Shown piece after piece: positions 1 through 64,000 of a DNA stretch of 64,000 nt. The DNA lies in NCBI RefSeq assembly GCF_011762095.1, contig NZ_JAASQO010000013.1, forward strand, positions 1 to 64,000, in the 5' to 3' direction. Source of the stretch: Parvibaculum indicum (GTDB taxonomy: Bacteria > Pseudomonadota > Alphaproteobacteria > Parvibaculales > Parvibaculaceae). The translations under genes were made by a program, and so were the position numbers. The notes below the pieces were generated by a model, which was given only the letters and a program-made list of their open reading frames with translations, had not been told where the DNA came from and did no database searches. Each line of letters starts with the position of its first letter. Within the stretch, counting starts at the first letter, position 1.

Positions 1-81
1 CGCTGCGGCCGGCCCGGATAACGCCTCCGTCAGTCCTGTTGCATCGACGTCAAGCAGGACACTGACAATCGGTGCAGACTG

Positions 82-807
82 TCAAGATAACGCGATCAGC
101 TCCTCGCGGGCGCGTTCGCTGCGATCGCTGTGATAGCGCGAGAGATCGCGGTTCAGCCGGTGCTCCGCGCCGGCCCAATGCACGGTCTCGTGCGCGAGCG
201 TGGCGTAATAGCTCTCCGGGTCGCGGAACGACTCGAAGGGCGGTATCTGGATGAGATCGAGCGACGGCGCGAAGAACGCCTTGTCGCCGCCATGCCGGAT
301 GGCGGCGCCGGTGTTGGCAAAGAATGCGTCGGCATGGGCGATGCGCTGCGCCGGCGCGGCGGGCGCCGCCGGCCGGCCGTAGAAGTGCTCCGGCAAGCCG
401 TCCATCTGGTCGACGCAGAAGACCGAATAGGCGCGCAGGAACGGAATCGCGCGCTCGACTTCGTCGCCATGCTCGTCGGTTTCGGTTCTGGTGAACCGAT
501 TGGCATAGACGACGGTCGTAGCCGTCTCGCCCTTGCGGACATTGCCGCCGAGTTCGAGGGCCTGCTTGAACGTCATCCAGATCGGCGAGGCAAAGCCGCG
601 CGCCACGGCCTCCGACCAGAGCAGCACGACATTGATGCCCTGATAAGGCAGGCCGTTGTGGCGCATCGGCCGCGTAATGCGTCCGGCGCCGTTCGCGGCG
701 CTCCACGGCTGAACCCACGGGCGAACGCCGCGCTCCAGGTCGGCGACGATGCGATCTGTGATCCGCGCATAGATGGCAGCGCGGGACTTTGTTTCCTTAC
801 CAGTCAT
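82..807 (-). CDS. ArdC-like antirestriction protein, C-terminally truncated
   Basis: 241 residues from the ATG at 807, chosen because GGAGG lies 8 nt upstream. The N-terminal half matches the ArdC ssDNA-binding domain (DUF1738-like: YQGINVVLLW, KGETATTVVY). The C-terminal half carries a zincin HExxH motif (HETVH, residues 206-210). ArdC proteins bind single-stranded DNA and protect incoming plasmid DNA from restriction. Family members usually continue beyond 'AREELIA' with an acidic stretch that completes the metal site. Here the frame switches to 'LS' and stops at 82, so roughly 50-60 residues are missing. A rearrangement breakpoint near 85-92 is likely. The HExxH is intact, but the third zinc ligand is probably lost, so peptidase activity is doubtful. 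It is the last gene of the minus-strand module. Confidence 0.8.
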   Translation of the reverse strand: MTGKETKSRAAIYARITDRIVADLERGVRPWVQPWSAANGAGRITRPMRHNGLPYQGINVVLLWSEAVARGFASPIWMTFKQALELGGNVRKGETATTVVYANRFTRTETDEHGDEVERAIPFLRAYSVFCVDQMDGLPEHFYGRPAAPAAPAQRIAHADAFFANTGAAIRHGGDKAFFAPSLDLIQIPPFESFRDPESYYATLAHETVHWAGAEHRLNRDLSRYHSDRSERAREELIALS

Positions 808-1067
808 GATCCGAACCTCCGTTGGAGGCCGCGCCCATCGCGGCCCGTCACGGCGGTCCGCCGCGGAGGCCCGCACGGCCGCGCATCCGGTTGAGGTTCA
901 TGAGCGAGATGACTGGCGACGCGCCGGACCGGAACGTCAGTGGAGGACGGCCACGCCGTTGCGCTGCCGCGCAGGCCGGAGCATGGACCGAAAGCCGAGA
1001 CGGGTCGCGATGGGCAACCGCATCTCTCCTTGTCCTGCCTTCTTTCCGCGGCCGCGCTGCGCGACAT

Positions 1068-1095
1068 GAAAAAGGCCGGTCCCGAAGGACCGGCC
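1068..1095 (-). terminator. Rho-independent terminator (distal of two)
   Basis: Read on the minus strand, a perfect 9-bp stem GGCCGGTCC / GGACCGGCC closes a TTCG tetraloop and is followed by TTTTTC. This is a textbook intrinsic terminator. It lies about 50 nt downstream of the stop codon at 1146. Confidence 0.85.
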
Positions 1096-1111
1096 AGAAT
1101 TGGTCGGAGAG

Positions 1112-1138
1112 GAAGAAAGGCGGGGCCGAAGCCCCGCC
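1112..1138 (-). terminator. Rho-independent terminator (proximal of two)
   Basis: On the minus strand, GGCGGGGC-TTCG-GCCCCGCC forms an 8-bp perfect stem with a TTCG loop followed by TTTCTTCC. It starts 7 nt after the stop codon of the 1146-1733 gene and, with the second hairpin, isolates the ArdC-like gene from upstream transcription. Confidence 0.8.
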
Positions 1139-1145
1139 GGCCGCA

Positions 1146-1733
1146 TCACTCGAATGCCGCCATCTGGACCTCGGCCGCCTTGCGGCTGACGGTCTCGCCG
1201 GGATGCTCGGGCTGACGCTCGAACGGCTTCCAGCTCTCGCCGACGACGTGCTCGTAAGCGGCGATCGCGCCTTCGGCCGCCATGCGCAGGGCGTGCGCCT
1301 GCAGGCCGACCTCGGCGGCGAACTCCCGCTTGCGCTGGGCCGCGGAGTCGAAGCCGACGGGTCCGTCGAGGTCCTCGTCGCGGGCGTCGTTGGCCAGTCG
1401 CGCCGTCGCCTCGCGGGCGTCGGTCACGGCCCGGCTGTAGAACTGCCCGGCGCCGTGGGCGGAGCCGACATAGGAGCCGACGATGCGCTGCAGGTGGATC
1501 TGCATGGCGCGTTCGCTGAGGCCCTCGCCGAGCGCGTCCGCAGTCTCGGTGATGAGCCGCTGATGCAGATCGCGGATGCCGTCGCTGTCGAGGATGGTGA
1601 GACCGAAGCTCTCCGCGATGCGGGTGGCTTGCGCGGCGTCGGGGCAGACGAGCCGGATCATTTCGACCGTGGTGCCGCGGCGAAGCTGGACAACGCGGGC
1701 GCTGGTGCGGGGTGCGCGAGCGGTCTTGGTCAT
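1146..1733 (-). CDS. Conserved-looking plasmid protein, unknown function
   Basis: 195 residues from the ATG at 1733, preceded by AAAGGA about 8 nt upstream; the longer upstream frame lacks a site. The protein is helical and charged, with no signal peptide or membrane segment. It opens with a basic, threonine-rich tail (MTKTARAPRTSARV). I do not recognise a domain. Two intrinsic terminators follow immediately, which supports a real transcription unit ending here. It sits within the ArdC/ParB/helicase accessory module; that is context only and gives no function. Confidence 0.65.
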   Translation of the reverse strand: MTKTARAPRTSARVVQLRRGTTVEMIRLVCPDAAQATRIAESFGLTILDSDGIRDLHQRLITETADALGEGLSERAMQIHLQRIVGSYVGSAHGAGQFYSRAVTDAREATARLANDARDEDLDGPVGFDSAAQRKREFAAEVGLQAHALRMAAEGAIAAYEHVVGESWKPFERQPEHPGETVSRKAAEVQMAAFE

Positions 1734-2119
1734 GGGAGTGTCCTTTCCTGGTTGCACCGTCGGGGTCGATCCGGCCCCTGCCGGACCCCCTTCGGGTGCG
1801 GTCGCCCGGCGCCGCCGGCACGAGGGCCGCTTCAAGACCCGGGGGGCCGCCAGGCGAGCGAGGTCCGGTTGGGACAAGCGGGGCTAAAGCCCTGCGCAGG
1901 CCGCGGCCGGGCCTTGCTGAGATCGGCGGGCTCCGGCCGCTTCCGGCTTGGTCTTGAAGCGGACCGCCGGGGGCGCAGACCGCAGCAAACCCGAGGGGAG
2001 GGCCGACAGGGTGCGGGCCGGTTTGGCGATGCCGGAAAGGACGGACCTGGGCACACCGATCACCACGCTCACGCCACGCTCCGCCGTCCGCATGCGCATG
2101 GCGGCGACGCGCGATGCGG
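1734..2119. other. 386-bp structured intergenic region
   Basis: No gene is supported here. A 13-bp perfect inverted repeat (CCGCTTCAAGACC at 1827-1839, its complement at 1950-1962) encloses about 110 nt that are themselves rich in short GC stems. The segment around 1870-1915 resembles the one around 5780-5825 upstream of the ParB-like gene; both contain an AGCGGGGC...AGCCCTGCG core. It may be a 5' leader or regulatory RNA of the 1146-1733 gene. Confidence 0.4.
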
Positions 2120-2530
2120 CTAGATCAGACCGCCGCGCTGCTCTCCCGGCCGACAAGCGCACCTGCCATCCTCGACAGCGGCGGCGTCTGCCGGCTGTGC
2201 CGGCCTTGACCCGCATGGCCCGGCGCCGCAGCGTTCGCGCAACGCCTCGATCGCCGCATCCTGCCGGGCGAGCTTACGCGACAGGGCGTCGATCTCGGGC
2301 TGACGCTCGGCCGTGATGGCCGCGAGGTTCGAGCGGTAGCGCTTGAGGAACGCGCTCGGATCGGCGGGCTTGCCGTGGCGATATGCGACACGCTTGCGAC
2401 CGAGCTGTGGAATCAGCGCCGTCATGCGACGGATGATCTGCCGGTCGATCATGTCGAGCTGGCGCTGCGTCTGGCGGCGCGCCTCCTCCATGCGCGAAAG
2501 CTGCGCGATACGTTGCGGAGAGGGTGTCAT
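2120..2530 (-). CDS. Small helical protein, unknown function
   Basis: 136 residues. The ATG at 2530 overlaps the stop codon of the upstream gene as ATGA and has GGGAGGG 5-6 nt before it, so translation is coupled. Residues 1-100 are predicted amphipathic helices with many R/Q/E residues (MEEARRQTQRQLDMIDRQI; AITAERQPEIDALSRKLARQ), suggesting a coiled coil. The last 35 residues are Pro/Gly/Ala/Cys-rich and low in complexity. No known domain is recognised. It is the third gene of a tightly overlapping trio (3890 to 2120). Confidence 0.65.
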   Translation of the reverse strand: MTPSPQRIAQLSRMEEARRQTQRQLDMIDRQIIRRMTALIPQLGRKRVAYRHGKPADPSAFLKRYRSNLAAITAERQPEIDALSRKLARQDAAIEALRERCGAGPCGSRPAQPADAAAVEDGRCACRPGEQRGGLI

Positions 2531-3417
2531 CGCGCCCTCCCCTGCCAGCCGATGAAGCTCGACGGGCCCGAATAGACCGGATGACGCGCCTCATCGACGA
2601 CGAAGCCGAAGCGTCCGACCTCGTACTCGCCGGACGGCACGAGGAAGCGCCGTTCCTCAGTGCCCGCGCCGCGGCGGCCGCCGGGCGTGGCGACGACTTC
2701 GACAAAGCCCGGCTGCTGATCCGATGTGATCGCCGATACGACGATCCAGTCGCCCGCGTGCCGCTGCTCGAAGGCGCGGCGATCCCTTTCAAGAGACTCG
2801 CCGGGCTGAAGGATCGTGCCGAAGATCGCTTCCCAGGCGTCCGGCCAGCTATCCTTGATCGTGCGCTCGGCGCAGCGCCGCTCATAGCTGGTGAAGAGAT
2901 GCGGGAAGGTGAGCGCGACGATCGCCCAGCCTGCATCTTCCTCGTACCAGCCGCCGCGCGACCGCAGCATGGAATGGACCTTGCGATTACGCTCGGCCGA
3001 GAGGTGGAAACCGCCGTGCCCAGCCGTCGAATGACAGACCACGCCCTCGGCATAGACGGTCACGCCCTGCGACCGGCTCCACGGCGTGTTCGCCGTGGAG
3101 CCGATCTCGCGGCGGCCGAGCGCGCGCTTCTCGCGCTGATGCTCCGCATTTTCCGCGACCTTGCCGCGGAAGGCCGCCTCGTCGGCGAGCTCGCCGGCAT
3201 GAGCGTAGAAGTCGGAGCGCTCCCATTCGGCCATCGGCCGGCCGATGCGCCAGCCCGTGGCGAGATAGTGCCGGCCGTCGCGCGCCGGCAGCATCGCGAA
3301 GGCCGTGTCGGCGACATGGGCGACGAGGATTCCGTCTGCCGTGCGGCCGAACGCGATCGGCGGAAATGCGGTCGCGGAATCCGCGATCATCGTGGTGGAG
3401 GGTGCGGTCGTGCTCAT
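2527..3417 (-). CDS. Conserved plasmid protein, unknown function
   Basis: 296 residues from the ATG at 3417, which overlaps the upstream stop (ATGA). The sequence has a consistent globular composition: an AFGRTADG start, a GWRIGRP turn, a conserved-looking TTAGHGGFHL-type block (here STAGHGGFHLSA), and a Trp-rich section (DSWPDAWEAIFG). I recall similar proteins beside ArdC and ParB-like genes on rhizobial plasmids, but I cannot name a family with certainty. It is cytoplasmic, with no signal peptide or membrane segment. It is translationally coupled on both sides, so it probably works with its two neighbours. Confidence 0.7.
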   Translation of the reverse strand: MSTTAPSTTMIADSATAFPPIAFGRTADGILVAHVADTAFAMLPARDGRHYLATGWRIGRPMAEWERSDFYAHAGELADEAAFRGKVAENAEHQREKRALGRREIGSTANTPWSRSQGVTVYAEGVVCHSTAGHGGFHLSAERNRKVHSMLRSRGGWYEEDAGWAIVALTFPHLFTSYERRCAERTIKDSWPDAWEAIFGTILQPGESLERDRRAFEQRHAGDWIVVSAITSDQQPGFVEVVATPGGRRGAGTEERRFLVPSGEYEVGRFGFVVDEARHPVYSGPSSFIGWQGRAR

Positions 3418-3890
3418 GCAGCCGTCCTCCCCTCCACGACGGCGGCCGCGACCTCGTCGGCCGAAATCTCGCGCAGCACGGCGTTCGGATTGCCGTGCCG
3501 CGTCAGCCACTCCTGCGCGTCGGCGCGATGGACGGCGAGATAGACCAGCTCGCCGTCGTCGCCCGGCCGGTCGAGCACCTGGACCGAACCGACCTTCGGT
3601 CGCTCGGTCACGACGAACGTCAGGCTGCTGTCGACCGAAAACGTGCGGTGGACGCGAAGCACCACGACGCCGGCGCTGCCATAGTCGCCGGCATGCAAGG
3701 TGATGCTCGCGCCGATGACGGTATTGCCGACGCGGCGCTCGGCCTGCTTGCGGATGAGGCGGCCGCCGCTGTTGTTGTTCTCCCAGGCGCTGAGCTTCCT
3801 GCGATGGCGTTCCGGCGGGCGCGGCGCGCCGTCGGAGAAACGGATGATCGAGCCGAGCGGCGCGAGGTCGTAGATCAATTGTGCTGACAT
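3414..3890 (-). CDS. Conserved plasmid protein, unknown function
   Basis: 158 residues from the ATG at 3890, with AGGAGG 5 nt upstream; the longer frame to 4028 overlaps the next gene and is rejected. It is mostly beta-strand in character (TVIGASITLHAG, VVVLRVHRTFSVD, SLTFVVTERP), with no membrane segment. It is the first gene of the three-gene overlapping unit ending at 2120 and starts 88 nt after the ParB-like gene. No family is recognised. Confidence 0.7.
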   Translation of the reverse strand: MSAQLIYDLAPLGSIIRFSDGAPRPPERHRRKLSAWENNNSGGRLIRKQAERRVGNTVIGASITLHAGDYGSAGVVVLRVHRTFSVDSSLTFVVTERPKVGSVQVLDRPGDDGELVYLAVHRADAQEWLTRHGNPNAVLREISADEVAAAVVEGRTAA

Positions 3891-3978
3891 GATGTCCTCC
3901 TGTGCGGATGGTGGAAAAGAAGCCGCCGCCGGCATGGACCGGCGGCGGGTTGTCGTTCGGGAGAGGAGAAGGCCGGCG

Positions 3979-5652
3979 CTATTCCGCGGCTTCGCGGAAG
4001 GCCTCGTCGTCAGCGGCTTCGCCGCCATTCTCGCTGTCGTCGAGCGGCTCGTCGGACTCGTCGTCTTCGGCGACGGCGTTCGACGCGATCCAGCTCAGGA
4101 GCGCGGTCTTGTCCGGCGCGAACAACGCGGCCGGATGGACGAAGCGGCCCTCCTTGAAGTGCTCGACGAGGGCGGCCCGCGTGTCCTTCACCTTCTGGCG
4201 CGGCAGGACCGGCGTATCCTTGCACGAGCCCTCCAGCGCGTTGCGCGAGAGGCACGACAGGAAGTCGTCGCTGCCCATATTCGGCAGGAAGTTGTCGGCG
4301 CCGACGACATCGCCGGCAACGCGCGCGACGATGCCGCTGTCGGTACGGTTCTCCCGGCACGACAGCACCTCGGCGAGGATCGACCGTGCCGCGACGCGGA
4401 GCGCGTCGTTGTCGAGCACGAGTTGACCTTCCTGATCGAACAGGTTCACCGCATGGCGGGCGATCCGGCGATTGCCGTAATAAGTCCCGGCGCTGGCGGA
4501 CGCGACGGAGACGTTCTGACCCGCGAAGGCGAGGATCAGCAGCGCCATCAGCGCATCGTCCTCGATCGGCGCGCGGGCGAGCGCCTCATGCAGCGCGTCG
4601 GTGCGGAAGTCGCCGATCATCTCGACGCCCTTGCGCGTCACGTCGGGACGCGGCTTAGAGATCGCGCCGGTCTCATCTGCCGCATCAATGGCGGCGGACG
4701 CGCCCTTGCCCTTCGGCTTCTTCGCCGCGGGCATGCGGTAATGCACCGTCTGCACGCGGCCGTCGCGGTCGAGATACATGGCCGTGCAATCGCTCTTCGA
4801 CGGCTTGCCATAGACGCGCTCGGCCTTCGGCGGCAGCTTCACCTCGCCATAGTTCGTCGCTTCGGCGATGATGCCCTTCCTCGGCAGGTTCGCCGCCATC
4901 CACTCCTGCTGCGCGCCGAGGAAGGCCTCGACGTCCGTGGTGTAGCGGCTGTCCTCATCGGCCGGCGCGAACAGGTCCTCGACCCACTGGATGCCGTAGG
5001 CCTGGGCGAGGTCGTCGCCGAAGCTCGCATGACGTGCGTACATGCGGGCCTTGGTCAGCGCCTGCGCGACGCTCCACCACGACACCTGCGGATCGGCCTT
5101 CGACGGCTTGTGCTTCTTCCAGACCTCCTTCTGCTCGTCGGGCGAGGCCGCCGCGATCGTGCGGAGCTGACGCTCGTCGGGCATGTCGCCCTTGGCCATA
5201 TGATCGAGCATCGCCGGCAGCACATTTGCGAGCAGGCGGAGCTTCCTGACCTGCCGCACCGGCAGCGTCAGGGCGACGCCGATCGCCTCTTCCGTCCAGC
5301 CGAGGGCGACAAGGCGTTCGATGGCGCGCCACTGATCGACCGGGTTCAGCGGCTCGCGCGCGATGTTCTCGACAAAGGAGCGCATGGCGCCGTTGTCGTT
5401 CGCCGCATCGTCGACGAGCACGTCGATTTCCTCGAGGCCCGCGGCGATGGCGAGGCGCACGCGGCGCCGGCCGGCGTTGATGAGGAAGCCGTTGCCGCCA
5501 TCGGCCTGCTGCGACACGACGGGCGGCTGCACGATGCCGACGGCCTTGATGGACGCCAGCAACAGCGCGTCGGCCTGCGGCGTCGACTTGGTCTGGCGCG
5601 AATGGTCGGGATTCTCGACGAGCGCGCGCGGATCGACTTTCAAGAGATACAT
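3979..5652 (-). CDS. Large ParB/Spo0J-like DNA-binding protein
   Basis: 557 residues from the ATG at 5652, with AAAGGAG 7 nt upstream. Residues 1-100 form a ParB N-terminal domain with the arginine patch (INAGRRRVR, 59-67) and the ENIAREPLNPVDQ box (95-107). A helix-turn-helix follows at about 119-142. The remaining 400 residues have no counterpart in canonical ParB and end in an acidic tail (DDSENGGEAADDEAFREAAE). This is not the repB of the replicon, which lies at 49796-50791. Such long ParB-like proteins occur in ArdC/helicase modules of mobile elements and may regulate or spread on DNA rather than segregate it. The ParB-fold assignment is solid; the role is inferred. Confidence 0.85.
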   Translation of the reverse strand: MYLLKVDPRALVENPDHSRQTKSTPQADALLLASIKAVGIVQPPVVSQQADGGNGFLINAGRRRVRLAIAAGLEEIDVLVDDAANDNGAMRSFVENIAREPLNPVDQWRAIERLVALGWTEEAIGVALTLPVRQVRKLRLLANVLPAMLDHMAKGDMPDERQLRTIAAASPDEQKEVWKKHKPSKADPQVSWWSVAQALTKARMYARHASFGDDLAQAYGIQWVEDLFAPADEDSRYTTDVEAFLGAQQEWMAANLPRKGIIAEATNYGEVKLPPKAERVYGKPSKSDCTAMYLDRDGRVQTVHYRMPAAKKPKGKGASAAIDAADETGAISKPRPDVTRKGVEMIGDFRTDALHEALARAPIEDDALMALLILAFAGQNVSVASASAGTYYGNRRIARHAVNLFDQEGQLVLDNDALRVAARSILAEVLSCRENRTDSGIVARVAGDVVGADNFLPNMGSDDFLSCLSRNALEGSCKDTPVLPRQKVKDTRAALVEHFKEGRFVHPAALFAPDKTALLSWIASNAVAEDDESDEPLDDSENGGEAADDEAFREAAE

Positions 5653-5901
5653 GGGATGCTCCTTTTCGGGGTTGGCGGACCGCGCCTCGCGGCCCTTCCT
5701 CGTCTTCTTTCCGAAGACACCCCCCGGCCCGCGGAGCGGTCGGGCCGGCACAACTGCGGCCGAGCAGCCCCTGCCCGGCCGGACGAGCGGGGCCAACAGC
5801 CCTGCGAAGGACGACGGGCCGGGCTCGCGCAGGCGGCGGTTGAACTCAAGCGTTGCCGGCCTGGCCGATCTGCGAGCGGGCCTTTCTCATCATCCTTTTC
5901 T
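5653..5901. other. GC-rich structured spacer before the ParB-like gene
   Basis: 249 bp with no credible gene. It contains a segment (about 5780-5825) similar to that at 1870-1915, including the AGCGGGGC...AGCCCTGCG core and a CGGGCCGGGC tail. No clear T-tract was seen, so a terminator is not claimed. Confidence 0.35.
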
Positions 5902-8900
5902 TCACGCCGCGGCGGCCTGCTCGCCGCCACCCTCGACATCGCTCGCCAGGGCTTCCTCCACCTCCGCCAATTGCCGACGCTTTTCCGCCAGTTCGCCGTC
6001 GAAGGAAGAATCGCCGTCATCGCGCGCCTGATAGGAGGCGAGCCTGCGGCGGGCATCGGCCAGGCGCTGGCGGTAGCGCTCGCGCTCGCCTTCGAAATCG
6101 TCGATCGCGTGCTCGAGACGCGAGATCGCGCCGAGCGGCGTGACTGTGACGGGCAGCTCGATCTCGTATTCCGATCCGGTGCGGAGCAGCATGGTGCTGT
6201 AACGATAGCCGTCACGGCCGAAGCGCTCGCCGGAATATTCGAGATCGAAGCCGCCGATCGACGCGATGATGCTCTCACCCTCCTGCTGAAGCTGGACGAG
6301 GGTCAGGATTTCCTTCATCAGCGCACGGCCGGCATCCTTGCGCTCGACATGGCGCGTGCCGGCGATCGTCGCCGCGAAGGCCTCGCCGCTCGTCGGTGTG
6401 AGGCGCTCAATATCCTCGCCGATCTCGGCGATGCGCCGGGTGCAGAACTCGATGTCGCGCTCGGCATCGCGGAGCTGGCGGCGCACCGCATGCTGATCGT
6501 CGATATGGGCGGCGCGCAGCCGTTCGAGCCGCGCGATGTCGGCCTCGAGCCCGGCCTTGAGCATCAGACGCTGGTCGCCCGATGCGATCGCCTTCGCCAT
6601 CGCGAACTGGTTGGCCTGGCCTTCGCCGAGATCCTCCAGGCGCCGGATCGAGATGTCGCCGGACAGCGCGGCCGCGATGAAGCGGGCCTTGCGCTCATTG
6701 TTCTGCCACATCGTGGCGTCGAGCGAGCCTTCGGTCGCATAGGCGAAGATGTCGATGACGTCATGCTGATTGCCCTGACGCTCGATCCGGCCTTCGCGCT
6801 GAGCGATCTGCGACGGGAGCCACGGGACGTCCAGATGATGCAGCGCCTTCAGGCGGAGCTGCGCGTTGACGCCGGTGCCCATCGTATCGGAGGAGCCGAT
6901 CAGGAAGCGAACCTTGCCGGCGCGCACGTGGCCGAACAGGCGCTGCTTCGCCTCCGACTTCTTGTAGTCCTGCATGAAGGCGATCTCAGACGCCGGCACG
7001 CCCATGCGGATCAGCTCGTCCCTGATCCAGCGATAGGCCGAGAAGCCGCGGCTCTTCTCCACGGAAATGGTCCCGAGATCGGAGAAGATCATCTGCGCGG
7101 CGCCGGGCAGCTCATAGGGCTTGCCGTCGGTACGCACATAGGCGTTGTCCGCGGTTTCCCGCCAGATGCGCAGCGCGTTGCCGATCATCAGGTTCAGCTT
7201 GTTGTCCGCCTCGTTGTCGTTGTCCGCATCGACAAGGCGGAGGTCGATCGCGGCATGGCGGCCGTCGGTGATGACGGAGAGCAGGATGTCGTCGCCGGGC
7301 TCCGGCGGCCGGTCGCGCATCTCGATCGCCTTGATGCGCGCATCGAGCTGGATCTGGTAACGCTTGAACGCCGGCGTCGGCTTCGCCGTCATGATCTGGC
7401 GCTTGCCGGTCGAGATCGCCGGAATCTTCACGTATCGGCGCAGGTCGTCCGCCGTCACCACGTCGGCGAAGGACCGGAACATGGCGATCAGCTCGGGGAC
7501 GTTGACGAAGGTCGCGAAGCGTGTGACCGGCTTGTATCGGCCGGACGGCTGAAGCTCGAGCTCGGTCGAGACATCGCCGAAGGTCGAGGCCCAGGCGTCG
7601 AACTCGTGCAAGCCGCGCTCGAGGAGAGCGGCGTAGCCGAGATAGCGCTGCACCGAATACATCTCACCGAGCGTGTTGGTGATCGGCGTTCCGGACGCCA
7701 AGATGAGCGCGCGGCCGGGATTTTTCGTCTCGATGAAGCGGGACTTCACATAGAGGTCCCAGGCGCGCTGCGAGCCGTTCGGATCGACGCCTTTCAGCGT
7801 CGACATATTCGTCGCGAAGGAGAGCTTGCGGAACTCCTGCGCCTCGTCGACGATGATCTGGTCGACGCCGATCTCCGAGATGGTGAGGAGATCGTCCTTG
7901 CGGGTGGCGAGCGACTCCAAGCGCTCCTTCAATCCCTCCTTCAAGCGCTCGAGGCGCTTGCGCGAGACGCGGTCGTCGCTCTCGACCTTGGTCAGCAGCG
8001 TTTCATAGAGCTCCAGCTCGTCCTGGATCATCTGCTGCTCGAAAGCCGACGGCACGCCGATGAAGCGGAAGGCCGAGTGCGTGATGATGATCGCGTCCCA
8101 GGTCGCCGTGGCCGCCCGCGACAAGAATCTGGCGCGCTTGTCCTTGCTGAAATTGGTCTCGTCGGCGACGAGGATGCGGGCGTTCGGATAGAGCGCCAGA
8201 AATTCGCGCGCGGCCTGCGCCAGGCAATGGCCGGGCACGACGAGCATCGCCTTGGCGATGAGGCCGAGCCGGCGCTGCTCCATGATGGCGGCCGCCATCG
8301 TCATGGTCTTGCCGGCGCCGACGGCATGGGCGAGATAGGTCGCGCCCGCGGCGATGATGCGCCAGATGCCGCGCTTCTGGTGATCGTAGAGCACGAAGGC
8401 GCCGGACGCGCCCGGCAGCTTCAGATGCGAGCCGTCAAAGACGCGCGGCACGATGTTGTTGAAGCGGTCGTTGTAGGCGCGCGCCAGCCGATCCGTGCGA
8501 TCCGGATCGGTCCAGATCCAGGTCTGGAACGCGGTCTTGATCTTTTGCAGCTTCTCCTTCGCCGCCTCGGTGTCGACGACGTTGAGGACGCGGCGCTCGC
8601 TGTCGCCGTCTTTGATCGTGTCGAAGATCTGCGGCACGGACGAATTGAGCGCGTCGGAGAGAAGCTGGCCGGCGTGCCGCCGCTCGGTGCCCCATTCCGA
8701 CGTGCCGGCGGCGATCCAGCCGAGCTGGCGGGCCTCGACCGTCCACGACGCCAGTTCCGGCATGTGGTGGATCTTGATGTCCGCGCCCATCGTCTCCTTG
8801 ACGAAGGCGACGATGTCGTCCGCCGGAATCCACGGCGCCCCGAGCCGCGCGGTGATGTCGGAAGGCCTGAGATCGGCGGGCTGCACATCGCGCAGCGCCG

Positions 8901-11004
8901 CGACATTGCGCTCATAGGCGGGATCGAGCGCCGCCGCGGCCTCGGCCGTCACGAGCTTCGACCTGACGGCGCCGGAGAGATAGGCGTCGGCGCTCTGCCA
9001 CGAGCCGTCCGACGGATCGCGGAAGATGGCGCTGCCGAGCTCGGCGATCACGTCCTCGACATCGCGATGCAGCAGCTCCGCGATGTGGTCGGGATCGACA
9101 TGGCCGCGCTCGTTGAGCACGACGGCCAGCGCGTCGACCGCGCTGGTGATGACGGGCGGCGCCGGCGGCGCGATCACGCGCTCGGTGAAGATCGGCCCCG
9201 GCCGCGCGGTGTCGGATTCGAGGTCGTAATCCTCGATCGACGCTACGAGCCAGCAATCGGGATCGTCGAGGAAGGGCTGGAGATTGGGACGGCGATGCGT
9301 CTCGCGGACCTCGCCGGTCTCCTCATCCTCGCTCGTGGAGACGACGGTCGTGTTGATCGGGCCGAAGCTGCGCACGAAATTCGACCAGGCGATCCGCAGC
9401 CTGACCTGCGCGTCCTTCCACGGCCGGTCGAGCTCCTGGCATTTCAGGACCTCGCGCACGGCTTCGCGGATCGGGATGAGCTTGCTGATGATGCGGACGT
9501 GCTTTTCCGGAATCCCGTCGGCGCTGCGGCCCTTGCGGACGGTGACGGCGACGGGACTGCCGTCGAGGACCTGCATCAGGCCGTGACGGGTATCGAGGAG
9601 GTAGCTTCCCTCCCGCGCCGTGAGGCTTCCGGCGCCGGACGCCTGCGCAGAGGGCGCCTCGCCCTCCGCATCGAAGTCGATCGGCTCCGGCTCGCCGTCA
9701 TAGAGGTCATCCGGAAGAGAAGTGATCGCAGCGGCGAGCGCGGATTCGAGATCCGCGCCGGCATTTGGCAGGCAAGTGTAGGTCTCGCCGAAGGGGCCGG
9801 AGGTCAGCGCGTGCGCACCGAGCACCATGTCGGGATGGCGGGCGAACCAGCGATTGACGCGGATGGCGCCGTCGTCCGCGGTCGCGGCGCGCACCTCCTC
9901 GAGATCGAGCCAGGATAAGTCGCCTTCCGCTTCGCCATGCTTGCGCCGGCGGAAGAACAGCACGTCGACAACGACGTCGGTGCCGGCGTCGGCGCGAAAG
10001 CTGCCCTCGGGCAGGCGGATCGCGCCGATGAGATCGGCGTGCTTCGCGATCTCCTCGCGCGCGCCGCTGTCGGCCTTGTCCATCGTGCCGTGCGAAGTGA
10101 CGAAGGCCGCGAGCGCGCCCGGCTTCAACAGCCGGATCGCCTTGACGATGAAATAGTCGTGGAGGCGCAGGCCGAGGGAGCGCAGCGCGCGATCCGAGCT
10201 CACGGTGCGATCGGAGAACGGCGGGTTGCCAACGACAAGATCGAACCGCGCCGGCAGCTCCGTGCGCGCGAAGTCGCCGGCAACGATGCGAGCACGCGGC
10301 TGCAGGAGCCGGGCGATGCGTGCGGTGACGGGATCGAGCTCGACGCCGGTGACGTGGGTGACGTCGCACAGCGCCTCCGGCATGAGCGCCGGAAACAGGC
10401 CGGTGCCGATGCCGGGCTCGAGCGCCCGGCCGCCGCGCCAGCCGAGCCGCTGCACGCCCGCCCAGATGGCGCGGACGATGAACTCCGGCGTGAAATGGGC
10501 ATACTGCGTGCAACGCGCCAGCGAGGCGTAGTCGGCATCGTCGACGGCATCCTGCAGCTCGGCGCCGATCTCGTCCCAGCCTTTCGCAAAGGCCGTCTCG
10601 CCCGGGTGGCGGAAGACGCCATTGGCGAGCTCGGAGGCGCCGAAGCCGGTGAAGCGGATCAGCCGCTCCTGCTCATCGCGCGTGGCGGGCCGTTCATCGG
10701 CCTCGATCTCAGTCGCGAGCCGCACCGCCGCGATGCTGTCGCGGGCGCGCTGTTTCCAGCCCCTCGCCAGGCCGCGGTCGCCGGCGAGATGAAAATTGGC
10801 GCCCCGCTTGCGTGAATCGGATCGAGCGGGCCGCGCCGATGCGGCCGCCGGCGCCGCGGGGGACGGCGTCGACGGCGGCGGATCGTCGTCGGGATCGTCA
10901 TCGCCGGTGATGTCGGCGGCGAAGGCGGTGGCGCCGAGGCCGAGGCCCGACGAAAGCGCGGTGTTTCCGAAGAGGTCGAGGGTGAAAGGGTCGTCCTGCG
11001 CCAT
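5902..11004 (-). CDS. N6-adenine methyltransferase / SNF2-like helicase fusion
   Basis: 1700 residues; the ATG at 11004 has AAGGAC upstream. The N-terminal half holds a class I methyltransferase with SAM motif LEPGIGTGLF (195-204) and catalytic NPPF (260-263), typical of N6-adenine or N-type MTases. The second half is a superfamily 2 helicase: Walker A AHAVGAGKTM (892-901), a variant Walker B DEAQ (1053-1056), and a C-terminal helicase block with GTGVNAQ and QREGRIERQG. A coiled-coil tail (about 1480-1700) follows. Fusions of this type (DarB-like, 'strawberry notch'-like) accompany plasmids and phages and are thought to modify or protect entering DNA. It is transcribed ahead of the ParB-like gene. 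Confidence 0.85.
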   Translation of the reverse strand: MAQDDPFTLDLFGNTALSSGLGLGATAFAADITGDDDPDDDPPPSTPSPAAPAAASARPARSDSRKRGANFHLAGDRGLARGWKQRARDSIAAVRLATEIEADERPATRDEQERLIRFTGFGASELANGVFRHPGETAFAKGWDEIGAELQDAVDDADYASLARCTQYAHFTPEFIVRAIWAGVQRLGWRGGRALEPGIGTGLFPALMPEALCDVTHVTGVELDPVTARIARLLQPRARIVAGDFARTELPARFDLVVGNPPFSDRTVSSDRALRSLGLRLHDYFIVKAIRLLKPGALAAFVTSHGTMDKADSGAREEIAKHADLIGAIRLPEGSFRADAGTDVVVDVLFFRRRKHGEAEGDLSWLDLEEVRAATADDGAIRVNRWFARHPDMVLGAHALTSGPFGETYTCLPNAGADLESALAAAITSLPDDLYDGEPEPIDFDAEGEAPSAQASGAGSLTAREGSYLLDTRHGLMQVLDGSPVAVTVRKGRSADGIPEKHVRIISKLIPIREAVREVLKCQELDRPWKDAQVRLRIAWSNFVRSFGPINTTVVSTSEDEETGEVRETHRRPNLQPFLDDPDCWLVASIEDYDLESDTARPGPIFTERVIAPPAPPVITSAVDALAVVLNERGHVDPDHIAELLHRDVEDVIAELGSAIFRDPSDGSWQSADAYLSGAVRSKLVTAEAAAALDPAYERNVAALRDVQPADLRPSDITARLGAPWIPADDIVAFVKETMGADIKIHHMPELASWTVEARQLGWIAAGTSEWGTERRHAGQLLSDALNSSVPQIFDTIKDGDSERRVLNVVDTEAAKEKLQKIKTAFQTWIWTDPDRTDRLARAYNDRFNNIVPRVFDGSHLKLPGASGAFVLYDHQKRGIWRIIAAGATYLAHAVGAGKTMTMAAAIMEQRRLGLIAKAMLVVPGHCLAQAAREFLALYPNARILVADETNFSKDKRARFLSRAATATWDAIIITHSAFRFIGVPSAFEQQMIQDELELYETLLTKVESDDRVSRKRLERLKEGLKERLESLATRKDDLLTISEIGVDQIIVDEAQEFRKLSFATNMSTLKGVDPNGSQRAWDLYVKSRFIETKNPGRALILASGTPITNTLGEMYSVQRYLGYAALLERGLHEFDAWASTFGDVSTELELQPSGRYKPVTRFATFVNVPELIAMFRSFADVVTADDLRRYVKIPAISTGKRQIMTAKPTPAFKRYQIQLDARIKAIEMRDRPPEPGDDILLSVITDGRHAAIDLRLVDADNDNEADNKLNLMIGNALRIWRETADNAYVRTDGKPYELPGAAQMIFSDLGTISVEKSRGFSAYRWIRDELIRMGVPASEIAFMQDYKKSEAKQRLFGHVRAGKVRFLIGSSDTMGTGVNAQLRLKALHHLDVPWLPSQIAQREGRIERQGNQHDVIDIFAYATEGSLDATMWQNNERKARFIAAALSGDISIRRLEDLGEGQANQFAMAKAIASGDQRLMLKAGLEADIARLERLRAAHIDDQHAVRRQLRDAERDIEFCTRRIAEIGEDIERLTPTSGEAFAATIAGTRHVERKDAGRALMKEILTLVQLQQEGESIIASIGGFDLEYSGERFGRDGYRYSTMLLRTGSEYEIELPVTVTPLGAISRLEHAIDDFEGERERYRQRLADARRRLASYQARDDGDSSFDGELAEKRRQLAEVEEALASDVEGGGEQAAAA

Positions 11005-11174
11005 TGGGAAAGTCCTTCTGCTGGGCGCGCGCGACCGCGCCGCCGCCGCGGAGGGCGGCGGACGGGGCGGCGTTGCGGGATTGACGGGAGGAGCCGGCGC
11101 GACCGGCCGGCTGCGGAAATGCGAAGCCGGGCGCGCGGCCGGGCTGTTCGCAGGTCGAGAGTGACGGCGCGGGG

Positions 11175-11780
11175 CTAAGCCGCGATCGTCTCGGGCAGAT
11201 GCCGGAGCTGAATCGGCAGCTTCGCCGCGATCTCGGCGTCGCTGAGCTCGTCGAGCAGCTTCAGCACGGTGCCGTGCCGGCCGGCACAGACGAGCACGGT
11301 GCGGCGGCCGCGCATGGCGACGGGCCAGCGTTCGCCGGCATAGCCGCGATAGTCGTCATGCGTGCTCGACCAGATATGCTCGAGCCGTTCCTCGCGCGTC
11401 ATGGCGCGGACCGGCCGCGACTCGCGCTCGATGATCGCGGCCTTCATCCGGTCGGGCGACGCGCGGTCGGAGAGATCGCAATAGCCGTGAAACCAGCGCT
11501 GGCGGCCGTCGATGACGAGCGCGAAGAAGATGCTGGTCACGCTGTCCGTCATGAACTCGCGCATCGCGAACATATCGGCGCGCATGAACAGCGGCGGCAG
11601 GATCTCGAGCATGTAGTCATGCTCGGCCTCGGCGATCTCGAACCACTCTCCGGCGAAGAGATGGTCGGCGTCGCCTGCGCCATAGGCGGGATCGGCGCGA
11701 TGGCGGTTGAACATGCGGTACATCTCATGGCGCGTGGCGACGCCCTGGAAGACCTTGCGGATTGTCGGGACGGCGTGCAT
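11175..11780 (-). CDS. DUF1419-like plasmid protein
   Basis: 201 residues; the ATG at 11780 has AAAGGAG 6 nt upstream. The N-terminus (TIRKVFQGVATRHEMYRMF) matches my recollection of DUF1419, a family confined to alphaproteobacterial plasmids and islands. It is cytoplasmic with no membrane segment, and has a Trp/Tyr-rich centre (RWFHGYCDLSDRAS). Function is unknown. It lies 170 bp upstream of the methyltransferase-helicase gene; the spacer has a CCGCCGCC...GGCGGCGG hairpin. Confidence 0.7.
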   Translation of the reverse strand: MHAVPTIRKVFQGVATRHEMYRMFNRHRADPAYGAGDADHLFAGEWFEIAEAEHDYMLEILPPLFMRADMFAMREFMTDSVTSIFFALVIDGRQRWFHGYCDLSDRASPDRMKAAIIERESRPVRAMTREERLEHIWSSTHDDYRGYAGERWPVAMRGRRTVLVCAGRHGTVLKLLDELSDAEIAAKLPIQLRHLPETIAA

Positions 11781-11865
11781 GGCGGCTCCTTTCAGCCTTG
11801 CGGGCCGAAGCGCGAGCGATCGCCTGATCCCTCATCATTTCAGCCCTTCATCACGCCTTCCCGCG

Positions 11866-11946
11866 GGCCGCCTCTCCGGTCCGGCGGGTCAAGGGCCGCG
11901 GCACGCGGGCGAAGCCTCCCTTGACGCGCCGGCCGGGCATGCGGCA
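11866..11946. repeat. 81-bp direct repeat, copy 1
   Basis: Identical over all 81 bases to 13215-13295, same orientation. Internally it has near-perfect arms GGCGGGTCAAGGG and CCCTTGACGCGCC (12 of 13 paired) separated by about 22 nt, so either strand can fold. It lies between the DUF1419-like gene and the frameshifted gene upstream. Confidence 0.9.
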
Positions 11947-11954
11947 TCGCGCCT

Positions 11955-12721
11955 TCATTCCTCTTCTTTCCTCCCTTCCTTTTCCTCCTCCGCGAGACGC
12001 CGCTCGGCATTGCCGATCGCGCCGAGCGCGGCCTTGAACAGCGCCGAGCCTCGTTCTCCGCGAGATCCGTGGCGGCCACGACGGCGAGGCTCGCGGCATG
12101 GATGTCGTCGTCGCTCACCGCATCCGGCGACAGGCGCGTCAGCGCGCTGTCATAAACGATGACCTCGCCGATCATCGTGCGCACCTCGGCTTCGTCGAAA
12201 CGCAGGAGCACATGGCTGCGCGGCGCGGCCGCCGCGGCGGCTTCATCGCGGAACTGCGCGATCATCTCGTCGGTCGCGCAGGATCGGATCGCGTCGGCGG
12301 TGATGAGGGTGGCCATGCCGCCGAATCCGTCCGGACGCATCCGCGAGCAGGTGAAGGCCGACGTCACGACGATTTCCCAGAGCGTTGACGATCGCCGCAC
12401 GATGTCCTGAAAGATCGTCGCCCATGACGTCATGGATAGGTCGAACTCGATATGCGTGTCGGCATCGGCGCTCTCCGCCAGGCGCTCCGCGGCGATGGAG
12501 TCGAGTGCGCTGTCGATGCCGGCCGAGTCCCGATGCGCGGCGCGCAGCTCGGCGGCGTCGACCTCGATGCACTCGGCCGGGCTTTCCTCGGCGAAGAAGT
12601 AGAGCCCGTCGTCATCAGCCTCGGCGCTGAAGATGTTCGAGAGCACGAGGCGCTCGAGCGGCGTCATGGCGATGTTCGGAATCGTCGTCTGCACGACGGT
12701 CGGCACGTAGTAGCTGGCCAT
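11955..12721 (-). pseudogene. Plasmid hypothetical protein, single-base frameshift near its end
   Basis: The ATG at 12721 has AGGAGG 5 nt upstream. The first 225 residues read normally (MASYYVPTVVQTTIPNIAM...). Near 12048-12053 the frame should change: the annotated frame becomes Arg/Ser/Pro-rich and runs into the 81-bp repeat (stop at 11840). The alternative frame reads SALFKAALGAIGNAERRL and ends naturally at TGA 11955-11957 after a KEGRKEEE tail. One missing base explains this. Restored length is about 255 residues. Family unknown; an internal block around LRFDEAEVRTMIGEVIVYD looks well ordered. It is either a real frameshift or a sequencing indel. Confidence 0.75.
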
Positions 12722-12781
12722 GTCGGCCTCCTGAAAATGACAAAGCCCGGCATTGCGGGGATGGTGGATGCCGGCGCCGGA

Positions 12782-13171
12782 TCAGTCCGGATCGCGGGCG
12801 CCGGCGAGGATGGCCTCGGCCTTGGCGATCGCGGACACGGCGCGGGCCTGCCAATAGGCGCGATCCGACGCCTCGGCGCCGCTCAGCACCTTCACCAGGC
12901 CAAGCAGCACCTCGAAGTGATCGGCATTGCGCTGCACGGTCTCGCGATAGTGCGAAGGGACCGGCACGGACGGGCCGCTATAGGCGCTGTCACGGCCTTC
13001 CCAGACGCCGGTGACATAGGTCTCGCCGGCGGTCTCGTAGTCCTGCTTCTCGTTGTCCCAGTCGTCGTCCTCGACGGCGAGCCGGCAGGCCTCGGCGAGG
13101 CTGTCCGCCTCGTAGTTGCGCTGCCGATAGACCGGCAGGCGATAGGTGGTTTCGATCGTGAAGATGGGCAT
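12782..13171 (-). CDS. Small conserved plasmid protein, unknown function
   Basis: 129 residues; the ATG at 13171 has AAGGA upstream. It starts MPIFTIETTYRLPVYRQRNY and alternates strand and helix (SLAEACRLAVEDDDWDNEKQ), giving an acidic single-domain protein without membrane segments. The C-terminal helix is Ala-rich (RAVSAIAKAEAILAGA). No named family is recognised. It is flanked by the frameshifted gene (60 bp downstream) and, upstream, by the spacer that carries repeat copy 2. Confidence 0.7.
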   Translation of the reverse strand: MPIFTIETTYRLPVYRQRNYEADSLAEACRLAVEDDDWDNEKQDYETAGETYVTGVWEGRDSAYSGPSVPVPSHYRETVQRNADHFEVLLGLVKVLSGAEASDRAYWQARAVSAIAKAEAILAGARDPD

Positions 13172-13214
13172 AGGAGTCGTCCTTCCCTTCGGGTGTTGAA
13201 GGCACCCTCGGGGC

Positions 13215-13295
13215 GGCCGCCTCTCCGGTCCGGCGGGTCAAGGGCCGCGGCACGCGGGCGAAGCCTCCCTTGACGCGCCGGCCGGGCATGCGGCA
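13215..13295. repeat. 81-bp direct repeat, copy 2
   Basis: Exact copy of 11866-11946 in the same orientation, 1349 bp away. It is located 44 bp upstream of the start codon of the 12782-13171 gene. A diverged relative with a similar ...GCAGCCTCCCTTGCGCCC arm occurs near 14350-14445. Homologous recombination between the two copies would delete the two genes between them. Confidence 0.9.
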
Positions 13296-13349
13296 GCGAG
13301 CACTCTTTCCCTCTCCATCCTTCTTCGGACTTCTCCCCAGCCCGAGCCG

Positions 13350-14255
13350 TCAGCGCGGCGGGCGCAAGGCCGCCTGCAGGTCCTCGTTCCAGTCGTCGCG
13401 CGACGGCCGCAGCCGGTCGTAGCCGCAGCCGGCTTCCCCGGCGATGGCGCGGATGCGATCGCCGAACACGTCACCCTGCAGGTTGCTATCGGTCGCGGCG
13501 ACGAGCAGCACGCCCGGCCGGGCGGCGAGCGCGCGGATCGCCGCTTCCGTCGCCGGCGACCAGCCGCCGCCGGTGCTGACATAGAGCGAGCCGTGGCGCA
13601 GGCCCTCGATGGCGGCGAGGCTGGTGGCGTCGATCGCCGCCTCGGTGATGCAGACGCGCTTCGGATCGGCGGCGCCGATCCGGAACAGCACCTTCGACCC
13701 GTCCGTCGCGAAGCCGCGCCATTCCGGGCCGCGCTCCTCCCAGCCGGCGACGGCGCCCGACTCGTCGGTATGCGCCGCCCACATGCTGCCGCGCGGTCCC
13801 TCGCGCAGGACGTCCTGATCGACGGCCTCCTGAATGAGGTGATCGGGAATGGCGCGCGTCTCGGCAAGATAGCGCCAGGCCGGCGAGCCGGGGCGCGGTT
13901 TCAGGCGCTCGGCCCAGCGGCGGGCCAGCGGCGCGGTCGGCTTCTTCCGGACCGGACGTTTCCAGGCCGGCTCGGTCGGCGTGAAGCCGACGAGATCGGC
14001 GACCTGCTTCAGCGCGTCAGGAAAGCCGTCCGCGCCGAGATGCTCGGCAAGCGAGAAGATGTCGCCCTTGGCCTCCGACATCGGGTCGAACCAGCCGCGG
14101 CCGTCATGGATGACGATGACGATCTCGCCGTCGCCGCGGCGGTACTTCACCGCTTTGCGGGTGCTCTCCTTCAGATCGACCTTGAATCCGGCCTTCTCCA
14201 GAATGGCCGCGCAGGGCACCTTCCTGCGCAGCTCGTCGATGTCCTTCTTATCCAT
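13350..14255 (-). CDS. DUF3991-like/Toprim domain protein
   Basis: 301 residues from the ATG at 14255; the frame extends further upstream but through GC-rich spacer sequence. The N-terminal part (1-95, GWFDPMSEAKGDIFSLAEHL) resembles the primase-like DUF3991 segment that precedes a Toprim fold. Toprim signature residues are the Glu in CITEAAIDATS (E205) and the acidic pair in ATDSNLQGD (D256, D262). Toprim proteins of this class are found on conjugative elements and are thought to be primase-related DNA-processing factors. The ribosome-binding site is weak (AGGGTC). It lies upstream of the smaller module genes and downstream of a 58-residue ORF. Confidence 0.8.
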   Translation of the reverse strand: MDKKDIDELRRKVPCAAILEKAGFKVDLKESTRKAVKYRRGDGEIVIVIHDGRGWFDPMSEAKGDIFSLAEHLGADGFPDALKQVADLVGFTPTEPAWKRPVRKKPTAPLARRWAERLKPRPGSPAWRYLAETRAIPDHLIQEAVDQDVLREGPRGSMWAAHTDESGAVAGWEERGPEWRGFATDGSKVLFRIGAADPKRVCITEAAIDATSLAAIEGLRHGSLYVSTGGGWSPATEAAIRALAARPGVLLVAATDSNLQGDVFGDRIRAIAGEAGCGYDRLRPSRDDWNEDLQAALRPPR

Positions 14256-14471
14256 GACCCTATGCCGAACCCGCCATGCCGGCGATGTCCAGCCCTTTCC
14301 TCGGTTGGCTTCGCTTTTCCCGCCATGCGCGGGACCACGCCGACCGGCCGCGAAGCCTGCCGGGGGCAAGGGCGCGATGACAAGCCGTCGGAATTGCCGG
14401 GGCATCGCCGCGGCGCAGCCTCCCTTGCGCCCGGCAAGGCGCAAGCGGCAGCAGGGGCGCTGACGCCCGGC

Positions 14472-14648
14472 TCAATGAGCCGGACGCCACGGATCGTATT
14501 CGTGGACGATGCTGTCCTCGTCGCCGTCATATTCGCTGGCGACCATGACGCCGAAGGCGTCGTCGGACTGGAAGAGAACGACCGGCACCATCAGGGTGCG
14601 GGCGAGATCCCAGGCGTGGTTCTGGGCGAGATCGAGATTGTGCGACAT
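14472..14648 (-). CDS. 58-residue acidic protein
   Basis: Short gene with ATG at 14648 preceded by AGGAG at 7 nt, and TGA at 14472-14474. The product starts MSHNLDLAQNHAWDLARTLM, has a short hydrophobic strand (VPVVLFQ) and ends in an acidic, aromatic tail (DGDEDSIVHEYDPWRPAH). The order and residue use are protein-like, and the ribosome-binding site is good. It is the first gene of the minus-strand module, next to the 430-bp divergent spacer. Function unknown. Confidence 0.6.
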   Translation of the reverse strand: MSHNLDLAQNHAWDLARTLMVPVVLFQSDDAFGVMVASEYDGDEDSIVHEYDPWRPAH

Positions 14649-15078
14649 GCGAGGCTCCTGTCTTCGGGAGCGGGACCGTCCCGCTCGACAGGCGTCCGAA
14701 GTGTCCGTGAGCGGCCGCGATCACCTCGAAGGCGCAGCCGGAGACGGTCGCACGCTTGCGTAGCGAACCCCTCGTGGGTTGATCGTGGAAGGCCGGTCCC
14801 GGATCAAGGGAAAGCCCATTTGAGAGCGGGCATGTCCCCTCGCCGGATGACACCTCAGCCACGCACAGGCGAGCGCCTCGCCTGCCACGGCCCGGCCCCA
14901 CCCGGCCGACCACCTCTTCCGGCCGACCAGCTCCGAGACCATCGACAGCGGGGTGGCGTCATGACCATCCCGGACCCGGCATATCCGCCGGGGTGCGATC
15001 CGCGCGCTTCGACCTCATGCAGGTCGACGCTCGGCGCAAAGGACCGGCGATGCTTTCGCCTTAGAGAGGAGGACGCCC
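14649..15078. other. 430-bp divergent intergenic region
   Basis: Separates the minus-strand module from the plus-strand DUF736 gene, so it should carry promoters for both directions. I see a hairpin at about 14668-14692 (GGGAGCGGGAC...GTCCCGCTC) just upstream of the 58-residue gene. No hexamer pair close to consensus could be chosen. Apparent open frames on either strand are GC-driven and lack ribosome-binding sites. Confidence 0.4.
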
Positions 15079-15404
15079 ATGCCCGCAATCGGCTACGTCA
15101 ACAAACTCGACGATGGCTCCTATCGCGGCACGCTGTGGACGCTCTCGATCTCGGCGGCGCTGAAGATTATGCCGAACAAAGAGAAGAAGCCGGACAGCGA
15201 TCAACCGGATTTTCGGGTCTATGCCAACGGCGCGGAAATCGGCGACGCGTGGATTCGCCAGGGCAAGGAGACCGGCGCCGATTATGTTTCGTCTCGATCT
15301 CGGCGCCCGAGTTCGGTCCGCGCAAGCTGTTCGCCAATCTCGGCCGCGCGGCGGGGTCGGAGAGCGACGACGAGTTCGCGGTGATCTGGAACCCGACCGA
15401 ATAG
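15079..15404 (+). pseudogene. DUF736 family protein, frameshifted
   Basis: The ATG at 15079 has GGAGG 6 nt upstream. The first frame reads MPAIGYVNKLDDGSYRGTLW to ...GADYVS, the typical DUF736 start. At 15289-15292 the frame must shift by one base; the second frame gives VSISAPEFGPRKLFANLGRA and ends IWNPTE at 15404, the typical DUF736 end. A single lost G (TCGGTC to TCGTC) would restore a protein of about 108 residues, the normal family length. DUF736 proteins are small, common on alphaproteobacterial plasmids, and of unknown function. Confidence 0.85.
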
Positions 15405-15572
15405 CACATACCCCGCGATCGTCTCCCGCTCCTTGCCCGCATAGCCGCGTCAGCGACGAAAGCCCGAAGGGTGAAGACCCGCGCAAGAGGGGCTTCAGCA
15501 CAAGCCGCCGGCGCGGTCCCGCAGGGAGACGCCATCTCGTCTGAACGGCGATGAGCCCCTACATTGGGGCCC

Positions 15573-16163
15573 ATGTGCAACAATTACGAGCAGCATGTCC
15601 GCTGGCAGGAATACTGCAAGATGATGCAGAACCTGGAGCTGGGCATCCCGACGCAGCAGACTGAGCTCGATCTCCCGGAAGCCGACGACATCAAGATCAA
15701 CGATCGCGGCCCGGTGATGCGCATTGCCGACAATCATGTCGAGCTCGCCTCGATGAATTTCAGCTTCCCGCCGTCAGGCCGCGGCGGTCCCGTATTCAAT
15801 TTCCGGTCGGAGGGACGGCGCTTCGACAACAGCAACCGCTGCATCATCCCGAGCAGCGCCTTCTTCGAGTTCGTCGGCAAGAAATATCCGAAAGCGAAAT
15901 ATCGCTTCGCGCTGAAGGGCTCGCCGATCACGGCGATCGCCGGCCTCTGGCGCGAAGGCCAGGGCAACCATCCGCCGAGTTTCACCATGCTTACGACGTC
16001 GCCCGGCGAGGACATCGCGCCCTATCACAATCGGCAGGTCGTAATCCTGGCACCGAGCGATTGGAGTGCTTGGCTCTATCTGACGAAACCTGAAAGCGAG
16101 TTGCTGAGGCCGCTACCGAAGGGTTCCCTCGGTGTCGAGTTGGTACGGAGCGGATCGGATTAA
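15573..16163 (+). CDS. SRAP (YedK/HMCES-like) protein
   Basis: 196 residues. I start at ATG 15573 rather than the upstream TTG, because the family requires Cys at position 2 after Met removal. The product begins M-C-N-N-Y-E. SRAP catalytic residues are present: Cys2, Asn76 (FNFRSE), Glu99 (SSAFFEF) and His152 (APYHNRQVVIL). These proteins form a thiazolidine crosslink with abasic sites in single-stranded DNA and shield them from cleavage. Single-stranded plasmid transfer and error-prone repair (imuAB-dnaE2 is on this plasmid) both give such a protein a plausible role. The family is more divergent than chromosomal YedK but looks intact. Confidence 0.9.
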   Translation: MCNNYEQHVRWQEYCKMMQNLELGIPTQQTELDLPEADDIKINDRGPVMRIADNHVELASMNFSFPPSGRGGPVFNFRSEGRRFDNSNRCIIPSSAFFEFVGKKYPKAKYRFALKGSPITAIAGLWREGQGNHPPSFTMLTTSPGEDIAPYHNRQVVILAPSDWSAWLYLTKPESELLRPLPKGSLGVELVRSGSD

Positions 16164-16233
16164 GCGCAGAAACATAGGCCTTTGTTACAAAGTCGAATGC
16201 AATGTGATGGCAGTGAAGTTCACGGGGTGCGGG

Positions 16234-17079
16234 ATGGGAGATGCGAAGCGAAAGAAGATGCTGGGTGCTTCAGTTGTGCGGCGAAACGAACTGTCGCGCC
16301 GTTTCGAGCAGCTCGGCATCGACATATCGACTCCTGGTTTCTACGACGATCCCGGATTCTTGACGGAGGAGCGCCGGGATCGGCGTTTTCTTGAGGCCTA
16401 TGCCGAGTGGGTCATACATCGCGAGCGGTTGCCCGAATACGACGCGCATGTCCGAGACGTCCTGGGGAAGCTCGCTCCAATCATCTCGGCGCGAATGGAT
16501 CGCCATCAGTGGTTCGGCTCCTGCATCGCCGTAACCGGGATGCTGACGAGGATGCTGGATCGTCTGGGGGTCTGGAATACCGTGATGCGAGGCTCCGTTG
16601 CGATAAAGACGGTCGACGGAGCGTCTCGGCATTTCGCAATCGTCGACGAGGACGAGGGTCGGGGCTTTGAGACGGGACACTACTGGTTGATCGCTCCGCC
16701 TTTCGATATCGTTGATCTGACGCTCTATCATCAGCGTTGGCGCGCAGGAGATGAAGCGTTCCAGGCGCTCGCACCGAAGGTCGTGCTTGCAGAGCGAACG
16801 GAGGTCGTCAAAGCCCGCGCTGACGATGTTATTGCACCCGCGCTGCTTCGATCGGGAACGGACGCGGAAATGCACCGGGCGTTGTCCGACCAGAAGCGCT
16901 TTGGCGCGATTTTCCCGGCTCGCAAGGTTGGCCTGGGTGGGCTGGAGCTGCGATATGTCGCTTCGGGATCGACGGCCCCCGACGTCCCCCTCGAGCGCGT
17001 GAATCTCGAAGCGAGAGCCGGCGTCCCCGCGATTCAGATTTGGAATGAGGATGTCGCCCCAGCTTTTGGGATTCGCTAG
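16234..17079 (+). CDS. Candidate transglutaminase/papain-fold hydrolase, otherwise unknown
   Basis: 281 residues from ATG 16234 (MGDAKRKKM); earlier in-frame starts at 16207 and upstream have no better ribosome-binding site. I recognise no family, but the order Cys97 at a helix start (WFGSCIAVTGML), His149 in a strand (GHYWLIAPP) and Asp161 shortly after (DIVDLTL) is the arrangement of transglutaminase-like cysteine hydrolases. No signal peptide is present, so it would act in the cytoplasm. It follows the SRAP gene by 70 bp on the same strand, and codon use appears less GC-biased than in the module upstream. Confidence 0.6.
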   Translation: MGDAKRKKMLGASVVRRNELSRRFEQLGIDISTPGFYDDPGFLTEERRDRRFLEAYAEWVIHRERLPEYDAHVRDVLGKLAPIISARMDRHQWFGSCIAVTGMLTRMLDRLGVWNTVMRGSVAIKTVDGASRHFAIVDEDEGRGFETGHYWLIAPPFDIVDLTLYHQRWRAGDEAFQALAPKVVLAERTEVVKARADDVIAPALLRSGTDAEMHRALSDQKRFGAIFPARKVGLGGLELRYVASGSTAPDVPLERVNLEARAGVPAIQIWNEDVAPAFGIR

Positions 17080-17161
17080 CGGCGGCGGCGCTGTCAGAAA
17101 TATTCCTCGACCTTCACGTTGATCTCAATTCGGCCAACAACTTCGCCGCCAACGCGCGTCG

Positions 17162-18154
17162 ATGCTAGTGTCCTGCAAAGATACAAATCTGGGGGTAAAC
17201 GTGGGGGAAGGGCAATCGAACATTTCGCACTTCTTCGAGACGATGAAAGTCCGCTTCGAGAAATGCTTAGATCCAACACTTTCATGCACCGAAAAGGCGA
17301 TCAACGCCCATTCCGTGCAGAACGCGACGTCTCTCGGCCTTATTGCCGAAGACAATCACGTCTAAGAGCTCCGCATGCGCGTCAAAAATGGCTCGCCGGA
17401 ATGCCTTTTCGAGAAAGTCGGGCGCAATCAGGCGTCCACATTTCCAGGCTTTTGCAGCCGGCACGACACGGAGATTTTCAAGCCCCTCGACACAAAGCCG
17501 CTGTCGCTTGACGATGCGGAGCAACTGTTTCTGATCGCCTATCGGTCTCTCACACGAGAGCTGCACACCGTAATGGAAGCAGCGATGCGTCTGCAGACCA
17601 CGCTCGAACGTCAGATAGCGGAAGGCCTCGTACCAAAGGACAAGCCATCGCCGGCTATGACGGAAGCTACGGCGCACATGATTAAGGCCTGGGGCGTGTG
17701 GAAGCATCGCTTGGAGTTTTACGACCGGCCATTCGCGAAAAGCCGATTTGGAGACGTGCTCCATTCGACGTTTGTGATTGAGGGCCGCAAGCCCGTGCTG
17801 GCGTCGTCCTCATTCTTCTCAGTTGACGACAAGGCGTGGGGCAAACGGTTCGCAGCGGTGACTCTCAATGTCATTCCGACATCAACGACGGAAGCCGCCG
17901 TGATCGTGAGCTATCCGAAGGAGCAGTCCGGAAAGGCCCGCCGCTACGTCGCGCCGATTTTCCTGAAGAGCGGGGACGCGCGCCTGTCCGCGCTCTCGCA
18001 CATGCTGGTGGATCGGGCCGAGAACTTCTTCGTATCTCCGCAGCATGTCGAGGGCTGGACTGCCGAGAAACGCAAGGCGATCGAAGAGGCGTTCGTGGGG
18101 ACGGTGATCCGGGGCGAACCGGCAACGTCGTCGTCGGATCTGATGCTTTTCTGA
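17162..18154 (+). pseudogene. Cys/His-rich unknown protein split by an in-frame TAA
   Basis: Two open segments lie in the same frame, 17162-17365 and 17366-18154, separated only by TAA at 17363-17365. Read through, they form one coherent protein of about 330 codons: an N-terminal Cys/His cluster (FEKCLD, SCTEKAINAHSVQ), then GRNQASTFPGFCSRHD, then a long helical domain. The paired C..C/AHS and C..HD motifs look like a zinc-binding or HNH-like head. The downstream part could be re-initiated at ATG 17375 (GAG nearby), giving a 259-residue product. The start is uncertain; GTG 17201 after GGGGG is an alternative. Function unknown. Confidence 0.65.
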
Positions 18155-18170
18155 CCCCGCGGACGAGGTG

Positions 18171-18344
18171 TCAGGGAATCCGCTCCGACCGCCACTGGCC
18201 GTCTCTGCCGTGGACGAGGCGCCAGCTTCGCGACGTCACCTGTGTGCCCTTCGCCGTGCGATAGGCGGGAATGGCGAGATGGATCGCGTCGTCGAAAGCC
18301 CACCGCCCGCCTCGCAAATCTGGTCGACTTAAATGCCTGTTCAT
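18171..18344 (-). CDS. 57-residue small ORF, divergent from the helicase
   Basis: ATG at 18344, TGA at 18171-18173. The translation is protein-like: it begins MNRHLSRPDLRGGRWAF, continues DDAIHLAIPAYRTAKGTQVT and ends in a Trp/Arg-rich stretch (SWRLVHGRDGQWRSERIP). No Shine-Dalgarno is visible, but TATAGT lies 7 nt before the ATG, which would suit a leaderless transcript. It shares its upstream region with the UvrD-like helicase. Function unknown; it could also be a fragment of a larger ancestor. Confidence 0.45.
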   Translation of the reverse strand: MNRHLSRPDLRGGRWAFDDAIHLAIPAYRTAKGTQVTSRSWRLVHGRDGQWRSERIP

Positions 18345-18353
18345 GATTTGTAC
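18339..18353. promoter_or_regulatory. Possible LexA-like site (one mismatch)
   Basis: GTTC-N7-GTAC, one base from the alphaproteobacterial LexA box GTTC-N7-GTTC, 24 bp upstream of the helicase start. It overlaps the start codon of the small divergent ORF. A match this loose can occur by chance. Confidence 0.25.
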
Positions 18354-18376
18354 TATAGCCTCGAGATTCGGGGCAA

Positions 18377-20488
18377 GTGGGAATGCTGCAGCAGGTCAGG
18401 ACGGCAAGCCAAACAGACGCGGGGAGAGACGGCCCTCTGGCCGGGCTGAATCCGAAGCAACGGCGCGCCGTGGAACATGGCTGCGCTGACCTGAACGATG
18501 TCCCGCCTCTGCTCATCATCGCCGGCGCCGGCTCGGGCAAGACCAACACGCTGGCGCATCGCGTCGCGCATCTGGTCGTTTCAGGCGCCGACCCGCGCCG
18601 CATCATGCTGCTGACATTCTCGCGGCGCGCCGCGGTCGAGATGCAGCGCCGCGTCGAGCGGATCATGGCGAAGGCGCTCGGACCGAACGCCGGCGCGATG
18701 GCCGATGCGCTGGCCTGGTCGGGGACATTCCATGCGATGGGCGCCCGGCTCCTGCGTGAATACGCGGCGGACATCGGACTGGATGCGGCGTTCACGATCC
18801 ACGACAGGGAAGATTCCGCCGACCTGATGAACCTCGCGCGGCACGATCTCGGCTTTTCCAAGATGGAGAAGCGCTTCCCGATGAAGGATACGTGTCTGGC
18901 GATCTATTCGCGCGCCGTGAATGCGGAAACGCCGCTCGGCGAAGTGCTCGGCGGCGTCTTCCCCTGGTGCGCCGAATGGGAGGCCGAACTGCAAAGGCTG
19001 TTCGGCGCCTATGTCGAGGCCAAGCAGAAACAGAACGTGCTCGATTACGACGATCTGCTGCTCTACTGGGCGCAGATGATGATGGCGCCGGCGCTCGCCG
19101 ACGATCTCTCAGGCCGCTTCGATCACGTCCTGATCGACGAGTATCAGGACACGAACAGGCTTCAGGCCTCGATCCTGCTGAACTTCAAGCCGACCGGCCG
19201 CGGCCTCACCGTCGTCGGCGACGACGCTCAGTCGATCTATTCGTTCCGCGCGGCGACGGTGCGCAACATTCTCGATTTTCCCGGTCACTTCACGCCGAAG
19301 GCCGAGCTGATCACGCTCGAGCAGAATTATCGCTCGACGCAGCCGATCCTTGCCGCGGCAAATGCGGTGATTGATCTCGCCTCCGAGCGCTTCACCAAGA
19401 ACCTCTGGTCTTATCGCGCATCATCCGATCTGCCCGCGCTCGTCAACGTCGCCGATGACAATGCCCAGGCCGGCTACATCGTCGAAAACATTCTCGCCAA
19501 TCGCGAGGCCGGACAGCGCCTCAAATCGCAGGCGGTCCTGTTCCGGACGTCGAGCCACAGCGCGACGCTCGAAGTCGAGCTGACCCGTCGCAACATTCCA
19601 TTCGTCAAATTCGGCGGCCTCAAGTTTATCGAGGCGGCGCACATCAAGGATGTGCTCGCCGTGCTGCGCTGGGCGCACAATCTGCGTGATCGCGTCGCCG
19701 GGTTTCGTGTGGCGCAGCTCCTGCCCGGCGTCGGCCCGGGCACGGCTGCTAAGCTTCTCGACGGCACCGCCGCTAGCGGCAGCGCGGCCACCGGCCTGCA
19801 CGGCTTTCGCCCTCCGGTTGCTGCGGTCGCGCATTGGCAGAAGTTCGTCGAGACGATGAGCGCGCTACATCTCGGCGCAGCCGGATGGCCGTCCGAGCTC
19901 GATCTCGCCTGCCGCTGGTATCTGCCCTTCATGGAGCAACGCTACGAGGACGCCCTACAAAGGCAGGCCGACCTTACGCAGCTTGCGCAGATCGCAGCCA
20001 GTTATCCGACTCGCGAGCGTTTCCTGACCGAACTGACGCTCGACCCGCCCGATGCGACGAGCGACCAGGCCGGTCCGCCACTGCTCGATGAGGATTATCT
20101 GATCCTCTCGACCATTCATTCCGCCAAGGGCCAGGAATGGTCGTCAGTCTTCGTCCTCAACGTGGTCGATGGGTGCATTCCGTCCGACCTCGGCGTCGGC
20201 TCGACGCCGGAGATCGAGGAGGAACGCCGGCTTCTCTACGTCGCCATGACGCGGGCCAAGGATCAGCTTCATCTGATGGTCCCGCAGCGTTTCTTCACGC
20301 ATGGCCAGCGCAGCTTCGGTGATCGCCACGTCTATGCGCAGCGCACGCGCTTCATCCCGAACGCCATCACGAAGCATTTCCAGAGCCGCCACTGGCCGCG
20401 TGCTCAAGCGGCCAGTGCTGCTGCACGGTCGACGCGGACGCCGATCGACATGAAGGCGCGCATGCGTAGCATGTGGGGAAACACCTAG
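18377..20488 (+). CDS. UvrD/REP-family DNA helicase
   Basis: 703 residues from GTG 18377; ATG 18383 two codons later is equally possible. Superfamily 1A motifs are all present: Walker A AGAGSGKTNT (49-58), motif II VLIDEYQDTN, motif III VVGDDAQSIYSFR, motif IV LEQNYRSTQPI, motif V TIHSAKGQEW and motif VI LLYVAMTRAKDQL. It is a 3'-5' DNA translocase for repair or unwinding. Stand-alone UvrD-like helicases also sit in defence islands (for example partnering nucleases), and this one lies 13 bp from the convergent ABC-3C operon. I see no nuclease partner on its own strand, so a defence role is only an inference from position. Confidence 0.9.
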   Translation: MGMLQQVRTASQTDAGRDGPLAGLNPKQRRAVEHGCADLNDVPPLLIIAGAGSGKTNTLAHRVAHLVVSGADPRRIMLLTFSRRAAVEMQRRVERIMAKALGPNAGAMADALAWSGTFHAMGARLLREYAADIGLDAAFTIHDREDSADLMNLARHDLGFSKMEKRFPMKDTCLAIYSRAVNAETPLGEVLGGVFPWCAEWEAELQRLFGAYVEAKQKQNVLDYDDLLLYWAQMMMAPALADDLSGRFDHVLIDEYQDTNRLQASILLNFKPTGRGLTVVGDDAQSIYSFRAATVRNILDFPGHFTPKAELITLEQNYRSTQPILAAANAVIDLASERFTKNLWSYRASSDLPALVNVADDNAQAGYIVENILANREAGQRLKSQAVLFRTSSHSATLEVELTRRNIPFVKFGGLKFIEAAHIKDVLAVLRWAHNLRDRVAGFRVAQLLPGVGPGTAAKLLDGTAASGSAATGLHGFRPPVAAVAHWQKFVETMSALHLGAAGWPSELDLACRWYLPFMEQRYEDALQRQADLTQLAQIAASYPTRERFLTELTLDPPDATSDQAGPPLLDEDYLILSTIHSAKGQEWSSVFVLNVVDGCIPSDLGVGSTPEIEEERRLLYVAMTRAKDQLHLMVPQRFFTHGQRSFGDRHVYAQRTRFIPNAITKHFQSRHWPRAQAASAAARSTRTPIDMKARMRSMWGNT

Positions 20489-20500
20489 AAGCGACGCTGC

Positions 20501-22378
20501 CTATGTCCGCTTCACCGCTGGCCGCGGAAACAGGCCGTATCTTCCGAGTTGCTCGTTCTTGGTAAAGAACGTGGTCTGAGACCTAGTGCGCACAGCGTTC
20601 GACGGCGTGTCGTTCTCCAAGATGATGACCTGCCGATCGTCATGCTTTGAGAGATACTCGTAGAAATGGTCGCGAACGTCAGTTTCCGACAGATCGTCCT
20701 CGTCGTGTTCAGGCTCGCGATACGCTAGCAGCGGGGTGTCCAGCACGACAAATCCAGGGTGCGGCAAGTCGTTGTCCCGCGTGAACTCAAGAAGCGCGAC
20801 GTTGAACGCCGAGTGCGTGATGGCACGCATACCTTTGCCGCGACTGCCTCGAGGTTTCCCGGAGATCACAAAGTCTTTCGAAGATCGGTCAAAATGCACT
20901 CGCTCCGTCTCCGGAAAATTCCAGGCCTTGAGGAGCAAGCGCAATTGCTCCGAGAACAGATCCAACACTGACTCTGAAAGACCCGACGCTGGCTGTGCAG
21001 GCGCTGCTTGCGGCTCGGACACGTCTTCCTCGAGTTCGGCCTTTCGCTCCTCCAGGTCGGAGATCGACTGGAACAGCGAAAGCGCATTAGTCACAGACGT
21101 ACGCTTCTCCGTGATCTCGGAATAAGTGGCCCGCTGACCTTGCAGGGTCGGGGTGATGCGCAATAGCTCCGCATCGGTAGCCGTAAGCTGTTGCTCCAGG
21201 CCCGGCTTCGATGCCTCAATTGACGCAATTTCGTCGTTGAGCTGCTGGACAGTCTCGGCGAGTTCTTTGGCAAGCAATTGAATTTTGGACGCTTCTGCGT
21301 CCGCCGCTGCAACGACGACCTCGATGTTGCCGTCGCAACTATCATCGTCTGGATTTTGGTGCTCAGCCAATGCGCCGCAAAGCGGACAGCGCCCCGGTGC
21401 TAATGCCCCTAACAGCGACCCCGCCTCCCTGAGGCCGGCGAGCCGGCGCAGGTCCGACTGGTAGCTTTGGGAAAGCAGATCGAAGCGCGCGAGCAACTCT
21501 TCAATTTCAGCGCGGCGAATATCTGCATCATCGATTGCGGCACGAAACGAGCGCCTCCGCGCCGCAATTTCTCTGAACTCGAATTCGAGCTGCTGTAGGC
21601 CGGTCTTCTCAATCTCAAGAGTATCCTCAAGTCTGCCGAGCTGGTCTTCCAACTCGGCCACGTCGTCTTCCTCACCGACGATGCTGGTCAGCTTATCCTT
21701 ATAGCTTGAGATCAATTCGTTGATGATCTCGGTCTTTGCCGTCCTGCTCGTAACGCGTGTTCGATCCTCGTCAACAGCCTGCACGGCGCTGTCATCGACC
21801 CCCGTTACGAGAAGCTTGAATACAGACATTTCAGGTGTCCGCGTCAGGTAGTCACCGGATTCGATCGGGGAACCGCGCTTCTGGATGTCCCCTTCGGGCA
21901 CTACACAAAGATGCACAAGATTCCGAAAGCTCAGCGAGTTGGTCTCGCCGCGCGCATTCTTCTGAATGCGTTTGCCGGAGAGCCCGAGAAGGCCAAGCAG
22001 AAACATCGAGACGTTGTTATTGCGCTGGGGATTATGCTTGCCGTTGAGAACGATCGGTGTTTGGTCCGCCGGGATCGATTTATGCAGCCCTTCAAAGAGC
22101 GAGTACTTGCCGCCCACCACCGCGCGCGCAAGCGTATAGGGCTTTCCTTCTGGTGACTCGAAGCCGAGCCATACCCGATCGTAGCCTACGCGCTCAGGTA
22201 TATCGCGAAGGTCTTCTCCACCTCCGAGCATGAAGTCGATCGATTCCAGAATGAACGATTTGCCTGTCTCGGACGCGCCATAAATGACATTGAGACCGGC
22301 ACCAAACTCGATCTCTGCTGTTGACTTATTCGGGCCGGTAAAAGCCAAGTGTCGCAAGGCAAGTGCTGCTGCTGTCAA
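20501..22378 (-). CDS. SMC/Rad50-like ATPase of an ABC-three-component system
   Basis: 625 residues. The start is TTG 22378, overlapping the upstream TGA as TTGA, so translation is coupled. Walker A is GASETGKSF (34-42). Two long coiled-coil arms flank a zinc-hook-like CPLC (331-334), and Walker B is FVVLDTP near 540, so this is a small Rad50/SMC relative. Together with its two upstream partners it fits the ATPase of ABC-3C conflict systems, where the SMC-like ATPase is thought to sense invading nucleic acid and license the effector. Base composition is visibly less GC-rich than in the flanking plasmid genes, suggesting transfer. Confidence 0.85.
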   Translation of the reverse strand: MTAAALALRHLAFTGPNKSTAEIEFGAGLNVIYGASETGKSFILESIDFMLGGGEDLRDIPERVGYDRVWLGFESPEGKPYTLARAVVGGKYSLFEGLHKSIPADQTPIVLNGKHNPQRNNNVSMFLLGLLGLSGKRIQKNARGETNSLSFRNLVHLCVVPEGDIQKRGSPIESGDYLTRTPEMSVFKLLVTGVDDSAVQAVDEDRTRVTSRTAKTEIINELISSYKDKLTSIVGEEDDVAELEDQLGRLEDTLEIEKTGLQQLEFEFREIAARRRSFRAAIDDADIRRAEIEELLARFDLLSQSYQSDLRRLAGLREAGSLLGALAPGRCPLCGALAEHQNPDDDSCDGNIEVVVAAADAEASKIQLLAKELAETVQQLNDEIASIEASKPGLEQQLTATDAELLRITPTLQGQRATYSEITEKRTSVTNALSLFQSISDLEERKAELEEDVSEPQAAPAQPASGLSESVLDLFSEQLRLLLKAWNFPETERVHFDRSSKDFVISGKPRGSRGKGMRAITHSAFNVALLEFTRDNDLPHPGFVVLDTPLLAYREPEHDEDDLSETDVRDHFYEYLSKHDDRQVIILENDTPSNAVRTRSQTTFFTKNEQLGRYGLFPRPAVKRT

Positions 22379-22884
22379 GACGCACCTCCCGCCGAACTTT
22401 TCTCTACGACGTGGAACTGCTCAACCCATTTGTCGAAATTCTCGCGCATTAGGGTCCGGAAGTCATCGTCGCCCATATCGCCAAAAACTTCTGCCACCCA
22501 TTGAGCGCGAAGCTGCAAGAGGTTCATATACTCGCTGGTTAGAGTGGAGAGGAAAACCTCCGCCATCTCACCCGCGCGATAGACGATGCCAGAGCTATCC
22601 ACGACGCGCTCGACCAGCTCTCTGGACATCATCAGATGGAGGCCGCGCTCAACAAGTTCCCTCCTAACCAGAAGCTCCGCACTTCGAAGAGGCAGCTCCG
22701 GGTGCAGGCTCGCCGGGCCTCCCACGTCGGCGGTGTGTACGACGAGATAGTCGAATGCGACCATGCGCTGGAGGTCGAATGCCTTCGGAAACAGAGCCGC
22801 AAGCACTCCAACGGATCGGATGCCCGTCTCAAGCGGGCTATTGAAAGGCAGGCCCCTCCGCCTGATAGCGGTCACTTCTTCCAT
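22375..22884 (-). CDS. ABC-3C middle component
   Basis: 169 residues from ATG 22884, which overlaps the effector gene by 13 bp. It is all-helical and has no known enzymatic motif. The composition and the region LVRRELVERGLHLMMSRELV through YMNLLQLRAQWVAEVF match what I recall of the ABC-3C middle components, small proteins encoded between the effector and the SMC-like ATPase. Homologues are often mis-annotated as transporters. The role is thought to be a bridge between the other two proteins. The assignment rests mostly on gene order. Confidence 0.7.
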   Translation of the reverse strand: MEEVTAIRRRGLPFNSPLETGIRSVGVLAALFPKAFDLQRMVAFDYLVVHTADVGGPASLHPELPLRSAELLVRRELVERGLHLMMSRELVERVVDSSGIVYRAGEMAEVFLSTLTSEYMNLLQLRAQWVAEVFGDMGDDDFRTLMRENFDKWVEQFHVVEKSSAGGAS

Positions 22885-23975
22885 TTGAGGCGATCCACAT
22901 TGGCGAGCTGGTGACAGATCCCGCGTCGATCGTGAATCTTCACAACGCTGATGAGGCCGTTCTCGGTCAGGGGCAACATGGTCGCAGCATGGGTAACGGC
23001 CGTCAGGCAGGCGAGGCCGTCCGCATGAACCGCTTCGGCAATGTCCACGATACCGGCATGCACCTCGTCTTGCAGCGATTCGAAGGTGCCCGGGGGCACT
23101 GTATCGCGAGCAAAGTTCCGCAGCGATTCGGCTTGGTAAAAGTTTTCGCGTTGCCGGTGATAGTGGCTTGTCAACTCGGGCCATGAGCTGAGGTCGTCGA
23201 GCTTTGTAAGCATCATCTTCTTGTTGTCGCCATAGGCTTCGAAGAGGTGATGCAAATAGCGACTCTCGTCATCTGCGGGAACGACGGGTGGCTTTCCTGG
23301 TACGGGCCGCGCTGCGAGCCCACCGCCAAACCTCGCGGAAAAGTAGGGGGTGTGTCTATGCTCGTCGATGACCTCGAGCGGATTCTTGTAGCTGAACGAG
23401 CTGTAGTCGTACTGCTCGCAATAGGTCAGGAAGGCGCCTTGGAGCTGGATGGTTTGGGTTGATGTTATTTTCCCTGCGCACCATTCACCCCATTTCTCGA
23501 ATAGCTTCTCCTTGAGCGCGGTCGGCTTCAGAAGCAGCTTTTGCAGGCTGATACCGCACCCTTTCGGCGCCATGAAAAAGTATGCGCGTGGGGGTGAAAA
23601 CTCCTTATTAAATGAGTGCCAGAGCATCTTCCCGATTTCTGGCAAGACGTCGCTTGGTGTCAGCGCGGAATCGTAGTGCTTGCATTGGAAGTTATCCCAG
23701 ATGCCAAAAAAACCCGACGCATCCTCCAGCCCGGCAACATCGATACCCATATCCGTTGCGCCGGCGAGACGGACGACCTTAGCGTAACCAGTCTTCTTGC
23801 CGGTCGCCCATTCCTGTATGAACGTCTCCCATTCTTCCGGCGAGTAGATCAGAATCTGTTGCTGCGGCGGGATGACTTTTCCGTACTGGATTTTGGCGGA
23901 GTTGGCGGGCGGCTGTTCTGGGTCCGCCAGCTCATCCGCCGGCAACGTCTTTGAGATGTCAGCTTGGTCTTCCAC
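22872..23975 (-). CDS. ABC-3C effector with nuclease-like N-terminal domain
   Basis: 367 residues, start GTG 23975 with GGGAGG about 6 nt upstream. The N-terminal half has the layout of an Mrr-type PD-(D/E)xK nuclease: EEWETFIQEW helix (49-56), GIDV aspartate (D79) and a Q-x-K strand, FQCKHYD (Q97, K99). The C-terminal half (from about 200) is helical and should be the ABC-3C C-terminal domain that contacts the middle component. First gene of a three-gene overlapping operon (23975 to 20501). The likely role is cleavage of foreign or host DNA upon activation. A restriction endonuclease without a methylase partner is the main alternative. Confidence 0.7.
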   Translation of the reverse strand: MEDQADISKTLPADELADPEQPPANSAKIQYGKVIPPQQQILIYSPEEWETFIQEWATGKKTGYAKVVRLAGATDMGIDVAGLEDASGFFGIWDNFQCKHYDSALTPSDVLPEIGKMLWHSFNKEFSPPRAYFFMAPKGCGISLQKLLLKPTALKEKLFEKWGEWCAGKITSTQTIQLQGAFLTYCEQYDYSSFSYKNPLEVIDEHRHTPYFSARFGGGLAARPVPGKPPVVPADDESRYLHHLFEAYGDNKKMMLTKLDDLSSWPELTSHYHRQRENFYQAESLRNFARDTVPPGTFESLQDEVHAGIVDIAEAVHADGLACLTAVTHAATMLPLTENGLISVVKIHDRRGICHQLANVDRLKWKK

Positions 23976-24104
23976 ACGCGCCTCCCCCAGCGGCTAGATT
24001 ACACAGTACGGATATTGGAATAAAGTCGCTGCGCTTTGTTATCGCACGCTTGGCCGGCCTTGGCCGGAAGCGGACCGATTGTCCGTCCACGACGCTGTCA
24101 CCGC

Positions 24105-27370
<3,266 letters not shown>

Positions 27371-27374
<4 letters not shown>

Positions 27375-28894
27375 CCGAAGATTCCGTGCAGATACCAGCG
27401 CTGCGAGCCGGTCTCGCCATGCTCGCCGTCGCCGGCGCGATAAATCCAGAACCGCTCGCCCTGCTCGTCCTCGACGCGGAAGTAATCACGCACGGCGTCG
27501 AGCTCGGCGTCGCTGCGCCACCATTCCTCGAAGATCCGCTCGGGCCCATCGGCGCGCCGCACGCGCCGGCGCATGCCGCGCCAAACGAATGTCACGGGCG
27601 GATGATCGGGCAGAAGCGCCACGGTCTCGATCGGCTCGGGCGAGGCAAGGAGCCGCACCGGGCGCGGCCACGATCCTGACCAGGATGCGCCGGCGTCCGG
27701 CGACGCCGGCGACGCGCGCGCGACCGATCGTTCCGGCACGTCGCTTTGAAGGGGCACGATGCGATAGAGCCGTTCGCCGCCGATGCGATTGGACAGCGTG
27801 TCGATCAGGTCGCTGATGTCCGCCTCCGGCGGCGCGGCGAGATCGGAGATGATCTGCTTCGCGTCCAAGGGCTCGGCGATCGTCGCGGCAAGCCGCATCA
27901 GCTCGATGCCGAAGCCGGGATCAATGGTCTCGATCTTGTCGGTGAGGAGCCGCGTCAGGCGCCTGGCGTCGCGCACCGGCAAGGCCGTGCCGACGCGGAC
28001 CGCCACCATCCGCGCATCGACGCGGTGACAGAGAAGGTCGAGGCGCCGGGCGCCCTGCCCGCGCGCCTCGAGCAGGATGCAAAGCTCGCTCACCAGCTTG
28101 GCGATGTAGCGGGCGATCGTCTCGGCCGCTGAGATCGGCTCGGGAAATTGACGCCGCACCTCGGCGATCTCGGCGGGACGGATCGGGTCGATCGGCTCGC
28201 TGAGACGGCGCATCGCCTGGTCGAGGCGGCGGCCGATGTCGGACCCGAAGCGCAGCGCGAGCGGCGCGCGCGGGGTGCGCTCGAGATCGCCGATATGGTC
28301 GAGGCCAAGCCGGCGCAGGCTGTCGACGGTCGTGGCCGGCAGCCGCAATGCCGCGATCGGCAGGGACATGATCGCTGCGGCGCTCTCCCCGGCGGGAACG
28401 ACGAGCGTCGGCTGTGCGGCGAAGCGCGCGAGCGCATGCGCCGCGCCCCAGGTGTCGGCCATCGCCGCGCGCGCGGACAGGCCGGCAGCTTTCAGCCGCG
28501 CCACCATGTCGGCGAGCATGGCGGTCTCGCCGCCGTGAAGATGGGTGGCGCCGGTCGCTTCGATCACGAGGCCGTCGGGCGGGTTTGCCGCGACAATCGG
28601 CGAATAGCGGCGCAGCGCCCAGAGCGCGAGCCGGTCGAGCGCGGCGAGGTCCGCGTCCGGCTCGGCGTCGCGCATGACGAGATCCCGCACCAGCGCCTGC
28701 GCCTTGCTGGCGGCCATGCCGATGCGCAGGCCCGCGCGCTGCGCGGCCGCATCGGCGGCCAGGATCTCACGTCGGCGACCCTCACGGCCGACAAGGACGA
28801 GCGGCGTCTCAGGCGGAGGCGCGGCGTCGCCCAACATCCTTCGCACCCTGTCCGTCGGCCAGGTTGGAAGGAAGAGCGAGACGACCCTGGTCAT
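27371..28894 (-). CDS. imuB: ImuB, non-catalytic Y-family polymerase homologue
   Basis: 507 residues from ATG 28894 (GGAGG 6 nt before). The start [20 protein letters not shown] is characteristic of ImuB. The Y-family palm and little-finger folds are present, but the catalytic acidic residues of active Y polymerases are not seen. The C-terminal tail contains the platform for DnaE2, ImuA and the beta clamp. It overlaps the end of imuA by 86 bp and the start of dnaE2 by 4 bp, so the three proteins are co-produced. Regulated by the LexA box upstream of imuA. Confidence 0.9.
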
Positions 28895-29570
28895 CACACG
28901 CCTCCACAACGAAATCCGCGCGTTCTCCGGCGCGCGATCGGATGAGCTCGAGCAGCCAGCGCGGTCGCCCGACGCCGGGGACCGGGAGCGGCGCCGACGG
29001 CAGGGCCGACACGCGCCATCGCGTGGTGGCCGCGGTCGGCATGCCGAAATCCGCCGCCTCGGTCTGTCGGCGCCAGCGCCGGACCGCGAGGCCGAGCGTG
29101 CCGGAGGCCTCGGCCGCGAGCTGGAGCCGGCGCGAGGCGGTCATGGAGAGGCGCGACACCTCGGCGACGACGGCGCCCAATCCGGGATGCCGTAGCCCTT
29201 CCTCGAAACAGGCGAGCAGGGCCTTCTCGTCGCCGCACTCGACATAGACGACGCGGCCAGGCGCGAGACCGGCCTGGGCGAGCGCCGGCGCGAACAGATC
29301 CATGCGCGTCACGCACCACAGCACCTTGCCGCCGCTGCGCGCCGCGACGCCGGCGGCGAACAGGGCGGCGGCCGCGCCGTCCACTGCGCCGTTGCCGCCT
29401 CCGGCGACCTCATGCAGCGCACCGCGCAGCAACCCTCCTTCCGGAAGAACCCGGTCGATCGCCGCCACGCCGAAGGGCAGGACCGCGCGCTGCTGCGCGG
29501 TCCTGCCCTCGAGCCGGGCGATGCGTGCCTGGAGCTCGGACACGACTGATCGGGGGGCGGACGTACTCAT
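28809..29570 (-). CDS. imuA: ImuA, RecA/SulA-like mutasome factor
   Basis: 253 residues from ATG 29570 (AAAGGA 5-6 nt upstream). It has a RecA-like fold: FGVAAIDRVLPEGGLLRGAL at 53-72, a degenerate nucleotide loop, and VLWCVTRMDLFAPALAQAG. It is the first gene of the imuA-imuB-dnaE2 operon and needed for mutasome recruitment in alphaproteobacteria. The C-terminal 30 residues run into imuB on the same strand in another frame. The LexA box lies 31 bp upstream of the start codon. Confidence 0.88.
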   Translation of the reverse strand: MSTSAPRSVVSELQARIARLEGRTAQQRAVLPFGVAAIDRVLPEGGLLRGALHEVAGGGNGAVDGAAAALFAAGVAARSGGKVLWCVTRMDLFAPALAQAGLAPGRVVYVECGDEKALLACFEEGLRHPGLGAVVAEVSRLSMTASRRLQLAAEASGTLGLAVRRWRRQTEAADFGMPTAATTRWRVSALPSAPLPVPGVGRPRWLLELIRSRAGERADFVVEACDDQGRLALPSNLADGQGAKDVGRRRASA

Positions 29571-29600
29571 GTCCTTTGCAACGCTCTCTGCATCTGATAT

Positions 29601-29615
29601 GTTCTATGTTTGTTC
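29601..29615 (-). promoter_or_regulatory. LexA (SOS) box upstream of imuA
   Basis: Perfect alphaproteobacterial LexA motif GTTC-N7-GTTC (GTTCTATGTTTGTTC on the plus strand; GAAC-N7-GAAC toward imuA), 31 bp before the start codon. LexA would repress imuA-imuB-dnaE2 until DNA damage. Confidence 0.85.
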
Positions 29616-29700
29616 TTGTCGTCCTAGAGAGTCAATCAGACTCGTCTGAATCGTCCTGCGAGGGGTCGTCCGGAAGGAGAAGGAGGGGCAAGCGGCCTTC

Positions 29701-29786
29701 TACTGACCAAAGTTTGAATACAAATTCTGGACAGAGCGAGTTCCAGATTGCTACTGACCAAAGTTTAGATATAATCTTCGGACAGA
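29701..29786 (+). repeat. Two 35-bp tandem repeats, candidate AbiEi operator
   Basis: Copies at 29701-29735 and 29752-29786, 51 bp apart centre to centre. Both begin TACTGACCAAAGTTT and end GGACAGA, with a diverged AT-rich middle. The second copy contains the TATAAT of the likely promoter. Known AbiEi antitoxins repress their own operon by binding repeats over the promoter, so these are good candidate sites. Confidence 0.75.
29748..29775 (+). promoter_or_regulatory. abiE promoter
   Basis: TTGCTA (29748-29753), 16-nt spacer, TATAAT (29770-29775), giving a start about 17 nt before the abiEi ATG. The -10 is embedded in the second operator repeat. Confidence 0.6.
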
Positions 29787-29798
29787 ACTGAGGGGCCA

Positions 29799-30539
29799 AT
29801 GCCCGACCCGACGTCCGACACCCTCGACCGCATCCATGCCCGGATCGCCCAGGCGGCGCCGGCCGGGGTGTGGTCGCGCGCCGATTTCCTCGACATCGGG
29901 ACGCCGAACGCCGTCGAGAAGGCGCTGCAGCGGCTGACTCTGCGCGGCGACATCCGCCGGCCCTATCGCGGCCTTTACGACAAGCCCGGCGTCAGCAAGC
30001 TGACCGGCAAGATGGTGTTTCCGCCTCGCGCCTCCTTCATCGACGCCATTGCCCGGCGCGACAAGCTGCGCGTCCTCATCGACGGCATGACCGCGGCGAA
30101 CGATCTCGGCCTGACGACGGCCGTACCGGCGCGCTCGACGATCTATGCCGACACCTATCCCCGGACGATCGAGATCGAGGCGAGCGCCGGCGATGCGAAG
30201 GTGACGAAGCCGGTCATCTACAAGCTCGACTTCAAACGCGTCGCGGCGAAGACGGCGTTCTGGGCCGGGCGGCCAGCCATGCGCGTCGTCCAGGCGCTGA
30301 CATGGTTTCGGGATGAGAAGGCGAGCCTCGACGCCGCCGTGAACGGCATCGTTCGGCATCTGTCGCGCGATCCGAACCGCGAGAAGGTCGCGGATGATCT
30401 GCGCGAGAACTTCCGCGCGGTCCCGGCATGGATGTATCCACTGATCGAGACGATCACGCGCCGGCTCGCCGAGGATCACAGCGAGAATGCGCCGGACATC
30501 GAACGCACGAAGGGCGATCATGCTGAAGACGTTCATTGA
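29799..30539 (+). CDS. AbiEi-like antitoxin (type IV TA, DUF6088-like)
   Basis: 246 residues; ATG 29799 with GAGGGG 5 nt upstream. The N-terminal winged helix (residues 10-65, VWSRADFLDIGTPNAVEKAL, RGDIRRPYRGLY) is the DNA-binding part of AbiEi-type antitoxins; the remainder is the neutralising C-terminal domain. It counters the nucleotidyltransferase toxin encoded next and represses the operon through the repeats at 29701-29786. It overlaps the toxin gene by 20 bp. As a pair these systems stabilise plasmids and can abort phage infection. Confidence 0.85.
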   Translation: MPDPTSDTLDRIHARIAQAAPAGVWSRADFLDIGTPNAVEKALQRLTLRGDIRRPYRGLYDKPGVSKLTGKMVFPPRASFIDAIARRDKLRVLIDGMTAANDLGLTTAVPARSTIYADTYPRTIEIEASAGDAKVTKPVIYKLDFKRVAAKTAFWAGRPAMRVVQALTWFRDEKASLDAAVNGIVRHLSRDPNREKVADDLRENFRAVPAWMYPLIETITRRLAEDHSENAPDIERTKGDHAEDVH

Positions 30540-31632
30540 AGTCCTGCGATCGAGCGTCGACGACCGCCGTGCTCTCTTCGAGACGGTCGCCGCGCATCTC
30601 GAAACGCAGGCGCAGAACGTCGAGAAGGACCTCTATGTCTGCTGGGTGCTCGACTTCCTGTTCAACCGGCGCGGCGATGATCCGATCGGCCTGTATTTCA
30701 AAGGCGGCACGAGCCTCAGCAAGGCGTATGGACTGATCCGGCGTTTTTCCGAGGACATCGACATCGGCATCTACAAGGCCGATCTGCATGTCCCGCTCGA
30801 AGCCGACATCGCCGCCATGCCCTCGATCAACCAGCAGCAGCGCGCGCTGGCCCAGAAGGTCGACGAGGCGGCACGCCAATACATCTCCGGTCCGCTGAAG
30901 GAGCGGCTGGCGAACGAGATCGCCACAGTCGAGGAAGCGATCGAGCAGCCGGGACATTTCACGCTCGGCTTCGGCTTCGACAATTATCGCAACAGAGACG
31001 CGCTCGACATTCTGGTGATCGGATACAAGAGCGCCTTCGATTCCGCGCAGAACTATGTGCAGGCCGCGGTCCGCATCGAGGGCGGCGCGCGTCCCGATCC
31101 GGAGCCGGCCGAGCCGCGCGAGATCGTCCCCTACATCGCTGACGAAATGCCGGAAGGGATGGACCTCACCGTTCGCAACGTGACGACGGTCAAGCCGGAG
31201 CGGACCTTCTGGGAGAAGGTGCTGATCCTGCATGCGATGACGGAGATGACGGAGAAACGGCGTGAGGATGCCAATCCCGAACGGCCTGTGCCCGATCTCA
31301 ATCGTTACTCACGTCACTACTACGACGTCCATCAGATCTGGACGCATGCGGACTATGGCGTCGCGACGGCGTCGTTGCGCGATCTGGCCGAAGCCTGCCG
31401 GCAGCACAAGCGCCTGATGTTTCGCGCGCCGGATCACCGATACGACCGCGCCGTGCCGGGGAGCTATCGACTCGTCCCGACGCCGGACATGCGTGCGGAG
31501 CTCGCGGCCGACTACGGGCGCATGACGGCGATGATCTTCGGCAGACCGCCGACCTTCGACGACGTGATCGCCAGCATCGAAGCGCTCGAGCAGCATCTCA
31601 ACGCGGCAGAGGCCGGGGCTGGTGACACATGA
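30520..31632 (+). CDS. AbiEii/AbiGii-family nucleotidyltransferase toxin
   Basis: 370 residues from ATG 30520, with AAGGG before it; it overlaps the antitoxin end. The nucleotidyltransferase signature is clear: GGTSLSKAYGLIRRF followed by SEDIDIGIY, the hG[GS]-x-D-x-D pattern. AbiEii toxins transfer nucleotides (GTP-preferring in studied examples) to an RNA target and stop growth when the antitoxin is lost. Its length is larger than short MNT toxins and right for AbiEii. Confidence 0.88.
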   Translation: MLKTFIEVLRSSVDDRRALFETVAAHLETQAQNVEKDLYVCWVLDFLFNRRGDDPIGLYFKGGTSLSKAYGLIRRFSEDIDIGIYKADLHVPLEADIAAMPSINQQQRALAQKVDEAARQYISGPLKERLANEIATVEEAIEQPGHFTLGFGFDNYRNRDALDILVIGYKSAFDSAQNYVQAAVRIEGGARPDPEPAEPREIVPYIADEMPEGMDLTVRNVTTVKPERTFWEKVLILHAMTEMTEKRREDANPERPVPDLNRYSRHYYDVHQIWTHADYGVATASLRDLAEACRQHKRLMFRAPDHRYDRAVPGSYRLVPTPDMRAELAADYGRMTAMIFGRPPTFDDVIASIEALEQHLNAAEAGAGDT

Positions 31633-31691
31633 CGACCGCACCGGCGGAGTCGGGCAAAGACCCGGCCGGGCCGAAATGATAGGGTGGCCAC

Positions 31692-32717
31692 ATGGCTGAG
31701 ATTTCGGAGAACGCACCTGCCAAACTGCCTGACCACGGCTCGGTCGAGGCCGTCCTGGCGCGTCTGCCGGCGGGCGTCGACGAGACCGCCTTGGCAAGCG
31801 CATTGGGCGAGGCGTTCCCTGGGTTCGCATTCTTGGCGACGAGCGTCGACGACCAGTATTGGCGGGACACGCGCTCGGTGCTGGCCGCGGATGGAACACG
31901 GATTGCCGAGTATCGACCTTGGATGAAGACCGAGCTCGCGAAGGATAATGGAGACATCGCGACCCTCTGGCGACGGTTGCAGGACACTGATCTCCAGATC
32001 TCGGAATGGCACGGAAACAGCGTCTATGCTTTCGCGCCGACAGGATCCGGTGTGGCTCACTATGTCCAGATTTCGCTCGGTCGCGAGACCGAATGGTGCG
32101 CAGGGCCGATCGTCAACCCATCACGCCGGCCGTGGGGTGAAGACGAACTGCTCGATCCGTCATGGATCACGCACGACGATATGTCGGACGACAAGGTGCT
32201 TGCGGGTCCGCTCTACCGATTGCTCGGCAGGCCGGGAAGCAACATCGTGCATATCCGTAGCTTTCTCGCGCGCTGCGCGCGTCTCGAGCGCGACAAGCGC
32301 GAGGCGCGACGGCCGGAGTTGGAGCGACGCGTCTGGGTTGGCTCCGATGGCACGCGGACGCCGTTTCTCGATTTGCAGCCCAACTACTTCGATTTTACGC
32401 CGCGTGAGGTGCGCTTCTTTCAGGATTGGGAGGAATCGAGCGCGCGAGCGAGCCGCGTGTACGAGCATTGGGCGCTCGACATCAGGGACTACGAGCACAA
32501 AGGTGAGCGTGAGGTCGCGTTCATCCCACGTCCGCTGCATCTGCCGGAAGAGCGCCTGGAGGTGGGCGATTCTTCCGTCCATATCCTCATGGATCGCATC
32601 GAGGCAATCGACCGGGAGATGGGCCTTCCGTTTGCCTGGTTTTTCCTGATGACCCACGGCAATAAAGTCTCTCCCGAGGTCGGCGATGCGATCGCGCAAG
32701 GCCTCCGCGAGGCGTGA
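31692..32717 (+). CDS. Unknown protein
   Basis: 341 residues; ATG 31692 follows the toxin gene by 59 bp. I do not recognise the family. It is soluble, without signal peptide or membrane segments, with many Trp/Tyr residues (SVDDQYWRDTRSVL, EYRPWMKTELAKD, LDLQPNYFDFTPREVRFFQD). The 3' end meets the downstream decayed methyltransferase gene as GTGA. The composition is plasmid-like. It could be cargo carried with the AbiE pair; no functional clue is visible. Confidence 0.7.
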   Translation: MAEISENAPAKLPDHGSVEAVLARLPAGVDETALASALGEAFPGFAFLATSVDDQYWRDTRSVLAADGTRIAEYRPWMKTELAKDNGDIATLWRRLQDTDLQISEWHGNSVYAFAPTGSGVAHYVQISLGRETEWCAGPIVNPSRRPWGEDELLDPSWITHDDMSDDKVLAGPLYRLLGRPGSNIVHIRSFLARCARLERDKREARRPELERRVWVGSDGTRTPFLDLQPNYFDFTPREVRFFQDWEESSARASRVYEHWALDIRDYEHKGEREVAFIPRPLHLPEERLEVGDSSVHILMDRIEAIDREMGLPFAWFFLMTHGNKVSPEVGDAIAQGLREA

Positions 32718-33283
32718 GTGCGTCTTCGCGAGCACGACGCAAAGGTGCTGCTGCGCTGGGCCGACGAGCGCTATGGGTTCTGACTGGCATAGTGGTGTGG
32801 TGCCCGATCGCGGAAGCACAGCCTTGCGTGCCGTGTCGGAAGCGTCTGTTCGCCGCAGTACGAAGCGGTTGCCCGACCGAGGATATCTCGACCATCTATC
32901 TCGCCGCGGCGCTCCGCGACAATGGTGGCGGGCAGCTCATCGGATCCGAGTTGGAGCCCGCCAAGGTGGCGCGGGCGCGGGCGCATATCGACGCGGCTGG
33001 CCTCGGCGACCTGGTGGAAATTCGCGAGGGTGACGCGCTCGAGACGCTCAAGGATGTCGGCGGAGAGGTCGACCTTGCACTGATCGGCGGTGCCTGGTCG
33101 CTCTACCTGCCGGTGCTCAAGCTAATTGAGCCCCGGCTGCGGCCCGGCGCCGTGATCTTGGCCGAGAACGCATTTGCGGAGGACTATCTGGGATATGTCC
33201 GCAATCCCGCGAACGGCTACATCGCGCAGACGCTGCCGATCGACGAGGGCCGCGGCAACGAATTCGCCGTGAGAATCCTGTAA
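32714..33283 (+). pseudogene. 5'-truncated O-methyltransferase remnant
   Basis: From about residue 58 the frame matches a predicted SAM-dependent O-methyltransferase (DISTIYLAAALRDNGGGQLI, then GSELEPAKVARARAHI and LVEIREGDALETLKD). The segment that should hold the first SAM-binding motif (VEFGTSFG-type glycine loop) is replaced by unrelated sequence (CPIAEAQPCVPCRKRLF). The usual catalytic D in the VLLDGWK-type strand reads LIGGAWS. The gene is therefore probably dead, although the frame stays open to 33283. The next gene overlaps its stop codon, which fits the common methyltransferase/siderophore-interacting protein pairing. Confidence 0.7.
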
Positions 33284-34025
33284 TGCCGGCGTCAGGAGCG
33301 GATGGCAGCGCCGCGAAGGCGCCTGGCCGGCTCAGCAAGGCGCTTCTGGGCCTCTTCGTGAAGCGCGCGACCGTCGCGTCGATCGCCGATATCGGCGATC
33401 GCTTTCGGCTCGTCACGCTGGATGGAGCTCCCTGCGGGGCGTCGCATGGACCCCCGGGCACAAGGTCCAGATTGCGATGGGCTCGGCCTTCGTAAGTCGC
33501 ACCTATACGCCGATGGATTGGAATGCGGCCGAGGGGCGCACCCGTATCCTCGGTTACATGCATGGCGAAGGGCCGGGAAGCGCATGGCTGCGCGGCCTCA
33601 GGGCAGGCCACGAATATCATCTCTTCGGACCGCGCAGCCCGCTCGATGCAGGGCGTGCGACGGCGGCGCTGGCTGTCTTCGGCGATGAAACCTCGATCGG
33701 GCTCGCCCATGCGCTGGCATCGACGGACCGGGCTGGCGCCGTGAGTTGCTGCTTCGAGATCGGCGACATCGAGAGCTGCGGCCAGGCCTTGGCACGACTT
33801 GGTCTCGAAGGGGCGACGCCGGTCACGAAGCGCGAGGATTACGGGCATGTCAATGATATGGGGGCAGCGCTTGGCGCGCCGATCGCTGCTGGAGCCTCGT
33901 TCGTGTTGACGGGCAAGGCCGGCACCATCCAGCGGCTTCGGCAAGATCTAAAGCGGCGGCGTGTGCCGGCAGCCCGTATCCTCACCAAGGCGTATTGGGC
34001 GCCCGGGAAACAAGGACTCGATTAA
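33283..34025 (+). pseudogene. Siderophore-interacting protein (FAD-dependent reductase), frameshifted
   Basis: The first frame (ATG 33283) gives the N-terminal part, SKALLGLFVKRATVASIADI, to LVTLDGAP. At 33430-33432 one C is missing from a C-run. The second frame continues LRGVAWTPGHKVQIAMGSAF and RTYTPMDW, the flavin-binding R-x-Y-T motif, through to 34025. Restored length is about 248 residues, normal for the ferric-siderophore reductase family, which releases iron by FAD/NADPH-dependent reduction. It is either inactivated or interrupted by a sequencing indel. Preceded by the methyltransferase remnant. Confidence 0.8.
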
Positions 34026-34158
34026 ATCGGAACACAATGAGCGGCCACCGGATCGGGGCACAGCCGCAATTTCCAGTTGGCGAAGGGCAGAATGGTATCC
34101 ATCGCTGCCCCGGCGCGGCACGCCGACATACGCAAAGCCTATCATGGTCCGCGCAAGG

Positions 34159-35010
34159 CTAGGTAGGGGACTCATTTGAGCCATTGCGTCGCAAGAGCGA
34201 CGAGGGCGATGGCTGCGAGGAAGTTTACGGCGAGCCTGTCGTATCGTGTGGCGATGCGCTTCCAGTTTTTGAGCTTCCCGAACATGCGCTCGATGATGTT
34301 GCGGCGCCGGTATGCGGGGCGGTTGAGGGCATAGGCAGCGTTTCGGGTTGCGCGACCCGGTATGATGGCTTCGATCTGCCTGTCGCCGAGCCAGTTTCGC
34401 AGTCGATCGGCGTCATAGGCCTTGTCTGCAAGGAGACGTTTGGCCGGCGCGATGGCCTCCAGCAAGGGCATGGCCATGCTGATGTCGGCGATGTTGCCCG
34501 GTGTCAGCGCGATGGCGACGATCCTGCCGCAAGCATCGGCCAGACAATGGATTTTGGTCGTTCGGCCGCCCCGCGATACGCCGACCGCCTGCGTCCACTC
34601 CCCCCTTTTCCGCCGGAAGCTGACCGATGCGCCTTTACATGGGAGCTGTCGAGCATCAGTTCATCAGGGATCGCTCCCCCTGCGGCGACCTTGGCGAAAA
34701 TCCGCTGCCAGACGCCGCGATGCGCCCAACGGGTGTAGCGATTGTAGATCGTCTTTGCCGGGCCGTATTCGGGCGGTACGTCGCGCCAGCGCGCCCCTGT
34801 CTTGAGGATGTGAAGGATGCCGCTGATCACACGCCGGTCGTCGACGCGCGGTCGACCCGGCTGGTTGTGAGGCAGATGGGGTTCAAGACGCGCCCACGCA
34901 TCGTCCGATAGCCAGTAGAGATCAAGCATGGTGTCCTCCATGCCCCCGCGACCCATACCCGCAGAGAATCTCCCAATCTTGACAATTGTTTGGTTGGGTC
35001 CCCTACCTAG
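34159..35010. mobile_element. IS5-family insertion sequence (IS427-like), 852 bp
   Basis: Flanked by CTAG on both sides (34159-34162, 35007-35010), either the target duplication or the outermost bases of the repeats. Terminal inverted repeats are GTAGGGGACTCA and GTAGGGGACCCA (11 of 12). It encodes one transposase in two overlapping frames. Size, ends and frameshifted transposase fit the IS427 group of IS5. It sits at the 3' end of the hydrolase gene at 35007-36275. Confidence 0.9.
34172..34956 (-). CDS. IS5-family transposase, two frames joined by programmed frameshift
   Basis: The upstream frame (34504-34956) starts MEDTMLDLYWLSDDAWARLE and carries the DDE domain's first aspartate region (ELMLDSSHVKAHRS). 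The downstream frame (ending 34172) begins within the overlap and carries KIHCLADACGRI, LLADKAYDADRLR and a conserved RRNIIERMFGKLKNW block with the catalytic Glu. The junction holds AAAAGGGGGG (complement of 34600-34609), a normal slippery site for this group, so the split is programmed rather than a mutation. The fused product is about 260 residues. Catalyses cut-and-paste transposition of the element. Confidence 0.88.
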
Positions 35011-36275
35011 TCATCCAGCGGCTCAAGGACTTCGCCATGCCGCGTCCGCCGAATCGCGACGCAATCCGGGCACAGTCGCAGCGACGGAACGCCGGGCATC
35101 GTCTCGGCGCTATTGACCAGACGATAGTCGTCGCCGGGATCGCCGCACGAGGAGCAAACTTCCGAAGCTCCCTCCTTCGCGATCGACATCCGTGCGATAG
35201 CTCCCAACCGAGGCTCCAAGCGATCGATGATGGAGAACCAGAGTTCGGAATGCGGCACGATGCGCTCGAGCTCGTTGGAAGCATCCGACGGAAAGTGGCG
35301 ACGCAGCCAGGCGAGCGCCGTCTCGCGGCGCATTTGATCGTTCAAGGCCAGCTGCTCGTAGAGCACAACCAACTGCCCGGTTGTCTCGCGGCCGGCCGCC
35401 CCATACGACGCCTGATATTGAACGAGATTCACCGCGTAGCGAAGCCCGCCAGTGTATGCCTCTCGCACAGTGCTCACACAGTATGATCGCAGGTCAATGA
35501 TCGTGCTCTGATCCGTCCTTTTTTCCATGGCATCGAGGTCATAGTGCCAAGGATTGACCTCGAAATCGGTCTTCCAGAGTTCCAGATAGCCGGAGTCGCG
35601 ATAGGCGCGCGCGATGTCGGCATCCCATTCCGGATGGGCCTGCACCAAGCGATCCAAGTCGGTGAAGTTCTCAATGGATGGATCGAGCCGGCGTGCGGCG
35701 GCAAGGACGGCATTCTGAGCATCATGCGTGTCGGCGATCGGATTTGGCCGATCACGCCAAGCCGCAATCTCCTCCTTCGAGACAGGTTCGACGATGTCGC
35801 TGACCGCAACGAGCAGCGGGCTGATCCGCACTTCTTCCGGGGTGCAATAGTCCGGATCCGGAGCGAGCTGCAGGCCAGCGCTCGCATACGCTCGCGCGAC
35901 AAGGCGCGAGCAAAACATCTGACGGCTTCGGGGCTTCGATCCGGGAATAACCGATCGCGCCGCCTCAATCTTCGAATAGCGTGTACCAATCTCAAAGCGG
36001 GCGAAATCGAGAACGAGGTTGAGATGGATCCGGCTTAGCGGAGCCCGGAGACGGAACACAAGGAGCTCGGCGTCGTCCTCGTATAGTTCGCGCTGGATGT
36101 TGCGCGCCTGGACGCCGTAGTCGGTCGAGTCAATGACCGAGCCATGCTGGACGCAGATCATCGCGTGGGAAACGGAGCCTCTGGTCGACAAGCGCACGAA
36201 CTTGCTGGTTTTGCCACCATCCGCAGTGAGCACGATGTCGCCTGGCTCGAGGCTCTCGACCTTAATTCGCTTCAT
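35007..36275 (-). CDS. Permuted NlpC/P60-like cysteine hydrolase with C-terminal zinc ribbon
   Basis: 422 residues. The N-terminal domain has GDIVLT (12-17), then His37 (SVSHAMI), with the nucleophile later at Cys122 (FCSRLVARAY). This is the circularly permuted papain order of YiiX/YebB-like enzymes, which act as amidases, peptidases or lipid acyltransferases. The C-terminus carries two CxxC pairs (VCSSCGD; LRLCPDC), a zinc ribbon. The middle 200 residues are unassigned. No signal peptide, so cytoplasmic. The stop codon TAG falls in the CTAG at the IS5 end; because that base group is duplicated, the original stop was probably the same. Confidence 0.75.
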   Translation of the reverse strand: MKRIKVESLEPGDIVLTADGGKTSKFVRLSTRGSVSHAMICVQHGSVIDSTDYGVQARNIQRELYEDDAELLVFRLRAPLSRIHLNLVLDFARFEIGTRYSKIEAARSVIPGSKPRSRQMFCSRLVARAYASAGLQLAPDPDYCTPEEVRISPLLVAVSDIVEPVSKEEIAAWRDRPNPIADTHDAQNAVLAAARRLDPSIENFTDLDRLVQAHPEWDADIARAYRDSGYLELWKTDFEVNPWHYDLDAMEKRTDQSTIIDLRSYCVSTVREAYTGGLRYAVNLVQYQASYGAAGRETTGQLVVLYEQLALNDQMRRETALAWLRRHFPSDASNELERIVPHSELWFSIIDRLEPRLGAIARMSIAKEGASEVCSSCGDPGDDYRLVNSAETMPGVPSLRLCPDCVAIRRTRHGEVLEPLDD

Positions 36276-36323
36276 ACGAAAACCAGCTCCAACTCAAATC
36301 GTCGCCTAAAATCATCGCTGCTC

Positions 36324-37016
36324 CTACGGCTCCGCGAGCAGATTGCCCTCGTCCTCGCCGCCTTCTTCGCCGCCATCGTGCTCGCGGCCACCTATCGGAA
36401 TTTCTCCCGCCAGCAGCTTCTCCTTGCTCAGCAGGCCGGCGTCCTCCAGCGCTTCCATATCCGGCAGGTCGCGCAGCGTGTCGAAACCGAAGTGAGAAAG
36501 GAATTCATTCGTCGTCACGTAGGTGTAGGGCGCTCCCGGTTGCGGGGACCGCGGTCCGGCAGCGATGAAGCCCAGGGCGCGCAGATGGCCGATCACGTCC
36601 CGACTGACTTCCTTGCCGAAGAACTGGCCGAGTTCGCCACGGGTGATCGGCTGAAAATACGCGATGCACATCAGGATCAGAGCGTCCGACTGCGACAGCG
36701 GCTTCGTCCCGGTCCCAAGGCCAGTGGCGGCACGGATCGCATTGGCGAAACCGCTCTTCGTGCGATGCTGCCAGCCGCCAGCGACGGCCACGAGCTCATA
36801 AGGGCGGCCGCGCAGCTCCTCGCGGATGTCATCGATGATCAGGTCGAGATTGCACTCGCGCCCGACAACGCGGGCCAACACCTCCCGGCCGACCGGCTCC
36901 GGCGAGGCGAAGATCACCGCCTCGACCCTGCCCATCCATTCGCGCCAGCGCAGCTCGGCCGGCAATTCCGCGAGCTCGATATCGAGTCCTTCCTCGCGCC
37001 GCGCCCGCTTTGCCAT
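36324..37016 (-). CDS. scpB: SMC-Scp complex subunit ScpB
   Basis: 230 residues with two winged-helix domains: WMGRVEAVIFASPEPVGREV (27-46), and SQSDALILMCIAYFQPITRG followed by ELGQFFGKEVSRDVIGHLRA. ScpB binds ScpA and regulates SMC in chromosome compaction. This copy is encoded next to a DUF1403 protein and without scpA or smc in the window, an arrangement I recall from rhizobial plasmids. It may act in plasmid segregation or borrow host SMC-ScpA. The C-terminal tail is acidic and low in complexity. Its start follows the DUF1403 stop by 3 bp. Confidence 0.88.
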   Translation of the reverse strand: MAKRARREEGLDIELAELPAELRWREWMGRVEAVIFASPEPVGREVLARVVGRECNLDLIIDDIREELRGRPYELVAVAGGWQHRTKSGFANAIRAATGLGTGTKPLSQSDALILMCIAYFQPITRGELGQFFGKEVSRDVIGHLRALGFIAAGPRSPQPGAPYTYVTTNEFLSHFGFDTLRDLPDMEALEDAGLLSKEKLLAGEIPIGGREHDGGEEGGEDEGNLLAEP

Positions 37017-37019
37017 GGT

Positions 37020-37973
37020 CTACAGCCCGTAGAGCCGGAAGGCCGGCCGGCCGGAGAGCTCGCGCACCGCGCCCAGTGTCTCGAGGCGTTCGAACAGACG
37101 TCGGGCACCCCAGCGCGACAGGTGCGCGGTTTGCAGCGTGCCTGGAACGGCATCGTCGTCGAGCAACAGCCGGATCGCCTCCCCTGCTCCTTTCGCGCGC
37201 AACTTCGGCGCCACGGCCTCGAGTCGGGCCGCACGGTCAGCGACATCGCCGGCCAGCCGACAGGCCTCCACCGCTGCCTGTGCGAGCGCGACGCAGACCG
37301 CGCGCTGGAACCCTTCTCCTCCCGGGCGAATCCGGCCACGACTGCCCTCGCCCCGGAAGGCGCTGCTGCGCGCCTGCGCGATGAGGATCGGCACCGGCAG
37401 CGGCCAGCGCAGCCGCAGTGCCAGCACCTGGTCGGCGAGCCACCAGCCGAGCAGGTCGGCGTCGGCCCGCAGCGCCTGCACGTCGCCGGCGATCGCGGCG
37501 GCGGCGAAGGGCGCGGGAGCTCCAGTGCGGGCAAGATCGCCGACCCGATCCACCAGCGGCGCCAGCTCGTCGCTCCAGCGTAGGCCGAGCAGCGCTACGG
37601 TCGACCGCAGGGTCTCCAGATCAACTCCGGGCGAGCGGCCTGCGAGGCGCTTCCAGGCGGCGAGAATATTGCCGGCAGGGCCTGGATCGTCACCCGGCTG
37701 GCGCAGATGCCAGGCATCACGCAACGCGCCCTCGTCCTCAGCGCGGCCGACGACGGACACGGCCGCGGCGGCGCATTTCAAAGCGAGACGCTGGCGCCAG
37801 GCGCCGGCCCAAGCTGGATCGGAACGAACCAGATTGTCGAGCGAATTCAAAGCGGAACCGGCGAAGAAGGCCGCCTCCGCATCGCTCGTCACCGCCCCAC
37901 GCGGCACCGCCCAGCCCGGCACGGTCGGTGGCGAACGGTCAGGCGCGCAGGGATGGACGACGGCCGGAATCAT
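37020..37973 (-). CDS. DUF1403 family protein
   Basis: 317 residues from ATG 37973 (GTG 37979 also possible). It is alanine- and leucine-rich, with helical repeats (AAFFAGSALNSLDNLVRSDP; LLGWWLADQVLALRLRWPLP) and a C-terminal winged-helix-like end (LSRWGARRLFERLETLGAVR). I recognise DUF1403, a rhizobial-plasmid family of unknown function that travels with this ScpB. The 3-bp spacing to scpB implies one operon and a shared task in DNA maintenance. No membrane segments. Confidence 0.78.
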   Translation of the reverse strand: MIPAVVHPCAPDRSPPTVPGWAVPRGAVTSDAEAAFFAGSALNSLDNLVRSDPAWAGAWRQRLALKCAAAAVSVVGRAEDEGALRDAWHLRQPGDDPGPAGNILAAWKRLAGRSPGVDLETLRSTVALLGLRWSDELAPLVDRVGDLARTGAPAPFAAAAIAGDVQALRADADLLGWWLADQVLALRLRWPLPVPILIAQARSSAFRGEGSRGRIRPGGEGFQRAVCVALAQAAVEACRLAGDVADRAARLEAVAPKLRAKGAGEAIRLLLDDDAVPGTLQTAHLSRWGARRLFERLETLGAVRELSGRPAFRLYGL

Positions 37974-38051
37974 GGGCACAGCATAGCCGAGGCGTGCGCT
38001 TCATGCCACTATATTGACGCCAAAGCGCACGCCGTGTCATGAATCAAAAAC

Positions 38052-38076
38052 GTCCGATAATGTTGCATTATCGGAC
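38052..38076. promoter_or_regulatory. 25-bp palindromic operator between DUF1403/scpB and vapBC
   Basis: Perfect inverted repeat with 11-bp arms, GTCCGATAATG-TTG-CATTATCGGAC. It ends 3 bp before the vapBC -35 hexamer and 79 bp from the DUF1403 start codon, so a bound VapBC complex could control one or both directions. Confidence 0.8.
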
Positions 38077-38079
38077 ATA

Positions 38080-38108
38080 TTGACAGAGGGCGCCAAACAG
38101 GGTAGAAA
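38080..38108 (+). promoter_or_regulatory. vapBC promoter
   Basis: TTGACA (38080-38085), 17-nt spacer, TAGAAA (38103-38108). The start would lie about 28 nt before the vapB ATG. The perfect palindrome overlaps the region just upstream of the -35. Confidence 0.65.
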
Positions 38109-38142
38109 TGACCTGAAAGGTAGAATATTCGGAACCCTTCCC

Positions 38143-38400
38143 ATGTCTCTGAACATCAAAAATCCGGCGACCGTCGCCCTTGCCGACGAGCTCGCCCGCC
38201 GCCAGGGCGTCACCAAGACTGCCGCCATTCACCAGGCCCTGAGCGAACGCCTGCACCGCATGGGCTATGGAGATACCGCTCAAGCACGTCTTCTCGGCGA
38301 GCTGCGTGCAATCCGCGAGCGGGTGGCGCGGTTACCTGAGCTCGACACCAGGAGTGACGAGGAGATCGTTGGCTTCGACGAGCACGGAATCCCAAACTGA
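38143..38400 (+). CDS. vapB: VapB-type antitoxin
   Basis: 85 residues from ATG 38143, opening MSLNIKNPATVALADELARR, the start of Rv0623-like (PSK operon) ribbon-helix-helix antitoxins. The N-terminal half binds operator DNA, and the C-terminal half (ERVARLPELDTRSDEEIVGF) wraps the toxin. The longer frame upstream runs through the promoter and is rejected. The stop overlaps the vapC start by one base (TGATG). Autorepression through the 38052-38076 palindrome is likely. Confidence 0.88.
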   Translation: MSLNIKNPATVALADELARRQGVTKTAAIHQALSERLHRMGYGDTAQARLLGELRAIRERVARLPELDTRSDEEIVGFDEHGIPN

Positions 38401-38786
38401 TGGTGATCGATACCTCTGCCATTGTTGCGATCCTGCGCAATGAGCCTGAAGCCGATGCGCTCGAGCGATTGATCGTCGGCGCCCCTGTTCGCCTCGTCCC
38501 CGCTACATGCGTGTTTGAGGCCCGAATGGTTCTGGTCAGCCGGCGCGGCGAGCACGCGCTCGCCGAGATCGACCTGTGGCTCACCAAAATTGGGGCCGAC
38601 ATCATTCCGGTCGACGCGGAGCTGGCGGACCTGGCAACGCAGGCCTGGCTTGCTTATGGTAAGGGGCGCCACCCGGCCGCACTGAATTTCGCCGATTGCT
38701 TTTCCTATGCCCTGTCGAAGCGCTCCAACGAGCGCCTACTCTTTATCGGCAACGATTTTTCCAAAACCGACATCCTTGCGGCCTAA
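38400..38786 (+). CDS. vapC: VapC PIN-domain ribonuclease toxin
   Basis: 128 residues with the PIN acidic triad: Asp4 (MVIDTSAIV), Glu near 41 (CVFEARMVL) and Asp99 in NFADCFSYAL; the ending GNDFSKTDI is also typical. VapC toxins cleave tRNA or rRNA loops and stop translation when VapB is degraded. It is partnered with vapB, which overlaps by one base. The most likely role is plasmid stability. Confidence 0.92.
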   Translation: MVIDTSAIVAILRNEPEADALERLIVGAPVRLVPATCVFEARMVLVSRRGEHALAEIDLWLTKIGADIIPVDAELADLATQAWLAYGKGRHPAALNFADCFSYALSKRSNERLLFIGNDFSKTDILAA

Positions 38787-38867
38787 CCATCCCACCTCAC
38801 GCGCCTCCAAGGTCCCTGAAAGCGCCCCTTTTCCGCACAGAAGGCCGTAGGCGAGCGTTTTGACGTT

Positions 38868-38888
38868 AGATGACCCTTGGGTCCATCT
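38868..38888. repeat. Imperfect palindrome upstream of the serine recombinase
   Basis: AGATG-ACCC-TT-GGGT-C-CATCT: 9-bp arms with a one-base bulge. It lies 120 bp upstream of the recombinase start in otherwise unassigned DNA (38787-39008). It could be part of a res site or a regulator site. Confidence 0.4.
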
Positions 38889-39008
38889 GAAACCCACCGG
38901 CCGCCTTCACGGTCCTCTGACGCGATCGATAAAACACGCCTGCAAAGGTTCGTTTGCTCAAATCTGTATTGATTGTACAAAGGCCCTATAATCGCCCCTG
39001 GAAGCACC

Positions 39009-39941
39009 ATGGCCCGCCCCGCCTTCTCCCCTCCCCGGCCGGCTCGCCGCCTGATCGGCTATGCCCGGGTCTCGACCGACGAGCAGGCGACCGATGCCCA
39101 GGTCGACGAGCTGCGCGCGGCCGGCTGCCAGATCATCCACCAGGAGCACGGCTCCGGGGCCTCGCGGGCCCGGCCGGTGCTGGCCAAGCTGATGCGCGAG
39201 ATCCGCGCCGGCGACGTCCTGGTGGTGGTGCGGCTCGACCGCCTCGCCCGCTCGGTCAGCCACCTACTCGTGGTGATCGAGGAGCTGGAGGAACGTCAGG
39301 CCCACTTCCGCTCGCTGCGCGACCCGATCGACACCTCGACGCCGCAGGGCATGTTCTCGCTGCAGGTGCTCGGGGCCGTCGCCCAGCTTGAGCGTGCTCT
39401 GATCGCCGAACGCACCAAGGCCGGCATGCGAGCGGCCAAGGCGCGGGGCAAGATCGCCGGCAATCCCGGCCTGCGCGAGCGTCGGCCGGAAGCCATCCGC
39501 GCCGCCTCGGCGGCACGTCAGCGTGTCTATGTGGGCGATCTGATCGCCTCGGCCTCGGTCTGGCTGCCGATCGTGCGGCGCCTGCGTCCGCAGCACAGCT
39601 GGGACGACGTGGTGCGGGTACTAAACAATCGCGGCCAGAGCTGGACCATCGAAAAGCTGCGGCGCGCCGTGCATCGACTCGTGCAGGAGAGGATGGCGGA
39701 GGCGGAGCTGCTTCGGCGCTCACCGCGGCGCCCGCCCGAGGATCGGCTGATGACGCTCGTCGCCGGCATCGCCATCGCCGACCCGGATCTCAGCTTGCGC
39801 GACATCGCCGCCCAGCTTGAGCGGATGCGCGAGCGGACGCCGCGTGGCGGGCGGCAATGGGCGGCCTCCTCGGTCAAGTCCCTGTTGGACCAAGCGCTCC
39901 GGCTGGGGCTCGTGGTGCCACAGCCGCGCGATGATGCCTGA
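39009..39941 (+). CDS. Serine recombinase (resolvase/invertase family)
   Basis: 310 residues from ATG 39009 (GGAAG upstream). The catalytic N-terminal domain starts LIGYARVSTDEQATDAQVDE with the nucleophile Ser in ARVST, then VVVRLDRLARSVSHL and QGMFSLQVLGAVAQLERALI. The C-terminal part is longer than in Tn3 resolvases and carries two helix-turn-helix-like segments (WTIEKLRRAVHRLVQE; LSLRDIAAQLERMRE). It could be the resolvase of the tni transposon or a plasmid dimer-resolution enzyme belonging to the ScpB/DUF1403/integrase cluster common on rhizobial plasmids. Confidence 0.88.
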   Translation: MARPAFSPPRPARRLIGYARVSTDEQATDAQVDELRAAGCQIIHQEHGSGASRARPVLAKLMREIRAGDVLVVVRLDRLARSVSHLLVVIEELEERQAHFRSLRDPIDTSTPQGMFSLQVLGAVAQLERALIAERTKAGMRAAKARGKIAGNPGLRERRPEAIRAASAARQRVYVGDLIASASVWLPIVRRLRPQHSWDDVVRVLNNRGQSWTIEKLRRAVHRLVQERMAEAELLRRSPRRPPEDRLMTLVAGIAIADPDLSLRDIAAQLERMRERTPRGGRQWAASSVKSLLDQALRLGLVVPQPRDDA

Positions 39942-39985
39942 GATTGTGCGGGGTCCGCTACGCAGCAACGAGGAAACGAAAATCG

Positions 39986-42900
39986 TTAGGCGCCGGCGCT
40001 CATGGCAACGCGGCCCGGTTTCATGTCGGTGGCAATAGGACCCGATCTGGTGAACTGAATCAGGAAGTTCATCTCTGACCCGACCGTGAGATTGAGCCAA
40101 TCATCGGGAGACGCCTGGTCCTGCCGACCATAGATGTCCTTCGGGTAGGCTGATGATCTCACGAAGAGATAATTCAACTCCTGCTTTCTCACGATACCGC
40201 TATATCGGCCGAGGAGTTTCGAAATGGGAGAGTCCCGCCGGGGAATTGCCGACCTCCAATCGGCTGGCGCCCGTTTATCCACCTCGGCAAAAATCTCCGC
40301 AGCCTCGGCGGCCGATCCTATCAGGAACAGAAACTGTGCATGGAGGTGCCGGGAGTCGAAATTGTGATCACCCTTGCTGTAGCTGCGGGCCAGATGCCCC
40401 CCGATTAGATTGCGATCGCCCCCGCCGGCGAGAAGAAATTTGGCCATTTCGAGGTGCAGTTGCTTATCGTCCGGGAGCCGCTCCAAAGCTGTCGTGTAGA
40501 TACTTTCTGCCTTATCCTTCTTCCCTCGTGCGACATAGGCATTCGCGAGTCTAATGGCCACACCGGAACCCCTGGCGCCGAGCGCAAAGGCACGTTCTAA
40601 TGCCCTAAGAGCCTTCTCCGGTCGTTCGAGCACCTCATGGAGTCGTGCCTCGACTTGCTCAACGTCGGAGCTGTCGGGAGCGAGCTGATGTGCCCGTGCT
40701 AGTAGATCCTCGGCAGATTTCACTTGGGTGGCAAAGTAAGCAACATCGTGCTCTTTGCTGTCCTCAGCGAGACCGTCACCTAACGTCTCGATTTCGTCGA
40801 TGATAAGCTTACAGCGACTGGTTACTGCCAGTGGGTCTTTCGAGGAACTCATCTCGTCGAGACGCTCGCGCGCCTGCCGCCGAAACTGCTCCTTGAGCAC
40901 GATCGAGCGCTCTGCATTGGCGCGGTGTCGGGCGACCTCAGCCTGTGTGTGAATGATGGAGCCCGATCTCGGGGAAAGCTCACGAGCACGGCGGGCAAGA
41001 TCTTCAGCTTCTATAAGCGATCCATGCTTGTGGTGCATTTCAAAGATCGCCCAGTGCTGAAGAATATGCGCATTCTCCGGGACAGCGGTGACCGCAGCCC
41101 GATAAAGCGCCCGGCCAGCCTCGACGCTCGACAGGTCCTCGCTCAGCTTGCGCCCGCGTACGATGTCTTGGAGCACTTGGCTGTCGGTTGAATAGCCAGG
41201 ATCCAGACCGTTAATGATGCGGGTGAGTTGAGCGACCTTCTCCTCGTCCGTTGGGCAAGCTCCCCTGAACACGAACTGCGCAACGCGCGAGTGGCGCGCG
41301 CGATACTGGAAATCGCCGGTGTAAGGGTCACGCAACGTCATCACGACATTCTGCAAAGGGTCGAAGAAATCACGCTGGTAGTCTTCGAATCGGATACCGG
41401 AGATGCGCGAGATCGTTCCAGCACGGACTGGCACGGCGAACTGATTCATGGTTGCAATGTCTAAGTAGAGGCGCTGCGCCTGCCCTGGAACGATGCGCTG
41501 ATATTCCTCTAAAACGATCTCCTCGAACCGCTTGCCTTGGGTCGCCTCATGCAGGGCCACAAGCAGTTGGCGCTCGGCTCGCTGTTGGAAGGCCTCAACC
41601 TGCTCGGCTCTCGTCATCGTGGCCAAGAGCCCAAGAGACTGATGGCGGGTGAGAAGATCCAGGAGGCGCTCGATCTCCCCCATGGACAAGTTTGCGACGC
41701 GCAGCTCAATCGGTGCAAAGGGCTTCAGGGGGTCAGCATAGACATTCCAGTCGGTATCGCGCTCGGCAGCGATCACGGTCAGCGGCATCTTGCGAGATTT
41801 CGCGAGTCGGAGGACGGCGGCAACACGATCAGCATGGAGGGCGACACGATCGACGAAAAGGAAAATCCGGCGTCCAGTTAGTTCGTGCAACTCGACCAGA
41901 CGCTCGCCTATAAGCGCCCCGCCCGGCTCGAACCAAAGCGCCAGCGCGCCACAAATGGTGGCCGCATCCCATGCCGCACGCTTAAGGGCGATGGTCTTTC
42001 CAGCTCCACCCGGCCCGCGTAGCAGAAAAAAGCGCAGGTCCGTGGAATCGGGCTTTTCGTCCGTAACGGCCTTAAGCACGAGATCGCCAGTCAGACGTCG
42101 CTCGACATCGAGCCGCTGCACGATCGCGCCCCAGCCAGTGTCAAAGCCTTCGTAGAACTTCCTGGCATCCTGGGGCGGGTGCGGCAGATCCTGGTGCAGA
42201 AAGGTGAAGTCCCGCTCCAGTGCAGCCTTAAGCTGCGGTGTCTCAAAGGAATTGATCCGATAGAGCTTGCGGATCGGCAGCTCCTTCACATCGGCCGTTA
42301 CCGCAAGCGAGCGAAACAGTGGGTCAACCGCTCTATCAAGCGCTTCCATGAATTCACCGAAGCGGGCGTTGATGACGGTGACGTTCATGCTCGACCAGTA
42401 GGTGATCTCGGGCTCCGGGAGGTTTGGAACGACGAGATAGTATCGAGGTCGAGTACCTAGTCCGACGAAGCGATGAACGAGCTTGCGAATGTGTCCATCC
42501 GCCATCCTGTAACCACAGAAAACGATTGGGCTCTCTCGAGCACGGTCTTCCAGACGACCGAAGAGGCGGGTGCGTCCATTGGCGTAGCGGTCATAATGCT
42601 CGTGGGAGAGAATTGGCGGCAGCGCCGGATCGTGTAGCTGATCGAGGCATCCGTGAAGCTTCAGAAATTCCACACCGCGAGTCGCGGCCTGCATCCGCTC
42701 CTCGACCGGCTCGGTATCCCGAACGAATGTGACAAGGTTCTGCACACGATTAGGCGTCGCCGCATAACCCCGCTCAACGAGCAGGTCGTAGTTGGTGGTA
42801 GCGATCGTCCGCCAGCGAAACGTTGGTAGGAGCTTGTGGGCGTCCGATGGCTCGTAGCTCGCCAAAAGGGTACGCAGATATTCGAAGACGACGCCGTTCC

Positions 42901-43123
42901 CATGTGCTTGCAAAGCCATTTCCGCAACGGACATCAGGTCGTAGCCGCCCATCTCGGTGCCGAAGAACTGCTTTGCTAAGGATGCCCGGAGAGAGTCGCC
43001 GGAGGGAGCTCCTGCCTCCATAGACGCGCCAGCCCCCAAAAACATGATCACCCGCTGCTGCTGCATCGAAGCAACCAGGGCGTCGGGAATACCGACGGAA
43101 TTGCGCGAACGTCTTGCAGCCAT
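39986..43123 (-). CDS. SIR2-STAND-TPR protein, candidate antiphage NADase
   Basis: 1045 residues from ATG 43123 (GAGG about 8 nt before). The N-terminal SIR2 domain has FLGAGAS (28-34), TTNYD (109-113) and KLHG (155-158), the NAD-binding and catalytic elements. A STAND-type P-loop ATPase follows: GPGGAGKT (370-377) and Walker B FLFVD (421-425). The last 350 residues are helical tetratricopeptide-like repeats that would sense a trigger. The layout matches Avs/SIR2-STAND defence proteins, which deplete NAD on phage recognition. It is flanked by a serine recombinase and tniQBA, so probably transposon cargo. Confidence 0.85.
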   Translation of the reverse strand: MAARRSRNSVGIPDALVASMQQQRVIMFLGAGASMEAGAPSGDSLRASLAKQFFGTEMGGYDLMSVAEMALQAHGNGVVFEYLRTLLASYEPSDAHKLLPTFRWRTIATTNYDLLVERGYAATPNRVQNLVTFVRDTEPVEERMQAATRGVEFLKLHGCLDQLHDPALPPILSHEHYDRYANGRTRLFGRLEDRARESPIVFCGYRMADGHIRKLVHRFVGLGTRPRYYLVVPNLPEPEITYWSSMNVTVINARFGEFMEALDRAVDPLFRSLAVTADVKELPIRKLYRINSFETPQLKAALERDFTFLHQDLPHPPQDARKFYEGFDTGWGAIVQRLDVERRLTGDLVLKAVTDEKPDSTDLRFFLLRGPGGAGKTIALKRAAWDAATICGALALWFEPGGALIGERLVELHELTGRRIFLFVDRVALHADRVAAVLRLAKSRKMPLTVIAAERDTDWNVYADPLKPFAPIELRVANLSMGEIERLLDLLTRHQSLGLLATMTRAEQVEAFQQRAERQLLVALHEATQGKRFEEIVLEEYQRIVPGQAQRLYLDIATMNQFAVPVRAGTISRISGIRFEDYQRDFFDPLQNVVMTLRDPYTGDFQYRARHSRVAQFVFRGACPTDEEKVAQLTRIINGLDPGYSTDSQVLQDIVRGRKLSEDLSSVEAGRALYRAAVTAVPENAHILQHWAIFEMHHKHGSLIEAEDLARRARELSPRSGSIIHTQAEVARHRANAERSIVLKEQFRRQARERLDEMSSSKDPLAVTSRCKLIIDEIETLGDGLAEDSKEHDVAYFATQVKSAEDLLARAHQLAPDSSDVEQVEARLHEVLERPEKALRALERAFALGARGSGVAIRLANAYVARGKKDKAESIYTTALERLPDDKQLHLEMAKFLLAGGGDRNLIGGHLARSYSKGDHNFDSRHLHAQFLFLIGSAAEAAEIFAEVDKRAPADWRSAIPRRDSPISKLLGRYSGIVRKQELNYLFVRSSAYPKDIYGRQDQASPDDWLNLTVGSEMNFLIQFTRSGPIATDMKPGRVAMSAGA

Positions 43124-43192
43124 TGTCGCAGGCCTCAGCACTTTGAATGTTGCCAGCCGTCGCCTTTTCTCGGCATGAGTCGGCCCTTTCGA

Positions 43193-44371
43193 TTAGGGGA
43201 CCATGCAGAGCGCATCTTTTGCAAGGCAAGGTTGCCGGTATCCCGACCCTCTTGGTAATAGTGCACGTTCGGCCAACACCTGCTCAATAAGGGAGTTGAG
43301 CGTCCGACGCTGCGTGCGCGAATCCTGCCCCTGTACGGCACGCCATTCCGCACTGGCCAGGATAGATTGGGCGAGCGTCAGATAGTCCGAATCCGATCGG
43401 CCGAGGGTCTTCGCGCGCGAAGAAACCGCCATCGGCACGGACCGCTCTTTGACCTGCCGGGGCGGCTCCTCGGTCCAAGCCACCATCTGGTCGAGAGAGA
43501 AGGACAGGTGACCCAGCCTCATCGAGGAGCTGCCAAGGTCCAGCAACGCTGCGACGCCCAGCAGCGTCACCATGCGCCAGCCGATCGGCGCCGTTGCCAG
43601 CGGCTCGGCGGGATCGACCCGCGCCTGTGCCGTCGGTGTCAGACGAAGATCCGGCACAACATCTGCCACGAACGGTGTGCGACGGCCGGTGCGCGGGCGC
43701 GGCGGATTCCATAGCAGCCGGGCGACATGGAGCATCCGATCCCGAACCGCAGACTGATCGTTGATCGCTGCCGCCACCAGCGTCGATACGGCGGCAAATA
43801 GGTCCGCGGAACCGCCGCGCCGCTCCTGGGGCATCGTTCGGGCGATGCTACCGCATCGGACACAGGCCAGCCGAGCTGCCGCCTCATGAACAACGAAGCG
43901 AGAACCGGAGCTGTCGAGACAGTGAGGACAGGCTTCGTCGAGAACGCGATGATGGCGCTCGCAGACCACAGTCTCGACCAGGGCCCAAGTCCGGCGGATA
44001 TGATGGTCACGGCAAGCGGCGGCATCATCATCAAGACAGGCCAAGCAGACCGGCCGCCGGAAAGCGCCGGCCACTCTCCCCTCCCCCCAGACATACCAGC
44101 TGCGCGACCGTGGCCGCGAGGAGAGCGCGAGGGCCCGCACGCGCTCTTCCGGAAGACGGCACGACGCCGCCCACGCCTGCACCATCGCGGCCGAGGGTGC
44201 GAAGTCCCGCTCGGTGAATCCGGCACAGCGGTCGTCCCGGAGGACGCCAAGCCACCTGGAAAGGTCGTCGGGGATGAAGTTATAGCGGCATGCGACGCGA
44301 CCTTGCCAAGACGACAGCAGCTCATCGCCTTCCGGGCGGGGCGCAAGCGGGAGCTCGCGCCGTATGGTCAT
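43193..44371 (-). CDS. tniQ: TniQ, target-site/assembly factor of a Tn5053-like transposon
   Basis: 392 residues from ATG 44371, overlapping the tniB stop (ATGA). It opens with the TniQ-domain start (RPEGDELLSSWQGRVACRY). Cys/His pairs follow (VCLACLDDD, CRDHH, VVCERHHRVLDEACPHC, LACVRCGS) as zinc fingers. TniQ is a TnsD-like protein that directs TniA/TniB transposition to target sites. Third gene of the tniA-tniB-tniQ operon. The downstream 69 bp separates it from the SIR2-STAND gene. Confidence 0.85.
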   Translation of the reverse strand: MTIRRELPLAPRPEGDELLSSWQGRVACRYNFIPDDLSRWLGVLRDDRCAGFTERDFAPSAAMVQAWAASCRLPEERVRALALSSRPRSRSWYVWGEGRVAGAFRRPVCLACLDDDAAACRDHHIRRTWALVETVVCERHHRVLDEACPHCLDSSGSRFVVHEAAARLACVRCGSIARTMPQERRGGSADLFAAVSTLVAAAINDQSAVRDRMLHVARLLWNPPRPRTGRRTPFVADVVPDLRLTPTAQARVDPAEPLATAPIGWRMVTLLGVAALLDLGSSSMRLGHLSFSLDQMVAWTEEPPRQVKERSVPMAVSSRAKTLGRSDSDYLTLAQSILASAEWRAVQGQDSRTQRRTLNSLIEQVLAERALLPRGSGYRQPCLAKDALCMVP

Positions 44372-45285
44372 CTGCCGGCCCGCGGCTGAAGGCGCGCCTC
44401 GACCTTGCGCGTCATCGCGACGAGCGGCAGCACCAATTCCTCGGTCTGGAAGCTGTCCATGGTGATGCATTCGGCGCCGGAGCGGATCGCCTCGACCGCA
44501 ACCGTCTCGATCAGGCGGAAGATCCGCACCGTGACGCCATCGGTGAGATCGAGCACGCGCGAACGGATCGCCGGCGCCGCCAGGTTCGAGGGCCGGCGCA
44601 GCGGCAGTATCGTCGCCAGGCTCGCCAACAACTGCGCGAGGCGGGCGTCATTCTTCCAGTGCCGCAGGTGGAGGGCCTCGAATCGCTCTGCCAGCTGCGG
44701 ATCGGTCAACAGCGCCTGGCGCGCGAGGTCCGTCCCCGCGCAAACCAGAGGAATCCTGAGATCGTTAGCCAGAAACCGGATGGCGTTCAGAAAAATCCGC
44801 TGTTGCCGGAAGCTTCCGGCGAGCATGGCGTGGATCTCATCGATGATCAGCATGCGGGCGCCCATGCTGCGCAGCAGCCGGCGGCAGACCTCCTTCTGCC
44901 GGTGGGTCGCCCCGTCTGCAGGCCCGGGCGCCCCGAGCGCCGTGAGCAGCTCGCTGTAGATGTCCCGTTCGATCGGCTCGGCCGGCATCTGCATAGCGAC
45001 GACCGGCATGGAGGTCACGCCCGTGCCCTGGTCGAAACTGGCGGGATGGTCGCGCAGGAACTTGCGGATGATCTTGGTCTTGCCCATGCCGGTGTCGCCA
45101 TAGATCAGCAGGCACGGCATGCGGTCGCGTGGCGGATATACCAGAAGGTCCTCGAGACGTCCGAGCGCGGCCCGTGCCTGATCGAGGTCGAGCCACCGAT
45201 CCGCTCGGATCCAGGCGATCCGCTCCGCATCCGTCAGAGTGGCCTGGTGGCGGTATGCCGGCAGAAGATGGGCGTAGTCGGTCAT
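44368..45285 (-). CDS. tniB: TniB, transposition ATPase
   Basis: 305 residues from ATG 45285 (GAGGA 6 nt before), overlapping the tniA stop (ATGA). AAA+ ATPase of the TnsC/MuB type: Walker A YGDTGMGKTKI, Walker B MLIIDEIHAM, sensor-like VCAGTD. It binds target DNA in an ATP-dependent way and delivers it to the TniA transposase. Middle gene of the tni operon. Confidence 0.9.
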   Translation of the reverse strand: MTDYAHLLPAYRHQATLTDAERIAWIRADRWLDLDQARAALGRLEDLLVYPPRDRMPCLLIYGDTGMGKTKIIRKFLRDHPASFDQGTGVTSMPVVAMQMPAEPIERDIYSELLTALGAPGPADGATHRQKEVCRRLLRSMGARMLIIDEIHAMLAGSFRQQRIFLNAIRFLANDLRIPLVCAGTDLARQALLTDPQLAERFEALHLRHWKNDARLAQLLASLATILPLRRPSNLAAPAIRSRVLDLTDGVTVRIFRLIETVAVEAIRSGAECITMDSFQTEELVLPLVAMTRKVEARLQPRAGR

Positions 45286-46925
45286 GACCATTCCTCGACC
45301 GCAAGAACGGACAGCGTCTCCGGCTCTTCCTTCGGGCCAGGCGTGACGCCCTCCGCCGCGGCGCCCTGATCTGCGGCGCTGAGCGATCTCGTCCGCCGCG
45401 CGACCTGACGGCGTGCGGATTTCGTGATCGATGCAGAGGTCTCCAGAAGCTCGCGCTGGGCCTCGACCGTGTCGAAGATCAGTTGCTCGTCGGTGAGCCG
45501 CACACCGCGCTGCCGCAAGGCCGCCTGGGCCAGCCGATGCTCGCCGAGCGTGATGCGGGGGCGACGCAGATCGGCATACCGGATCGGCCAATGGGCGCCG
45601 TCGGGGCCCTCGACGAACACGCAGGACAGGTCGCGGGGATCGTATTTGACCCGCAGCTGTCGGTCGAGCCGGCCTGCCCAGGGGCTCAGAACGTCATCCC
45701 AGTAGCGCAGGCCGAAGATGTGCACGCCATCCCGACGGATGCTGCGCTCCTCGAACGGCAGGAAGTCGTAGAAGAACTGCTGATCATCATGCGGGTGCCG
45801 GAACGGCGCGCGGCGACGATCGAGAGCCTCCCGCCAGGCGGCATTCGGAGGCATATGCAGGCTGCTGTGGACCTCGTTGTGGTAGCGGCCAACGATTTCG
45901 AGCGTCAGCCAGCGTTCGAGCTCCTCGATCGTCATGACGGCGTGACGCTCGGGATCGTAGTCGCCGCGCTCTGCAGTTGAACTGAACGTGGTACCGGGGA
46001 GCATATGGACCGCTCCCATCATGGTGCCGATCAGCCGCTCGATGTGGCCGCCATAGTGCGGAGTTGCCACCGGCCGGTGGACCAGCGAGATGCCGTACTC
46101 GGCAGCTCCACGGGCCAGCGCCCGGGCGCGGAACTCGCGCGCATTGTCAACGTGGATGATGTCCGGCAGGCCCGACACAGGCCAATCGAGCTCGATGCCG
46201 CGCGCCAGGAGCCACTCCGCCTTCGGCATCACCGCATGATGTATGGCTAGGGCGACCGATGCCGACGAGGGCGCCTCGAGGCTCAGATAAAAGCCCACCA
46301 CGATGCGGCTTGCCACGTCGATCGCGAGCGTCAGCCATGGCCGCTGGATCGGCAGGCGGTAGATCGTGTCCACCACGAAGAGATCGACGCGCGTGTGATC
46401 GATCTGGACGATCTGCAGCGCGTGATCGGCACGGTATTCCTCCGGAACCGGTCTGAGCCGATCTCTGGCGGCCTTGTTGCCTTCACGCTGGCGAACAAGC
46501 TTGAAGCGATCGATCTGCTCGACACGGGCTCGAACGGCTTTCCAGGACGGAATGTCCAGCCCGCGTTCACGACAAAGATGCCGGATGTGGTCATGAAGCG
46601 TGCTGACGGACGCCTTTTGCCGGGTGAGATACTTGTCGCGGATCGCCTCCTCGATGGCCGCCTCGACCTCGACGGCGAGGCGCCGGGCTCCTTTCTTTGG
46701 GCCAGGCCGCGCCGCAGCGAGCGAACTCGTCACCGGCGTGTTGCGGTATTGTTCGATCAGCGCGTAAAGCCGGCTCCGGCGCAATCCGAGGATACGGCAC
46801 GCCGTCGCCACGTCGACAGGCGACAATTGTCCTGCGTTGATCAGTGGCTGGATGACCGCCTCTCGGGCGACCGCGACCTGCCATCTGGCGTCATCGATCG
46901 CGTGCTTGTCTTGGTCGCGCGGCAC
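45282..46925 (-). CDS. tniA: TniA, DDE transposase of a Tn5053/Tn402-like transposon
   Basis: 547 residues, start GTG 46925 with GGAGG 7 nt before. It has an N-terminal helix-turn-helix DNA-binding region (RILGLRRSRLYALIEQYRN). The rve integrase core has Asp in QIDHTRVDL, Asp in IHVDNAREF and Glu in GGHIERLIGT. A C-terminal Mu-type beta-barrel domain follows. It cuts the transposon ends and joins them to target DNA. Upstream of its start lie three 21-bp repeats likely to be its end-binding sites. Confidence 0.92.
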   Translation of the reverse strand: MPRDQDKHAIDDARWQVAVAREAVIQPLINAGQLSPVDVATACRILGLRRSRLYALIEQYRNTPVTSSLAAARPGPKKGARRLAVEVEAAIEEAIRDKYLTRQKASVSTLHDHIRHLCRERGLDIPSWKAVRARVEQIDRFKLVRQREGNKAARDRLRPVPEEYRADHALQIVQIDHTRVDLFVVDTIYRLPIQRPWLTLAIDVASRIVVGFYLSLEAPSSASVALAIHHAVMPKAEWLLARGIELDWPVSGLPDIIHVDNAREFRARALARGAAEYGISLVHRPVATPHYGGHIERLIGTMMGAVHMLPGTTFSSTAERGDYDPERHAVMTIEELERWLTLEIVGRYHNEVHSSLHMPPNAAWREALDRRRAPFRHPHDDQQFFYDFLPFEERSIRRDGVHIFGLRYWDDVLSPWAGRLDRQLRVKYDPRDLSCVFVEGPDGAHWPIRYADLRRPRITLGEHRLAQAALRQRGVRLTDEQLIFDTVEAQRELLETSASITKSARRQVARRTRSLSAADQGAAAEGVTPGPKEEPETLSVLAVEEWS

Positions 46926-46944
46926 GTGTCGACCTCCGCACTCG

Positions 46945-47007
46945 CCTTGATCCAGTGATCAGGGCTAAGATTCCAACGAACAAGGCTGAATCCACCGAAT
47001 TAGGGTG
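46945..47007 (-). repeat. Three 21-bp tandem repeats, transposon end (TniA sites)
   Basis: On the minus strand the three units start at 47007, 46987 and 46966: CACCCTAATTCGGTGGATTC, AGCCTTGTTCGTTGGAATC and AGCCCTGATCACTGGATC. They share the A[GC]CC-T..TC..TGGA-TC pattern at a 20-21-bp period. Tn5053- and Tn7-like elements carry such arrays at their ends. The outer boundary is probably near 47010-47025. No matching left end was found. Confidence 0.65.
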
Positions 47008-47055
47008 AGCCGAACATGTTAAAAATCAATCAAATGGAATCCGGGGAAAAAAGCA

Positions 47056-48267
47056 GTGCGACAGGCCCGAATCGTCGATCAAAATACCGAAAATCGTACT
47101 CAGCTCGGCTCTGCTCGATCACAGGAAACACCACCGGGTGTCGACCAGACCGCGCCGATCGCCGACGACCTGCCCGACATCATCGATGTCGTCCTGGAGA
47201 TGGGCCGTGTGCCGGAAGAGCCACCGGCGGAAGCCGCAGCCCCTTCCCCTCCCCTTCCGGTCGTTTCGACCCCGCGCTTGCCGGCGCATCTCGACGCGCT
47301 CGCCGACCGCGCGCGCGATTATGTCGAGGCGGCGAGCTCTGCCAATACCCGCCGCGCCTACACCTCGGACTGGAAGCAGTTCGCGAGCTGGTGCCGTCGG
47401 CAGGGCGTCGAGATGTTTCCGCCCGATCCTCAGGTGGTCGGCCTCTACATCACGGCCTGCGCCTCGGGGAAGGCGACCGGCGACAAGAAGCCCAATTCCG
47501 TGTCGACGATCGAGCGTCGGCTCTCCGCGCTGACGTGGAACTATACGCAGCGTGGCCAGCCACTCGATAGGAAGGACCGTCATATCGCCACCGTCATGGC
47601 CGGCATCCGCAACAAGCACGCCGCCCCACCCCGGCATAAGGAAGCGGTTTTGCCCGAGGACCTGATCGGCATGCTGGAAACGCTCGACCGCGGCTCTCTA
47701 CGCGGCTTGCGCGACCGCGCCATGCTTTTGCTTGGCTTTGCCGGCGGCCTGCGCCGCTCGGAGGTTGTCGGCCTCGACTGCGGCCGCGACCAGACCGAGG
47801 ACTCTTCCGGCTGGGTGGAGATCCTCGAAAAGGGCATGCTGTTGCGCCTGCGCGGCAAGACCGGCTGGCGCGAGGTAGAAGTCGGGCGCGGCTCAGCTGA
47901 CGCCACCTGCCCGGTCGTAACCCTCGAGCTTTGGCTGAAAATGGCGAAGATTGCCCGCGGTCCCCTATTTCGGCGCGTGACGAGCGAAGGCAAGAATGTC
48001 GGCCCCGACCGCCTGAACGACAAGCAGGTCGCCCGATTGGTCAAACGGGCCGCTCTGGCCGCCGGCGTCAGGGGCGATCTGACGGAGGGCGAGCGTGAGG
48101 AGAAATTCGCCGGGCATTCGCTGCGCGCCGGCCTCGCGTCCTCGGCCGAGGTCGACGAACGCTATGTCCAGAAGCAGCTTGGGCACGCCTCCGCCGAAAT
48201 GACTCGAAGATACCAACGCCGCCGCGACCGGTTCCGGGTCAACCTGACCAAGGCTGCCGGGCTGTAA
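47056..48267 (+). CDS. Tyrosine recombinase (site-specific integrase)
   Basis: 403 residues, start GTG 47056 with GGGG several nt upstream. An N-terminal SAM-like core-binding domain (SANTRRAYTSDWKQFASWCR) precedes the catalytic domain with Arg in GGLRRSEVVGL, HSLRAGLAS (His/Arg box), KQLGHAS and the nucleophile Tyr in MTRRYQRR. The first 80 residues are Pro/Glu-rich and unstructured. Integrases of this kind lie next to repC on many rhizobial plasmids and may resolve dimers or integrate cassettes. It converges on repC. Confidence 0.92.
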   Translation: MRQARIVDQNTENRTQLGSARSQETPPGVDQTAPIADDLPDIIDVVLEMGRVPEEPPAEAAAPSPPLPVVSTPRLPAHLDALADRARDYVEAASSANTRRAYTSDWKQFASWCRRQGVEMFPPDPQVVGLYITACASGKATGDKKPNSVSTIERRLSALTWNYTQRGQPLDRKDRHIATVMAGIRNKHAAPPRHKEAVLPEDLIGMLETLDRGSLRGLRDRAMLLLGFAGGLRRSEVVGLDCGRDQTEDSSGWVEILEKGMLLRLRGKTGWREVEVGRGSADATCPVVTLELWLKMAKIARGPLFRRVTSEGKNVGPDRLNDKQVARLVKRAALAAGVRGDLTEGEREEKFAGHSLRAGLASSAEVDERYVQKQLGHASAEMTRRYQRRRDRFRVNLTKAAGL

Positions 48268-48295
48268 CAGCGAATCCTGCGCTCCGGCGATCATT

Positions 48296-49633
48296 CTAAC
48301 GCCGCCATTTCGGATCGCGCAGAGACCTGATGAGCTCAGGCGATGCTCCGGCCTGTTTGCGCTCCCCTCCCCCGGCCGGGAACAAATCGGACCCGTCCAG
48401 GCGCGCGGCATCGCCAGCTCCGGGCTTTTTCCCATCGAGTTTGGCGCGCAGCAGCGCCATAATCATCGGCCAGGTCGAGAATTTGCCTTCCCGGGCCCGG
48501 TCCGTCAGGCTGCGCAGGTAGCCGCCGGCGCTATTGATCTGGTCTGCGCGCTGATAAATCGCTGCCAGGGTAATCCCGGCCTGCCGCTCTCCAAGGACAT
48601 CGCGGGCCTCGCGCCAGGCGCTAGGGCTGATCCCCAGCATCGGCCGGGCAAGTTCCGCCGCGGCCAAGAAGTCCCGCCAGTGGCGGATATCACCGCCCTG
48701 GACGAGCTCGCGCAGGTTCGAGCAAGCGTCCAACACGATTCCCAATGGCAAATCCCGCCTCGGCATGCTCCGTAGCTTGTCGTTTTCCGCAGCGTTGCCA
48801 CCCGCTTCTACCTCTTCTCGATTGCCATTTTCAGATTCAGAATAGGAGTCTGGATTTGAATTCTGTATGTGGCGACCGGAATGGGACTCATTGGCGTCCA
48901 TATTCTGGGAATCTGCAAATGATTCCAGCACGTCACGGATATCCCTCCAGAGCGCCTCAAGCTCCTCGCAGATGCTTTCGACCAGCTGGCGAGGCGCAGA
49001 ACGTGGTAAACGACTCATTACCTCCTGATAGCTCTGCTGCACCCTTCCCCAATTGCCCGGCACCCCTTCCTCGATGCCCGTGTCGATCAGCTTGACGATA
49101 TCCCGGCGCAGGAGTGTCAGACGCTCCTTGGCAACGCGGAAAGCGCGCTTCTCGGCCTGCACGGCTTCCGCCAGGTCCTTGAACTCCGCCGCGCGTGCGA
49201 CGATCGGTGAGAGATCGAAGCCGAAGGCCTGCTCGATCTGGCCTCCCCGCCCCTTCCTAGCGTATCGCTTACCGTTCGGACTATCCCGCCGAATGATTAG
49301 CCCGCACTCGACGAGCACGCCAAGATGCCGGCGAAGGGTTGTTGGCGGCATGCCGTTGGCGCGGGCCATCAGCTGCTCGTTCGACGGCCATACGACGATG
49401 TCGGCGTCGCCGGTAAGCGCCGTCTCCTGATGGAACGACAGAAGGGCATTCAGGATCGCAAGGGCGCGATCCGTCGCTCCGACGAGATCCCGGGCCTCGC
49501 GGATGTGTTGAAAGGTCTGCCATTTATGGACGACGGCGTCTTTCGGCGCCGTGCGTGCCTTCACTTGGCTTGCAATTTGGCCAAGTGTCATCGTTCGCCG
49601 CCCAAAGGGCGTCGTCGCGACATACGTCTCCAT
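48296..49633 (-). CDS. repC: RepC, plasmid replication initiator
   Basis: 445 residues, ATG 49633 with GAAGGAAA just before. It is a typical RepC: FGRRTMTLGQIASQVKARTA near the N-terminus, a winged helix (ANGMPPTTLRRHLGVLVECG), GKRYARKGRGGQIEQAFGFD, and a helical centre. RepC initiates at an origin that in known repABC plasmids lies inside the repC coding region. It is expressed downstream of repB and limited by the antisense RNA in the 160-bp gap. Confidence 0.95.
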   Translation of the reverse strand: METYVATTPFGRRTMTLGQIASQVKARTAPKDAVVHKWQTFQHIREARDLVGATDRALAILNALLSFHQETALTGDADIVVWPSNEQLMARANGMPPTTLRRHLGVLVECGLIIRRDSPNGKRYARKGRGGQIEQAFGFDLSPIVARAAEFKDLAEAVQAEKRAFRVAKERLTLLRRDIVKLIDTGIEEGVPGNWGRVQQSYQEVMSRLPRSAPRQLVESICEELEALWRDIRDVLESFADSQNMDANESHSGRHIQNSNPDSYSESENGNREEVEAGGNAAENDKLRSMPRRDLPLGIVLDACSNLRELVQGGDIRHWRDFLAAAELARPMLGISPSAWREARDVLGERQAGITLAAIYQRADQINSAGGYLRSLTDRAREGKFSTWPMIMALLRAKLDGKKPGAGDAARLDGSDLFPAGGGERKQAGASPELIRSLRDPKWRR

Positions 49634-49703
49634 TTTCCTTCACCTATCGCTAGGCAAAAGAAGCCAGCTCGCCGAAAACGGCGTTCGATCCCGCAAGGGA
49701 CTC

Positions 49704-49732
49704 TTGACGGCGATTCGCGGAAGTGCGATTCT
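49704..49732 (+). promoter_or_regulatory. Promoter of the repABC antisense RNA
   Basis: TTGACG (49704-49709), 17-nt spacer, GATTCT (49727-49732), pointing against repC. Expected start near 49739. The orientation and place fit the ctRNA promoter of other repABC plasmids. Confidence 0.7.
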
Positions 49733-49738
49733 CTAGGT

Positions 49739-49791
49739 GCTCAATCTAGGAGAAGGGCTTCCGGAACTCGTTTCGGGGGCCTTTTTCTTTT
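49739..49791 (+). ncRNA. Antisense ctRNA (incA-type) between repB and repC
   Basis: About 53 nt, transcribed opposite to repABC in the 49634-49795 gap. It ends in an 11-pair hairpin, GGCTTCCGGAA-CTCG-TTTCGGGGGCC (49756-49781, with G-U pairs), followed by TTTTTCTTTT. Such RNAs pair with the repB-repC leader and block repC expression, setting copy number and incompatibility. The assignment rests on position, promoter and terminator; the sequence itself was not compared. Confidence 0.78.
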
Positions 49792-49795
49792 GCGG

Positions 49796-50791
49796 TTACG
49801 GTTCCTCTCTCGCTTGCGTCAAATCCCGCCGAAACGCCTCGTAGAGGCGGTCGAGGTTCTCCGACAAATAATCTCCGAACGCCCGCGCTTCCGAGCTCTT
49901 GGCCTTGATGGCCAGAGTGAAGCGCTTCGCGTCCGCGGTTATGTCAGCCGACACGGAGCCTCCGGTCGGCGCCCAACGGCGCTTTTCCGGTCCGGCCTGC
50001 GTGCGCGTTCGTGAGCGCGCGGTCTTGAGACGGTGGACAAGGCGATCAAATCGGGCATCGCTCGAAAGAGCAGCGAAGCCATCCTCTTCGATGACCTGCA
50101 ACGCGGCTTCCTGGTTGGACGGCTTGTCCATCAGCAGCTTAAGGTCGTACCAGCGATCGCGGCCGACGCCCTTTGCCTCGCCAATCGCCTCGAGAACCTT
50201 CGCCGGCAGCGCTGCCACCGACAGCATTTTCGACAAGGTTGTGCGGTCAATCGAGAGTGCCTTGAGGATAATGGCATTGTCCTCGTCGTAGCGGAGACGA
50301 GCGAGGTCGGCCGCAAAGAGCGCCCGCTCAATGAACGGCGCGTTCGATCGAGCCGAATTCTCCTGCCCGAGTGTCACGACGTGTTCTTGATCCACCATCT
50401 CCTTGACGACAGCCCGAACCTTTCGACCCAGCGTCTTCGCGACCAGGAGGCGCCTATGACCGAACACGGCCATATAGCGTCCGCTCGCCTTGGGATGGGG
50501 GCGGACGAGAATAGGGGAGTTCTGGCCGTTTTCGCGGATCGCCTCGAGGAGCTCATTGAACTCCTGCTCGTTGTGCGCTCGTCTGTCGCGCACGAATGAT
50601 GCATCGATCGTGTCGGGGTCGAGCTCGACGATCGCCTCGCCCGTGGCGAGCTTGTCGGCGCGCGCCGCCATTTCGTCCAGCGTGCCGAGAATGGATCGCG
50701 ACGCCCCCCTCGCCGCGTACTCCATGACGGATCGCTCGGCGGGCTTCTCCTTGTCGTTCAGGATGTTGGCAAAAGGATTTTTACGAGCCAT
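49796..50791 (-). CDS. repB: RepB, ParB-like plasmid partition protein
   Basis: 331 residues, ATG 50791. ParB fold: RDRRAHNEQEFNELLEAIRE, VRPHPKASGRYMAVFGHRRL and a helix-turn-helix near 165-200 (IERALFAADLARLRYDEDNA, KALSIDRTTLSKMLSVAALP). It binds parS and works with RepA. It lies 72 bp after repA, and a parS-like site is in that gap. Confidence 0.93.
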   Translation of the reverse strand: MARKNPFANILNDKEKPAERSVMEYAARGASRSILGTLDEMAARADKLATGEAIVELDPDTIDASFVRDRRAHNEQEFNELLEAIRENGQNSPILVRPHPKASGRYMAVFGHRRLLVAKTLGRKVRAVVKEMVDQEHVVTLGQENSARSNAPFIERALFAADLARLRYDEDNAIILKALSIDRTTLSKMLSVAALPAKVLEAIGEAKGVGRDRWYDLKLLMDKPSNQEAALQVIEEDGFAALSSDARFDRLVHRLKTARSRTRTQAGPEKRRWAPTGGSVSADITADAKRFTLAIKAKSSEARAFGDYLSENLDRLYEAFRRDLTQAREEP

Positions 50792-50846
50792 CGCTTGACC
50801 TCATAATATCGCCTAGGCAGTTGAAAACACCGGACTTTTTGGATGT

Positions 50847-50862
50847 CTTGACGGCAGTCAAC
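50847..50862. promoter_or_regulatory. parS-like partition site
   Basis: On the minus strand GTTGACTGCCGTCAAG, matching the repABC parS consensus GTTNNCNGCNGNNAAC at all conserved bases except the last. It begins directly after the repA stop codon, in the repA-repB gap. Arms TTGAC/GTCAA are palindromic. Confidence 0.75.
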
Positions 50863-50863
50863 A

Positions 50864-52051
50864 TCACAGCCGCCCCCACGCCCGGTGAATCAGCCCCTGG
50901 ATTTCAAAGTTCACGGCGTCCAAGGCCTCAATCGCGCGGTCGTAGGTGTCGCGAGTGAAGCTCTTTCGCTCGACCTCGTAGAGCGTCTGCTTGGTCAGCC
51001 CGGCGTCCGAAATCGCGGTCGATTTAAGCATCGGATTCTTGAGCAGCTCCTCAGCCAGGACAGTCTGCATGAAGCCCAGCATTCGGGTCTGGGGCACGTC
51101 GATCGGCTCAAACCTCGTAATCAAATAGCGGAGCCAATCGATCTTCACCGGCGCGCCTTTTTCGCGGATGGATCTGACGAAGTTGCCCAGCATGAGAAGA
51201 AACTGGCTCATCGACATCAGATCGAGCATCTGCGGATGCACGGTGACCAGCACCGAGGTCGATGCTGTCAACGCAGTGAGGGTGAGGAAACCCAGTTGGG
51301 GCGGACAGTCGATGACAACGATGTCGAAGCGGTCGTCGACCTCTTCGAGCGCCCGCCCAAGGCGAGTGTAAAACCGCTTGCCCTCGTTCGAGGACTGCAT
51401 CGAGAGGGGAGTATCGAACTCAAACTCCTGCAGCTCGAGATTGGCCGGAATGATCTCCAGCAGCGGGAAATTCGTCGGCAGGATCACGTCCGATATCGGA
51501 CGCCGCTTCTCGTCATACCGGATTGCGTCATAGAGCGACGGATTGCCGTCGAGCTCGGGCTGGAAGCCATGCAAGGCAGAGAGCGACGCCTGTGGGTCGA
51601 GGTCGATCACCAGGACGCGGTGTCCGGTCAACGCAAGATGCTGCGCGAGGTGCGCCGCCGTCGTTGTCTTGCCCGAGCCGCCCTTGAAATTGACGACGGC
51701 GACGACCTGAAGCTTCTCGCCCGCCTTCCGGAAGGGGACATACTTCTTGGCGTCCGAGCGGCCGTTCTTGTCGAGATAATGGCGGAGCTCGACCATCTGC
51801 TCAGCCGTATAGTAGCGGCGGCCTGCAGTAGCGATCAGCGGCTCGGGGCCCTTGCCTTCGAGATGGAGCCGCTTGAGATTGTTCGGGCTGATCCCGAGGT
51901 AGTGGGCGACTTCGGACATGGGGAATCGACGCAAAGTCTTCTTCGCGTCCGGAGGAAAGTTCTCGAGACGCAACTGGTCGAGCCTGCGCGAGATCTCGGC
52001 GCCTTGGCCAAGGATCTTCTCATCAAATTCGAATGGTGGAAGCGCACTCAT
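50864..52051 (-). CDS. repA: RepA, ParA-type partition ATPase and repressor
   Basis: 395 residues, ATG 52051. N-terminal helix-turn-helix (RRFPMSEVAHYLGISPNNLK), deviant Walker A (VNFKGGSGKTTTAAHLAQHL), Walker B (DIVVIDCPPQLGFLT). RepA moves plasmid copies to daughter cells and, with RepB, represses the repABC promoter. The candidate operators lie just upstream (52075-52166). Length is normal for the family. Confidence 0.95.
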   Translation of the reverse strand: MSALPPFEFDEKILGQGAEISRRLDQLRLENFPPDAKKTLRRFPMSEVAHYLGISPNNLKRLHLEGKGPEPLIATAGRRYYTAEQMVELRHYLDKNGRSDAKKYVPFRKAGEKLQVVAVVNFKGGSGKTTTAAHLAQHLALTGHRVLVIDLDPQASLSALHGFQPELDGNPSLYDAIRYDEKRRPISDVILPTNFPLLEIIPANLELQEFEFDTPLSMQSSNEGKRFYTRLGRALEEVDDRFDIVVIDCPPQLGFLTLTALTASTSVLVTVHPQMLDLMSMSQFLLMLGNFVRSIREKGAPVKIDWLRYLITRFEPIDVPQTRMLGFMQTVLAEELLKNPMLKSTAISDAGLTKQTLYEVERKSFTRDTYDRAIEALDAVNFEIQGLIHRAWGRL

Positions 52052-52074
52052 TCCAACCGGCCTCGCGAGGAAAA

Positions 52075-52113
52075 TAGCGCCAGAAAGAGGTTATCTGGCC
52101 AATTTAGCGCCAG
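52075..52113. repeat. Two direct repeats in the repA leader
   Basis: TAGCGCCAG at 52075-52083 and at 52105-52113, exactly 30 bp apart (three helical turns), both followed or preceded by AT-rich bases. Candidate binding sites for RepA or RepB in the repA promoter/leader. Confidence 0.5.
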
Positions 52114-52149
52114 TATCTCCGATTCTCCCCCCTTGGCAAGGAGAATAGA

Positions 52150-52166
52150 GTTAACGGGTCGTTAAC
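52150..52166. promoter_or_regulatory. 17-bp palindrome, candidate RepA operator
   Basis: GTTAACG-GGT-CGTTAAC, perfect 7-bp arms, about 100 bp upstream of the repA start codon. One base longer than a parS consensus and with a different centre, so more likely an operator than parS. Confidence 0.5.
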
Positions 52167-52434
52167 ACGAGACTGCGCAAGACGCGCGGTCCCGGCCGGT
52201 TTATGCCATTGAATCAGGTGTTTAGGCGACCACCCGGCCCGCGGGGCGCGAGCGCCGACTAGCAAATCTATTAGTGCACAGCGTTCGATTTCGGACCGTC
52301 CTCGGCCTCCATTTGCTCGCTTTGAGAGCGACTCAGCGCAGCTTCCGCCGAGTCGCACTCATAATTTCGCTAGTCGCGGTCGCCCGCGCAAACGTGCCCC
52401 CTGTCTCCGACGCACTCGAATCGGAGCAATACTG

Positions 52435-53058
52435 ATGCGGGCACTGGCTATTCCTGCCGATACGCATGATGACTTTGCTGATCTTGTCGATTCCATGCAT
52501 CGACTTCGCGCCCGCGTGTTCAAGGATCGATTGGGTTGGGCGGTCGACGTGAAGGATGGCCGCGAGAGCGACCAGTTCGACGGATTCTCGCCGACCTACA
52601 TCGTCGCGCTCTCGTCGGCGTCACAGGTTGTTGGCTGCGCGCGGCTGCTGCCGGCGAGCGGGCCGACGATGCTCGACGTACTCTTCCCGGACCTTGAGGC
52701 CTCAGGCCTGTACAGGCCGAACCCCTTCATGGTCGAGAGCTCCCGCTTTTGCGTCGACACGGGGCTGGACGAGGGCAGGGCAGGGGGGTCACTCCACGAC
52801 GCGACGCTCACCATGTTCGCCGCCATCATCGAATGGGCGATGGTGAACGGCTATCGCGAGATCGTCACCGGCACCGACCTACGAGTCGAACGGATCCTCA
52901 ACCGCGCCGGATGGCCGATGAAACGCCTGGGGGAACCGCGGCGGATCGGCAAGACGACCGCCGTCGCCGGCGTCCTGCCGGCCGACCGGCGCAGCTTCGA
53001 GCGCGTCAGGCCGGCCTCGTATTACTCGACCTTCTGCCCGCAACTGCGCGCGGCCTGA
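52435..53058 (+). CDS. traI: TraI, LuxI-type acyl-homoserine-lactone synthase
   Basis: 207 residues, ATG 52435 (GGAG 8 nt before). Conserved LuxI residues are seen: Arg/Phe/Trp in RARVFKDRLGWAV, Asp in ESDQFDGF, Arg in GCARLLP, and Glu/Arg in ESSRFCVDTG. It makes the quorum signal that, with TraR, turns on conjugation in Ti-type plasmids. It is the first gene of the trb operon, 15 bp ahead of trbB. No traR or traM is in this window. Confidence 0.93.
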   Translation: MRALAIPADTHDDFADLVDSMHRLRARVFKDRLGWAVDVKDGRESDQFDGFSPTYIVALSSASQVVGCARLLPASGPTMLDVLFPDLEASGLYRPNPFMVESSRFCVDTGLDEGRAGGSLHDATLTMFAAIIEWAMVNGYREIVTGTDLRVERILNRAGWPMKRLGEPRRIGKTTAVAGVLPADRRSFERVRPASYYSTFCPQLRAA

Positions 53059-53073
53059 GCAAGGAGGGCGGAC

Positions 53074-54042
53074 ATGGCCCAGCTTCGTTCCCATCCGCGC
53101 CTGGTCCGCAAGCTGCAAGAAGCGCTCGGCGACCAGCTTTGCATCGCCCTCGATGACGCGACTGTAGTCGAGATCATGCTCAATCCCGATGGTCGCCTCT
53201 TTATCGAGCGCCTTGGTCACGGCGTCGCGCCGGCCGGGGAGATGAACGCCGCGACCGCCGAGATCGTCATCGGCAGCGTGGCGCATGCGCTCCATTCCGA
53301 GGCCGACGAGGATCGCCCGATCGTGTCGGGCGAGCTCCCGATCGGCGGCCACCGCTTCGAAGGCCTCCTGCCGCCGGTGGTCGCGGCGCCTGCGTTCACC
53401 ATCCGGCGGCGGGCATCGCGGCTTATTCCGCTCGACGACTATGTCGCGGCGAAGATCATGACGGATCATCAGGCCTGTGTGATCAGGAACGCGATCACCT
53501 CTCGAATGAACATCGTCATCTCGGGGGGAACGGGCTCGGGTAAGACCACGCTCGCCAACGCGGTGATCGCCGAGATAGTCGAGTCCGCTCCGGACGACCG
53601 CATCCTGATCCTGGAGGACACGGCCGAGATCCAGTGCGGAGCGGAGAATGTGGTCGCCCTGCATACGAGCGACTCGATCGACATGGGCCGGCTGCTGAAG
53701 AGCACGATGCGGCTGCGTCCCGACCGCATCGTCGTCGGCGAGGTCCGCGACGGTGCTGCGCTCACATTGCTCAAAGCGTGGAATACAGGCCACCCGGGCG
53801 GCGTGACAACAATCCATTCCAACACAGCGGAATCCGCGCTGCGCCGCCTCGAACAGCTCACGGCCGAAGCCAGTCAACAGCCGATGCGCGAAGTGATCGG
53901 CGAGGCCGTCGACCTCATCGTCTCGATCGAGCGCACGCCGAAGGGCCGCATCGTCCGCGATGTCCTGCACGTCGAGGGCTTGGTCAACGGCCACTACCGC
54001 ACGGAATCCTATTCGCCCAAGGAGGAACGCCATGTCGCATGA
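53074..54042 (+). CDS. trbB: TrbB, type IV secretion ATPase (VirB11-like)
   Basis: 322 residues, ATG 53074 (AGGAGGG 8-9 nt before). Hexameric secretion ATPase: Walker [16 protein letters not shown] near 149-162, Asp box [28 protein letters not shown] and His box [16 protein letters not shown]. It drives pilus assembly at the inner membrane. It overlaps trbC by 11 bp. Confidence 0.95.
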
Positions 54043-54403
54043 ACGTCTGTGCAGGCTCGCGGTCGCGACACTGGCGCTTGCGCTGCTGTTCGCCGAGCCC
54101 GCCTTCGCTTCGGGAGGCGGCAGCCTGCCATGGGAAGGTCCCCTGCAGCAGATCCAGCAATCGATCACCGGGCCGGTCGCCGGCTTTATCGCACTGGCCG
54201 CTGTCGCCGTGGCCGGCGGCATGCTGATCTTCGGCGGTGAGCTCAACGATTTCGCGCGGCGCCTCATGTATGTCGTGCTCGTCGCCGGCATCCTGCTCGG
54301 AGCCACCCAGATCGTTGCGCTGTTCGGCGCGAGCGGCGCCTCGATCGGGAATGTCGCGACCTCGCCCTCGGCCGAACCGGCAGGGGAGGGCAGTCGTGGC
54401 TGA
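54032..54403 (+). CDS. trbC: TrbC, conjugative pilin precursor (VirB2-like)
   Basis: 123 residues; ATG 54032 with AGGAGG 6 nt upstream, inside the trbB end. Signal peptide (residues 1-25, [17 protein letters not shown]), then two membrane helices ([40 protein letters not shown]), as in TrbC pilins that are processed and cyclised. Forms the pilus of the mating channel. Confidence 0.9.
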
Positions 54404-54695
54404 ACCGGGATCGAATCTCGATCGTTCGCGTATCCACCGGGCGCTGTCGCGGCCGAACCTGCTGCTTGGCGCGGACCGCGAGCTGGTGCTGCTGACCGGT
54501 CTCGCGGCAGCGATCCTGATCTTCGTCGTGCTGACACCCTATTCTGCGCTGTTCGGGATCGCGGTCTGGATCGTCGTCGTAGCGGCGCTGCGGATGATGG
54601 CCAAGGCCGACCCGATGATGCGGCGCGTCTATGCCCGCCATGTCGGCTATCGGCCCTACTACCGGCCGACCTCGACGCCCTGGCGGCGATTCTGA
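54396..54695 (+). CDS. trbD: TrbD, VirB3-like membrane protein
   Basis: 99 residues, start GTG 54396 after GGGGAGGG, overlapping the trbC end by 8 bp. Short cytoplasmic N-terminus ([20 protein letters not shown]), then two adjacent membrane helices, and a basic C-terminal tail ([20 protein letters not shown]). VirB3 homologues assist the TrbE ATPase in the inner membrane. Nine bases separate it from trbE. Confidence 0.9.
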
Positions 54696-54704
54696 GGCCC
54701 GGTC

Positions 54705-57161
54705 ATGGTGGCGTTGCGGTCCTTCCGCCATTCGGGCCCGTCCTTCTCCGATCTGGTGCCGTATGCCGCGCTCGTGGCGAACGGCGTCATCCTGCTCAAG
54801 GATGGGTCGCTCATGGCAGGCTGGTACTTTGCCGGGCCGGATTCCGAGAGCTCGACGGATGCAGAGCGCAACGAGGTATCCCGGCAGATCAACGCGATCC
54901 TGTCGCGGCTCGGCACCGGCTGGATGATCCAGGTCGAGGCGGTGCGGGTTGCCACGTCGGACTATCCGGCGCGCGAGGAGTGCCATTTTCCGGATGCGGT
55001 CACGCGCGCGATCGACGACGAGCGGCGCGCCCATTTTCAGGAGGGCAGGGGTCACTTCGAGAGCCGCCACGCGCTCATCCTCACTTGGCGGCCGCCGGAG
55101 CGGCGGCGTTCCGGGCTTGCCCGTTATGTCTATTCCGATAGCGAAAGCCGCGCCGCGCGTTATGCCGACACCGTCCTCGACAGCTTCCTGACCTCGATCC
55201 GCGAGGTGGAGCAGTATCTCGGCAACGTCCTGTCGATCCGCCGCATGGTGACGCGCTCGGTGGAGGAGCGCGGCGGCTTCCAAACCGCGCGCTATGACGA
55301 GCTGTTTCAATTCATCCGCTTCTGCATCACCGGCGAGAACCACCCCGTCCGCCTACCCGAGATCCCGATGTATCTGGATTGGCTGGCTACAGCCGAGTTT
55401 AGCCACGGGCTTACGCCGATGGTCGACAGCCGGTATCTCGCGGTCGTAGGTATTGACGGTCTTCCCGCGGAGAGCTGGCCGGGCATCCTCAACTCCCTTG
55501 ACCTGATGCCGCTCACCTATCGCTGGTCGTCGCGCTTCATCTTCCTGGATGACCAGGAGGCTCGCGCGAGGCTCGAGCGCACCCGCAAGAAATGGCAGCA
55601 GAAGGTCAGGCCCTTCTTCGACCAGCTTTTTCAGACGCAGTCGCGCTCCGTCGACCAGGACGCCATGGCGATGGTCGCAGAGACCGAGGACGCGATCGCC
55701 CAGGCCTCGTCGCAGCTTGTCGCCTATGGCTACTACACGCCGGTGGTCGTGTTGTTCGACGACAACGAGACCCGGCTGCGCGAGAAGGCCGAGGCAGTGC
55801 GTCGCCTGGTCCAGGCTGAAGGCTTCGGCGCGCGGATCGAGACCATCAACGCCACGGAAGCCTTCCTCGGCAGCCTGCCGGGCAACTGGTACGCGAATAT
55901 CCGCGAGCCGTTGATCAACACCCGCAACCTCGCCGATCTCATACCGCTCAATTCTGTCTGGTCGGGCGCGCCGACTGCACCTTGCCCGTACTATCCGCCG
56001 GGCTCCCCGCCGCTGATGCTGGTGGCGAGCGGCTCGACGCCTTTTCGCCTGAACCTGCACGTCGACGATGTCGGCCATACGCTGATATTCGGACCAACCG
56101 GCTCCGGCAAGTCGACGCTGCTGGCGCTGATCGCCGCGCAGTTCCGGCGCTACGCACAGGCGCAGATCTTCGCCTTCGACAAGGGCCGTTCGATGTTGCC
56201 GCTTACGTTGGCCGCCGCCGGCGACCACTACGAGATCGGCGAGAGCGATGGCGATGGCGCTCCGACGCTCGCCTTCTGCCCGCTCTCCGAGCTCGCCACG
56301 GACGGCGACCGCGCCTGGGCATCGGAATGGATCGAGACGCTGGTGGCGCTGCAGGGCGTGATTATCACGCCCGACCATCGCAATGCCATCTCGCGCCAGG
56401 TTGGCCTGATGGCGTCGGCGAACGGACGCTCCCTCTCCGATTTCGTGTCGGGGGTGCAGATGCGCGAGATCAAGGAAGCGCTGCATCACTACACGGTCGA
56501 CGGGCCGATGGGTCAATTGCTCGATGCGGAGAGCGACGGGCTGTCACTGCGCTCGTTCCAGACCTTCGAGATCGAGCAGTTGATGAATATGGGCGAGCGC
56601 AGCCTCGTGCCTGTGCTGCTCTATCTGTTTCGGCGGATCGAGAAGCGATTGACGGGGGCGCCGAGCCTGATCGTGCTCGACGAGGCGTGGCTGATGCTCG
56701 GCCACCCGACCTTCCGGGACAAGATCCGCGAGTGGCTGAAGGTGCTGCGCAAGGCCAATTGCGCGGTGATCCTGGCGACGCAATCGATCTCGGACGCCGA
56801 GCGCTCCGGCATCATCGACGTGCTGAAGGAGAGCTGCCCGACGAAGATCTGCCTGCCGAACGGCGCGGCGCGCGAGTCGGGCACACGCGAGTTCTACGAG
56901 CGCATCGGCTTCAACGAGCGGCAGATCGAGATCGTCGCGACCGCGCTCCCGAAACGGGAATATTACGTCGCCTCTCCCGAAGGCCGGCGGCTGTTCGACA
57001 TGGCGCTCGGCCCGGTCGCGCTCTCCTTCGCCGGCGCCTCCGGCAAGGAAGACCTCAAACAGATTGCCGCGCTGAAGTCCGAACATGGCGACCGCTGGCC
57101 GGAACGCTGGCTCCAACAGAGAGGAATTGGCAATGCCGAAGCACTCCTTCTCATCCGTTAG
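54705..57161 (+). CDS. trbE: TrbE, VirB4-like secretion ATPase
   Basis: 818 residues, full length for the family. Walker A FGPTGSGKSTLLALIAAQFR (about residues 462-481), Walker B LIVLDEAWLMLG and a CagE/TrbE/VirB N-terminal domain. It energises pilus biogenesis and DNA transfer. It overlaps trbJ by 29 bp. Confidence 0.95.
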   Translation: MVALRSFRHSGPSFSDLVPYAALVANGVILLKDGSLMAGWYFAGPDSESSTDAERNEVSRQINAILSRLGTGWMIQVEAVRVATSDYPAREECHFPDAVTRAIDDERRAHFQEGRGHFESRHALILTWRPPERRRSGLARYVYSDSESRAARYADTVLDSFLTSIREVEQYLGNVLSIRRMVTRSVEERGGFQTARYDELFQFIRFCITGENHPVRLPEIPMYLDWLATAEFSHGLTPMVDSRYLAVVGIDGLPAESWPGILNSLDLMPLTYRWSSRFIFLDDQEARARLERTRKKWQQKVRPFFDQLFQTQSRSVDQDAMAMVAETEDAIAQASSQLVAYGYYTPVVVLFDDNETRLREKAEAVRRLVQAEGFGARIETINATEAFLGSLPGNWYANIREPLINTRNLADLIPLNSVWSGAPTAPCPYYPPGSPPLMLVASGSTPFRLNLHVDDVGHTLIFGPTGSGKSTLLALIAAQFRRYAQAQIFAFDKGRSMLPLTLAAAGDHYEIGESDGDGAPTLAFCPLSELATDGDRAWASEWIETLVALQGVIITPDHRNAISRQVGLMASANGRSLSDFVSGVQMREIKEALHHYTVDGPMGQLLDAESDGLSLRSFQTFEIEQLMNMGERSLVPVLLYLFRRIEKRLTGAPSLIVLDEAWLMLGHPTFRDKIREWLKVLRKANCAVILATQSISDAERSGIIDVLKESCPTKICLPNGAARESGTREFYERIGFNERQIEIVATALPKREYYVASPEGRRLFDMALGPVALSFAGASGKEDLKQIAALKSEHGDRWPERWLQQRGIGNAEALLLIR

Positions 57162-57933
57162 GCTCGCCGCCGGCGCTGCGTTCATCGCGGTGATGGCTCA
57201 TGTCTCGCCGGCTGTCTCCGGAGCTGCAACGGGCGGGGCGACGGAATGGACGCAGCTCCTTAACAACGGCGAGCTCGTGACGCTCGTGACCAAGTCGGCG
57301 GAGCAGATCAACAACCAGGTCACTCAGATCACACAACTGGCGCAGCAAATCCAGAATCAGCTGCGCATCTACGAGAACATGCTGCAGAATACGGCGCAGC
57401 TGCCGAACCAGATCTGGGGACAGGTCGAGAACGATCTCAACCGGCTGCGCAATCTCGCTGTACAGGGGCAGGGCATTGCTTTCTCGATGAGCAATGCCGA
57501 TGACGTGCTGAAACAGCGCTTCAAGAGCTATTCCGACTTCAAGACCAACCTGCCGAACGGCGAGAGCTTTTCCTCGACCTATCAGAGCTGGTCTACGACC
57601 AATCGCGACACGATCGCCGGCACGCTGAAGGCGGCCGGTCTCACCGCCGAGCAGTTCTCGTCGGAAGAGTCGACGATGAGCTCTCTCCGCACGATGTCCC
57701 AATCGGCCGACGGGCAGATGAAGGCGCTCCAGGTCGGTCATCAGATCGCCGCGCAGCAGGTCGCGCAGTTCCAGAAGCTTCGCGGTCTGGTCTCCCAGCA
57801 GACGACGATGATGGGAACGTGGTTCCAGTCCAAGCAGTCCGACAAGGATCTCGCACAGGCCCGGCGCGAGCAGTTCTTCAACGCGCCGGTGAACAACATT
57901 CGTGGCGGAGAAACCATGGAGCCGCGCTGGTGA
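57133..57933 (+). CDS. trbJ: TrbJ, VirB5-like conjugation protein
   Basis: 266 residues from ATG 57133 (GAGG 8 nt before), inside the trbE end. Signal peptide (LAAGAAFIAVMAHVSPAVSG) then a long Gln/Asn-rich helical region (QITQLAQQIQNQLRIYENML), typical of TrbJ, a minor pilus component. It ends RGGETMEPRW, a tail echoed in TrbK. TGA overlaps the trbK GTG. Confidence 0.9.
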   Translation: MPKHSFSSVRLAAGAAFIAVMAHVSPAVSGAATGGATEWTQLLNNGELVTLVTKSAEQINNQVTQITQLAQQIQNQLRIYENMLQNTAQLPNQIWGQVENDLNRLRNLAVQGQGIAFSMSNADDVLKQRFKSYSDFKTNLPNGESFSSTYQSWSTTNRDTIAGTLKAAGLTAEQFSSEESTMSSLRTMSQSADGQMKALQVGHQIAAQQVAQFQKLRGLVSQQTTMMGTWFQSKQSDKDLAQARREQFFNAPVNNIRGGETMEPRW

Positions 57934-58130
57934 GCCGGCCGGTCGTCATGGCGACGCTCGCAGCCGTCCTCGCTCTCTTTGGTCTCGCGGTGATCTGGTT
58001 CGTCGTCACCCCGCGGCCGGACACCGTGGAGTCGTCCGCGCAGGAGCAGCGCCAGCGCGCCGAGGGCTTTCTCGGAGGCGCCCCCAACCAACCTGTGCGC
58101 GGCGGACAGGAGATGAAGCCAAGATGGTAG
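57930..58130 (+). CDS. trbK: TrbK-like entry-exclusion protein (TrbK-alt type)
   Basis: 66 residues from GTG 57930 (GTGA overlap with trbJ). A single N-terminal membrane helix (VMATLAAVLALFGLAVIWFV) and a short periplasmic tail ending [10 protein letters not shown]. Classical TrbK is a lipoprotein with a lipobox Cys; this one has no Cys, so it would be anchored only by the helix. It blocks entry of identical plasmids in related systems. Confidence 0.8.
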   Translation: MSRPVVMATLAAVLALFGLAVIWFVVTPRPDTVESSAQEQRQRAEGFLGGAPNQPVRGGQEMKPRW

Positions 58131-59314
58131 TCACCCGTCCGTCACGCGCGATCGAGATTAGCTTCATCGTCATCGCCCTTATCCTGCTCGCCAGTGCGCC
58201 GGCGCTGGCCCAGCAGGGCAGCGTGCTGACGACGCTTGAGAACCAGGTCTCGACGGCCGCCAAGGGCTGGGAGACGACGGTGATGAACGCCGCCCGCTCT
58301 TTGTTCTGGATCCTCGCCGGCATCGAGGTGGGCATCGCCGCTGTTTGGCTTGCCCTGCAGGCCGCCTCACTCGATGCTTGGTTCGCCGAGCTCGTCCGCA
58401 GAATCATGTTCATCGGCCTGTTCGCCTTCATCCTCGACAGGGGACCAGCCTTCGCCAAGTCGATCGTCGACAGCCTGTTTCAGATCGGCGCCAATGGCGG
58501 CTCGGCCTCGCCCGCGAACATCTTCGATGCGGGCATTCGCGTCGCCTCCAAGATGTCGGAGCAGGCGAAGTTCGGCCTGTTCGAAGACAACGCGCTGGCG
58601 ATCGCCGCCGTCTTCGCCATGGTCATCGTCGTCATTGCGTTCAGCCTGGTGGCGGCGATCTTCGTGGCGGTAATGGTCGAGATGTATGTCGGGCTTCTCG
58701 CCGGGATGATCATGCTCGGTCTCGGCGGCTCGTCCTTCACGAAGGATTTCGCGGTCCGCTATCTCGTCTATGCCTTTTCGGTCGGCATGAAGCTGATGGC
58801 GCTGGTGATGATCGCCCGCATCGGCTCGGACGTGCTGCTCGGCCTCGCCGAGGCGCCGACGGCGACGTCCGACCAGTTCATCACCACGCTCGCAATCGCC
58901 GGTATCTCGGTCGTGGTGTTCATCATCGCCATGTATGTGCCGCCGATCGTGCAGGGCGTAGTGCAGGGCGCCTCGATCTCCGGCGGCATGGAAGCGATCC
59001 GTCATGGCGGCCAGGCGGCGACCTTCGCTGCTGGCGGCGCTTTCCTCGGCGCGAGCGCGGCGATGTCCGGAGCGTCGGCGGCGAGGAGCGCCCGAGCTGG
59101 CGGCTCTTCGATGGCGGGGGCAGCGTTGCGCGGCATGGCGTCGGGCATCGGCAATGCCGGCTGGGCGGCGGGATCAGCGGCGAAGGAGAAGGCAATCGCG
59201 GCGCCCGGTGCCTATGCCGGATCCCTGCTCGGACTGGCAAACGCCAAGCTCGATCAGTCGCGGCAGAAATCGCCGGCGCCACCACCACCGCCACCGCCGA
59301 TTCAGGACAAGTGA
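58124..59314 (+). CDS. trbL: TrbL, VirB6-like inner-membrane channel protein
   Basis: 396 residues, ATG 58124, 7-bp overlap with trbK. A cleaved or anchored N-terminus ([17 protein letters not shown]), then about six membrane helices ([20 protein letters not shown] and others) and a low-complexity Ala/Gly/Ser tail ending in a proline run. Lines the translocation path for DNA. Confidence 0.9.
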
Positions 59315-59330
59315 GGGGAGACGCATCAGC

Positions 59331-59990
59331 ATGGCCGCCAGTCCGCCCGACAATCCCTACATCGCCGCCCGCCAGGAATGGAACGAGCGCTACGGCTCCT
59401 ATGTCAAAGCCGCGGCCGCGTGGCGGCTCGTCGGCATCACCGGCATGCTGATGGCCGTGGTCGGCTTCAGCTACGCGCTCTATCAGAGCACGCAGGTGAA
59501 GCTCGTTCCCTACATCGTGGAGGTCGACCGCCTCGGCACCGCGGTAACGGCCGGCTTTCCGCAGCAGATCGAATATGCCGATCCCCGCGTCGTGCGCGCG
59601 ACGCTTGGCACCTTCGTGTCGAACTTCCGCAGCGTGACGCCAGACGCGGTGGTGCAGAAGCAATACATCGATCGCACCTATGCACTGCTGCGCACCTCCG
59701 ATCCGGCGACGGAGAAGATCAACGCCTGGTTTCGCGGCAATTCCCCGTTCGAGAAGGCGAAGAACGCGACCGTAGCGATCGAGGTCAACAATGTCGTGCC
59801 GCTCTCCAACCAGAGCTACCAGATCGACTGGACCGAATATGAGCGCGACCGGAAGGGCAAGGAGACCGCGGTGCGCCGCTTCCGCGGCATCGCGACCGTG
59901 ACACTGACTCCGCCGCAGGACGAGGGCGTCATCCGCCTCAATCCGATCGGCTTGTATCTGCGGGACTTTGAATGGACCGCCCAGCTGTGA
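59331..59990 (+). CDS. trbF: TrbF, VirB8-like assembly factor
   Basis: 219 residues, ATG 59331 16 bp after trbL. Short cytoplasmic N-terminus ([20 protein letters not shown]), one membrane helix ([20 protein letters not shown]) and a periplasmic NTF2-like domain ([20 protein letters not shown]). It nucleates the channel complex. Confidence 0.92.
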
Positions 59991-60007
59991 AAGGCCCGCG
60001 CACTCCG

Positions 60008-60832
60008 ATGGCTAGAGAAGGAACGATCATTGCCGCAATCCTACTCGCCCTGTCGATGAGTTTCATCGCAGCGTCGGCGGTCGCCCAGGGTATGAGCGCA
60101 AACGAGGCCCGCGGGACGAACATTTCCGGACAGTGGCGCGGTTCGCGCGGGCTCGTCACGAGAGGCTCGGACGGGAAGGTGATCTTCCTCTATGGCGAGA
60201 TCCAGCCTTCCGTCGTGTGCTCGCCCCTGCAGGTCTGCGATATCGAGCTACAGGCTGGCGAGGTGGTGCGCGACGTGCTCGTTGGTGACACGGTTCGCTG
60301 GAAGGTCGAACCCGCGACCTCCGGAGCCGTAGGCGGGCAGGCGATCCATCTGATCGTCAAGCCGGCCGAGCCGGGGCTTGTCACCTCGATGGTGGTGACG
60401 ACGTCGCGGCGCACCTACCACATCCAGCTCAAGTCGCATCAAAGCCAGTACATGGCACGCATCGGCTTCGAATATCCCGAAGACGTCTCGACCCGCCTGT
60501 CCGACATCAACGCCCGGCTCGAGGCGAGCACGATCCCGGGCGCCGGCGTGCCAGCCGAGCAGCTGAACTTCCAGTACAGCGTGAGCGGCAGCGCCAGTTG
60601 GCGGCCGACCCGCGTCTATTCGGACGGAGAGAAGACCTACATTCAGTTTCCCCGTTCGGTGTCCGGGCAGGACGCGCCGGTGCTCTTCGTAGTCTCCGGC
60701 GGACAGAACCGCATCGTCAATTACCGCATGAAGGGCAACATGATGGTGATCGACTACAACGTCGATCGCGCCGTCCTCGTCTCGGGCGTCGGCTGGCACC
60801 AGGACAAGATCACCATCAGCAGGGGAGGGTAG
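60008..60832 (+). CDS. trbG: TrbG, VirB9-like channel protein
   Basis: 274 residues from ATG 60008; ATG 59972 inside trbF is an alternative. Signal peptide ([20 protein letters not shown]), beta-rich body ([20 protein letters not shown]), ending [13 protein letters not shown]. TrbG spans the periplasm with TrbI and TrbH to form the outer core complex. Confidence 0.9.
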
Positions 60833-60835
60833 GCG

Positions 60836-61288
60836 ATGAGCGCCCGACACCTCCTCCCCCGGCTTCTTGGAGTCACTCTGGCCGCCGCGCTGCTCGCCGG
60901 CTGCCAGACCTTCGGAGCGGAAGGGCTCGTGGCCAGCTCCGCGCCGCAGGAGATCTCCGGCCCCGCCGCCAGCGCCATTGCCGGCGACATGGTCAGCCGC
61001 CTTGCCGAGCATGTCGGACCCGGAACCGGGACGATCCTGTTGAAGGCGGACGGCTCGCCGTTCGGCGGCGCGCTCGAGGCCTCGCTGAAGGCGTGGGGCT
61101 ACGCGGTGGTCAGCGACCAGAAGGCCGAGGGCGAGAAGCTCATCCCCCTCGCCTATGTGATCGGAAGCTATGACGGCCAAGTGCTTGCGCGCCTCTCGAC
61201 CGGTTCGCTCGACCTTGGGCGTGCCTACACCGCGACCTCTGCCGGTGCGACCCCGACGAGTCCGCTGTCGGTCATGCAGCGCGGGTAA
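60836..61288 (+). CDS. trbH: TrbH, conjugation lipoprotein (VirB7-like role)
   Basis: 150 residues, ATG 60836 immediately after trbG (3 bp gap). Lipobox LLAGC (Cys near 22) marks an outer-membrane lipoprotein. The body is alpha/beta ([40 protein letters not shown]). It stabilises the TrbG ring. Confidence 0.9.
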
Positions 61289-61300
61289 GGGGAGGGGAGC

Positions 61301-62602
61301 ATGGTTCAATCCCTCAAGCTCGGCGGGGAAGCGGCGGAGCCGAAAATCCGGCGGATCAATCGCCTGCCGATCGTGATCGCGATCGCACTCGTCGTCGCCT
61401 TTCTTGCCGTGATCATGTACGGTCTGAGCTCGCGCGGACTGTACTTCTCGCGCAACCCGTCGATCGAGCAGGCCGGGGGCGCGCCGGCTTCTACCTATGC
61501 CGACCAGCTGAAACGCGGCGTGTCGGACGGGATCATCGGCGATCCCGCGGAAGCGCCGGTGTTTCAGCCGACTCCGCCGGAGCGGATCGATCCGGCAGCG
61601 CCCCCGAAACCCGTCGCGGTGCAGCCTGAGCGCGCGACGGCCGAAGGCGAGCCCGAGGCCGTATGGCGTGCGCGGCTCAAGCGAGAGGCCGATGAGCAGT
61701 ACTATCGCGAGCTCCAGCGCCAGCGCATGGCACGGATGCAGGCCAACGACACGGCCTACGACTCGCCGCTCGCGATCAATGTCGACAAGCTGCGCAGCAG
61801 TGGACGGACCGATCCCGGCGCTGCGCAGCCTGCCGGCGCCGGGGCCACAGGTACCGGCGCTACGGCTGACCTTTATGCCGCGGCGCTGCGAGCTGGCCTC
61901 GGCAGCCAGAACCTCGACCCGAATGCCCAGCGCACGAAGGAGGACTTTTTCAACGCCGACATCAAGGAGCTCGGCTACCTCCCCAACCAGGTCGTGCCGC
62001 AACGCTCCCCTTACGAGCTCAAGCGCGGCTCGGTGATCCCGGCGACGCTCATCACCGGCATCAACTCAGATCTTCCCGGCCGCATCACCGCGCAGGTCAG
62101 CCAGAACGTCTACGACAGTGCGACCGGGCACCGCCTCCTCATCCCGCAGGGGACGAAGCTCTTCGGTCGCTATGACAGCAAGGTGTCGTTCGGCCAGTCC
62201 CGCGTGCTCGTCGTCTGGACGGACATCATCTTCCCGAACGGATCTACCCTGCAGATCGGCGGCATGGCCGGGACGGATGCCGAAGGCTATGGCGGGTTCA
62301 ATGACCAGGTGGATAACCACTATCTGAAGACATTTGGCTCCGCGATCCTGCTCGCGGTTATCGGCGCCGGCATCGACATGGCCGTCCCGCAAAACACCAA
62401 CCCGTTCAACAACGGAAATAGCGCAGAGGATGCCGCACGGCGGAATTTCGCGGAGACCTTCGGACGGGTCGCAGAACGGACGATCAACAAGAATCTCGAA
62501 GTCCAGCCGACGCTTGAAATCCGGCCGGGGTACAAGTTCAACGTCCTTGTCGATCAGGACATCATCTTTCCCGGAATCTATCGCGGGCGGGGGGAGGAGT
62601 GA
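61301..62602 (+). CDS. trbI: TrbI, VirB10-like channel scaffold
   Basis: 433 residues, ATG 61301 (AGGGGAGG upstream). Cytoplasmic N-terminus, one membrane helix (IVIAIALVVAFLAVIMYGLS), a proline-rich linker and the VirB10/TrbI beta-barrel (LKRGSVIPATLITGINSDLP; LLIPQGTKLFGRYDSKV). It bridges both membranes and gates transfer. Last gene of the operon. Confidence 0.95.
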   Translation: MVQSLKLGGEAAEPKIRRINRLPIVIAIALVVAFLAVIMYGLSSRGLYFSRNPSIEQAGGAPASTYADQLKRGVSDGIIGDPAEAPVFQPTPPERIDPAAPPKPVAVQPERATAEGEPEAVWRARLKREADEQYYRELQRQRMARMQANDTAYDSPLAINVDKLRSSGRTDPGAAQPAGAGATGTGATADLYAAALRAGLGSQNLDPNAQRTKEDFFNADIKELGYLPNQVVPQRSPYELKRGSVIPATLITGINSDLPGRITAQVSQNVYDSATGHRLLIPQGTKLFGRYDSKVSFGQSRVLVVWTDIIFPNGSTLQIGGMAGTDAEGYGGFNDQVDNHYLKTFGSAILLAVIGAGIDMAVPQNTNPFNNGNSAEDAARRNFAETFGRVAERTINKNLEVQPTLEIRPGYKFNVLVDQDIIFPGIYRGRGEE

Positions 62603-62768
62603 AGGATCGGTGGGAATCAGGATTTTCGGCCGCGATTGGTGACAGAGTCGTTGCCGAGCGAATCCAACACCCAGGACATGTCAGTGCGTTGCACGCCAGC
62701 CAAATCAACGTCGGGTGGCTGTCCCTCTAGCGAAGTTCAGATCCATCGCTCCCATGACGCCGATCAGT
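62603..62768. other. Intergenic between trbI and the permease operon
   Basis: 166 bp separating convergent transcription units (trbI from the left, the ABC-2 permease from the right). No gene and no clear terminator hairpin with a T-tract was seen. Confidence 0.4.
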
Positions 62769-63881
62769 TTATCCAAGACGATTGCGGAACAGCCACGCAG
62801 CGAGCGGCAAGGTGACGGCGGCCACAGCCAGCAATGGCAAGAAATTGGAGGCGATATCGCCGAAGGTGGCGCCTTCCAGATAGACGCGGCGGACAATATC
62901 GATCCCGAAGCGCAACGGGTTCACATAGGTTGCGACTTGCAGTATCGCCGGCATGTTGCGCACGGGCGTCAGCAGGCCCGACAAGAGCATCAGGGGCATG
63001 ACCAGCATGAAAGTATAGAGCATGGCCTGCTGCATGGTGAGCGAGACCGCGGAGATTGACAGACCGATCCCGACAGACGCCACCGTGAAGCAGAAAAGCC
63101 CGAAATACAGCAGCCATACCGACCCGTTCATCGGAATCTGGAACCAGAAAAGGATGATCAGAAAGATGATCGTCGACTGGATCAGGCCGATAAAGATCGA
63201 CGGAAGTGCTTTCCCGATCAGGATCTGCAACGGCGTCAGCGGCGTCACCAGCAACTGGTCAAAGGTTCCCTGTTCACGCTCGCGGGCAACCGACAGGGCG
63301 GCGAGCATGAGCGTCTGGATCATGCTGAGCGAAGCGATCAGCGCCGGCATCATGTTCCAGCGGGATTCAAGATTGGGATTGAACCAGGAACGGCGGACGA
63401 TGGTGATGGAGGACCTGTTGCCGAGCGTTTGATTGTAGGAGGTCACGATCGACGAGACATAGGCCGCGGCGGCGCCGGCCGTCGACGAGTTGCGCCCGTC
63501 GAGGATGACCTGAAGCGGCGCCTGCTGGTTTGCCGCCAGACGCGCCTCGAAATCCGATGGGATGCTGACGACGAGAAGGGCGTCACCCTTGTCGATCACG
63601 CCTGCGATCTGGTCGGATGACGTCAGTGTCGCAACACGCTCGAACACGCCGGTTCCGTCAAGCCGGGCCAGCAGTTGCGTTGCGGTCGCACCCCGGCTGT
63701 GGTCCAGGACCGCATAGGGCACATGCGTCAAGTCGTACGTCGCGCCATAACCGAAGAGCAATGCCTGCAGCAGGGCGGGTGCGAAGAGCAGCACGCGGCT
63801 GGACGGGTCCTTGACCAGCGCGAGGAGCTCCTTTCGGAACAACGCCAGCGTCCGGAAGAAATAGGTGATCACCGGGTTCAT
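62769..63881 (-). CDS. ABC-2 type transporter permease (YhhJ-like)
   Basis: 370 residues, ATG 63881. One N-terminal membrane helix (PSSRVLLFAPALLQALLFGY), a large periplasmic loop (LLARLDGTGVFERVATLTSS), then five C-terminal helices (ALIASLSMIQTLMLAALSVA; MQQAMLYTFMLVMPLMLLSG). This is the architecture of drug/toxin efflux permeases of the YhhJ/YbhS type. It pairs with another permease directly upstream; the ATPase and membrane-fusion genes would be further upstream beyond the window. Confidence 0.88.
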   Translation of the reverse strand: MNPVITYFFRTLALFRKELLALVKDPSSRVLLFAPALLQALLFGYGATYDLTHVPYAVLDHSRGATATQLLARLDGTGVFERVATLTSSDQIAGVIDKGDALLVVSIPSDFEARLAANQQAPLQVILDGRNSSTAGAAAAYVSSIVTSYNQTLGNRSSITIVRRSWFNPNLESRWNMMPALIASLSMIQTLMLAALSVAREREQGTFDQLLVTPLTPLQILIGKALPSIFIGLIQSTIIFLIILFWFQIPMNGSVWLLYFGLFCFTVASVGIGLSISAVSLTMQQAMLYTFMLVMPLMLLSGLLTPVRNMPAILQVATYVNPLRFGIDIVRRVYLEGATFGDIASNFLPLLAVAAVTLPLAAWLFRNRLG

Positions 63882-63885
63882 CGCG

Positions 63886-64000
63886 TCAGTCCAGCTTCTT
63901 CCTGAGCGAACGACGGGTCAGCCCGATCAGGACGACGGCGTAAAGCGCGAGGATGGCGCAATCGCGCAGGATATCGGGCCAGTAGTTGCCGGCCAGAAAG
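63886..64000 (-). CDS. ABC-2 permease, C-terminal fragment (cut by window edge)
   Basis: The visible 37 residues read LAGNYWPDILRDCAILALYA, VVLIGLTRRSLRKKLD, then TGA at 63886-63888. This is the last membrane helix and basic tail of a second ABC-2 permease. It ends 4 bp before the next permease starts, so the pair is an operon. The rest lies beyond 64000. Confidence 0.8.
   Translation of the reverse strand, partial: FLAGNYWPDILRDCAILALYAVVLIGLTRRSLRKKLD

What the first reader, a model, noticed from the sequence alone, without database searches (positions are those of the whole stretch)
39986..43123. SIR2-STAND-TPR protein as transposon-borne antiphage candidate
SIR2 NADase motifs (GAGAS, TTNYD, KLHG), a STAND ATPase (GPGGAGKT, FLFVD) and a TPR-like sensor lie in one 1045-residue protein. 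It lies between a serine recombinase and a tni operon, so the defence gene probably moves as transposon cargo. Its sensor region is different enough that the trigger cannot be guessed.
Basis: partly seen in the sequence, partly recalled or inferred. Interest (0 to 1): 0.8.

Follow-up and report, generated by a model that had tools for sequence, protein, structure and literature searches.

The report
Transposon-carried SIR2-STAND-TPR-cold-shock immune sensor
A bacterial plasmid transposon carries a large protein that is probably an antiviral self-destruct switch, destroying the cell's NAD when infection is sensed; its layout, with an overlooked nucleic-acid-binding tip, resembles both the bacterial Avs5 defence proteins and the human antiviral protein SAMD9.

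Summary
The ORF is real: 39986-43141 minus (1051 aa from GTG; 1045 from ATG 43123), SIR2 + nSTAND NTPase + TPR, catalytic residues intact. Transposon carriage is supported: a complete 8457-bp tniABQ-SIR2-tniR element, identical over window 38940-47063, is in Rhodopseudomonas AAP120, and a 5284-bp relative with 5-bp target duplications in Ancylobacter lacks the gene, so it is an insertion between tniQ and tniR. The window copy has no detectable left end. Tni linkage is otherwise absent (0 of 14 other homologue loci); relatives lie on plasmids, in a tRNA-side island, in two prophages and, in E. coli, in the psu-int defence hotspot of a P4 satellite. By sequence the STAND core is nearest Avs5; by fold the best PDB hits are human SAMD9, whose core is also SIR2-STAND-TPR-OB, closely followed by Avs5. 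Best reading: an Avs5-like, NAD-depleting abortive-infection sensor whose TPR and CSD form the sensing end, perhaps for RNA or ssDNA. Defence, NADase activity and ligand are inferred, not tested. New variant of a known kind.

The parts
39986..43141 (-). SIR2-nSTAND-TPR-CSD protein, 1051 aa from GTG (ATG at 43123 gives 1045 aa)
42302..43069 (-). SIR2 NADase-type domain (aa 25-280): G36/G38, N117, D119, H163
   Evidence: Pfam SIR2_2; invariant residues; alignment to solved SIR2 chains
41732..42160 (-). nSTAND NTPase (aa 328-470): Walker A GPGGAGKT, Walker B FLFVD
   Evidence: Pfam PF25199
40247..41161 (-). TPR / alpha-helical repeat array (aa about 661-965)
   Evidence: Pfam TPR models; AF2 model
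40007..40219 (-). cold-shock (OB) domain (aa about 975-1045)
   Evidence: family profile vs PDB CSDs; fold of the tail of this protein; Pfam CSD in relatives; not hit by Pfam in this protein itself at E<=0.01
43193..44470 (-). tniQ; 3' end replaced relative to Ancylobacter from about 43290
44368..45591 (-). tniB (true start probably further in: the Ancylobacter gene is shorter)
45282..46925 (-). tniA (DDE transposase)
38973..39941 (+). tniR, serine recombinase
46926..47063 (-). right end of the transposon; outermost bases TGTCGCACTG start at 47063
   Evidence: same junction in AAP120, Ancylobacter and Xanthobacter
38814..38972 (.). remaining part of the left arm, probably the res region; left terminal repeat not found in the window
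38052..38076 (.). palindrome GTCCGATAATG-TTG-CATTATCGGAC, also beside the left end in AAP120 and Ancylobacter; candidate target mark

Best explanation
A single-protein STAND immune sensor of the Avs5 type with an extra nucleic-acid-binding tip. At rest the TPR/CSD end keeps the NTPase closed. An infection-made ligand (protein, RNA, ssDNA or a ribonucleoprotein) binds TPR and/or CSD; nucleotide-dependent opening lets the STAND modules assemble; the SIR2 domains are brought together and hydrolyse NAD+, so that the infected cell stops before phages are released. The gene was inserted between tniQ and tniR of a Tn5053/Tn402-like transposon on RepABC plasmids and has moved with it between genera. 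Shown: the domains, intact catalytic positions, conservation of the architecture, mobility of the unit (sequence comparison), a family member in a known defence hotspot. Inferred: NADase activity, assembly, abortive infection, ligand.
For: SIR2, nSTAND and TPR domains; N117, D119, H163 and Walker A K kept in 12 of 12; in solved SIR2 chain 9v12 the positions matching N117 and H163 are Ala while 9v0g has N and H, as expected for catalytic positions. The SIR2-STAND core is homologous to Avs5: STAND profile best PDB hit EfAvs5 9jap 4.7e-8; family profile to 9jap 9.7e-18. Avs5 SIR2 hydrolyses NAD+ on phage infection (PMC12931631, passages and section 9). CSD: profile to Unr CSD 2.1e-9 and CspA 2.8e-6; tail model to CspA, TM 0.84 on target length; Pfam CSD above cut-off in L004 and L044. 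E. coli member between psu and int of a P4 satellite, the hotspot described in PMC9122126 (passages). Members in two prophages. Transposon.
Against: No activity has been measured. PADLOC names it only by the SIR2 part. No match in 50,697 phage records. The family is rare (2 of 385 genomes of the class; 1 of 5426 E. coli genomes). 5 of 13 family proteins, this one included, have no Pfam CSD hit at the thresholds used. The full-length model is mediocre (pLDDT 69.7, pTM 0.48, catalytic loop 115-175 below 50). The window copy lacks a left transposon end.
Confidence: 0.7

Rival explanations
1. It guards the plasmid or transposon against other mobile DNA (incoming plasmids, conjugation, related transposons) rather than against phages; mechanism otherwise the same.
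For: It lies on a RepABC plasmid near AbiE and VapBC genes; most plasmid relatives are on conjugative or mobilizable plasmids (11 + 3 of 16).
Against: Prophage and P4-satellite carriage points to inter-phage conflict at least in part of the family.
Confidence: 0.2
2. It regulates the transposon: placed 70 bp behind tniQ with no promoter-like site found, it could sense target or replication state and control transposition.
For: Position and orientation in the tni operon; no promoter-like or terminator-like site in 39850-43400 (alphaproteobacterial promoters are poorly covered).
Against: The 5284-bp Ancylobacter element with target duplications does without it; 0 of 14 other family loci have TniA/B/Q nearby.
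Confidence: 0.05
3. SAMD9-like action: the protein acts on translation or RNA through the CSD, and SIR2 is regulatory rather than a killing NADase.
For: Best fold hits are human SAMD9; same core order as SAMD9 (PMC5445408, part 1 of 4 of the text); CSD present.
Against: SAMD9's nuclease is the AlbA-type domain (PMC13245274, passages), for which no Pfam hit appeared here; here SIR2 and P-loop are intact, whereas SAMD9 has a variant SIR2 and a Walker A K-to-G change.
Confidence: 0.1

Closest known systems
Avs5 (AVAST type 5; EfAvs5 9jap, PaAvs5)
   Same: SIR2 effector, nSTAND NTPase, C-terminal helical repeats; closest solved relative by STAND sequence
   Different: Avs5 is described with nSTAND3 and TPR/Sel1/PPR repeats, 869 aa for EfAvs5; here about 1050 aa, PF25199 is the best NTPase model, and a cold-shock domain follows the TPRs. 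The CSD profile does not find Avs5 at E<=1
Human SAMD9 / SAMD9 family
   Same: SIR2-like, STAND P-loop, TPR, cold-shock-like OB in that order; top Foldseek hits 9zjr, 9zjz, 9zjv (E 2.8e-15 to 4.2e-15)
   Different: no AlbA or SAM domain found; intact SIR2 and Walker A; no sequence hit from the STAND profile at E<=10 or the CSD profile at E<=1; TM only 0.26
TIR-STAND-TPR and SIR2-STAND proteins of the P4 hotspot (PMC9122126)
   Same: effector + STAND + repeats; one family member lies in that hotspot
   Different: the paper's passages seen mention no cold-shock domain; its tables were not seen
ThsA, KomC, DSR2 SIR2 NADases
   Same: SIR2 domain
   Different: no matching STAND-TPR-CSD part was reported for them in these searches; ThsA and KomC belong to multi-gene systems (recalled)
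Tn5053/Tn402-like (Tni) transposons
   Same: tniA-tniB-tniQ-tniR, TGTC ends, 5-bp target duplication in the Ancylobacter relative
   Different: a large immune-type gene inserted between tniQ and tniR instead of cargo beyond res

Membership tests
Avs5 (AVAST type 5) | N-terminal SIR2 with catalytic N | tested here: met
Avs5 (AVAST type 5) | nSTAND3 (PF20720) NTPase as described in PMC12931631 | tested here: inconclusive
   P0001 hits PF25199, not PF20720 at E<=0.01; relatives L034, L011, L044 and L012 hit PF20720 weakly (6.4e-6, 1.2e-4, 0.0039, 0.053); STAND profile finds EfAvs5 at 4.7e-8
Avs5 (AVAST type 5) | C-terminal helical repeats as the last part, no CSD | tested here: not met
   CSD follows the TPRs
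Avs5 (AVAST type 5) | phage-triggered NAD+ hydrolysis | not testable with these tools
   needs experiment
SAMD9 family | SIR2-like, P-loop STAND, TPR, cold-shock-like OB in that order | tested here: met
SAMD9 family | AlbA_2 (tRNase) or, in bacterial members, N-terminal kinase | tested here: not met
   no such Pfam hit; SIR2 starts near residue 25
SAMD9 family | Walker A lysine replaced by glycine | tested here: not met
   lysine in 12 of 12
SAMD9 family | whole-chain fold similarity | tested here: inconclusive
   best PDB hits, E 2.8e-15, but TM 0.26 on a model of pTM 0.48; Avs5 follows at 1.2e-14
Tn5053/Tn402-like transposon | tniA, tniB, tniQ and a resolvase | tested here: met
Tn5053/Tn402-like transposon | terminal repeats and 5-bp target duplication | tested here: inconclusive
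   met in the Ancylobacter relative (GGTGG both sides); both ends present in AAP120 with one flank base only; left end not found in the window
[quoted passage not shown]
   for the E. coli relative L044 only; not for the window gene

The most novel reading that the evidence does not exclude
A mobile bacterial counterpart of the SAMD9 core that still has a working NADase and P-loop: the cold-shock tip is the trigger sensor and detects RNA, ssDNA or RNP made during infection. It would represent the catalytically intact state from which the SAMD9-type core, with its variant SIR2 and P-loop, could have come.
Probability: 0.2. Interest if true: 0.8.

Novelty: new variant of a known kind. Interest (0 to 1): 0.55.

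Why it matters
If right, a small, testable bacterial family links Avs5-type NADase immunity with the SAMD9 architecture, including the C-terminal OB/cold-shock domain whose role in SAMD9 is only predicted. Deleting or mutating the CSD in a laboratory E. coli strain would ask directly whether a STAND sensor can be triggered through a nucleic-acid-binding tip. The paired Ancylobacter (gene absent) and AAP120 (gene present) elements show in detail how an immune gene was inserted into the transposition module of a Tni transposon.

Tried and rejected
Avs membership by PADLOC: no Avs name for P0001, but two 818-839-aa SIR2-nSTAND proteins (L037, L038) also get none, so the absence says nothing; dropped as evidence. 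TPR hypervariability: identities of P0001 to L002/L003 are 72/73% in TPR against 83/78 SIR2, 69/76 NTPase, 91/85 in aa 471-660; variable, not hypervariable. Swapped effectors on the same STAND-TPR-CSD: the 762-aa query gave 16 plasmid records, 14 with >=80% cover; the 14 best full-length-query records (H1-H14) match from query residue 15-36 on, so no swap was seen. Sequence link to SAMD9: not found (of only the best 60 of 191 were seen). Promoter/terminator scan: nothing. Left end in the window: best scores no higher than the window-wide background. Genome-search hits at class level for TniA (8 of 385, 34-42% identity outside the own genome) were not followed.

Full report
Observation. Pfam finds SIR2_2, nSTAND_NTPase5 and TPR. 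It lies 51 bp after tniQ (70 bp from the ATG) and 45 bp from the stop of a serine recombinase on the other strand. The plasmid is of the RepABC type with a TraI-type AHL synthase gene and, further on, trb-like genes (the trb naming of the window genes is by eye and by synteny with the annotated Ancylobacter plasmid).

Protein. In 12 full-length family proteins (window, L002, L003, L004, L007, L008, L009, L011, L012, L014, L033, L044) the SIR2 N, D and H and the Walker A lysine are kept in 12 of 12; the GAGAS motif varies in its third and fifth residues (GSGAL in two) and L044 has STNYD. Alignment with solved SIR2 chains puts N117 and H163 on positions that are N/H in 9v0g and Ala in the variant 9v12.

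The missed domain. The last 70-80 residues align across the family. A family profile of that tail finds Unr cold-shock domains (2.1e-9) and CspA (2.8e-6) in the PDB. Pfam CSD is hit in 8 of 13 family proteins scanned, above the curated cut-off in two (L004 4.7e-7; L044 1.5e-9), weakly in L007, L011, L012, L014, L033 and L034, and not in L002, L003, L008, L009 (E<=1) nor in the window protein (E<=0.01). The AF2 model of the window protein's own tail (pLDDT 78.6) gives CSDs as best PDB matches, TM up to 0.84 on target length. Aromatic residues at the places of the recalled RNP1 and RNP2 motifs are mostly kept, so nucleic-acid binding is plausible but unproved.

Relation to known proteins. The STAND profile has EfAvs5 (9jap) as best solved relative, 4.7e-8, and no SAMD9 among its 51 hits at E<=10. 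So PF25199 is not peculiar to this family; the long TPR array plus CSD is. The full-length model (7 sequences, pLDDT 69.7, pTM 0.48, poor in aa 115-196 and 278-350) has human SAMD9 as its three best Foldseek hits (2.8e-15 to 4.2e-15), then EfAvs5 (1.2e-14), other SAMD9 chains, the AVAST5 filament and DSR2; TM scores are low (0.26 at best among these), so this is similarity of parts and order, not a superposition. The SAMD9 core was described as AlbA_2, SIR2-like, P-loop STAND, TPR and an OB most like cold-shock proteins, with Walker A K changed to G, also present in bacteria (PMC5445408, part 1 of 4 of the text). The Avs5 paper already reports Avs5-SAMD9 structural similarity (PMC12931631 section 9). 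What is added here is a bacterial mobile family with the OB/CSD end and intact SIR2 and P-loop. Searches for print on a SIR2-STAND protein with a cold-shock domain found none in the held library (listings, plus passages of the papers named here); this library lacks most subscription papers.

Transposon. Window 38903-47064 aligns with L001 (Rhodopseudomonas sp. AAP120, 8514 bp): 8 differences, all at or before 38939, none from 38940 to 47064. Ancylobacter plasmid pA (L025) has tniABQ 93.8% identical (window 47073-43290) and tniR 90.3% identical (39944-38814), with tniQ and tniR 59 bp apart and no gene between. That element runs 11863-17146 (5284 bp), TGTCG at both ends, flanked on both sides by GGTGG. 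AAP120 has both ends, L001 2-8458 = 8457 bp; only one flank base is available on one side (C), which fits a GGCTC duplication. In the window the right end is at 47063; the left arm stops matching at 38814, VapBC follows, and no left end scores above background. The change from L025 begins inside tniQ, about 97 bp before the window's tniQ stop, so the insertion also replaced the TniQ tail. The gene is less G+C-rich (58.7%) than tniABQ (66.1%) and tniR (71.0%), in keeping with a later arrival.

Eight related Tni plasmid loci were read out of 3813 records with a TniA match (5 records at 95-99% identity): in 4 (L025, L028, L029, L030) tniR follows tniQ directly; in 4 (L026, L027, L031, L032) no intact tniR is annotated next to it; 0 of 8 has a SIR2 gene there. 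DUF1403 and scpB lie downstream in 5 of 8.

Homologue contexts. 0 of 14 other loci have TniA, TniB or TniQ (tblastn E<=1e-3; L014 holds only 1.5 kb on each side and L004 1.2 kb on one side). L033: between Mu F-like and Mu-like protease genes of a Mu-like prophage. L034: broken copy between a tail gene and a lambda-type integrase. L044: between psu and int of a P4-like satellite in E. coli N18-04097, the hotspot of PMC9122126 (passages). L007: downstream of tRNA-Leu and a tyrosine recombinase, with a serine recombinase after it. L008: Vibrio plasmid with ICE-type conjugation genes. L009-L013: Klebsiella, Psychrobacter and Acinetobacter plasmids, two of them with broken copies by annotation (L010, L013). 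L003: another SIR2 gene and a recombinase nearby; L002: Xre/RES toxin-antitoxin next to it. Frequency: 2 of 385 genomes of the class (own included); with the profile 8 of 398 genomes of the phylum sample, of which only the own genome covers the whole profile; 1 of 5426 E. coli genomes; 0 of 50,697 phage records; 15 plasmid records with >=80% cover.

Mechanism. Avs5, the nearest characterised relative, hydrolyses NAD+ through SIR2 after phage sensing (passages). With the same catalytic positions and a STAND module, the simplest reading is ligand-gated assembly and NAD+ depletion. The TPR and CSD parts are the sensing end by analogy with Avs5's C-terminal repeats; the CSD suggests RNA, ssDNA or RNP, which is inference only.

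Noticed in passing
window 38973-39941 and L003, L007, L009, L011, L012, L013: A serine recombinase gene lies within 600 bp of the family's gene in 5 of 15 loci and within 2.6 kb in 7 of 15; random placement gives 0.52 and 2.12. Without the window and L013 it is 3 and 5 of 13 (P about 0.003). The recombinase profile was seeded partly from these loci and some loci are related.
   Followed up: partly
window 38052-38076; L001 8490-8514; L025 about 17176-17200; L032 about 21209: The same palindrome (TCCGATAAT...ATTATCGGA) stands beside the left transposon end and near DUF1403-scpB on several RepABC plasmids, perhaps the target mark or a res-like site.
   Followed up: partly
L005 about 10001 (window 40416): A Parvibaculum MAG shares window 29989-40416 at 100% and then departs inside the SIR2 gene: rearrangement or assembly join.
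   Followed up: no
window 29799-31632: AbiEi/AbiEii pair (PADLOC 1.1e-88 and 3.8e-96) on the same plasmid.
   Followed up: no
window 38014-38786: VapB/VapC-type pair where the transposon's left arm would be expected.
   Followed up: partly
window 36324-37979: DUF1403 and ScpB genes, found next to Tni elements on 5 of 8 related plasmid loci read.
   Followed up: no
window 35007-36275: Permuted papain-like amidase (Peptidase_C92, 2.2e-8).
   Followed up: no
window 34172-34956: IS4/5-type transposase fragment(s) (DUF4096 1.3e-28 for 34504-34956).
   Followed up: no
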